From NCBI GenBank assembly GCA_028713995.1, contig JAQTNF010000034.1:8660-41162 (forward strand): DNA of 32,503 nucleotides. The letters run 5' to 3'. Every line of letters begins with the position of its first letter. Position 1 is the stretch's first letter. The notes beneath the pieces were generated by a model, which saw only the letters and a list, made by a program, of their open reading frames with translations, was not told the origin of the DNA and ran no database searches. This stretch comes from Deltaproteobacteria bacterium. GTDB lineage: Bacteria; Myxococcota_A; Polyangia; JAAYKL01. This document shows, piece after piece, positions 1-32,503 of the stretch. The translations under genes and the position numbers were made by a program.

Positions 1-1
1 G

Positions 2-196
2 GGGACCGTGACGGGCGTCTCGCCGAGCGGGGATGGATTCGTAGTGGAGATCGACGCCGGTGTCCCGCTGAGAAGTCGCGTCACGCGCGCAGAACAGGCC
101 CTTTTCGGGCTCGCGCCGGGCGCGCGGGTCGAGGCGCGCATCCGCCACGGCGCCGCGCATTGCGTTGCACGCTCGCAAGAGAGCCTTTTGGTTTGA
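2..196 (+). CDS. C-terminal part of an ABC transporter ATPase (TOBE domain), cut by window edge
   Basis: The reading frame enters from the left edge and ends at TGA 194-196, so only about 64 residues are seen. The pattern (a VTGVSPSGDGFVVEIDAG strand pair, then RVTRAEQALFGLAPGARVEARI and a closing strand) fits the small beta-barrel TOBE domain at the C-terminus of molybdate/sulfate/sugar-type ABC ATPases such as ModC, where it binds the oxyanion or has a regulatory role. No nucleotide-binding domain is in view, so the substrate cannot be settled; molybdate is a guess. A GTG at position 8 lies inside the domain and is not a believable start. The stop codon overlaps the -35 box of the promoter that seems to serve the following tRNA gene. 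Confidence 0.6.
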   Translation, partial: GTVTGVSPSGDGFVVEIDAGVPLRSRVTRAEQALFGLAPGARVEARIRHGAAHCVARSQESLLV

Positions 197-221
197 CACC
201 CCCGGGGGGCGCTGGTACAAA
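193..221 (+). promoter_or_regulatory. Sigma70-like promoter for the tRNA-Ala gene
   Basis: A perfect -35 TTGACA (193-198) is followed after 17 nt by TACAAA (216-221), about 35 nt before the mature tRNA 5' end. The -35 box overlaps the stop codon of the preceding gene. The match and spacing are good, and the position is right for a tRNA promoter. Promoter activity itself is inferred. Confidence 0.65.
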
Positions 222-256
222 ATCCACCGCTTGTGCGCCCTTGGCGCCTGATCTTT

Positions 257-329
257 GGGGCTATAGCTCAGCTGGGAGAGCGCATGACTGGCAGTCATGA
301 GGTCAGGGGTTCGATCCCCCTTAGCTCCA
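257..329 (+). tRNA. tRNA-Ala (anticodon GGC)
   Basis: A full cloverleaf can be folded. The acceptor stem GGGGCTA pairs with TAGCTCC (one G-T pair). The D arm is GCTC/GAGC. The anticodon stem CATGA/TCATG holds the loop CTGGCAG with anticodon GGC (290-292). The T arm is AGGGG/CCCCT with loop TTCGATC. Anticodon GGC reads GCC alanine codons. The discriminator base is A329, and CCA is not encoded (ACA follows). No integrase or att-like duplication is seen next to it. Confidence 0.95.
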
Positions 330-367
330 CAACGATTCCGCACACTTGAGTTGACCCGATGATTCTT

Positions 368-384
368 TGCCACAAATTGTGGCA
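368..384. promoter_or_regulatory. Perfect 17-bp palindromic operator upstream of the TPR gene
   Basis: TGCCACAA-A-TTGTGGCA is an 8-bp perfect inverted repeat around a single central base. This is too tight to form a hairpin but typical of a site for a dimeric helix-turn-helix regulator. It lies about 80 bp before the TPR gene start and just before a -10-like GATAAT (402-407), so a bound protein would cover the -35 region. The regulator is not identified. Confidence 0.5.
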
Positions 385-401
385 GAAGTTGTGTCCGATA
401 A

Positions 402-407
402 GATAAT
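402..407 (+). promoter_or_regulatory. Candidate -10 box for the TPR protein gene
   Basis: GATAAT matches the sigma70 -10 consensus at five of six positions in an AT-richer patch of an otherwise GC-rich region. The -35 is weak (TTGTGG at 377-382, 19 nt away, inside the palindrome), which would suit a regulated promoter. Transcription would begin near 414 and give a leader of about 50 nt. Confidence 0.35.
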
Positions 408-463
408 CATTGCACAACCCCCCTCGGGGTGACAGGCATGACCCTACACAACGGAGGTGGGAC

Positions 464-1870
464 GTGGCCTACGTGCGCAAGAGAGGAAATCAGGTCGTCA
501 TCGTTCGGGGGGAGCGGGAGCCGGGCACGGGCAACGTGCGCCAGGACATCCTCTTCACGATCTTCACCAAGGCCGAGGCCAAGGAGGCCATCGGCAAGGG
601 GAGCCCCCACGGTGCCGAGCTTCTCCGCAGCCTGCTGGAGGACCAGTACCCGGACGTGCGGTTCGACTGGCCGAAGATCCGCCGCGCCATCGCGAGCAAC
701 ATGGACGTGCTGCCGGAGATCCACCGCTACCGCGACGAGCGGCTGCTCTCGCGGTTCCACGGCGACCTGTACGCCTTTGCCCGGACGGTCGTCATGGCCG
801 ACCCGGAGGTGTCGCGCCCGGCCGCGCAACTCTTCCTCGACCGCGCGGACGAGATCCGGTTCCTCATCGAACTCCTCCAGGACCGCCTCAAGCGCGACGA
901 CGCCCGCGAGGCCGGGCGGAAGACCGACGACCCGTTCTTCTGGCGCACGGCCCTGGGGGGCAAGGAGGTCCCGAGCTACGTGGAGGAGGTCGCGGCCGGG
1001 TACTTCGTGCGCCGAGAGCTCGACCGGGCCGAGGCCGCCTTCAAGCTCCTGACCGGGTGCTTCGAGGACTACGCCGAGGGCCACAACTACCTCGGGCTCG
1101 TGGCGCTGGACCGGGGGAAGCTGGACGAGGCCATCGCCTGCTTCGAGAAGACCGTGGAGGTCGGCCGTCGTCTGTTTCCGAAGCGCATCGCCAAGAGCAG
1201 GTATGGGGCCAACCCGTCGACGAGGCCCTACATAAGGGGCCTCATCAATCTTGTCCACGCGCTGAACGACGCCGGTCGGTCCGACGATGCACTGGCGGTC
1301 TGCGAGCGATTGGAAAAGGAGTGCGGCGCCCGAGATGGAACGGCTTGGCACCGTGCCGTGGCGTACCTGAACGCGGGGAAGTGGGTCCCAGCGGCCCAGG
1401 CGGCGAGATCCGCCGTCGGGGTCTCCCACGCGAGCATCGTCGTGGCGCTCGCGCTGTACGAGACAGGGGACAGGCGAGAGGCCCTGGCGGCGTTCCTCCA
1501 CGGGGCGCTCGCCCATCCGAGAGCCGTGCGGATGCTGTACAGCCAGCGTCGCGATCCTCCTCGGAATAACGAGGAGGTCAGCGACCACAACATCGGGGTC
1601 AACCTCCAGCGGTCCATCTCCAAGTACCGGATGCAGCAGTCCCCCGAGTCGAAGCGTTTCTTCAGGCGCATTCTTCGCGACCCCCGCGTCACCGTCCTGC
1701 TCGACGAGGTGGTCGACGTCGGGCGTCGCCGCATCCAGCAGCACGCGAGCGGGGAGCGGGAAGCCTTCGACCGGTTGATGGAGATGAAGACCTCGGAGTT
1801 CGCCCGCGAACAGGCGGCGAAGCTCGCGGATCTTGCGGGAGGCAAGGCGGGGAAACGTCGTCAGGACTGA
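464..1870 (+). CDS. TPR-repeat protein of unknown function
   Basis: This is a 468-residue soluble protein without signal peptide or membrane segments. GTG 464 is chosen as start because a strong ribosome site (GGAGGTGG, 453-460) lies just upstream; an in-frame TTG at 410 has none. The N-terminal third is charged and helical with no motif I recognise. From about residue 172 there are tetratricopeptide-like helix pairs (for example YLGLVALDRGKLDEAIACFE and a second set near residues 245-310), which usually form a peptide-binding superhelix. The end is basic (GGKAGKRRQD). It stands alone between the tRNA and the SDR gene, under what looks like its own repressor-controlled promoter. Partner and role are unknown. 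Confidence 0.8.
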   Translation: MAYVRKRGNQVVIVRGEREPGTGNVRQDILFTIFTKAEAKEAIGKGSPHGAELLRSLLEDQYPDVRFDWPKIRRAIASNMDVLPEIHRYRDERLLSRFHGDLYAFARTVVMADPEVSRPAAQLFLDRADEIRFLIELLQDRLKRDDAREAGRKTDDPFFWRTALGGKEVPSYVEEVAAGYFVRRELDRAEAAFKLLTGCFEDYAEGHNYLGLVALDRGKLDEAIACFEKTVEVGRRLFPKRIAKSRYGANPSTRPYIRGLINLVHALNDAGRSDDALAVCERLEKECGARDGTAWHRAVAYLNAGKWVPAAQAARSAVGVSHASIVVALALYETGDRREALAAFLHGALAHPRAVRMLYSQRRDPPRNNEEVSDHNIGVNLQRSISKYRMQQSPESKRFFRRILRDPRVTVLLDEVVDVGRRRIQQHASGEREAFDRLMEMKTSEFAREQAAKLADLAGGKAGKRRQD

Positions 1871-1997
1871 GGTGCGCGTGGGTCTCGGGGGAACAGGGTC
1901 AAAGCTGCCCAATTGACAATTATGGCAGCGATTGCTGGGTGGGAATTGGGTGTGCCTCGGCTTGAAATGTCTTCATCGTCGGATGTGGAGGTGCCGG

Positions 1998-2063
1998 ATG
2001 TGCATGCCAATGCCTCTTGCAGACCGCGACGGCCACATCACCGTGGTCGCCAGGCGCGAGTAG
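1998..2063 (+). CDS. Candidate 21-residue small ORF or leader peptide ahead of the SDR gene
   Basis: ATG 1998 to TAG 2061-2063 encodes a peptide beginning MCMPMPLADRDG and ending VVARRE. A strong ribosome site, GGAGGTG (1987-1993), precedes it; a second in-frame ATG at 2004 is also possible. About 17 of 21 codons end in G or C, as in real genes here, whereas the SDR frame over the same bases is poor in G/C at third positions. The stop lies 2 nt before the preferred SDR start, so the peptide could couple translation to it. I recognise no family. It could also be the ribosome site of an N-terminally extended SDR starting at GTG 2000. Confidence 0.35.
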   Translation: MCMPMPLADRDGHITVVARRE

Positions 2064-2065
2064 CG

Positions 2066-2905
2066 GTGGAACCCGGGAGAACATGCGTCGTGACCGGCGC
2101 GAGCTCGGGCATCGGGCTGGAGATCGCGCGCGGGCTTGCCCGACATGGCGATCGCGTCGTGCTCCTGTGCCGCGACGCGGGCCGGGCCGAGGCGGCCGTG
2201 GCGTCCATCCGAGAAGACGTCCCGGGCGCCGCGCTCGAGGTGGTGCTCGCGGACCTGTCCCTGCAATCCGAGGTGCGCTCGGCCGCGGCGGCCATCCTCG
2301 ATCGTTGCCCGCGGCTGCACGTGCTCGTCAACAACGCGGGCGTCTACTCCGCGCGCCGTCGCGAGACCGCGGAGGTCATCGAGCTGCAACTCGCCGTGAA
2401 CCACCTGGCCCCGTTCCTGCTCACGCGCCTGCTCGAGGATCGTCTCGCGGCATCCGCGCCGTCCCGGATCGTGAACGTGGTCTCCTCCCTGCACCGCATG
2501 GCGCGCCTCGACATGGACGACCTGCAGGCTTGGCGCTCCTATCGCCACTTCGGCCTCGGGCAGTACGCCGTGACGAAGCTCCTCGCGATCCTCGCGACGC
2601 GTGAGCGCGCCCGACGTCTTGGCGGAACAGGCGTCGCCGTGAACTGCGTGCACCCCGGTGGCGCGGCGACGAACATCTGGCCGGCGTGGCAACGACCTTT
2701 TGCGAGGCTGTTCATGGCGAGCCCGGCCATGGGCGCGATGCCGGTGCTGAGCGTCGCCGCGGATCCGGCCTTTGCCGAAGTCACAGGGGCGTACGTCACG
2801 AGGAAAGGGATCGAGGAGCCGTCGCCGGCCGCGCGGGATCCGGATCTCGCAGCCCGCGCATGGGCCGCGAGCGAGGCCATGTGCGGCCTTGCGCCCGGGC
2901 GCTGA
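2066..2905 (+). CDS. Short-chain dehydrogenase/reductase (retinol-dehydrogenase-like)
   Basis: A 279-residue Rossmann-fold NAD(P)-dependent oxidoreductase. Seen motifs: TGASSGIG (10-17) for dinucleotide binding, LVNNAG (87-92), catalytic Ser near 140, and Tyr167 and Lys171 in YAVTK. The long segment between Ser and Tyr and the HLAPFLLT stretch resemble the retinol dehydrogenase/WW-oxidoreductase-like branch rather than FabG. GTG 2066 is chosen because it puts the glycine motif at the usual distance from the N-terminus and follows the small ORF stop by 2 nt. GTG 2000, with a good ribosome site, would add a 22-residue Arg-rich, low-GC3 extension. The substrate is unknown; a role in lipid carbonyl reduction is possible from context only. 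Confidence 0.85.
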   Translation: MEPGRTCVVTGASSGIGLEIARGLARHGDRVVLLCRDAGRAEAAVASIREDVPGAALEVVLADLSLQSEVRSAAAAILDRCPRLHVLVNNAGVYSARRRETAEVIELQLAVNHLAPFLLTRLLEDRLAASAPSRIVNVVSSLHRMARLDMDDLQAWRSYRHFGLGQYAVTKLLAILATRERARRLGGTGVAVNCVHPGGAATNIWPAWQRPFARLFMASPAMGAMPVLSVAADPAFAEVTGAYVTRKGIEEPSPAARDPDLAARAWAASEAMCGLAPGR

Positions 2906-2923
2906 ACCCGACGCGAGCGCCGG

Positions 2924-3979
2924 TCAGGACGCCCTGGCCACGAGCGGCACGTCCCGGGTCATGCCCTTGTAGTCGCTCATGTTCGCAAGGGGTCGTCCGC
3001 CGTACATCAGCGACTCGAGGCAGCCGCGACAGCTCGTCCAGCAGCCCCGGCAGGTGTTGGCGTCGTACTTGGCGCGCAGCGCGGCCATCAGCTCGAAGAC
3101 GTCGCCGGTCAGGATGTTCCCGATCGGATCGTCCATGCGATCGATGCACAGCGAGACGTCGCCGGCGCTGTCGATGTTGCACATGTTCTTCCCCGCGTGG
3201 CAGGGACCCACGCCGCCCTCGGCCACGGCGCTCGAGAAGCGGCCGATGTAGCTGCGCAGGGACACGAACTCCGGGTAGCGGCGCTTGAGGTCGATCAGGC
3301 GCTCGCTGACCGCGGGGGAGATGCTGCGGGTGGCCTTGGTGCCGCGGGCGTCGGAGTACAGCGTCACGACGTAGGTGATGCCGATGTCGCGGCACAGCCG
3401 GATGAGCGGCTCCATCTCGTCGAGGTTGTCGTCCATGACCACCGAGATCATGTGCACGCGCTGGTATGGCGCGACCCTGCTGCGCTGCAGCGTCAGGAGC
3501 GCCGCCATGGCCCGCTCGTGGGCTCCGGTCAAGCCGCGCTGCTTGTCGTGGCGGTCGGGGTCGGCGTAGTCGACCGAGACGCTGATCTCGTACATCCCGG
3601 CCTCGAACAGGGCGCGCGCGTTCTTAGGGGTCACGAAGAACCCGTTGCAGATCATCACCGGGAAGTGGAACCGGTTCAGGCTCCTCACGATCGGCACGAT
3701 GTCCGGATGGAGCAGCGGCTCGCCCCCGCCCACCGAGACGATCTGCGGCCCGACGAGCGCCAGCTTCTCGGAGATGACGTCGATCTGGGCCAGGCTCAGG
3801 CTCGGCTTCGTCCTGTGGCTCTCGCCCCAGAAGTCGCAGATCTCGCAGCGCATGTTGCAGTCGAACAGCAACTGGAGGTTGGTGTGCACCATGCGCCGTC
3901 TGAGGAACGACGCCGCGAAGCGCAGCTTCTTGCCCGTCTGCCCGTAGGCGCGCGACCCGCCACCCGTATTGTGTTCCAT
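2924..3979 (-). CDS. Radical SAM protein with SPASM-like C-terminal Fe-S region
   Basis: A 351-residue enzyme expected to cleave S-adenosylmethionine with a [4Fe-4S] cluster. Seen: CNMRCEIC (Cys41, 45, 48; CX3CX2C) and GGGEP (84-88). The Cys-rich C-terminal part (GPCHAGKNMC, SLCID, then CRGCWTSCRGC) resembles SPASM/twitch auxiliary-cluster domains. Start: ATG 3979 is used; GTG 4015 would add 12 residues, and neither has a good ribosome site. It is divergent from the CDP-alcohol phosphatidyltransferase gene and convergent with the SDR. It is not of the Tes type found further along. The substrate is unknown; location among lipid genes suggests a lipid or head-group modification, which is inference. 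Confidence 0.85.
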   Translation of the reverse strand: MEHNTGGGSRAYGQTGKKLRFAASFLRRRMVHTNLQLLFDCNMRCEICDFWGESHRTKPSLSLAQIDVISEKLALVGPQIVSVGGGEPLLHPDIVPIVRSLNRFHFPVMICNGFFVTPKNARALFEAGMYEISVSVDYADPDRHDKQRGLTGAHERAMAALLTLQRSRVAPYQRVHMISVVMDDNLDEMEPLIRLCRDIGITYVVTLYSDARGTKATRSISPAVSERLIDLKRRYPEFVSLRSYIGRFSSAVAEGGVGPCHAGKNMCNIDSAGDVSLCIDRMDDPIGNILTGDVFELMAALRAKYDANTCRGCWTSCRGCLESLMYGGRPLANMSDYKGMTRDVPLVARAS

Positions 3980-4101
3980 GACCGGATATTCCCATTCCCG
4001 GGCGACTTTCGCCACAGCTTTTGACGCCGTCGCGGACGCGCCGGGCGGCGTGGACGCGTGCTATGCTCGGCGTGGGCAAGACCCTCGAGGAGGAGTTGGA
4101 A

Positions 4102-5394
4102 ATGGGTGTGGCGCTGGTGCTCGCCGCGGATGCAACCGCCGCGCTTCGTTCGCTCGCGGGGCGTACGCTGATCGAGCGCGCGGTGCTCACCGCCAGGGAC
4201 AGCGGGGCGCGCGAGGTGTTCGTCCTCGCCGCGGACGAGGATTGCGCGGCCAGGTTGCGGGACAAGGCCGCCTCTGCCGTCGTCGTGCCGATGAACGACC
4301 TCGGGGTCCTGCGAGGCGCGCTCGGAACCTGCCGCGACGCGCCGCTCCTGTGGTTGAGCGCGACGCGGGTCTACGACGTCGGACTCGCGGCGTTTCCCGA
4401 GTGGTCCAAGGGCGTGCCTGAGGGCGGTGAGATGCACGTCGCGATGTTCGGCGGCCCGGTTGCGGAGCCGGGGCTCTGGCTGAGCCGCTGCGATCTCGCA
4501 GGTCGGATGGACGACGGGGCGCTCGCGGCGGCCCTGGCAGCGGCGTCCCCGGAACCGCTCGCATCCGGCATCGCCCTCGATATCATTCGTCACGCTGCGA
4601 CCGCGGGGCACGCGATCGACGTTCACGATTCGACAACCGCAGGGCGTGCGATGCGGGCGCTGCTCAGGGGATGTCGCAAGCCGGGGGACGGCCTGGTGGC
4701 GAGGCATTTCAATCGATACGTGAGCCTGTTCATCACCGGCCGGATCGCCGCGATCCTTCCTCGCATCGCTCCCAACCATGTCACCGCGTTCTCCGTGCTC
4801 GTGGGCTTTGCGGCGTCCTGGGTCCTGGCCTTGAAGGGCACCGCCGGTCTGGCGCTCGGCGCATCGATCCTCGTCGTGCAGGAGATCCTCGACGGGATCG
4901 ACGGGGAGCTCGCCCGGCTCACGTGGCGAAGCAGCCGCCTGGGGGAGCTGCTCGACACGGGGGGCGACGTGCTCGTCCTGCTCGCCTTTGCCGGCACCCT
5001 GTGCGTGACCGTGCACCAGGACGGCGCCCACGTGACGGCGCTCGCGGGCTTCGTGGGGCTGGCCGCCTGGTCCGGCTTCGTGGGGCTCCTGTTCGGGGAG
5101 CTCAGGGCCATCGGGCGCGGCGACATCCTGATCGCCACCGCAAGGCTCCAGGAGCGCGGGCCGCTGCCCGAGGGGCGCGGGCTTCGGGCGCTGCACGCGA
5201 GATGGGTGCGTACGGTCGTGCGTTTCAACGGCGTCTGGATGCGCCACGACGTCGTGGTCCCGCTGATCCTCGTCGCCGGATTGTGCGACGCCGCGCCGCT
5301 CGTGGTCTGGTTCATCTTCGGCAGCGGGCTGCTCAACCTGGGTTACGGCGTCTACAGGCTCGGCGCGCCCCTCAGCCGGAGCGCGCTCGACTGA
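4102..5394 (+). CDS. CDP-alcohol phosphatidyltransferase with N-terminal nucleotidyltransferase-like domain
   Basis: A 430-residue two-domain protein. The C-terminal half is an integral membrane CDP-alcohol phosphotransferase with every residue of the family signature: Asp264, Asp267-Gly268, Ala271-Arg272, Gly281, Asp285, Asp289 (DGIDGELAR...GELLDTGGD). Such enzymes displace CMP from a CDP-alcohol to form a phosphodiester head group. Residues 1-180 look like a sugar-phosphate nucleotidyltransferase (GVALVLAADATAALRSLAGRTLIERA), but the usual GxGxRL loop is missing. The plan resembles the fused inositol-phosphate cytidylyltransferase/phosphotransferase proteins of archaea and some bacteria. 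ATG 4102 follows GAGGAGGAG at 4087-4095; ATG 4063 is an alternative. Likely role: lipid head-group synthesis. Confidence 0.85.
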   Translation: MGVALVLAADATAALRSLAGRTLIERAVLTARDSGAREVFVLAADEDCAARLRDKAASAVVVPMNDLGVLRGALGTCRDAPLLWLSATRVYDVGLAAFPEWSKGVPEGGEMHVAMFGGPVAEPGLWLSRCDLAGRMDDGALAAALAAASPEPLASGIALDIIRHAATAGHAIDVHDSTTAGRAMRALLRGCRKPGDGLVARHFNRYVSLFITGRIAAILPRIAPNHVTAFSVLVGFAASWVLALKGTAGLALGASILVVQEILDGIDGELARLTWRSSRLGELLDTGGDVLVLLAFAGTLCVTVHQDGAHVTALAGFVGLAAWSGFVGLLFGELRAIGRGDILIATARLQERGPLPEGRGLRALHARWVRTVVRFNGVWMRHDVVVPLILVAGLCDAAPLVVWFIFGSGLLNLGYGVYRLGAPLSRSALD

Positions 5395-5410
5395 CCGGCC
5401 TCGTGCGGCC

Positions 5411-8400
5411 TCAGGTCCGCGATCCGAGGATCTCCCAGGCGAAGTTGTCGAGCTGCTCCGGATCCAGGGGATCCCCGTTGTAGACGAGGCTGAGCGACGG
5501 CATGGCGAGCCGCTCCGCGATCCGGGAGAGCTGCGTCTCGGCGACGCGCGCGGCCATGCACTCCAGGGGCCCGACGACGACCGCCCCGGCGATGCGTCCT
5601 TGCTCCTTGCCATGGACGATCGCGCCCAGCGACAGGACCGCCTCGGTGGCGACCTGCCGTCTCAGGTACGGCCCGGCCCACGCGAGCAGGTCCTTCGTAC
5701 GCGGACGGCGCTCCCATCCGAGCGGCCCGCGGACGGCTTCGTGCAGCCGGTCCACGACCTTGCTCGTGACCGCCGCGTTGATGCGGGACGACAGGGGGCT
5801 CACGGCGCGTGGTTGCCGCCCCTCCCGGATCTTCGTCATCGTCTGCCAGTCCATGTACTCCGTGAACTCGTACACGGGCGCGAGCGAGACCCTGAGCCCT
5901 CGCGCTTCGAGGCGCGCGACCAGGTTGTCGTTGGAGAAGGCGTCCATGCGGACGAAGATCTCCCCGGTCAGCAACACGGTGGGCGGGTCGCGATTCCCAT
6001 CGATCATGCCCGCGAAGCCCGCGGCGGCCTTTGCGAGCAGGGAGCGGAAGCCGAAGACGTCGCCGTTCACGGTGGCCAGGCTCGCGGCCAGCCCGGGCAC
6101 GTCCCTGCGCCCCACCTGCTCGGCCAGCGTGTCGACGGAACGCCTCCACAACGCGGCCGCCTCTCCGGCGCGTCGCTCCACCGGGCGCGTGTGGTGGAGC
6201 ATGGCCGTGAGCAGCTCGCAGGCCACCATCCCGGCCCAGGCGCGCATCCTGCGCTCCGGCTCGAGGCCCTTGTAGAAGTCGTGCAGCGGCTGCGAGACGA
6301 CGCTCACGCGGTCCGAGAGCCCGAGGCGGTCGAGGACCACCTTGTCGAGCAGGCTGTACATGCCGAAGCGGCACGGACCGCTCGAGGCGGGCATGAAGAG
6401 CGCGTACCTGCGCCCCGGCTCGCCGCGCCGGATGCGCTCGAGCGCGGAGCCCAGCGTGACGGAGAAGGGCAGGCACTCCTTGCCCGTGGAGTGCTCGCGG
6501 CCCGTGGCCAGCGCCTCGCCGTCCGGAATTCCGAGGCACTCGGCCTCGAGCCCCGCGCCGCGAAAGGCCGCGACCACGATCTCGGTGGCCGGGCCCATGC
6601 GCGGCACGAGGAGCAGCTCGCCTCGCTCGCGGGCGTGCGTCGCGTGGGACACGCGCCCCATGACGCTTCGCAGATCGGGCACGGGAGCGGGTTGCCGGCC
6701 CAAGGAGCGATCCGCGGCCACGCAGTCGAGGAACACGGCGAGGCGCGTCTTCGCGCCCGCGTCGCCCGAATGGCCGTCGGACTCCAGGACGACCGCGGGG
6801 CGCCCCTCCATGGCCCGCGCGTAGAGGTGCTGGATGAAGGAGTCGGGCCCGCACGAGTAGTTCGAGCAGTAGACGGCGTGCAGCCCCGGCGTGCGGCGCA
6901 CGTGCTCGATCGCGCGCAGGTTGCGCTGGCACGAGGCCCAGTACACGCCCGGATGGGGCGGAACGTCGTCCGGCACGGGCAGGCAGTCGACGCCGACGGC
7001 GACCGTTCCGAGCTCGCGCAGGAGCTCGAAGACGTTCGAGTTGAGGACCGGGCTGTAGATGTTGTAGCTGCGGCCGAGCACGACCACGGCGCCGGCGCCT
7101 TGCCTGTCGGCGAACTCGAGAGCGCGCGCCCCGATCGCGAGACGGCCCGAGTCGAACTCGCGCTGGGCCGCGCAGGCCTCCTCGTGCGCGGCGCGCCAGC
7201 GGCGACCCCCGATCCCGAGCTCGCGCGCGAGGCGGAGCGAGGACGCGGCGAAGATGCGGGATTCCAGGTCGCCCACACCCATGTCGATGACCGGCTCGAG
7301 GAGGTGCGTGCGGCCCGCGAACGGGTGGAAGCGCAGGATCTCGCCGCTGCTCTGGGCGAGGAGGCAGGTCGTCGAGAACGGCTCGTCGGCGGCCCGGGGC
7401 AGGTCGCGGAGCAAGGGCAGGAGCAGGTGGTCGGGTCGCCGGTCGAGAAGCTCCGCGATTGCGCCGGCGTAAAGCTGGAGCGGCGCGCACACGGGAGAGG
7501 GCAGGTCCTCGACGCCGCGCTCGAGCGCGGCGCGGCCGCAGTCCGGGAGCGTCAGGAGATCGAACCCCAGGCCGTGAACGAGGGTCGCGAAGTACGGGAA
7601 CAGATCCTTGAGCAGGAGCTCGTCGGTCATCGCGACGGTCGGCCGGCCGCGCGGCGGACCGAGCCTCGAGACGAGGTCGTGGACGAGCCGCCGGCGCTCC
7701 CGGCAAGGGTCCGGTGCGAGATCGGGCAGCTTCCTCGCGCCGTCGCCGGGGTGGTGCAGGCTGCAGGCCCCGCCCCACAAGGCGGTGCGCGCCTCGCCGT
7801 CCACGTTCATGGTGAGGCGCTCGATGCGGCACTCGCGGCCCGGCGCCCCGCAGCCACGGCTCGACGTGCACCGGAACGCGTCCTTCGACTCGAGATGCGC
7901 GTGCACAAAGCGTTGCACGGGAAGACCCTCGGGCGTGCGGTCGAGGCGCAGGGAGCGGATGGCCAGCAGGGCGGCGCCCAGGGCGCCCACGGTTCCCGGG
8001 CTGGGTGGGACGACGATGGAGCCGCCGTTTCGGCGGGCCATGGCCGCGGCCAGGGCGTCGGAGGAGAACGGCATGCCCTGGCACAGCACCCGACGGCCGG
8101 ATGGCCGCTCTCCCTTGACGCGCACCAGGTAGTTGCGGACCACGGAATCGAAGAGACCCGCCAGGATCGCGTCCTGATCGACTCCCGCGGCCACCGCTTC
8201 GTCCACGACCTCGGCCATGAACACGGAACAGTGCTGTCCCAGGAAGATCCCGCTTTCGGCGTCGAGGGCCAGGCTGCCCATGCGTCGCACGTCCTCCACC
8301 CCCGCGAAGAGCCGGCCCTGCTCCTCGAGGAACGAGCCGGTGCCGGCGCTGCACGCCTCGTTGAGCGCCGCGTCCACCACCCGTCCGTCCTCGATGCGGA

Positions 8401-9670
8401 TGTACTTGGCGTCCTGCCCGCCGATTTCGAAGACGGTGTCCACCTCGGCATCGTAGTGTCGCGCGCCCTCGGCGTGGGCCGCGATCTCGTTGCGCACGAG
8501 GACGTGATCTCGCCCGAAGCAGCCGGAGAGCAGCGCGGCCACCACCTCGCGACCCGAGCCCGTGACCGCGAAGCCCACGACCGGATGGCCGCCCCGGGCG
8601 TCGGCCGCGAAGCGCTCGAGCAACGCGTGTGCGGCGCCCACGGGGTCGCCTCGCGTTTCCACGTAGGTCTCGAAGACCGGCTCGAGCGCATCCGTGTCCA
8701 CGGCCGCGAGCTTCGCGCCCGTCGAGCCGACGTCGACGCCCAGCACCAGCCGGCGCGGGCGGTCGTCGACGGGAACGGGCGTGCGCTCGAGGCGCGTGAC
8801 GCCCGCGAGGGCCTGCGAGAGCGGAGCGAAGGATTCCAGGGCCGTGCTTCGGTTGCGGGCCGCGAGCGACGCGAGCGGGGGAGGGGAGATCGGAGCCCGC
8901 GCGGCGGCCAGGACCGCGCCCCAGGCCTCGTTGAGCATGACCTCGTCGCCCCCGAGCTCCACGAGGCCCATGCCGCGCTCGGCTGCGAAACGCGCGAACC
9001 AGCCCCGGACACGGGCCGACCGGCTCACTCCGCCCCCGAGAACGAGGCGTCCGGGGGCGCCGTGCGACTTGACGAGGGGCTGCACCTGGCGGCAGACCGC
9101 GTCGAACAGGCCGGCCAGGAGCCGATCGCGGGTCGCGCCGGCGTTCGCCATGTGCGCGAGGTCCGTCTTCAGGATCACCGGGCAACGACCGCTCAGCGAA
9201 ACGGGATCGGAAACGCCCGCGCACAGGGCGTCGGCGTCGGCCACAGTGAGCCCGAAGCGACCGGCCATCTGGCTGAGGAAACGACCGGTGCCCTGGCCGC
9301 ACTGGCCATTCTCCCGCCACACGGTTCGTCCGCCAACCCGTCGCTCGAGGACCGTGGCGCCCCGGCTCGAGATCGTGACCAGGGTGAGCGGATCCTCGTC
9401 CGGGATCAGGTGCGCGAGGCCGAGGATCTGGGCCTGCCTGACCGGCACGGCGGGCAGACGCAGCAGGCGACCCAGGCGTCCCGTGACCGCGGCCCCCGCG
9501 ACCCCGGGCCAGTCGAGGTCGGTGAGGAGCCCCGCGACCGCCCCGGCGGGGTCCTTGCGATGGTCGACGATTCCGTGCCGTCCAGCCTCGAGACGGGCGC
9601 CCGCGCCGATCGCCTCGACGAACTTCACGGTCTCGGCGCCCACGTCGATGCCGATGTATCTCCCGGTCAT
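5411..9670 (-). CDS. Fused acyl-CoA dehydratase activase/reductase, PlsA/GeR-like candidate ether-lipid enzyme
   Basis: A 1419-residue cytoplasmic protein. Two complete BcrAD/BadFG-type ASKHA ATPase domains (about 1-265 and 306-575) each keep the cluster cysteines (Cys124 in QCGQGTG and Cys163 in GRCPV; Cys440 in ACSAGTG and Cys481 in HCSVF) and the nucleotide loops (GIDVGAET, GVDVGSTGAK, EIGGQD). A Cys-rich linker (Cys601, 607, 614) and DUF2229/HgdB-like parts follow (about 630-1110, with Cys728, Cys1066 in GKECLPF, Cys1100), then a C-terminal domain. The family couples ATP hydrolysis to low-potential electron transfer. Clostridial PlsA and bacterial GeR, which turn ester into vinyl-ether or ether lipids, share this architecture; so do activases of unknown role. 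The start overlaps the glycosyltransferase stop by 4 nt (ATGA), so the two are co-translated. The ether-lipid role is inferred from architecture and neighbours. Confidence 0.85.
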   Translation of the reverse strand: MTGRYIGIDVGAETVKFVEAIGAGARLEAGRHGIVDHRKDPAGAVAGLLTDLDWPGVAGAAVTGRLGRLLRLPAVPVRQAQILGLAHLIPDEDPLTLVTISSRGATVLERRVGGRTVWRENGQCGQGTGRFLSQMAGRFGLTVADADALCAGVSDPVSLSGRCPVILKTDLAHMANAGATRDRLLAGLFDAVCRQVQPLVKSHGAPGRLVLGGGVSRSARVRGWFARFAAERGMGLVELGGDEVMLNEAWGAVLAAARAPISPPPLASLAARNRSTALESFAPLSQALAGVTRLERTPVPVDDRPRRLVLGVDVGSTGAKLAAVDTDALEPVFETYVETRGDPVGAAHALLERFAADARGGHPVVGFAVTGSGREVVAALLSGCFGRDHVLVRNEIAAHAEGARHYDAEVDTVFEIGGQDAKYIRIEDGRVVDAALNEACSAGTGSFLEEQGRLFAGVEDVRRMGSLALDAESGIFLGQHCSVFMAEVVDEAVAAGVDQDAILAGLFDSVVRNYLVRVKGERPSGRRVLCQGMPFSSDALAAAMARRNGGSIVVPPSPGTVGALGAALLAIRSLRLDRTPEGLPVQRFVHAHLESKDAFRCTSSRGCGAPGRECRIERLTMNVDGEARTALWGGACSLHHPGDGARKLPDLAPDPCRERRRLVHDLVSRLGPPRGRPTVAMTDELLLKDLFPYFATLVHGLGFDLLTLPDCGRAALERGVEDLPSPVCAPLQLYAGAIAELLDRRPDHLLLPLLRDLPRAADEPFSTTCLLAQSSGEILRFHPFAGRTHLLEPVIDMGVGDLESRIFAASSLRLARELGIGGRRWRAAHEEACAAQREFDSGRLAIGARALEFADRQGAGAVVVLGRSYNIYSPVLNSNVFELLRELGTVAVGVDCLPVPDDVPPHPGVYWASCQRNLRAIEHVRRTPGLHAVYCSNYSCGPDSFIQHLYARAMEGRPAVVLESDGHSGDAGAKTRLAVFLDCVAADRSLGRQPAPVPDLRSVMGRVSHATHARERGELLLVPRMGPATEIVVAAFRGAGLEAECLGIPDGEALATGREHSTGKECLPFSVTLGSALERIRRGEPGRRYALFMPASSGPCRFGMYSLLDKVVLDRLGLSDRVSVVSQPLHDFYKGLEPERRMRAWAGMVACELLTAMLHHTRPVERRAGEAAALWRRSVDTLAEQVGRRDVPGLAASLATVNGDVFGFRSLLAKAAAGFAGMIDGNRDPPTVLLTGEIFVRMDAFSNDNLVARLEARGLRVSLAPVYEFTEYMDWQTMTKIREGRQPRAVSPLSSRINAAVTSKVVDRLHEAVRGPLGWERRPRTKDLLAWAGPYLRRQVATEAVLSLGAIVHGKEQGRIAGAVVVGPLECMAARVAETQLSRIAERLAMPSLSLVYNGDPLDPEQLDNFAWEILGSRT

Positions 9671-10842
9671 GAAACCGCGCTCCCGTGCGGAGCATCGAGG
9701 CGTTCCCGCATGAACGCGAGCAACCGTTCTCCGCGCGCCGTCCAGTCGAGCCCTTGCGCCCGCTGCCGGGCCGCGCGTCCCATGGCGTCACGTCGCGCCG
9801 GATCGGCGAGCAGCCCGCGCAGGGCCGCGGTCAGGGCCGCGACGTCGTCCGGAGGCACACGCAGCGCCGTTTCCCCGTGTCGCAGCAGCTCCGCCGTGTC
9901 CTCCACCTCGCCGGTCACGATCGGTCGTCCCGCCGCGAGGTACTCGAAGGCCTTGAGGGGCAGCACCGTGTTGCCGTGGCGCTCGAGCGGCTCGCGGCTG
10001 GGAGGGATGATGAGGACGTCCGCGGCCTGCAACACGAGCGCCAGCCGTTCTCCGGTCACGAACCCCGGCAGGATCACGCCCAGGCGCCTCGCCTCCCGCG
10101 CCAACGGCTCCGCTTCCGCCGCATCGAGCGCTCCGGCCATCACGAACTGCGCCTCGGACATCCGCGCCGCGGCGGCGAGCACGAGATCGACCCGCTTGAG
10201 AGGTGCGATCCGTCCCGCGTAGCAGACCGTGGGCCGCTCCGGCAGGCCGAGCGCTTTTCTGGCCTCGAACGCGGTGACCGCACGCGAGAACGCCGCGGCG
10301 TCGAAGCCGTTGTGGACGGTCTTCACCTTCCGGGGCGGCAACCCGGCCTCGACGAAGGCGCTCCGGGCGAGCTCCGAGTGGGTGACGATGCCGAGGCAGG
10401 CACGTCGAGCCGCAGCCCGCTTCAGCAGCCGCCGGGAGGAGGGGAACTGCCAGGGCAGCGGCCTATAGGTCTCGAACACGGTCGGCTGGCCGAGCAGGAT
10501 TCCCCCGAGCGCCGGCAGGACGTTGCGGGTGTAGAGCACGTCGTAGCGGCGCCGGCCGACGCGGGACGTCGCCAGGATCGCGTGAAGGAGCTTCTCGAGC
10601 TTGCGCCCTCCCGGCCACAGCGACGCGCACGTGTGGAGCGCGAAGTCGCATCCGATGCCGTAGGCCGCGCGCAGCGTCTCCGGTGTGGGCGGCTCGTGCC
10701 GCGCCGACCAGCGGGGCCCGACCGGCACGAACAGCGACACGTCCGCGCCGAGCCGGGAAAGGGCGGCGAGGGTCTGCAACACCTGCACGGCGGTCATCTC
10801 CCGCGAGGGCAGTGGCAGGTCGAGGACACAGGCGATGCGCAT
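9667..10842 (-). CDS. GT4-type glycosyltransferase
   Basis: A 391-residue two-lobed GT-B protein of the glycosyl transferases group 1 (GT4). The N-terminal lobe begins MRIACVLDLPLPSREMTAVQVLQTL. The C-terminal lobe starts at VCYAGRIAPLKRVDLVL and carries the donor-binding region HGNTVLPLKAFEYLAAGRPIV, where the Glu of AFEYLAAG is the usual nucleotide-sugar ligand. ATG 10842 is chosen over an in-frame TTG 9 nt upstream. The 3' end overlaps the PlsA/GeR-like gene by 4 nt, making a two-gene operon. A head-group glycosyltransferase for an unusual lipid is the simplest reading; sugar and acceptor cannot be told from the sequence. Confidence 0.85.
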   Translation of the reverse strand: MRIACVLDLPLPSREMTAVQVLQTLAALSRLGADVSLFVPVGPRWSARHEPPTPETLRAAYGIGCDFALHTCASLWPGGRKLEKLLHAILATSRVGRRRYDVLYTRNVLPALGGILLGQPTVFETYRPLPWQFPSSRRLLKRAAARRACLGIVTHSELARSAFVEAGLPPRKVKTVHNGFDAAAFSRAVTAFEARKALGLPERPTVCYAGRIAPLKRVDLVLAAAARMSEAQFVMAGALDAAEAEPLAREARRLGVILPGFVTGERLALVLQAADVLIIPPSREPLERHGNTVLPLKAFEYLAAGRPIVTGEVEDTAELLRHGETALRVPPDDVAALTAALRGLLADPARRDAMGRAARQRAQGLDWTARGERLLAFMRERLDAPHGSAVS

Positions 10843-10922
10843 GGTTTCCAAGGCAAACAGTACATTGTGCCGAGGCGTCGGGCCATGGGATAAAGGGTCG
10901 GGGGACGCGGGAGGAGGGACTC
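10843..10922. promoter_or_regulatory. Divergent intergenic region between the glycosyltransferase and FabG-Tes operons
   Basis: These 80 bp separate two divergent operons, so both promoters should lie here. On the plus strand a weak candidate is TTGTGC (10865-10870), 18 nt, GATAAA (10889-10894), followed by the ribosome site GGAGGAGGG (about 10910-10918). No clear palindrome is seen. On the minus strand I see no convincing pair of boxes. Confidence 0.3.
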
Positions 10923-11657
10923 ATGCTCACCGGCAAGGTCGTGCTTCTCACGGGCGGCACCGGCGCCATCGGCCAGGCGATCTGCCGGGCGGCCGCGGTC
11001 CACGGGGCCGACGTGGCCTTCACGTTCGCACACCGCGAGGCTGAGGCGCGGGAGCTGGTCCGCGAGGTGCAGGGCCTCGGCCGACGCTGCACGATGGGAC
11101 GCGTGGAGGCGTGCGATGCCGCGGCCGTCGAGTCGTTCTGCCAGGGCGTCGAGAAGGAGCTGGGTCGGGTCGACGTGCTCGTGAACAACCTCGGCGCCAC
11201 GCAGGTCATGCCCTTCGCGCTCATCGAGGAGGGCGACTGGGATGAGATGGTGGAGGTCAACCTGAAGAGCATGTTCCTGTTCACCAAGGCCGTGGTGCGC
11301 GGCATGATCCGGCGCAAGAGCGGGGTCGTGATCAACATGGGCTCGCTCGCCGGGCAGCGCATGCTCGAGGTGCCGGTGCACTACGCGACCGCCAAGGCGG
11401 GCGTCACGGGCTTCACGGTGTCGCTCGCCCGCGAGCTGTGCCGCTACGGCATCCGCGTGAACTCCGTGGTGCCGGGCCTGATCGAGGGCGGCGTGGGCGC
11501 CAACGTTCCCGAGCGCTTCCTCACCGAGTACAACCGCTACTGCGCGGCCGGGCGCCCGGGTCGTCCCGAGGAGGTGGCCGAGCTCGTGCTCTTTCTGGCC
11601 TCGGACCGCGCGTCCTACATCAACGGGCAGAGCGTGGTCATCGACGGGGGGCTCTGA
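10923..11657 (+). CDS. fabG: FabG-like 3-oxoacyl-[ACP] reductase (SDR)
   Basis: A 244-residue short-chain reductase of classical length. Motifs: TGGTGAIG (10-17; Ala in place of the usual second-to-last Gly of TGxxxGIG), NNLG (88-91, variant of NNAG), Ser141, Tyr154 and Lys158 (YATAK), and a C-terminal NGQSVVIDGGL typical of FabG. ATG 10923 has a strong ribosome site (GGAGGAGGG); frame-open sequence upstream belongs to the divergent promoter. It is the first gene of a three-gene operon with the two Tes-like genes; its stop shares a base with the next start (TGATG). NADPH reduction of a beta-keto acyl group, or of a ketone made during lipid coupling, is likely. The exact substrate is unknown. 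Confidence 0.85.
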   Translation: MLTGKVVLLTGGTGAIGQAICRAAAVHGADVAFTFAHREAEARELVREVQGLGRRCTMGRVEACDAAAVESFCQGVEKELGRVDVLVNNLGATQVMPFALIEEGDWDEMVEVNLKSMFLFTKAVVRGMIRRKSGVVINMGSLAGQRMLEVPVHYATAKAGVTGFTVSLARELCRYGIRVNSVVPGLIEGGVGANVPERFLTEYNRYCAAGRPGRPEEVAELVLFLASDRASYINGQSVVIDGGL

Positions 11658-13078
11658 TGGATGGCGGGCGAGGCGGCCGGGATCGCATCTTCCTCTCCTC
11701 CACCACCGGCATGTGCCGGGCGTGCGGCGCGGTGGTCGATGCGCGCTACGTGTCCGAGCGGGGCCGGGTCTACCTGGAGCACAGCTGCCCCGAGCACGGC
11801 GTCTTCGCGACCCTGGTGGCCGAGAGCCTGCCCTGGTACCTCGACGCACTGAAGTCGCCCGTGGCCGCCCGGCCGCCGCGACAGGTCGTGGAGCGCACGG
11901 GCGAGTGTCCTTCCTCCTGCGGGCCCTGCGAGTTCCACGCGCAGCACTGTTGCCTGCCGGTCATCCCGATCACCAACGCCTGCGACCTCGCCTGCCCCAT
12001 CTGCTTCGGGTACACGCGTCCCGATGACAACTTCCACATGTCCCCCGAGGAATTCGGTCGGCAGCTCGACTTCCTCGTCGGGGCGACGGGCGGGGTGGAC
12101 CTCATCAACGTCACGGGCGGCGAGCCGACCTTGCACCCGCGGCTCACGGATCTCCTGGTCCTGGCGAAACGGCCCGAAATCGGGCGCATCACCGTGAACA
12201 CCAACGGGCTGACCCTGGCCCGGGACGAGGACATGGTCCGGCGCCTGGCCGATCTCGGCGTGTACGTGATCCTCTCCTACGACACGGTGCGGCCGGAGGC
12301 GAGCATCAGGATCCGCGGTCGCGACATCACCGCGGAGAAACGGCGGGCCCTCGAGAACCTGGCGCGGTTCGACGTGCAGACCACGCTGCTCATGGTGCTC
12401 GCGGGCAAGGTGAACGAGCAGGACGTCGGGCCCCTGCTCGACCTCACGATCGAGACGCCCAACGTGCGCAGCCTCACGATCCAGAACATGACCTACACGG
12501 GGCAGCGCGGAAGCTCGTTTTCTCCGCGCGAGCCTCTCCCCGTCGACTCCGTCGAGCGGTTGATCGAGGAGGCGAGCCGCGGCCGGATCCTGCGGTCCGA
12601 CTTCGTGCCCCTGCCCACCGCGCACCCGCTGTGCTACGGGGTCGTGTACCTGATGGTCGGGGCCGAGGGCCGCGTCCGGTCCTTCTCCCGGATCCTCGGG
12701 CGCGAGACCCTGGCGCGGCACCTGGCGGACGGCTACCTGCTCCACCCCACGCAGGCGCTGGAGGCCGACCTGCTGCGCGCCATCGACCGCCTGTGGGCCG
12801 AGGGCGAGGATCCCGTGGCCCTGCGCACGGCCCGGGACGTCATCGGGCGGATCTTCCCTTCGGGTCGGAACCTCAGCGTCTACGAGCGCCAGCGTCGCGG
12901 CGAGCAGGCGGTGAAGACCATCTACGTCCACGCGCACATGGACGAGGATACCTGGGAGGTCGGCCGTGCCATGCGCTGCCCGGACAACGTGCCGGTGAAC
13001 GCCGAGCGGCTGGTCTGCGCGTGCAACTACAACCTGTTCCACCGCAAGGGTGACTCGCGCTTCTGGGGGGCGTCGTGA
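11657..13078 (+). CDS. Tetraether/membrane-spanning lipid synthase-like radical SAM protein, paralogue 1
   Basis: A 473-residue radical SAM enzyme of the Tes type (COG1964-like; archaeal Tes joins lipid tails by sp3-sp3 carbon bonds). Domains: N-terminal rubredoxin-like Cys pairs (Cys20, Cys23, Cys44 in HSCPEHG), a further Cys set (Cys84, 88, 91, 98, 99; CPSSCGPC), the SAM-cluster motif CDLACPIC (Cys109, 113, 116), TGGEP (153-157), and a C-terminal Fe-S region (Cys441, 454, 456) after IYVHAHMD. Compared with paralogue 2, two cysteines of the FCPLPCSHPTC segment are replaced (FVPLPTAHPLC; only Cys326 remains), so one auxiliary cluster may be absent or altered. Start ATG 11657 overlaps the FabG stop, giving tight coupling. 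The coupling chemistry is inferred from family membership. Confidence 0.82.
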   Translation: MDGGRGGRDRIFLSSTTGMCRACGAVVDARYVSERGRVYLEHSCPEHGVFATLVAESLPWYLDALKSPVAARPPRQVVERTGECPSSCGPCEFHAQHCCLPVIPITNACDLACPICFGYTRPDDNFHMSPEEFGRQLDFLVGATGGVDLINVTGGEPTLHPRLTDLLVLAKRPEIGRITVNTNGLTLARDEDMVRRLADLGVYVILSYDTVRPEASIRIRGRDITAEKRRALENLARFDVQTTLLMVLAGKVNEQDVGPLLDLTIETPNVRSLTIQNMTYTGQRGSSFSPREPLPVDSVERLIEEASRGRILRSDFVPLPTAHPLCYGVVYLMVGAEGRVRSFSRILGRETLARHLADGYLLHPTQALEADLLRAIDRLWAEGEDPVALRTARDVIGRIFPSGRNLSVYERQRRGEQAVKTIYVHAHMDEDTWEVGRAMRCPDNVPVNAERLVCACNYNLFHRKGDSRFWGAS

Positions 13079-14490
13079 TGCGCGCGGCTCACCGCGAGCC
13101 CGAGGCCTGCATCCAGGCCACGAAGGCCTTGTGCAACACGTGCGGCAGGCTCACCGCGGCCAAGATCGTGCTGCGGGGCGGCAAGGTCTACCTGGCCAAG
13201 TGGTGCGCCGAGCACGGCCTCACCGAGGCGCTCGTCTCCTCCGACGAGGGCTGGTACCTGCGCTCGCTCGGGTACGTGAAGCCCGGCACCGAGCCCCTGC
13301 GCCGGTCGGTTGCCGAGCACCGCGGCTGTCCGGACTCCTGCGGGCTGTGCCCGCGCCACGAGCAGCACACGTGCGTGCCGATCCTGGAGATTACTGATCG
13401 TTGCGACATGGGCTGCCCGGCGTGCCTCGTGCACGGGCGCGTGCAGGGCGACGTGTCACTCGATCAGGTCCGGTCGATCCTGGACCGGCTCGTGGCGTGC
13501 GAGGGCCGCATCAACATGCTCACCCTGAGCGGCGGCGAGCCCACGTCGCATCCGGAGCTCCTCTCCATCGTGGACGCCGCGCTGCGCCCCGAGATCGGCG
13601 TGGTGTCGGTCTCGACCAACGGTCTCGCCCTCGCGGCCGACGACGATCTCATCAAGGCGCTGCGCGATCGGGGGGTGGTGATCTCGCTGCAGTACGACGG
13701 CGAGAAACCCGGGACGTACGCCGCGCTGCGCGGCAGGCCGGAGCTCGCGGAGATCAAGGCGAGGCTCGTGGAGCGAGTCCTCGCCCTGGGCGGGCGGTTG
13801 TCGTTGACCATGACCCTGGCCCGGGGCGTGAACGAGGACGAGGTGGGCGGCGTCATGCGCCTGCTCCTCGGGAACGACGGGGTCGTGAGCGTCATGGTGC
13901 AGCCCTTGAGCCACGCGGGCCGGGCCATGGCCGGCATCCGCCACGATCCGCTCGACGTCGTCACGGTCCCGGACGCGGTGCGGCTCCTGGCCGCGGCTTC
14001 GGGCGGCGTGATCGAGGAGAAGCACTTCTGCCCGCTGCCGTGCTCGCACCCCACGTGCTTCGCCCTCACGTACCTGCTGCGGCTCGAGGGCGGCCGTATG
14101 ATCCCGGTGCCCGCGCTCGTGGATCCCGAGACCTACCTCGACGTCATCAAGAACCAGGCGCTCGTGGGCACGGATCCGGACTCGCTCATGCGCATCCGCG
14201 ACGGCCTGTACGCCCTGTGGACTTCGAGCGGCGCGATCCCGGAGCGCGACGCGGTGCTCAAGGTCATCCGGCAATTGCTCCTCGACGTGGATCGCGCGTC
14301 CCGCGCGGGCAACCATCGCGAGGTGCTCGGCGTGGGCGCGGCTCACGTCAAGTCGGTGTTCATCCACCACTTCATGGATCGCTACACCTTCGACCTGTCC
14401 CGGGCGGCCAAGTGCTGCAACCACTACCCGCAGGTCGGCGGCCGCCTCGTGCCGGCGTGCGTGCGCAACAACCTCCAGCCCAGGATCTAG
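13078..14490 (+). CDS. Tetraether/membrane-spanning lipid synthase-like radical SAM protein, paralogue 2
   Basis: A 470-residue second Tes-type radical SAM protein, starting at ATG 13078, which shares one base with the preceding stop. Full cysteine complement: Cys19, 22, 43 (CxxC...WCAEHG), Cys84, 88, 91, 99 (CPDSCGLC), the radical SAM motif CDMGCPAC (109, 113, 116), SGGEP (151-155), the triad Cys318, Cys322, Cys327 in FCPLPCSHPTC, and the end Cys446, 447, 461 (KCCNHYP...PACVRNN). The FIHHFMDRYTFDLSRAAKCCNHYP block is highly characteristic of Tes relatives. The set fits one SAM cluster plus several auxiliary metal centres. The two paralogues may act in sequence or as a heteromeric pair to couple acyl or alkyl tails. 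Its 3' end overlaps the convergent hydrolase gene by 4 nt. Confidence 0.87.
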   Translation: MRAAHREPEACIQATKALCNTCGRLTAAKIVLRGGKVYLAKWCAEHGLTEALVSSDEGWYLRSLGYVKPGTEPLRRSVAEHRGCPDSCGLCPRHEQHTCVPILEITDRCDMGCPACLVHGRVQGDVSLDQVRSILDRLVACEGRINMLTLSGGEPTSHPELLSIVDAALRPEIGVVSVSTNGLALAADDDLIKALRDRGVVISLQYDGEKPGTYAALRGRPELAEIKARLVERVLALGGRLSLTMTLARGVNEDEVGGVMRLLLGNDGVVSVMVQPLSHAGRAMAGIRHDPLDVVTVPDAVRLLAAASGGVIEEKHFCPLPCSHPTCFALTYLLRLEGGRMIPVPALVDPETYLDVIKNQALVGTDPDSLMRIRDGLYALWTSSGAIPERDAVLKVIRQLLLDVDRASRAGNHREVLGVGAAHVKSVFIHHFMDRYTFDLSRAAKCCNHYPQVGGRLVPACVRNNLQPRI

Positions 14491-15479
14491 TCCCCGGTCA
14501 CGAGAGGATAGATGGCCCTTGCGACACCGAGCGCATCGCCCAGGGACGGCAGCCTGGACGGCGAGACGTGGGACAGGAGCGAGGTGACGTGCAGGCGGTG
14601 GTCTCGCGCGTTCGGGAGCGACAGGAGCTCGGCGTGGATGCGCTCCGAGTGAGACACCGGCACGAGGTTGTCGCCGCGATCGTGCACGAGCCCGACCCGG
14701 CACCGGAGCCCGCCGAGCTTGCCGGCCGGAGAGATCGCCTCGAGGGTGCGACGGTTGAGGAACCGGCGGTCGACCTCGTCCACGTCGAGGTCGCGCAGAA
14801 AGCGATCGTGGAACGCCCTCTTCTCCTCGAGGGACGCCTCGCAGCAGTATCTGCGCAGGATGTCCTCGAGCGACGAGCACGCCTCGGGATCGAGGCCGAG
14901 GCGTTCCCTGCGGCGGTACGCCATGGCCATCCTGACGTAGATTGCGTCGTCGAGGTCGCGGCCGTCTCCGAGCGGCCGGGTTCTCTTCTCGTAGCGCGAG
15001 TCGCACAGGTCCGGAAACGACCATGCCGCGCCGATGGCCAGCACGAAGCGCACGCGCGGCGCGGTCGCGGGGCGGGACGCGGCCACGAGGGAGTAGCTTC
15101 CGCCCCAGCTGAACGCGGCGATGCCCACCTGTCCGAACCGCGCGTGGAGCTCCTCGATGACCGACTCCAGGGTCGTGACGTCACCCTCGTCGAAATCGAA
15201 CCGCGCGAGCCCCGGGAGCGTGGGAGCCGCGCAGATCATGCCCGAGCCCGCCAGGCACCGCGCGAGGTGCGCGAGCCTCGTGTCCTTCCGCCCGGTCATG
15301 ACGGCTCCGTGCACCGCGATGACCGCGGCCAGCGGCTGCCCGTGCGGCTCGTACAGATCGTAGACCGCGCCGGCGCCCGTTTTTCGGTCCGGGCTCTCGA
15401 TTGCGATCGGCGCCGGGGCCGGGTATCGGGAGGCGCGCACGAGCAGGGACGCGAGGCGCGCGATGTCGAGGACGCCCAT
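14487..15479 (-). CDS. Alpha/beta hydrolase
   Basis: A 330-residue hydrolase-fold protein. The nucleophile elbow is AFSWGGS with Ser124 (first Gly of GxSxG is Ala122). VIAVHGAVMTGRKD supplies the oxyanion strand-loop, and the candidate acid and base are Asp270 (HDRGDNLVP) and His297 or His304. ATG 15479 has a good ribosome site (GGAAGG) and lies 5 nt after the upstream stop, so this is the last gene of the minus-strand permease operon. No signal peptide or transmembrane helix is seen, so it is probably cytoplasmic. An esterase, lipase or thioesterase acting on the operon's lipid substrate is plausible but unproven. Confidence 0.8.
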   Translation of the reverse strand: MGVLDIARLASLLVRASRYPAPAPIAIESPDRKTGAGAVYDLYEPHGQPLAAVIAVHGAVMTGRKDTRLAHLARCLAGSGMICAAPTLPGLARFDFDEGDVTTLESVIEELHARFGQVGIAAFSWGGSYSLVAASRPATAPRVRFVLAIGAAWSFPDLCDSRYEKRTRPLGDGRDLDDAIYVRMAMAYRRRERLGLDPEACSSLEDILRRYCCEASLEEKRAFHDRFLRDLDVDEVDRRFLNRRTLEAISPAGKLGGLRCRVGLVHDRGDNLVPVSHSERIHAELLSLPNARDHRLHVTSLLSHVSPSRLPSLGDALGVARAIYPLVTGD

Positions 15480-15484
15480 GCCGG

Positions 15485-16348
15485 TCAGCCTTCCGCGGGT
15501 TTCGGCCGGATGAGCCCGAGCGGCCGGCGGAAGACCCACAGGAGCGCTCCCACGCCGGCCACGGCCAGAAGCTCCGTGGTCTCCTCCCACACGCCGGACC
15601 AGCCCGGGTTGGGCAGGAAGGTGCGGTAGAGGAAGAACCGGAACAGGGAGTAGGTCACGAAGCCGAACCCGGCGAAGAACAGACGCTTGGCCCACGCGAG
15701 CCCGCGCCTGCCCTGCAAGAGGAAGATCCACGTGGCGAGGAGCGCCGCCGCGCCGACGAGCGGATAGATGCGGAACTCGAGGAGCTGGCGCCACGCGTTC
15801 CCGTGGTGGCTGAGCCGGGTGCCATAGACGCAGTAAACGAGGCTCGACTGATCGAAGGGCAGCGTCAGCGGGATGAGCCCCAGGACGGCCAGGGCAGGGC
15901 CCACGAAGAAGAACAGCCGGTGCGGGGCGCAGGTGACGTCCTCGCGCTTCCAGCAGCGTTTGCACAGTCGGTTCACCGCGCAGGCGGCGTCCTCGTCGCT
16001 GAAGTGCAGCACCCGATCGTCGAGAAGCGTGAACAGGCCGAAGGGCAGGAGCGCGCTCATGGCCACCATGCCCGCCCCGTGCAGGAAGTCGAGGGGCTCG
16101 CTGAGCCACGAGGCCGTGTAGTAGTCGATCGCGCAGAAGGCCTCGCCGAGGAACAGGAAGAGGAGCCCGTTCCTGATGAGCGAGAGATCCCTGGCGCGCT
16201 GCCGCCGCAGCGCGATGACGAGAAGGAACGAGAGCGCCATCTGAATCGGCTTGAAACAGAAGGCGCTCGTCACGATCAGGACCTGCTCCGGGAAGCCGAT
16301 GTCGAGCGCCGGCAAGGCCGGGACTGCTGCCGCGATCTGTGCTGGCAC
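15485..16348 (-). CDS. Polytopic membrane protein with a four-cysteine loop
   Basis: A 287-residue hydrophobic protein with about six to seven membrane segments (for example around residues 22-47, 58-80, 90-109, 144-164, 195-211, 222-242, 258-273). Between two of them is a hydrophilic loop carrying Cys123, Cys129, Cys132 and Cys140 (C-X5-C-X2-C-X7-C), which could bind zinc or an Fe-S cluster. I do not recognise the family. GTG 16348 follows AGGAG at proper spacing. It sits 13 nt after the ABC ATPase gene and 5 nt before the hydrolase gene, so it is part of the same operon. A membrane redox or lipid-handling role is possible, but no function is assigned. Confidence 0.75.
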   Translation of the reverse strand: MPAQIAAAVPALPALDIGFPEQVLIVTSAFCFKPIQMALSFLLVIALRRQRARDLSLIRNGLLFLFLGEAFCAIDYYTASWLSEPLDFLHGAGMVAMSALLPFGLFTLLDDRVLHFSDEDAACAVNRLCKRCWKREDVTCAPHRLFFFVGPALAVLGLIPLTLPFDQSSLVYCVYGTRLSHHGNAWRQLLEFRIYPLVGAAALLATWIFLLQGRRGLAWAKRLFFAGFGFVTYSLFRFFLYRTFLPNPGWSGVWEETTELLAVAGVGALLWVFRRPLGLIRPKPAEG

Positions 16349-16361
16349 GAGCCTGCTCCTT

Positions 16362-17033
16362 TCAGCCTTCGGCCGCCATCCGGCCGTATTCCAGGCGGAT
16401 CGCGCGGCCGGCCCTGGCCACGACGGTCGGATTGTGGCTCACGATCACCACGGCGCGCCCGTCGCGGTGCACGCCGTCGAGCAGGTCGAGGAGCCGGGAC
16501 GTGGCCTCGGCGTCCAGGTTGGCCGTGGGCTCGTCCGCCAGGACAACCGCCGGGTCGTTCACGAGAGATCGCGCGACGGCCACGCGCTGCATCTCGCCCC
16601 CGGACAGCCGCTGGGTGTCCGCGCGCAGCCTGTCGCCGAGCCCCAGGGAGCCCAGGAGCTCGGCCGCTCTCTTGCGGGCCCGGGCGCGGCTCCCGTGCAG
16701 GCGCCAGTGGGGCATGGCCACGTTGTCGAGGGCGTCGAGGGCGGGCACCAGGTGGAAGTCCTGGAACACGAGGCCGATTGCGGCCAGCCGCAGGCGCGCC
16801 GTCTCTCGCGGGGCGAGGCCCGACACGCTGCGACCGCGCATCTCGAGGCGCCCCTCGTGATCCGGATCGAGCAGCCCCAGGATGTTGAGCAAGGTCGTCT
16901 TGCCGCACCCGCTCGGTCCGGTGACCGCAACGAACTCGCCCTCGTCGATGCGCAGCGACACGCGATCGAGCGCGCGCACCGGGACCTGTCCGCGCAGGAA
17001 CGTCCGTCCGAGCTCGTGTGCGTCGTACAGCAT
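16362..17033 (-). CDS. ABC transporter ATP-binding protein, LolD/MacB-type
   Basis: A 223-residue single nucleotide-binding domain. Motifs: Walker A GPSGCGKTT (39-47), Q-loop Gln91 (FQDFHLVPALDALDN), signature LSGGE (143-147), Walker B VVLADEP (163-169), D-loop NLDAE, and switch His200. The sequence is of the MacB/LolD/FtsE class, whose members power FtsX-type permeases in lipoprotein, lipid or peptide handling in the envelope rather than classical import. ATG 17033 lies 2 nt after the permease stop, so the two proteins almost certainly form one complex. Placement next to lipid-synthesis genes suggests export or extraction of a lipid; this is inference. Confidence 0.92.
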   Translation of the reverse strand: MLYDAHELGRTFLRGQVPVRALDRVSLRIDEGEFVAVTGPSGCGKTTLLNILGLLDPDHEGRLEMRGRSVSGLAPRETARLRLAAIGLVFQDFHLVPALDALDNVAMPHWRLHGSRARARKRAAELLGSLGLGDRLRADTQRLSGGEMQRVAVARSLVNDPAVVLADEPTANLDAEATSRLLDLLDGVHRDGRAVVIVSHNPTVVARAGRAIRLEYGRMAAEG

Positions 17034-17035
17034 CT

Positions 17036-18220
17036 TCAGTCCTCGCGCAGCTCGAGCGCGGGGTTGGCCCTCGACGCTCGTACCGCCGGCCACAAGCCCG
17101 CTCCCATGGCCGCCGTGAACACCGACACCACGGGGATGACCACGCTCTCGATCCCGAGCGCGGGCCGGACCACGAACCCGGCGTGGGAGAACAGCGGGTA
17201 GCGCGTGTAGATGAGGCAGAACAGGAGCCCGATGGCCACGCCCAGGATCGTGCCGATGACCGCGATGATTGCGGTCTTGACTACGTACAGTCCGAAGAGC
17301 GCCTGGCGGCTCCAGCCGATGGCGGCCAGCGTGGCGATCTGGCGCCGCTCGTGCAGCACGTTCACCGTGAACACGGCCAGCACCGGGATCGAGACCGCCA
17401 AGAGGACCATGAGGGTCGAGATTGCGCTGATGGCGCGGTTGGCCTCGATGGCGTGGGACACGAAGTCGCTCGCCTCCCACCAGGGCTGCACCTTGGCCGC
17501 GCTCGCGGCCTGCTGCAACGCGCCGCGGTACGACGCGATGCGGTCCGGATCGTCCACGTACACATGGATGGAGGTGGCAGAGTTGTTCGCGTCGAGGAAT
17601 TGCCCCAGCCAGCCGCGGTCGAGGAACACGGCGTTGTCCACGGCCGAGAACCCGCCCGCCGCGCGCAGCACGCCGGTCACGGCCAGCACCTGCTTGCCGT
17701 ACCGCACCTCTCCGAGATCCTGGTACGGCATGAACAGCCTGATCCTGCTCCCGACGCGGAGCCCGAGCTGCTGCGCGAGCCCCGAGCCCACGACCGCCTG
17801 ATCGGTCGCGGGCCGCGCGGGCAGGCACGCGCCCGAGGCGACCCGGTCGCAGAACCCGGTCGCGATCTGCTCGGCTTCGGGATCGATGCCCACCACGCGC
17901 ACGGGCTGGTAGCGCTCGTTGCTGAGCACGACCCCGCCGTGGATGAGCCGGGGCGCGGCGCCGGTCACGAAGGGCAGGGCGCGCAGCCTGGCGAGCGTGG
18001 CGTCGGCGCGCGGCAGGGGGTCGGTCCCGCCGGACGAGACGATGACGTGCCCCATGGTGCGCAGCACGCCGTGCGTGAAGAGCTCGCGGGAGTAGCCGGC
18101 CAGGTTGGCCATGTTCGGGATCTGGAACGCCACGCCGCAGGTCACGGCCGCGGACAGCATGACCATGGACATGCGGTGGCGGAACAGGATCCGGAACGCC
18201 AGGTAGATGAGCGACCCCAA
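17036..18220 (-). CDS. FtsX/LolE/MacB-type ABC transporter permease
   Basis: A 394-residue permease with one N-terminal membrane helix (about 8-33), a large extracytoplasmic MacB-PCD-like domain (about 35-255), and three C-terminal helices (about 265-289, 314-338, 357-378) separated by HERRQIATLAAIGWSRQALF, the coupling-helix region of FtsX permeases. It ends with the usual RASRANPALELRED. TTG 18220 is chosen as start because AAGGAGG lies 7 nt upstream. It is the first gene of a four-gene minus-strand operon, divergent from the nitroreductase-fab operon. With one permease gene, the transporter is presumably a homodimer like MacB. The substrate is unknown. Confidence 0.88.
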   Translation of the reverse strand: MGSLIYLAFRILFRHRMSMVMLSAAVTCGVAFQIPNMANLAGYSRELFTHGVLRTMGHVIVSSGGTDPLPRADATLARLRALPFVTGAAPRLIHGGVVLSNERYQPVRVVGIDPEAEQIATGFCDRVASGACLPARPATDQAVVGSGLAQQLGLRVGSRIRLFMPYQDLGEVRYGKQVLAVTGVLRAAGGFSAVDNAVFLDRGWLGQFLDANNSATSIHVYVDDPDRIASYRGALQQAASAAKVQPWWEASDFVSHAIEANRAISAISTLMVLLAVSIPVLAVFTVNVLHERRQIATLAAIGWSRQALFGLYVVKTAIIAVIGTILGVAIGLLFCLIYTRYPLFSHAGFVVRPALGIESVVIPVVSVFTAAMGAGLWPAVRASRANPALELRED

Positions 18221-18328
18221 GAGGACCCTCCTTCTTTCGGGCCACTATACAGCAAATGCCGTTCCAATGAGCTGTCCCTGCGCGGAGCGGATACCGTCCA
18301 TCGACCGGTGCAAAATCGCTGTGCGCCC

Positions 18329-18345
18329 ATGGCACACTGTGCCAT
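18329..18345. promoter_or_regulatory. Perfect 17-bp palindromic operator between divergent lipid operons
   Basis: ATGGCACA-C-TGTGCCAT is a perfect 8-bp inverted repeat around one central base, ending 9 bp before the nitroreductase start and within the 134-bp divergent region that also serves the FtsX operon. Geometry fits a dimeric repressor; position would block the nitroreductase-fab operon. A TATAGT-like -10 on the opposite strand (18244-18249) may serve the permease operon. The regulator is not seen in the window. Confidence 0.55.
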
Positions 18346-18354
18346 CCTGACACC

Positions 18355-18990
18355 GTGACGGACACCCTCGATACCCTGTTCGGCATCCTCCGGGGACGCC
18401 GCAGCATCCGCAGGTTCGACGCGAGACCCGTGGATCCGGCTCTTCTCGATCGCGTGCTCGACGCCGCGCAATGGGCGCCGAGCGCGGGCAACCGGCAGGC
18501 GTACCGCTTCATCGTCGTGACCTCGGCCGGGGCGATCTCGGCCATGGGCGAGGCCGTGGAGCACGCGCGGGCGCGCATCTCCGAGGGGCTGCGTGAGGAT
18601 TTGTCCGGCGAGATCTCCGCGTACATGGGCAACTTCACTCACTTCTCCCTGGCGCCGGTGGTCGTGGTCCCGATCTACAGGCCCGGAGTGGACCTCCTGG
18701 AAGCGGCCGCGGAAGGTGAGGGCAGGGCGCGGGCGAAGCGCCCTTCGGACGTGGACGCCCTGTCGTCCGTATGCGCCGCGATCATGTGCCTGCTGCTGGC
18801 GGCCGATGCGGCAGGGCTGGGCGCGTGCTGGATGACCGGCCCGCTTGTTGCAAACGACGCATTGCGCGAGGCGGCACAGGTCCCGGATGGGTGGGAGATC
18901 GCGGCGGTCATCCCGGTCGGCCATCCGGCCGAGACCCCGGACGCTCCGTTGCGGCGTCCCTTGAGCCGGCTGGTTCGCCGGATCACGTGA
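18355..18990 (+). CDS. Nitroreductase-family flavoprotein
   Basis: A 211-residue protein of the nitroreductase fold, expected to bind FMN and act as a homodimer with NAD(P)H. The N-terminal signature RRSIRRFDARPVDPALLDRVLDAAQWAPSAGNRQAYRFIVV carries the phosphate-binding Arg-Ser and Asn residues, and the mid-C-terminal GLGACWMTGPL is the other FMN-contact block. GTG 18355 lacks a ribosome site and lies just after the palindrome, so the message may be nearly leaderless. It leads the fab/ketosynthase operon. Members of the family also reduce or oxidise C=C or thiazoline-like bonds, so a redox step on an acyl intermediate, for example in place of an enoyl reductase, is conceivable. That is inference. 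Confidence 0.85.
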   Translation: MTDTLDTLFGILRGRRSIRRFDARPVDPALLDRVLDAAQWAPSAGNRQAYRFIVVTSAGAISAMGEAVEHARARISEGLREDLSGEISAYMGNFTHFSLAPVVVVPIYRPGVDLLEAAAEGEGRARAKRPSDVDALSSVCAAIMCLLLAADAAGLGACWMTGPLVANDALREAAQVPDGWEIAAVIPVGHPAETPDAPLRRPLSRLVRRIT

Positions 18991-19027
18991 GGCCCGGCGC
19001 CTCGCGCGCGGGTCCGAGGGTACGAGC

Positions 19028-19492
19028 ATGAGATACTTCTTCGTCGACCGCATCGAGGAGCTCAGGAAGGGCGGGTACGCCATCGGGACAAAGTGCGTGT
19101 CCCTGTCGGACGATTGTTTCGAGCACCATTACCCCACCCAGCCCGTGTACCCGGGCTCCATGATCATCGAGTCCATGGCCCAGCTCGGCGGCGCCCTGCT
19201 CGAGCTCACCCTGCGCGACACGCTCGATCGTTGCCCGCGCTGCGTGATGAGCTCGGTCAAGGCCAAGTTCCGCAGGTTCGCGCGGCCGGGCGACCGGCTC
19301 TCCATGCGCGCCGAGATCCGCTCCCTGCACGAGGACTCCGCGCTCGTGTCCGTGGCCGTGACGAGCGACGACAACCGCATGTGCGACGCCGAGATCATCT
19401 ACGTCATGGTTGAGGTCGACGACCCGGTGCTCGAGAAATCCATCGAGCAGTACCTCGCGGTGCTCACGCGGGACACGAGGATCGTGGAATGA
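19028..19492 (+). CDS. fabZ: FabZ-like 3-hydroxyacyl-[ACP] dehydratase
   Basis: A 154-residue single hot-dog domain, the usual FabZ size. The active-site block HHYPTQPVYPGSMIIESMAQLGG holds the catalytic His (33/34) and Glu48. It removes water from a beta-hydroxyacyl-ACP to give trans-2-enoyl-ACP. ATG 19028 has a weak GAGG upstream. Its stop overlaps the next start (ATGA at 19489-19492). It begins a chain of 4-nt overlapping genes with both ketosynthase subunits, the reductase and the ACP, so it likely serves one dedicated acyl chain rather than housekeeping fatty-acid synthesis. Confidence 0.88.
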   Translation: MRYFFVDRIEELRKGGYAIGTKCVSLSDDCFEHHYPTQPVYPGSMIIESMAQLGGALLELTLRDTLDRCPRCVMSSVKAKFRRFARPGDRLSMRAEIRSLHEDSALVSVAVTSDDNRMCDAEIIYVMVEVDDPVLEKSIEQYLAVLTRDTRIVE

Positions 19493-20625
19493 GCCGGGCT
19501 GTTCGCGAGGTGGTCCTCACCGGCGTGGGGCTGCACTCGACCCTGGGCGATGTGGACGACGCGTGGGAAGCCCTCGCGGCCGGCAGGAGCGCGCTCGCCA
19601 TGACCGTGCCGTCCGGCGTGCGCGACTTTCCCGAGGTGCCGGGCGCTCCCGCGGCCAACGCCTCGCCCGCGCAGCTCATCGAGAACCGCAAGCTCGTCAA
19701 GTACATGAGCCCCACGACCGCCATGGCCACGGTGGCCGCGGGCCGGGCCCTGGCTCACGCGGGCCTTGTCGCGGATGAGCGCCGTTCCGGGCTCGGGCTG
19801 TTCGTGGCCGTGGGCTACGCGGCGTTCGATCTCGCGGACGTGCGCGGGGCCATCGAGACCGCACGCGGCGCGGACGGCGGACTCGACCTCGAGCGCATGG
19901 GGCGCGAAGGGCTGCGCGCCTGCCACCCGCTCATGCCGTTCAAGTCGCTGCTCAACATGCCGCTGGGCATCATCTCCATCGCGTACGGCATCCGCGGACC
20001 CAACTTCGTGCTCTATCCCGGAGCGCGCGAGGGCGCGTCGTGCCTGGAAGCCGCGGTGCGCGCCGTGCGCCACGGACGGTGCGACGGCGCGTTGGTGGGC
20101 GGTTCGTCCAACGGGTTCAGCCTGCTGCCGATCTCCATGCTGCTGCGCCTGGGGCGCCTCGCGCGCAGCGTGGAAGAGGCCGTGCCTTACCGGGCCGGGC
20201 ACCGGGGCATCGCTCCGGCCGACGCGGCGTGCTTCCTGGTGATCGAGGCGCGGGAGCACGCGGAGCGGCGCGAGGCCCGCATCCTCGCGTGTCTCGGTGA
20301 CACGGGCGCCCTCGAAAGGGCTCCGGACCTGCTGCTCTCGGTGGGGACCGTGGACGAGGCCGCGGACCGGGCCGAGCTCGAGGCGGCGAGAACCTCATGG
20401 GGCGAGCCTGTGCCGACGGTCGCATCCCTGGACGGGCGGCTCGGCCACCACGGCGCTGCCGCCCTGTTCACGGCCGCGGCTTGCGTATCCAAGCTCTTCG
20501 ACAGGAACGCGGCGCGGCTTCCGGGATGGAGCGACGGTTTCCCGTCGTCCGTGCTGGTCCGCGCGGGCGAGCCCGACGGCGGTCACGGCTCCCTCACGCT
20601 CTTCTCCCCCGGAGGCGCGCCGTGA
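19489..20625 (+). CDS. Ketosynthase-like chain-length-factor subunit (KS-beta), active-site Cys lost
   Basis: A 378-residue protein with a FabF/KS-type thiolase fold (VVLTGVGLHSTLGDVDDAWEAL at the start; GIRGPNF before the nucleophile turn; LDGRLGHHGAAALF near the end). At the nucleophile position the usual TACxSG is YPGAREG, so Cys is Ala179. The HGTGT histidine motif is not recognisable, and the KSxxGH lysine is changed to Asp (LDGRLGH). It is therefore not a condensing enzyme by itself. Such proteins (CLF, KS-beta) pair with an active KS and set chain length in type II polyketide and aryl-polyene systems. The adjacent gene encodes the active partner, with a GTGA overlap. It is shorter than its partner. 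Confidence 0.8.
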   Translation: MSRAVREVVLTGVGLHSTLGDVDDAWEALAAGRSALAMTVPSGVRDFPEVPGAPAANASPAQLIENRKLVKYMSPTTAMATVAAGRALAHAGLVADERRSGLGLFVAVGYAAFDLADVRGAIETARGADGGLDLERMGREGLRACHPLMPFKSLLNMPLGIISIAYGIRGPNFVLYPGAREGASCLEAAVRAVRHGRCDGALVGGSSNGFSLLPISMLLRLGRLARSVEEAVPYRAGHRGIAPADAACFLVIEAREHAERREARILACLGDTGALERAPDLLLSVGTVDEAADRAELEAARTSWGEPVPTVASLDGRLGHHGAAALFTAAACVSKLFDRNAARLPGWSDGFPSSVLVRAGEPDGGHGSLTLFSPGGAP

Positions 20626-21923
20626 ACCGCGTGGCCGTCACCGGCATCGGGGTCGTGTCGCCCATCGGCAGCGGCGTCGAGGCATTCTTCGACGGGCTGA
20701 CGCGGGGAGCCTCGGGCATCGACGTCATCGGGTCGTTCGACGCGAGCTCCTTTCCCACGCGCATCGCGGGCGAGGTGCGCGACGTCGATCTCGCGTCCGT
20801 GGAGCTCCCATGGCCCGAGGCCGAGGCCGTACGCCGGGACCGCAAGTCCGCGTTCGGCGTCGTGGCCGCGCGCGAGGCCGTGAGGACCGCGTTCGGTTCG
20901 AGAGGCCCGACCGGCTGGTACGGGCCGCACCGGGTAGCGGTGATCGCGGCCGCGGGCCTGGAGGTGTTCGACCTCGCGGATCTCGTGCCGCACCTGAGCC
21001 AGGGCGTGGTGAACGGCGCCTCGCTCCTCGAGTCGCTGTTCTCCGGGCCGGCGCTCGCCAGGTGCCAGATCCCGTCCGATCTGGGCGCGCGCTGCATCGC
21101 CCGGGAGGGGGGGGCGGCCGGGCTCTACGCGGTGAACGTGTCGGCGTGTGCCGCCGGGACGCAGGCCCTGGGCGAGGCGTTCCTCGCGATCCGGGAAGGC
21201 GCGGCCGACTGCGCCGTGGCCGGCGGGTACGACTCGATGGTGAACCCGCTCGGGGTGGGTGGCTTCTGCATGCTGGAAGCCCTGTCCACGGCCAACGAGC
21301 TTCGCGGCGCGGCCTCGCGGCCGTTCGACCGCAGGCGCGACGGCTTCGTGCTGGGCGAGGGCGCCGCGTTCTGCGTGCTCGAGAATCTCGACATGGCGCG
21401 GGCCCGCGGCGCGTCGATCCGGGCCGAGATCCTGGGCTACGGCTCCACCCTCGACGCCTTCCGCGTCACGGACCCGGCCGAGAGCCACGAGGGAGCCATG
21501 GCGGCCATGCGCGGCGCGCTCGAGGTCGCGGGGCTCGAGGCGAGGGACATCGACTACGTGAACGCCCACGGCACGGGCACGCGCAAGAACGATCCGGCCG
21601 AGGTCGCGGCCATCCGTTGCGTGTTCGGCGCCGAGGCGGATCGCGTGCCGGTCAGCTCGACCAAGAGCCAGATCGGGCACCTCATCGGCGCGGCCGGGGC
21701 CGTGGAATTTCTGGCCGGGCTGTTCGCGCTCGAGCGCGATCTGCTGCCCGCCACGATCAACCTTGAAGAGCCCGATCCGGAGTGCGACCTCGTCCACGTG
21801 GCGCGTACGCCCCGGCCCGCGAAGGTGCGCGCGTTCATGTCCAACTCGTTCGGCTTCGGAGGGCAGAACGCCGTGATCGTGGCCGGCAGGCCCAGGGACG
21901 AAGGAGAGGAGGTGCCGCAATGA
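20622..21923 (+). CDS. Beta-ketoacyl-[ACP] synthase, FabF/KS-alpha type
   Basis: A 433-residue condensing enzyme with complete catalytic residues: nucleophile Cys176 (VNVSACAAGTQ), His316 (NAHGTGT), Lys348 and His353 (STKSQIGHLIGAAG), and the end block SNSFGFGGQNA. It elongates acyl-ACP with malonyl-ACP. GTG 20622 has the ribosome site GGAGGC and overlaps the KS-beta stop (GTGA); its own stop overlaps FabG (ATGA). Active and inactive KS genes side by side strongly suggest an obligate heterodimer. Context (DH, KR, ACP, no enoyl reductase) fits iterative synthesis of an unsaturated, hydroxylated or otherwise special acyl chain. Confidence 0.9.
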   Translation: MNRVAVTGIGVVSPIGSGVEAFFDGLTRGASGIDVIGSFDASSFPTRIAGEVRDVDLASVELPWPEAEAVRRDRKSAFGVVAAREAVRTAFGSRGPTGWYGPHRVAVIAAAGLEVFDLADLVPHLSQGVVNGASLLESLFSGPALARCQIPSDLGARCIAREGGAAGLYAVNVSACAAGTQALGEAFLAIREGAADCAVAGGYDSMVNPLGVGGFCMLEALSTANELRGAASRPFDRRRDGFVLGEGAAFCVLENLDMARARGASIRAEILGYGSTLDAFRVTDPAESHEGAMAAMRGALEVAGLEARDIDYVNAHGTGTRKNDPAEVAAIRCVFGAEADRVPVSSTKSQIGHLIGAAGAVEFLAGLFALERDLLPATINLEEPDPECDLVHVARTPRPAKVRAFMSNSFGFGGQNAVIVAGRPRDEGEEVPQ

Positions 21924-22663
21924 GCCGCCTCGAAGGGAAGACGGCCATCGTCACGGGAGCCTCGCGGGGCATCGGCCGCGCCGTCGCGACGCGGCTCGCC
22001 GGGGAAGGCGCGAAGCTCGTGCTCGCCTACCACGCGGACGACCGCGCAGCGGATGAGACCGCCGAGGATTGCAGGCGCGCCGGGACCGAGGTGGTCACGG
22101 CCCGCGGCGACGTGGGGGACCCGGCGTTCGCGCCCGCGCTCGTGGCCGCCGCGCTCGAGAGGTTCGGCCGCGTCGACGCGCTCGTGAACAACGCCGGCGC
22201 CGTGTGCGACGAGCTGCTCGCGGTGCTTGCGGACGAGGAGCTCACGCGGATGATCTCGACCAACGTGCTCGGCATCGTCCACACCAGCCGCGCCGTGATC
22301 CGCCCCATGCTCGGCCAGCGCGGGGGCACGATCGTCAACCTGTCGTCGATGCTGGCGCAGAAGCCCGGTCGCGGGAACGCCGTGTACGCCGGCACCAAGG
22401 GGTTCGTAGAGTCGTTCACGCGCGCCCTGGCCGTGGAGGTCGGGCGCAAGGGCATCCGGGTCAACGCCGTGGCGCCCGGGGTCATCGAGACCGACATGTC
22501 GCGCGCGGTCAGGTCGCTGGCCGGCGAGGAGCTCAAGGGCCGCATCGCGGCGCGCAGGTTCGGGCAGCCGGACGAGGTCGCCGCGGTCGTCGCATTCCTG
22601 GTCTCCGACGAGGCCTCTTACGTCAACGGCGCCGTGATCGCGGCGGATGGAGGATTCGCATGA
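21920..22663 (+). CDS. fabG: 3-oxoacyl-[ACP] reductase, FabG
   Basis: A 247-residue classical SDR. TGASRGIG (12-19), NNAG (90-93), Ser142/143, Tyr156 and Lys160 (YAGTK), and the end NGAVIAADGGFA are all of FabG type. It reduces beta-ketoacyl-ACP with NADPH. ATG 21920 overlaps the KS stop and is preceded by GGAGAGGAGG. It is a second FabG in the window, distinct from the one ahead of the Tes-like genes, and is clearly the ketoreductase of the KS/CLF cassette. Confidence 0.92.
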   Translation: MSRLEGKTAIVTGASRGIGRAVATRLAGEGAKLVLAYHADDRAADETAEDCRRAGTEVVTARGDVGDPAFAPALVAAALERFGRVDALVNNAGAVCDELLAVLADEELTRMISTNVLGIVHTSRAVIRPMLGQRGGTIVNLSSMLAQKPGRGNAVYAGTKGFVESFTRALAVEVGRKGIRVNAVAPGVIETDMSRAVRSLAGEELKGRIAARRFGQPDEVAAVVAFLVSDEASYVNGAVIAADGGFA

Positions 22664-23040
22664 ACGCAGACACGCTGGGCCGCGTGGCGAAGTGCCTTGG
22701 CGAGGTGCTCGCCATGGAACCGTCGACCATCAAGGCCGAGCACCGGTTGATCGACGATCTCGGGGCCGAGTCGCTCGATCTCGTGGAGCTGATGTTCCTG
22801 CTCGAGCAGGAGTTCGGCATCACGCTCGCGAAGAAGGACATGAGCCTGTCCGCGCAGCTCGGCCTGCCCGAGGACGAGATCCATCGGAACGAGGTGCTCA
22901 CGCCCAGGGCGCTTGGGCTCCTGCGGACGCGCTTCCCGGGCTCGAGGTCCCTGCTCGTCGACGGCGTCACGCTCAAGCATCTGGCCGCGCTGCTCACGGT
23001 GGAAGAGGTGGCGCGGGCGGTGGAGAGGAAGCTGGGGTGA
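22660..23040 (+). CDS. Acyl carrier protein, unusually long
   Basis: A 126-residue carrier protein; ordinary ACPs are about 75-85 residues. The phosphopantetheine site is Ser38 in DDLGAESLDLVEL (Glu replaces the usual Asp before Ser), followed by helix III-like LLEQEFGITL. Between this and the last helix (LLTVEEVARAVERKLG) lies an extra stretch of roughly 45 residues (about 57-105). ATG 22660 has GGAGG upstream and overlaps the FabG stop. It would carry the chain built by the KS pair. The last 47 bp of the gene are duplicated 2105 bp downstream. Confidence 0.88.
   Translation: MNADTLGRVAKCLGEVLAMEPSTIKAEHRLIDDLGAESLDLVELMFLLEQEFGITLAKKDMSLSAQLGLPEDEIHRNEVLTPRALGLLRTRFPGSRSLLVDGVTLKHLAALLTVEEVARAVERKLG
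22989..23035 (+). repeat. 47-bp direct repeat, copy A (ACP 3' end)
   Basis: Bases 22989-23035 match 25094-25140 at 45 of 47 positions (offset 2105 bp). Weaker matching runs on through the stop codon (TGAC). Copy A encodes the C-terminal helix of the intact ACP. Confidence 0.9.
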
Positions 23041-24470
23041 CGGGGCAGGGGGCCAACCCGGGAACGAGCGGAGGGGCGGTCTTCCCGCCGCGTTGCCCGG
23101 GTCTCGTCGCCGGCGCGATCGCATGCCTCTGCCTGCTCGTCGCGGCGTCCGCGGCGGCGCAGCCCGAAGCGCAGGCCGCGGGAGTGGCCGTCGGTCCGGT
23201 CCTGGGCGACGTGTCTCCCGAGCTCGAGGCCCTGCTCTCGGCGTCCCTGGCCACGGTCGTGGCCGAGAAGGGACGTACGGTTGCGCCCGGGCAGACCGCG
23301 ACGCTCGCTCTGGTCCTCGATGCCCGTGCAACGGACGACGGCGTGGCGCTCGTGCTCGTCCTCATCGATGCGAACGGTCGCGAGCACGGGAGGCGCGAGA
23401 CCCAGGCCACGCGTGCGAGCGCCGATGCCGAGGCGCGGGAGCTGGCGCGCCAGCTCCTGGAACAACCTGTTCCACCGGCGCCGCCTGCAACACCAGAGCC
23501 GTCCGCAACCCCGGCGCCGCCCGCACCGCCACAAGAGCCCGAGACGCCGCCGTCGACCGTCGCGACCGACGACCAGGGGCCTCCCGCTCCACCCCTGCGC
23601 AACGTGGCCGTGGGATCGGTGTCCGGAGACGTGTCGTTCGACCTCGCGACCGCGCTCATGGAGTCGGTCTCCTTGGCCCTTGCGGACTCGGGACGCGCCG
23701 CGCCGCCCGGCGAGGCCGCCGCGTTCACGCTGACCGTCGACGTGCGCAACAGGAACGGCACGCTCGCGCTCGCGGTCGCGCTGGTCGATGCGAAGAACCG
23801 AGAAGTGGCGAGGCGGGAGACCGAGACCACGAGGAAGGACGCCGACGCCGAGGCGCGCGAGCTGGCGCGCCGGATCCTCGCCGGGCCCATGCCTGAGGGG
23901 CCCCTTGCTCGACCTCTGTTCGTGGCCTCGCCGTCGTTCGTCGCGCCGCCGCCGCCGGCCATGCCAGCCCTGTACACCGACTGGCCCGAGGTCAAGAGCG
24001 CGCGGCTCCTCGCCGGAGGCATCGCCCTGGTCACGCACGTGGGTGTCACGGCCTGGGCCGCCCTGTCCTTCTACGCGGTGGCGGGAATGGGAACCTATCA
24101 CGATCGCGTCACCCACTCCGCGCACGAGGATCTGATGGCGAACTTCCAGGTCATCTGGCCCTACGGGACACCTGTCGTAGGGGCCATCTCCGCTGTCGTG
24201 GGCACCGTGGCCTACACGATCCTGTTCAACAAGGCCCCCTGGTGCCGGACCTCGGGCTTCGGGGTCTTTCTGGGCGGGATGATCGGCGCTGCCCTCGCCA
24301 CCGGCGCGACGTTCCTGACCGGCATGGCCGACTCTCCGGAGGCGACGATCGGCGTCTCGGTCGCCAGCCTGGTGATCTTCCCGCTGGTCGGTGAGATGCT
24401 GCTCGGGTGGGTGTTCGAGGAGCCCTGGACCGCGCCGCGGCGGGCATCGAGCGTAGAGGATGTCCCATGA
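23037..24470 (+). CDS. Secreted/membrane protein with an internal tandem duplication, unknown function
   Basis: A 477-residue protein. GTG 23037 overlaps the ACP stop (GTGA). An N-terminal signal or anchor (about 21-42, ending SAAAQPEA) is followed by two gapless homologous blocks, residues 50-141 and 190-281 (VAVGPVLGDVS.. and VAVGSVSGDVS..; both end AEARELAR), joined by a Pro/Ala/Glu linker. The C-terminal part has about four membrane segments (325-348, 378-396, 408-430, 437-460). Each repeat has alternating strands and a helix and could be a small periplasmic alpha/beta domain. I do not recognise the family. It lies between the two copies of the ACP-tail repeat, so it may have been added to the operon later. 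Confidence 0.7.
   Translation: MTGQGANPGTSGGAVFPPRCPGLVAGAIACLCLLVAASAAAQPEAQAAGVAVGPVLGDVSPELEALLSASLATVVAEKGRTVAPGQTATLALVLDARATDDGVALVLVLIDANGREHGRRETQATRASADAEARELARQLLEQPVPPAPPATPEPSATPAPPAPPQEPETPPSTVATDDQGPPAPPLRNVAVGSVSGDVSFDLATALMESVSLALADSGRAAPPGEAAAFTLTVDVRNRNGTLALAVALVDAKNREVARRETETTRKDADAEARELARRILAGPMPEGPLARPLFVASPSFVAPPPPAMPALYTDWPEVKSARLLAGGIALVTHVGVTAWAALSFYAVAGMGTYHDRVTHSAHEDLMANFQVIWPYGTPVVGAISAVVGTVAYTILFNKAPWCRTSGFGVFLGGMIGAALATGATFLTGMADSPEATIGVSVASLVIFPLVGEMLLGWVFEEPWTAPRRASSVEDVP
23184..23879 (+). repeat. Internal duplication: two 92-residue coding repeats 420 bp apart
   Basis: The segments 23184-23459 and 23604-23879 encode gapless homologous 92-residue blocks. Shared anchors include VAVG, GDVS, a stretch of small and hydrophobic strands, RRET near residue 120/260, and ADAEARELAR. 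They are separated by a Pro-rich linker. The match is clear in protein and partly visible in DNA, so the duplication is not very recent. Confidence 0.8.
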
Positions 24471-25171
24471 AACGCCGGCAACATGAGCGCACCTCCGTGT
24501 TGAGAGCGGGAATCGCGATGATCGCCGTGTCCGCGGGCCTGGGTCTGGCCCTGTCCCAAGCCTGCGTCTACGACGAGTGCAATCCGGATGGCTGGTCGTG
24601 GTGCGACGGCAACACGACCATGAGGTGCGTGAACGAAGACGAAGACGGCTTCGGGAGCGGGAAGAACGTGGTCCAGACCGGGGGCTCGTGCGAGGACCTG
24701 GGCATGGCGTGTTTCGAATACTCGGAAGGCGCGTACTGCGGGTTCCCGGACGCGAAGTGTCCCGGGGGCGAGAATAGGGACGTGTGCGTGGGAAACCTCG
24801 TCGGCGAGTGCCGCCTGGACCAGGAGCATCCGGAGTACATGCAGGGCGACTATTGGCCCTACTCCCGGATGTGCACCGACAACGGCTTCGAGTGCCGGGA
24901 GGTCGATTGGGAGTACGGAACCGTGTGCGCCTACAACGACGAGCCGTGCGAGGTTCCCGGCGAGCGGGTGTGCGCCCCGGATTCGTCGGACGTGCTCCTC
25001 GAGTGCGTCGACGGCGTGTGGGCGGCAGAGGTTTGCGAAGATGGGGACACATGCGAGGAGAACGAGGACGGGACGGTAGACTGCAGCTTCGGTGCTGCTC
25101 ACGGTGGAAGAGGTGGCGCGGGCGGTCGAAAGGAAGCTGGCATGACCGAAAGGGATGAGGGACGATCATGA
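24467..25171 (+). CDS. Cys-rich secreted protein with a chimeric C-terminus
   Basis: A 234-residue protein. ATG 24467 overlaps the previous stop (ATGA). An N-terminal hydrophobic segment (about 14-34) ends in SQAC, possibly a lipoprotein site although the -3 position is not ideal. The mature part is acidic and Cys-rich (about 20 cysteines in a small domain, with repeated C..G..C.DG patterns), like disulfide-bonded surface proteins of myxobacterial-type genomes. After about residue 208 the frame runs through the second copy of the ACP tail in a different frame, giving GAAHGGRGGAGGRKEAG, so the C-terminus is probably an accident of recombination. Function unknown. Confidence 0.7.
   Translation: MKRRQHERTSVLRAGIAMIAVSAGLGLALSQACVYDECNPDGWSWCDGNTTMRCVNEDEDGFGSGKNVVQTGGSCEDLGMACFEYSEGAYCGFPDAKCPGGENRDVCVGNLVGECRLDQEHPEYMQGDYWPYSRMCTDNGFECREVDWEYGTVCAYNDEPCEVPGERVCAPDSSDVLLECVDGVWAAEVCEDGDTCEENEDGTVDCSFGAAHGGRGGAGGRKEAGMTERDEGRS
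25094..25140 (+). repeat. 47-bp direct repeat, copy B
   Basis: A near-identical copy of the ACP 3' end (two mismatches with 22989-23035). Sequence upstream of 25094 has no similarity to the rest of the ACP gene, so only the tail is present. It lies inside the 3' end of the Cys-rich protein gene. Confidence 0.9.
25095..25145 (+). pseudogene. ACP C-terminal remnant
   Basis: Read in the ACP frame, these bases give LLTVEEVARAVERKLA followed by TGA at 25143-25145, matching the intact ACP end LLTVEEVARAVERKLG. The ATGA overlap typical of this operon is preserved at 25142. No start or carrier domain is present, so this is a broken 3' fragment, now overprinted by the Cys-rich protein frame. Confidence 0.8.
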
Positions 25172-26484
25172 GCCGAATCCAAGTGCTGTTGTTCGCCGCG
25201 CTCGCGGGCTGCGCCGGATCCTCGGGCGGGGCAGACGGGGGAACGCCGGAAGACAGCGACACGGGCAGCGAATCGGGCGGCGACGCCGACACCGACACGG
25301 ACGGCGACACGGACACGGACGGAGACACGGACACGCAGGCCTCGTGCCCGGCGGCCGAGGTCGGGAAGGTCCTGGGTCGCGACCGGTTCATGATCGGCGG
25401 CGCCATGACCGACGCCTCGCTCTCGGCCGCGCCGTTCGACGTGCGCTACCAGTACCTGGCCGGCAACGTGCCCACGCCCGGGCCGTGCGACTCGTGCGCC
25501 TCGGGCTGCGTCGTGGACGGCCAGTCGTGCGCCAACACGGCCGGCTGCGCGTGGTGGGGATGCTGGCAGTACGATCAGGTGCCGCCGGGCCAATTCGTGA
25601 TCGACTTCATGGAGAGCACGCACGCGGCCGGCGCGGTGCCCATGCTCACGTACTACATCTGGTTCTCCGTGGCCGGGAACGTGGAGGGCGCGCCGGAGAT
25701 CGCGGCGCTCGCGGACGGCGCGCGTCTCGGGGCCTACCTGGCCGACTTCCGCTTCATGTGCGAGGTCGTGGCGAAGTCGCCGGACATCGAGGTCATCCTG
25801 CACCTGGAGCCCGACCTGTGGGGCTACGGCCAGCAGGTCGACGCGGATCCCTCGTCGATCCCGACCGCGCTCGCGGACGCGAACGAGCCCGAGTGCTCCG
25901 GCATGGCCTCCACGCTCGCCGGCCTCGCCTCGTGCCTGCGCGCCATCGCCGCGGCCGAGGCCCCGAACGCGCTCGTGGCCTTCCACGCCTCGGCGTGGGG
26001 CGCGGGAGCCGATGCGCTCGTCAACTCGGATCCGGGCTTCGATCTTCAGGGGCACGCGGCTTCCACCGCTGCGTACATGCAGGCGCTCGGGGCGGCGGAC
26101 GCGGACCTCGTCGTGCTCGAGATGAGCGACAGGGACGCCGCGTACAACGGCCGCTGGTGGGACGCTTCCGACGCGACCCTGCCCGACTTCGCGCAGGCCA
26201 TCGCCTGGGGGAAGGCCCTCGGCGAGGCGCTCGACCTCGCGCCCCTGTGGTGGCAGGTGCCATACGGGCACATGGGCCTGCCCAACGCGTGCGACCAGTA
26301 CGAGGACAACCGGGTCGACTACGTCTTCGACCACGCGGACGCGTTCGCCGCGGGGGGCGCGCTCGGCGTGGCCTTCGGGGCGGGCATGGACTGCATGACC
26401 ACGGCCGAGACCGACGACGGCCACTTCCTCACCCGCGCGGCCGATTACTACGCGGGCCCCCGGCCTCCCTTGTGCGGCGAGTAG
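25168..26484 (+). CDS. Lipoprotein with Asp-Thr-Asp linker and TIM-barrel, glycosidase-like domain
   Basis: A 438-residue exported lipoprotein. The signal MSRIQVLLFAALAGC has a good lipobox (LAGC, Cys15). A low-complexity acidic linker with (DTDTDG) repeats (about residues 39-56) follows; such linkers tether domains to the outer membrane surface and may bind calcium. The rest looks like a beta/alpha barrel with Cys-rich insertions. VILHLEPDLWGY, LVAFHASAWG, DLVVLEMSDRDAAYNG and LWWQVPYGH have the look of glycoside-hydrolase active-site strands, with Glu and Asp at strand ends, but I cannot assign a family. ATG 25168 overlaps the previous stop (ATGA). It is the last gene of the long operon. 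Confidence 0.75.
   Translation: MSRIQVLLFAALAGCAGSSGGADGGTPEDSDTGSESGGDADTDTDGDTDTDGDTDTQASCPAAEVGKVLGRDRFMIGGAMTDASLSAAPFDVRYQYLAGNVPTPGPCDSCASGCVVDGQSCANTAGCAWWGCWQYDQVPPGQFVIDFMESTHAAGAVPMLTYYIWFSVAGNVEGAPEIAALADGARLGAYLADFRFMCEVVAKSPDIEVILHLEPDLWGYGQQVDADPSSIPTALADANEPECSGMASTLAGLASCLRAIAAAEAPNALVAFHASAWGAGADALVNSDPGFDLQGHAASTAAYMQALGAADADLVVLEMSDRDAAYNGRWWDASDATLPDFAQAIAWGKALGEALDLAPLWWQVPYGHMGLPNACDQYEDNRVDYVFDHADAFAAGGALGVAFGAGMDCMTTAETDDGHFLTRAADYYAGPRPPLCGE
25282..25335 (+). repeat. Short tandem repeat encoding the Asp-Thr-Asp linker
   Basis: Codons GAC-ACG/ACC-GAC-GGC recur to give D-A-D-T-D-T-D-G-D-T-D-T-D-G-D-T-D-T, with an 18-bp period. This is an in-frame coding microsatellite that could change length by slippage without breaking the frame. 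Confidence 0.8.
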
Positions 26485-26504
26485 GGAAGGGACAACCAAG
26501 TGGC

Positions 26505-26543
26505 GGGTCGCGACCCCGATCGGTCCCAATCGGTCAATCGGTC
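26505..26543. repeat. Palindrome and three ATCGGTC repeats at a convergent gene junction
   Basis: GGGTCGCGACCC (26505-26516) is a perfect 12-bp palindrome. It is followed by three copies of ATCGGTC (26519-26525, 26529-26535, 26537-26543). The segment sits between two convergent genes. It has no T-tract, so I do not call it an intrinsic terminator. Confidence 0.45.
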
Positions 26544-27117
26544 ATGTGCAGCATCCGTCCGGCTTGCGGTCCGTGCGCGGCTCGCAGGACACGACGCGCC
26601 CACGGGCGTCGAGCGCGATGTGGCAGCAGTCCTCGAGTGCCTTGCGGAGGTGTTGCCGGCCTCGCTGGACGCGGGACTTCATACCGGACAGGGAGATGCC
26701 GAGCATGTCGGCCGCGTGTTTCTGCGTGAGGCCTTCGAGCTCCGCGAGCGTCAGCGCCTCGCGGTACGGCGAAGGAAGCATCGTGACGAACGGGGCGATG
26801 CAGCTTGCAAGCTCGCGCTCGGCGGCGCGGTCGTCTTCGTCAACCTCGGGTGCCTTTTCCTCCGCGACATCGCCGTCCGTGACACGATGCTTCGCGGAGA
26901 CGCGCCGGTGGTCAACGATGGCGCTCCGCGCGATCTGATAGACCCATGGGCCGAAGCGCTCCTCGTCGCGAAGCCCGGGGAGGCCCCGCTGCATCCGCAG
27001 GAAGACGTCCTGAACGACGTCGTCCACGTCGACATCAGCGCGCACGCGGCGCGCGATGAAGGGACGCAGCTTGGCTTCCAAGTCCCGCCACGCACCGCGC
27101 GCCGCAGGGTTGATCAT
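26542..27117 (-). CDS. ECF sigma factor, SigZ-like, with Cys-rich tail
   Basis: A 191-residue extracytoplasmic-function sigma factor. Region 2 is at about 10-75 ([32 protein letters not shown]). Region 4 is at about 105-160 ([48 protein letters not shown]). The C-terminal extension carries Cys164, Cys165, Cys178, Cys189 and Cys190, which could bind a metal or metalloid. ATG 27117 overlaps the ArsM stop (ATGA), so the two are co-translated; an upstream extension of the frame lies inside arsM. No anti-sigma gene is next to it. Likely role: control of an arsenic or metal response, by context. Confidence 0.85.
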
Positions 27118-27947
27118 GTCGAGGTCCCCGGCGTGCAGCAGGACGGTCCGCAGCACGATTTTCCGCCCGGCTTCACCGCCTCGATTGTAGCCGATGCGAC
27201 GTAGTTCTCGACCCCCGAACCGGGCTTCCAGCAAGCTCCGATCACCTCACGGCTCTCTTCCTTCACGCCGACCCGGATGCTCTCGAACCCGGCCGCGGCG
27301 AGAAGCGCCCGAACCGTCTCGACGCCGGCCGCACCTGAGATGCACGCGGTCATCGCCGCTACGTCGTTGGCGAGCGCTTCGGGCATCAACGCGGTCGCTA
27401 CCACGTCCGAGATCGCAAGGCGACCACCGGGCTTCAGTACGCGGAAGGCGTCCCGGAAGACCGCTCCCTTGTCGGGGCTCAGGTTGATCACGCAGTTGGA
27501 CAGGATGACGTCGACGGTGTTGTCGGCGACGGGCAGATGCTCGATCTCCCCCAGCCTAAACTCGACGTTTTCTGCACCGACCTTCTGCGCGTTCGACCGC
27601 GCCTTCGACACCATGTCGGGTGTCATGTCCACCCCGATGACACGGCCGGTGGGGCCAACCTGCTTCGCTGCGAGGAAGCAGTCGAAGCCGCCTCCCGCTC
27701 CGAGGTCGAGGACTGTCTCACCCGCCTTGAGCGCGGCGATGCCCTGCGGATTGCCGCAGCCCAGACCCATGTTCGCGCCCTCGGGCACCGCGGCGAGATC
27801 GCCGGGTGAGTACCCGAACTTCAAGCTCGTGTCTGCGCTGCCGCCGCAGCAGCCCGTGCCACACCCTCCACCCGTCGTCGATCTCGCGATGTTCCCGTAC
27901 TGTTCGCGCACGGCAGCGCGGGCCTCATCCTTCGTCTGTTCGTTCAT
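27114..27947 (-). CDS. arsM: Arsenite methyltransferase ArsM
   Basis: A 277-residue SAM-dependent methyltransferase that turns As(III) into methylated arsenicals. Motif I is [14 protein letters not shown] (81-94). The conserved As(III)-binding cysteines are seen as Cys64 (GLGCGNP), Cys152 ([11 protein letters not shown]) and Cys202 (ACISGA). Extra cysteines occur at the N-terminus ([12 protein letters not shown]) and C-terminus ([12 protein letters not shown]), as in some bacterial ArsM. ATG 27947 has AGGAGG about 8 nt upstream. It is followed directly by the SigZ-like factor. No arsR, arsB or arsC is in the window, so this may be a small stand-alone methylation unit. Confidence 0.95.
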
Positions 27948-28067
27948 GTTCGTTGCCTCCTGCTGATGAAGACGATGATCCCGAGAAAAGGACGCAGGCG
28001 ACTTCCACAGCCACCCCAGCCCCCTGGCTCAATCCTCCCCGGTCAGGCCCGTGTTGCCGCTCCCGCG

Positions 28068-29198
28068 CTAGTACATCCTGAAGTGCAGGAGCCGGCACTC
28101 GATGGGCCCGTTCCACAGGATGTCGCGCTTGTGGGGGTGAAGCCCGATGCAGCCGGCCAGGTATTTTGAGCCCGTCAGCACGTGCGCGTTCATGCCGACG
28201 CAGCGGTGCTTCAGGTTGTCGCCGAGCGCGCGGTAGAGCTCCGCGAGAACGCGCTGTTCGCCGAGGCGTTCGCCATAGGGAGGATTCGTGACCAGCATGC
28301 CCTCGGTGCGCGGCGCGAGGTCGGCCACGTCCGCCCTCCTGATCCGTATGACGCCGTCGACCCCGGCCGTGCGTGCCGAGGCGCGGGTCGCGCGCAGGGC
28401 GTCGTCGGAGATGTCCGAACCGGCCACGAAGGGCTCGTGCGACTCGCGGACGAGCGCGCGCGCCTCGGTCTTGAGCCCGCGCCACAGCTTCTCGTCGAAG
28501 CCCGGCAGCCGCATGAACCCGAAGTCGCGGCCGAGCAGGCCCGGCGCCATGTTCATGGCCATGAGCGCCGCCTCCACGAGAAGCGTGCCCGAGCCGCACA
28601 TGGGATCCACGATGGGCGCCGCGCCGTCGTACCCCGAGAGCATGAGCACGCCCGCGGCCAGGGTCTCCTGCAGCGGAGCAGGCACTCCCGGCGGTCTGTA
28701 GCCGCGCCGGTGGAGCCGCTCCCCGGACAGGTCGAGGCTCACCCAGCAGCGGTTGTCGAGGAGCCGCACGGCGATGAGCAGATCGGGCCGCTTGGGATTC
28801 ACGTCCGGCCGCCGCCCGGTCCTATCGCGGAAGCGGTCCACCACCGCGTCCTTGACCACCCGCGCCGCGAACTGGGTGTGCGTGAGCTCGGACTTGTGGC
28901 TCGTGGCCTCGACCGCGAGCGTCTTGTCGAGCGACATGTGGTCTTCCCAGGGCATGGCCCGGATGCCCGCGTAGAGCTCCTCGCGCGAGCCCGCGCCGAT
29001 CTCTCCCAGGGCGAGGAGCACGCGCGACGCGGTCCGCAGCCAGAGGTTCGCGCGGTAGGCGAGCTCGAGGTCGCCCCGGAACGAGACCCCGCGCACCGCG
29101 GGCGCCACGTCCTTTGCGCCCAGGGACGCGAGCTCGCGGGCCAGGACCTGCTCGAGGCCGGGCGCGGTCGTGGCGTGGAGCTGCAAGGAGGCCCGCAC
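28068..29198 (-). CDS. rlmL: THUMP-domain 23S rRNA guanine-N2 methyltransferase, RlmL-like
   Basis: A 376-residue RNA methyltransferase equal to the N-terminal (RlmL) half of E. coli RlmKL; the RlmK half is absent. The N-terminal THUMP/ferredoxin-like part (about 1-160) is followed by a Rossmann methyltransferase with DPMCGSGTLLVEAAL (198-212) for SAM binding and NPPYGER (305-311), the N2-guanine methylation motif. It ends LHFRMY. GTG 29198 lies 3 nt after the stop of the upstream gene, so it is translated in an operon with it. Housekeeping ribosome modification (position equivalent to G2445) is expected. Between its stop and arsM are 120 bp without an evident gene. Confidence 0.9.
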   Translation of the reverse strand: MRASLQLHATTAPGLEQVLARELASLGAKDVAPAVRGVSFRGDLELAYRANLWLRTASRVLLALGEIGAGSREELYAGIRAMPWEDHMSLDKTLAVEATSHKSELTHTQFAARVVKDAVVDRFRDRTGRRPDVNPKRPDLLIAVRLLDNRCWVSLDLSGERLHRRGYRPPGVPAPLQETLAAGVLMLSGYDGAAPIVDPMCGSGTLLVEAALMAMNMAPGLLGRDFGFMRLPGFDEKLWRGLKTEARALVRESHEPFVAGSDISDDALRATRASARTAGVDGVIRIRRADVADLAPRTEGMLVTNPPYGERLGEQRVLAELYRALGDNLKHRCVGMNAHVLTGSKYLAGCIGLHPHKRDILWNGPIECRLLHFRMY

Positions 29199-29201
29199 TT
29201 C

Positions 29202-30353
29202 TCAGTGCCTTTTTGCGGACAGGGCGCGGGCCGCCGCGGCGACGGATTGGGGCACGTTCTTGTTGTGCTCGAGCTGCCTCACGTCGTTCGGCCGCAGGTG
29301 CTGCAGAAAGCGCAGGGAATCGGACAGCGGGCAGCGCGGGTTCTGCACCAGGCTGAGCTTGACCGAATAGCTCTTGGTCCACTCCCTGTTGTGCGCGATG
29401 TAGCGGACGGCCTCGTCCGGCAGGGAACGCGCCTGGGCGAAGCGCACCACCTCGGTCTCGGTGACGCCCGGCGACTTGACGACGGCCATGATGACCAGCT
29501 TGTTGCTGTCGCGCAGCATCACGGCCCTCTGGCTCGAGTTGCCGAGCGTGGCCAGGCGGATCTTCTGGGACACGGTCAGGTTCGACAGCGACTTGGCCAG
29601 GCGCTTGGCCTTGGCCGCGACCTCGGGATCGATATCAGGCGGCGCCTGCGCCCCGTCGCCGAGGTCGTCCTGCAGGTTCATCCAGTCGTCGGACAGGTCG
29701 ATCCCTTCGAGGGCCAGGCCCTCCTGCATCATGTTCTGCCGGAAGACGAGATCGTCGGGCGCGGGCTCGGCCGTGGGCTCGGCGATGAGCTCGCCCTCGA
29801 GGGCCGCCTTGACCTCGGCGAACGCCGAGATCCCGGTCAGCTCGATGCCGTGCCGGACGGCGAGCTCCACGACGCGGTCCGCGGTCGACATGCGGGTGTG
29901 ATTGTTGCAGTAGAGCTTCTCGATGATTTCGGGCCTGCGCAGGAGCCGCTGCTCGTTGCCGGCGATGATCTCGAGGAGCCGATCGTCCGAGAGCTTCTCC
30001 GCGAGCTCGAGGAAGGTCCCGTCGTCGGCGGTCCGGTTGAGCAGGATGACCTCGATGGCGTCCGCCCGCCGCAGGAGCTGCGTCGCCAGGCCGTCGAGCA
30101 CCGCGGCCGGAAGCTCGCCCCCGAGCGCGCCGAGGAGGAGGTTCGGAGGCAGCTTGCCGAGCGTCTCAACGGCCTTGCGCGAGAGCGACGGGTCCTTGTC
30201 GTAGGAGAGGGCGTAGAGCACGGTGACGAGATCCTGGGGCCCGAGCGGGACGAGCCCGCCCGCGGCCATGGCCTTCATCTGATGCGGCGCAGCGGGCCCG
30301 CAGATCTTGGCGACCTGGGGCGAAAGAAGCGCTTCCGCGATCGGGTGCTGCAT
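29202..30353 (-). CDS. Helical-repeat protein of unknown function
   Basis: A 383-residue soluble protein. ATG 30353 has GAGGAGG upstream. Residues 1-180 and 240-383 are helical and repeat-like (LSRKAVETLGKLPPNLLLGALGG, NEQRLLRRPEIIEKLYCNN, VVKSPGVTETEVVRFAQAR, LVQNPRCPLSDSLRFLQHLRPNDVRQL), similar in feel to HEAT or leucine-rich-variant repeats. An acidic Pro-containing linker (about 190-235) lies between them. Proteins of this look are frequent in deltaproteobacterial genomes, but I know no function. It is first in an operon with the rRNA methyltransferase gene and divergent from the peptidase gene. Confidence 0.75.
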   Translation of the reverse strand: MQHPIAEALLSPQVAKICGPAAPHQMKAMAAGGLVPLGPQDLVTVLYALSYDKDPSLSRKAVETLGKLPPNLLLGALGGELPAAVLDGLATQLLRRADAIEVILLNRTADDGTFLELAEKLSDDRLLEIIAGNEQRLLRRPEIIEKLYCNNHTRMSTADRVVELAVRHGIELTGISAFAEVKAALEGELIAEPTAEPAPDDLVFRQNMMQEGLALEGIDLSDDWMNLQDDLGDGAQAPPDIDPEVAAKAKRLAKSLSNLTVSQKIRLATLGNSSQRAVMLRDSNKLVIMAVVKSPGVTETEVVRFAQARSLPDEAVRYIAHNREWTKSYSVKLSLVQNPRCPLSDSLRFLQHLRPNDVRQLEHNKNVPQSVAAAARALSAKRH

Positions 30354-30422
30354 GTCGAACGGCCTCCTCACGGGTCCGGGCGTCTTTGGCGCGCCCGCTC
30401 TTTTTCGAGCATAGCACGGGCC

Positions 30423-30442
30423 GGCCGATGGTAGAATCGGCC
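30423..30442. promoter_or_regulatory. 7-bp inverted repeat around a -10-like TAGAAT
   Basis: GGCCGAT (30423-30429) and ATCGGCC (30436-30442) flank a 6-nt centre, and TAGAAT (30432-30437) inside could be the -10 of the peptidase gene. It is the only clear dyad in the 120-bp divergent region 30354-30473. A good -35 is not seen. Confidence 0.35.
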
Positions 30443-30473
30443 AAACCCGCGAGGCTTTCCCGAGGAGGAAGCG

Positions 30474-31634
30474 ATGACCGAGCGTTTGAGCGCGGACGAG
30501 CTTGTCGCACTCGTGAAAAGGGTCTTCGACCCGGGGCCCGACGATCACAGGCTGGCCATCCTCGTCGACCTGCCCGACGAGCGGACGCCGGACAGCCCGG
30601 CGTGGGCCGAGCGGCGCGAGATGGCCGGGGAATGGGCGCGGCTGCTGGCGGACCGCTGCGGCGAGCTGGGGCTCAAGGGCGCGAGCCTCCTTCTGTACCG
30701 CAACGTGAGGACCAACAACGCGGATCTGCCGCCCACGGCCCGAGCCCACGATCCCGCGCAGCCCCTGCCCGCCGTGTTCGAGGAGCCACTGCCGTGCGCG
30801 GTGCCGTTCGACACGGTGTTCGAGACGCACGGCATCTTCCTGGCGCCCACGCAGTTCTCGGCCACGGCGCCGCTCAAGGTGGCGGCCGGGGTCCACGGGT
30901 TCCGCGCCGCGACCATGCCCGGGTTCTGTGCGGCCATGATCCCGGCGCTGCGGCTCGACTACGGCGTCATCGGATCCCGCGTGGCCGCGCTCAAGAAGCT
31001 CCTCGATTCGGCCGAGCGCGCGTGCTTGCGTTTCGAGGCACTCGGGCGCTCCATGCGGCTCGAGCTCGATCTGCGCCACCGCTCGGCCCACGAGTCGAGC
31101 GGCGTCTTCACCGAGCCCGGCGCGGCGGGAAATCTGCCCTCCGGGGAGGCCTACATCGTGCCCTACGAGGGCGAGATCGATGGCGACCCCTCCCGCTCGG
31201 AGGGCGAGCTGCCGGTCGAGTTCGGCTCCGAGATCGTGGTGTACAAGGTGCGCGAAAATATGGCCGTGGAGGTGCTCACGAGCGGGCTCGCGTCCACGCG
31301 CGAGGCGGGGAAGCTCGCGACCGAGCCGGCCTACGGAAACCTGGCCGAGCTGGGTCTCGGCGTGCTCGGCGACTTCGGCATCGAGCCCATGGGGGAGATC
31401 CTGCTCGACGAGAAGCTCGGGCTGCACATCGCGTTCGGCCGCTCCGATCACTTCGGCGGACGCGTGGGCTCCGCCAGCTTCAAGAGCCCCGAGCGGGTCG
31501 TCCACATCGACCGGGTGTACACGCCGAGCCTGCAGCCGCGGATCCGGATCGCGGAGGTCCGGCTCGTGATGCCGGACGGGAAGATCGTGCCGCTCATGAA
31601 GGACGGCGCGTATACCGTGCCGTTCGACGCGTAG
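30474..31634 (+). CDS. M29-like (thermophilic aminopeptidase-type) metallopeptidase
   Basis: A 386-residue protein related to the AmpS/aminopeptidase T group (peptidase family M29) and leucyl aminopeptidase annotations. The metal-site pattern is GNLPSGEAYIVP (219-230; Glu225), with later Glu284, Glu308, His318 (LHIAFG) and His326 (SDHFGG), in the order expected for the two-metal site. The N-terminal half is more divergent than usual, so true peptidase activity is less certain. ATG 30474 has the ribosome site GAGGAGG. It may form an operon with the ferredoxin-nitroreductase 66 nt downstream. Confidence 0.75.
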   Translation: MTERLSADELVALVKRVFDPGPDDHRLAILVDLPDERTPDSPAWAERREMAGEWARLLADRCGELGLKGASLLLYRNVRTNNADLPPTARAHDPAQPLPAVFEEPLPCAVPFDTVFETHGIFLAPTQFSATAPLKVAAGVHGFRAATMPGFCAAMIPALRLDYGVIGSRVAALKKLLDSAERACLRFEALGRSMRLELDLRHRSAHESSGVFTEPGAAGNLPSGEAYIVPYEGEIDGDPSRSEGELPVEFGSEIVVYKVRENMAVEVLTSGLASTREAGKLATEPAYGNLAELGLGVLGDFGIEPMGEILLDEKLGLHIAFGRSDHFGGRVGSASFKSPERVVHIDRVYTPSLQPRIRIAEVRLVMPDGKIVPLMKDGAYTVPFDA

Positions 31635-31700
31635 TCCCGCCGCTTGTCCTTGCGCCGCAAACCGCGCTAAGACCCCCTCGTGCTCGCGCGAGGAGAAAAG

Positions 31701-32503
31701 ATGCAGCTTTCGTTCGTCGCGCAGCGGTGCACCTCGTGCCGCGCCTGCGAGGTCGCGTGCCCGTCCGCCGTGTTCTCGTGGAAGGACGGCGCCATCGACC
31801 TGCACCACCCGGGGCGCTGCATCGGCTGCGGCCACTGCGTGGCGGCCTGCCCAGCGGACGCGTTTTTGCACTCGGAGCTGGCAATCGAGAAGTTCGAGCC
31901 CGTGGGTGAGGAGAAGCCCGTGGCGCCCGAGGCCCTGAGAAGCCTGTTTCGCGAGCGCAGGAGCGGCCGGCGCTTCCTCGACGAGCCCCTGCCGCGCGCG
32001 GAGATCGAGTCGCTCATCGACCAGGCGCGCCACGCGCCCACGTCCACCAACTCCCAGAACGTGCGCTACCTCGTCTTCGAGCGCCCCAAGGGCACGGGCG
32101 ATCTCGCGAGGTGGACGGCCGGCCACTACGAGAAGCTCGCCCGCAATCTCGCCAACCCGGTCACGCGCTGTGCCATTGCGCTCGGCGTGGGGTGGAAGAC
32201 CGCGAACGCGTACCGCCACCGCATGCCGGCCATCATCGAGATGTTCCGCGAGACGCTCGCAGGCGAGGACCGGCTCTTCCACCGGGCGCCGGTCGTGATC
32301 GTCGCGTTCGCCTCCGGCCTGCCCCACATCGCGGCGGCGAGCTGCTGCCTTTCCGCCATGCAGCTCCTGCTCGCGGCAGAGGTGCGCGGTCTTTCGGCCT
32401 TCTTCAACGGCTACGCATTGAACGCCCTGGTGCGCGACCGCAGGATGCGTGAGAAGGCCGGAATCGAGCGGGGCTACGTGCCCGGAGCCGTCATCGCGGT
32501 GGG
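31701..32503 (+). CDS. Ferredoxin-nitroreductase fusion protein, 3' end beyond the window
   Basis: ATG 31701 has GAGGAG upstream, and the frame stays open to the right edge (about 267 residues). The N-terminal 2x[4Fe-4S] ferredoxin has CTSCRACEVACP (Cys10, 13, 16, 20) and CIGCGHCVAACP (Cys40, 43, 46, 50). From about residue 80 a nitroreductase fold begins (RERRSGRRFLDEPLPRAEIESLIDQARHAPTSTNSQNVRYLVFE), with FMN contacts at Arg-Ser and Asn, and a late CCLSAMQLLLAAEVRG block. Such fusions are common in anaerobes and use ferredoxin electrons for flavin-linked reduction. The substrate is unknown. Confidence 0.9.
   Translation, partial: MQLSFVAQRCTSCRACEVACPSAVFSWKDGAIDLHHPGRCIGCGHCVAACPADAFLHSELAIEKFEPVGEEKPVAPEALRSLFRERRSGRRFLDEPLPRAEIESLIDQARHAPTSTNSQNVRYLVFERPKGTGDLARWTAGHYEKLARNLANPVTRCAIALGVGWKTANAYRHRMPAIIEMFRETLAGEDRLFHRAPVVIVAFASGLPHIAAASCCLSAMQLLLAAEVRGLSAFFNGYALNALVRDRRMREKAGIERGYVPGAVIAV

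Follow-up and report, generated by a model that had tools for sequence, protein, structure and literature searches.

Archaeal tetraether synthase (Tes, or GDGT-MAS; MJ0619, structures 7TOL and 7TOM, family NF045702), which couples lipid tails, is reportedly the first known enzyme to link two unactivated sp3 carbons, and the role of its extra metal centres is still open (PMC9433317). Two of its residues, Met439 and Tyr459, are completely conserved in 1000 archaeal Tes homologues (PMC9433317). For bacteria, Mss (membrane-spanning lipid synthase) is reported to have the Tes architecture and is proposed to couple fatty acyl tails through C-C bonds (PMC13274423), and it has been proposed that brGDGTs come from bacterial Tes homologues and Mss (PMC8941075, PMC13274423). 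In anammox bacteria, candidate clusters bring together divergent FabF paralogues, FabZ, FabG, ACP, and radical SAM genes (PMC2649909, PMC4790861), and 'ladderane' clusters of unknown function have been reported in Myxococcota (PMC9902471).

We analysed a stretch of 32,503 nucleotides from a Deltaproteobacteria bacterium (contig JAQTNF010000034.1), referred to here as the window. It contains two adjacent forward-strand genes for Tes-like radical SAM proteins: P1, here called TesA (11657-13078, ATG start, 473 aa), and P2, here called TesB (starting with GTG at 13075 or ATG at 13078 and ending at 14490, 471 aa). The two reading frames overlap by 4 bp at GTGATG. Both proteins are full-length homologues of archaeal Tes (7TOL; E 6.7e-36 for P1 and 4.6e-53 for P2), and P1 was recovered with P2 as the query at E 2.7e-73; by these sequence comparisons, their likeness to Tes and to each other is far above chance. 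The AF2 model of P1 (pLDDT 91, pTM 0.92) matched 7TOL with a TM of 0.83, and that of P2 (pLDDT 89, pTM 0.91) matched 7TOL and 7TOM with a TM of 0.80-0.82. The pair resembles archaeal Tes in its full-length fold (TM ~0.8), in its four metal-site motifs, and in having a radical SAM core with auxiliary clusters. Unlike Tes, TesA and TesB are bacterial and form a paralogue pair within FASII-type clusters, and their scores against NF045702 (174 bits for P1 and 231 for P2) are both below the curated NCBIfam cut-off of 450. The best NCBIfam match of either protein was TrsS (NF045646), at about 218 and 240 bits, where the cut-off of 490 was not reached. TrsS and other single-copy bacterial Tes-like proteins share the domain order and, like TesB, have a PLPC-type cysteine. 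By contrast, the TrsS-like proteins at L030-L032 still have Met where Tes has Met439, form a separate branch, and are encoded beside methyltransferases rather than KS genes. In the tree, TesA forms a clade of 23 rows (support 100/100) and TesB a clade of 16 rows (92/87).

To compare the metal sites, the ligand sets of Tes were taken from PMC9433317 and transferred to TesA and TesB by alignment to 7TOL, with the [4Fe4S]C ligands Cys338, 455, and 470 assigned by alignment. In this alignment P1 keeps every Cys and His ligand of the four metal centres, namely a rubredoxin-like site (C20-C23-C44-H47), [4Fe4S]N (C84-C88-C91-H94), the RS cluster motif (C109-C113-C116), and the C-terminal cluster (C326-C441-C456). 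P2 has the same motifs and, in addition, the PLPC cysteine and an equivalent of Tyr459. The labile Tes ligand Met439 is replaced by His in P1 (His425), in P2, and in 41/41 cluster-associated rows, which is a further difference from archaeal Tes. As the first-pass annotation had stated, P1 retains the radical SAM motif CX3CX2C; this motif is invariant in the 49 alignment rows, P1 and P2 included, and GGEP is likewise intact in both clades. The rubredoxin-like motif CX2CX20CX2H reads C-C-C-H in P1, P2, and 23/23 TesA, while some other TesB have a Cys aligned to its last His. The three Cys and one His of [4Fe4S]N appear as CPxxCGxCxxH in all alignment rows. The three Cys of [4Fe4S]C are present in both P1 and P2, and across the TesA clade the Cys338 equivalent is found in 23/23 rows and those of Cys455 and Cys470 in 22/22 non-truncated rows. 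All four motifs are thus conserved in TesA and TesB, the single truncated row being L061, and we consider the metal centres of both proteins putative on the basis of these ligand positions. Selenocysteine was ruled out at two loci, neither of which has an internal Sec codon: in G408 (L090) the flagged TGA is found where the gene ends, and in G371 (L061) the TGA comes after a deletion that runs into the adjacent SDR gene.

The strings FVPLPTAHPLC in P1 and FCPLPCSHPTC in P2 are correct and align with each other. From them the first-pass annotation had suggested that P1, lacking two of three cysteines, has lost or altered one auxiliary centre and that the two proteins divide the labour, for example with one making the first C-H activation and the other the coupling, or with two different tail joins. 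A reading of this kind would confine P1 to the C-H activation and leave the coupling to P2. P1 and the P2 of the window do differ in this motif. However, one cysteine rather than two divides the clades, because Cys318 (ATG numbering) is a singleton of the window's P2, found in no other TesB and no TesA of the alignment, Cys322 is clade-specific (a cysteine in 16/16 TesB, whereas 22/23 TesA are non-Cys), and Cys327 is common to both paralogues. Cys327 corresponds to Cys338 of Tes, the HPxC ligand, and it alone of the three maps onto a Tes ligand. Its occurrence in the window's P2 only rules out Cys318 as a ligand, and the position of Cys322 is Ser in Mj Tes and a non-ligand in solved Tes. TesA also lacks the Tyr459 equivalent that is present in TesB, as well as the PLPC cysteine, and the second Cys of the CC pair is often missing; these absences are what a loss of one centre would have in its favour. 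Against this, TesA keeps the ligands of the C-terminal cluster and of the other centres throughout, and Tes variants at Tyr459 remain active (PMC9433317). We therefore think it very unlikely that P1 is a form of the enzyme deprived of one centre.

The genes around the pair point to acyl chains carried on ACP. Directly upstream of TesA is FabG1, an SDR resembling 3-oxoacyl reductases (10923-11657, forward strand; Pfam PF13561/PF00106), and nearly every related locus has such an SDR next to TesA/TesB or close by. Further downstream on the forward strand are a nitroreductase-family flavoprotein conserved in related loci (18355-18990; PF00881, 1.6e-31), a FabZ-like hydroxyacyl-ACP dehydratase (19028-19492; PF07977, 6e-18; TIGR01750 at 86 bits, below the cut-off), a chain-length-factor-like KS homologue (19489-20625; PF00109) in which alignment places YPGA where the active-site Cys is lost, a beta-ketoacyl synthase with intact Cys-His-His (20622-21923; PF00109/PF02801), the SDR ketoacyl reductase FabG2 (21920-22663; PF13561, 7e-61), and an acyl carrier protein (22660-23040; PF00550, 9e-9). 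An active KS beside a Cys-less homologue, as in type II KS/CLF systems, is found in the window and in most loci; the arrangement differs in G371, G259, and G269. This set of KS, chain-length-factor-like, FabZ, FabG, ACP, and nitroreductase genes usually accompanies TesA/TesB, and the partners are conserved across Myxococcota families and in a Bacillota MAG (L023), where they form a single run. On the reverse strand, an alpha/beta hydrolase (14487-15488; PF12697, just below the cut-off) has similar counterparts in related loci, with the L023 copy matching PF12697/PF00326, and could possibly release the acyl product. Next to it is a reverse-strand gene for a 287-aa protein (15485-16348) that had no match in a Pfam search and has 39-42% identity to proteins in L024, L028, and L029. 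A third radical SAM protein, SPASM-like, is encoded at 2924-4015 (reverse strand; PF04055, 3e-19), and homologues occur near several TesA/TesB clusters (57% in L025; 33-36% in L063, L066, L070, and L075).

The window also holds a Ger/PlsA homologue with two activase stretches (5411-9670). This gene, the Tes homology of the pair, and the brGDGT proposals for bacterial Tes homologues and Mss (PMC8941075, PMC13274423) would fit a pathway in which the pair and the Ger homologue make membrane-spanning, brGDGT-like ether lipids. However, a full-length Ger homologue was found in only 5/18 TesA/TesB genomes, and several of those without it have a completeness of 97-100%. It was also found in six same-family genomes that do not have the pair. 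A search near the pair in the other loci found no Ger match, and Ger was rejected as a conserved partner on these grounds. With conserved neighbours that make or modify ACP-bound chains, ether-lipid synthesis seems unlikely. Compared by its description only (PMC13274423), Mss shares the Tes architecture with TesA and TesB but differs in that the pair does not track Ger and is embedded in a KS/CLF-like cluster.

A comparison by gene content likens the window to the anammox 'ladderane' candidate clusters (Kuenenia, Desulfotalea), which also combine FASII genes, divergent KS paralogues, and radical SAM genes. This likeness (PMC2649909, PMC4790861) and the 'ladderane' clusters reported in Myxococcota (PMC9902471) would be in keeping with a loosely defined ladderane-type cluster in which the pair cyclises polyunsaturated acyl chains. 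The anammox clusters, unlike this one, include phytoene-desaturase-like genes, their mark, and none was recognised in the window; we regard a ladderane-type role as improbable, slightly more so than ether-lipid synthesis.

TesB was found in 20/20 TesA-bearing genomes (Myxococcota and one Bacillota MAG), and the two genes are usually neighbours in the same orientation. In the phylum of the G408 MAG, TesA was present in 1/398 sampled genomes, which was that MAG itself. Together with the tree, these sequence data indicate an ancient split into a TesA and a TesB clade, which are inherited jointly, and the pair proved to be conserved. Our leading proposal, to which we give about an even chance of being correct, is that they have been inherited together as subunits of one Tes-like radical SAM enzyme, which would create C-C bonds in acyl chains supplied by a dedicated FASII/polyketide-like cluster. 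The KS, chain-length-factor-like KS, FabZ, FabG, ACP, nitroreductase, and SDR would make an unusual acyl chain, and TesB, with TesA in most lineages, would cleave SAM at the RS cluster and abstract H from that chain. A new C-C bond would then either couple chains or close a ring, and the intermediate would be held by the C-terminal [4Fe-4S] cluster, as it is in Tes. Of the two proteins, TesA would be the derived partner, with every auxiliary metal motif retained; it would act together with TesB, probably in a heteromer. We infer both the physical heteromer and the nature of the substrate and product, an acyl chain gaining a new C-C bond.

The division of labour and possible heterodimer suggested by the first-pass annotation are supported in outline by the separate, co-inherited, usually adjacent clades. 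A heteromer is not universal, because L078 and L079 have a single TesB-like gene without TesA in similar clusters. TesA may also act alone, because it is separated from TesB by ~20 kb in G371 and similarly in some other genomes, and because L060, L073, L074, L076, and L077 have a second TesA copy, away from TesB, with its own SDR. These loci, the lone TesB-like genes, and the intact RS motif and GGEP of both clades allow that the two are independent enzymes of the same pathway that form no complex, each carrying out its own C-H functionalisation, on a different substrate or at a different position, and each having its own SDR. We consider this possible, although less probable than a joint enzyme: TesB accompanies TesA in all 20 genomes, and the genes overlap or adjoin.

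Also against independent enzymes is a protein that could hardly work alone on SAM. In L028 and L029, the gene at the TesA position, immediately upstream of TesB, has no radical SAM domain. The short protein keeps the Cys of the rubredoxin-like, N-terminal, and C-terminal sites as well as the His that stands in place of Met439, and its dN/dS of ~0.22 shows that it is under purifying selection; this form comes from two MAGs only, of one genus and 79% and 83% complete. It lends further weight to a division of labour. We suggest tentatively that TesA can drop its radical SAM domain and then do no more than provide TesB with auxiliary metal centres, in a heteromer whose acyl products would be cross-linked through C-C bonds or cyclised and which would belong to a pathway widespread in Myxococcota.

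A two-subunit Tes, with a lineage in which one radical SAM domain is absent, would mean that the parts of the enzyme are separable and would make the role of the auxiliary centres testable. The results also warn against concluding from a Tes homologue in a bacterium that brGDGTs are made there. The cluster around the pair, found repeatedly in Myxococcota and also in large near-complete genomes, may be a source of new lipids with cross-linked or cyclic structures.

The two Tes-like genes of the window, TesA (11657-13078) and TesB (13075-14490), encode true paralogues. A TesB query matches TesA within the same genome at 2.7e-73 with 33% identity, and the best solved homologue of each is Mj Tes (MJ0619), the archaeal tetraether synthase whose numbering is used here unless stated otherwise (the 7TOL chain index is the Mj residue number + 20). 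AF2 models of TesA and TesB (pLDDT 91 and 89, respectively) matched Tes structures 7TOL and 7TOM with a TM near 0.8 over ~490 columns. The first-pass annotation had placed both reading frames correctly and quoted their motifs accurately (FVPLPTAHPLC in TesA and FCPLPCSHPTC in TesB), but its proposal that TesA has lost an auxiliary metal centre is not borne out. As described by Lloyd et al. (PMC9433317), Tes has a rubredoxin-like site (CX2CX20CX2H), an [Fe4S4]N cluster ligated by three Cys and one His, a radical SAM cluster held by CX3CX2C, and an [Fe4S4]C cluster carrying the labile Met439. By alignment position, the three Cys of [Fe4S4]C would be Cys338, Cys455, and Cys470. In an alignment of 49 homologues, every Cys and His ligand position of the Tes centres is kept in TesA and likewise in TesB and so, as judged by sequence, no centre has been lost from TesA. 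Among the three motif cysteines behind the proposal (numbered as in the window's TesB), only Cys322 distinguishes the two clades; it is invariant in TesB and TrsS-like proteins (single-copy bacterial Tes relatives), whereas 22 of 23 TesA lack it and Mj Tes has Ser there. Cys318 is seen solely in the window's TesB, and Cys327, the Cys338 equivalent, is common to both.

TesA has neither the PLPC Cys nor a counterpart of Tyr459, and in many TesA the second of the paired cysteines (CC) is missing as well. At the Met439 position, all 41 rows from TesA/TesB clusters have His ([IVLM]H.[HFY]MD), whereas Mj Tes and the TrsS-like rows have Met. This His is a plausible substitute ligand. Because Tes variants at Met439 and at Tyr459 retain activity (PMC9433317), changes at these positions need not abolish it. 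A separate Myxococcota Tes-like group (L012, L013, L014, L019) lacks the Cys338/455/470 equivalents (A/S/N, S/T, E/D) but retains a Cys of the PLPC type as well as the CC pair's second Cys; in this group the C-terminal cluster may be truly lost or re-ligated.

In one genus, represented by two incomplete MAGs, the annotation's scheme of a lost auxiliary centre and a retained radical SAM domain is reversed. Between FabG1 (the SDR gene directly upstream of TesA in the window) and TesB lies a short protein of 295 aa in G026 (L029:10266-11150, -) and 271 aa in G042 (L028:10158-10970, -). Conserved in it are the Cys/His of the rubredoxin-like site, those of the N-cluster (which has one residue more), and the equivalents of Cys338/455/470; His again occupies the Met439 position. 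The part with CX3CX2C and the barrel are absent, together with the helices that follow Cys338, and an A/L/P-rich stretch partly takes their place. Tes matches only its two ends, and Pfam finds a zinc-ribbon-like N-terminus alone. Its assignment as a TesA orthologue is based on position, motif, and an identity of 24-31% where the two can be aligned. Comparison of the two MAGs by NG86 gives a dN/dS of 0.113/0.522, or ~0.22, against 0.14 for TesB, which indicates that the reading frame is under purifying selection.

The pair is conserved. When 24 genomes were searched with the window's TesB, all 20 that carry TesA proved to have TesB too. The tree resolves a TesA clade (23 rows, support 100/100) and a TesB clade (16 rows, 92/87), with the single-copy TesB-like genes L078 and L079 branching outside both. 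Strong matches occur in 19 of 379 sampled Myxococcota genomes; outside this phylum the pair was seen in only one Bacillota MAG (L023). The window's genome is itself assigned to Myxococcota on the basis of L021 and L022, the closest relatives that carry a name. G371 carries a degraded second TesA copy (L061:7732-9324, +), in which a deletion took the region of the C-terminal cluster along with the beginning of the adjoining SDR; its orthologues are intact in G329, G398, and G400. In G056 a third, highly divergent Tes-like gene (L026:17491-18999, +), with PLPMPNPMC and Met at the Met439 position, lies immediately 5' of TesA-TesB.

Common to related loci around the pair are FabG1, FabZ, two KS homologues, FabG2 (a second SDR ketoacyl reductase), a nitroreductase, and an ACP, all in a single run in L023. 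In the window and most loci, one KS has Cys-His-His intact and the other lacks the Cys, the same pattern as in KS/chain-length-factor pairs; the arrangement differs in G371, G259, and G269. A class III aminotransferase, absent from the window, occurs in several other clusters (L064:13761-14993, L066:13826-15190, L071:12545-13843; PigE is the nearest named model for the first two) and hints at an aminated product. The Ger/PlsA homologue (5411-9670, -; 1419 aa, an activase-dehydratase with two BcrAD_BadFG stretches) was rejected as a conserved partner: a full-length copy occurs in 5 of 18 TesA/TesB genomes, and six same-family genomes have Ger without the pair. It is typical of the window's family, independent of TesA/TesB. 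Convergent with it, 4021-5394 (+) encodes a protein that has a CDP-alcohol phosphatidyltransferase domain and whose N-terminus weakly matches nucleotidyltransferases. The TrsS-like genes L030, L031, and L032 adjoin methyltransferase genes resembling window gene 27114-27947, and the window's own genome has three more consecutive radical SAM genes (G000:C63:20441-22991).

Bacterial Tes homologues were already known and hypothetically linked to brGDGTs (PMC8941075). In the mainly open-access literature searched, we found no paper on the TesA/TesB pair, on the KS/CLF-like cluster around it, or on the form that lacks the radical SAM domain. TesA and TesB are homologues with conserved motifs, inherited together within a gene cluster. 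In the mechanism we propose, the cluster would make an acyl-ACP (or lipid) chain, from which TesB would take hydrogen via its 5'-deoxyadenosyl radical. By analogy with Tes, the C-terminal cluster would hold the first radical, and a C-C bond would then be formed. TesA would act together with TesB, to which it would bring metal centres; in most lineages it would also carry out radical chemistry of its own. Either coupled chains or rings could result.
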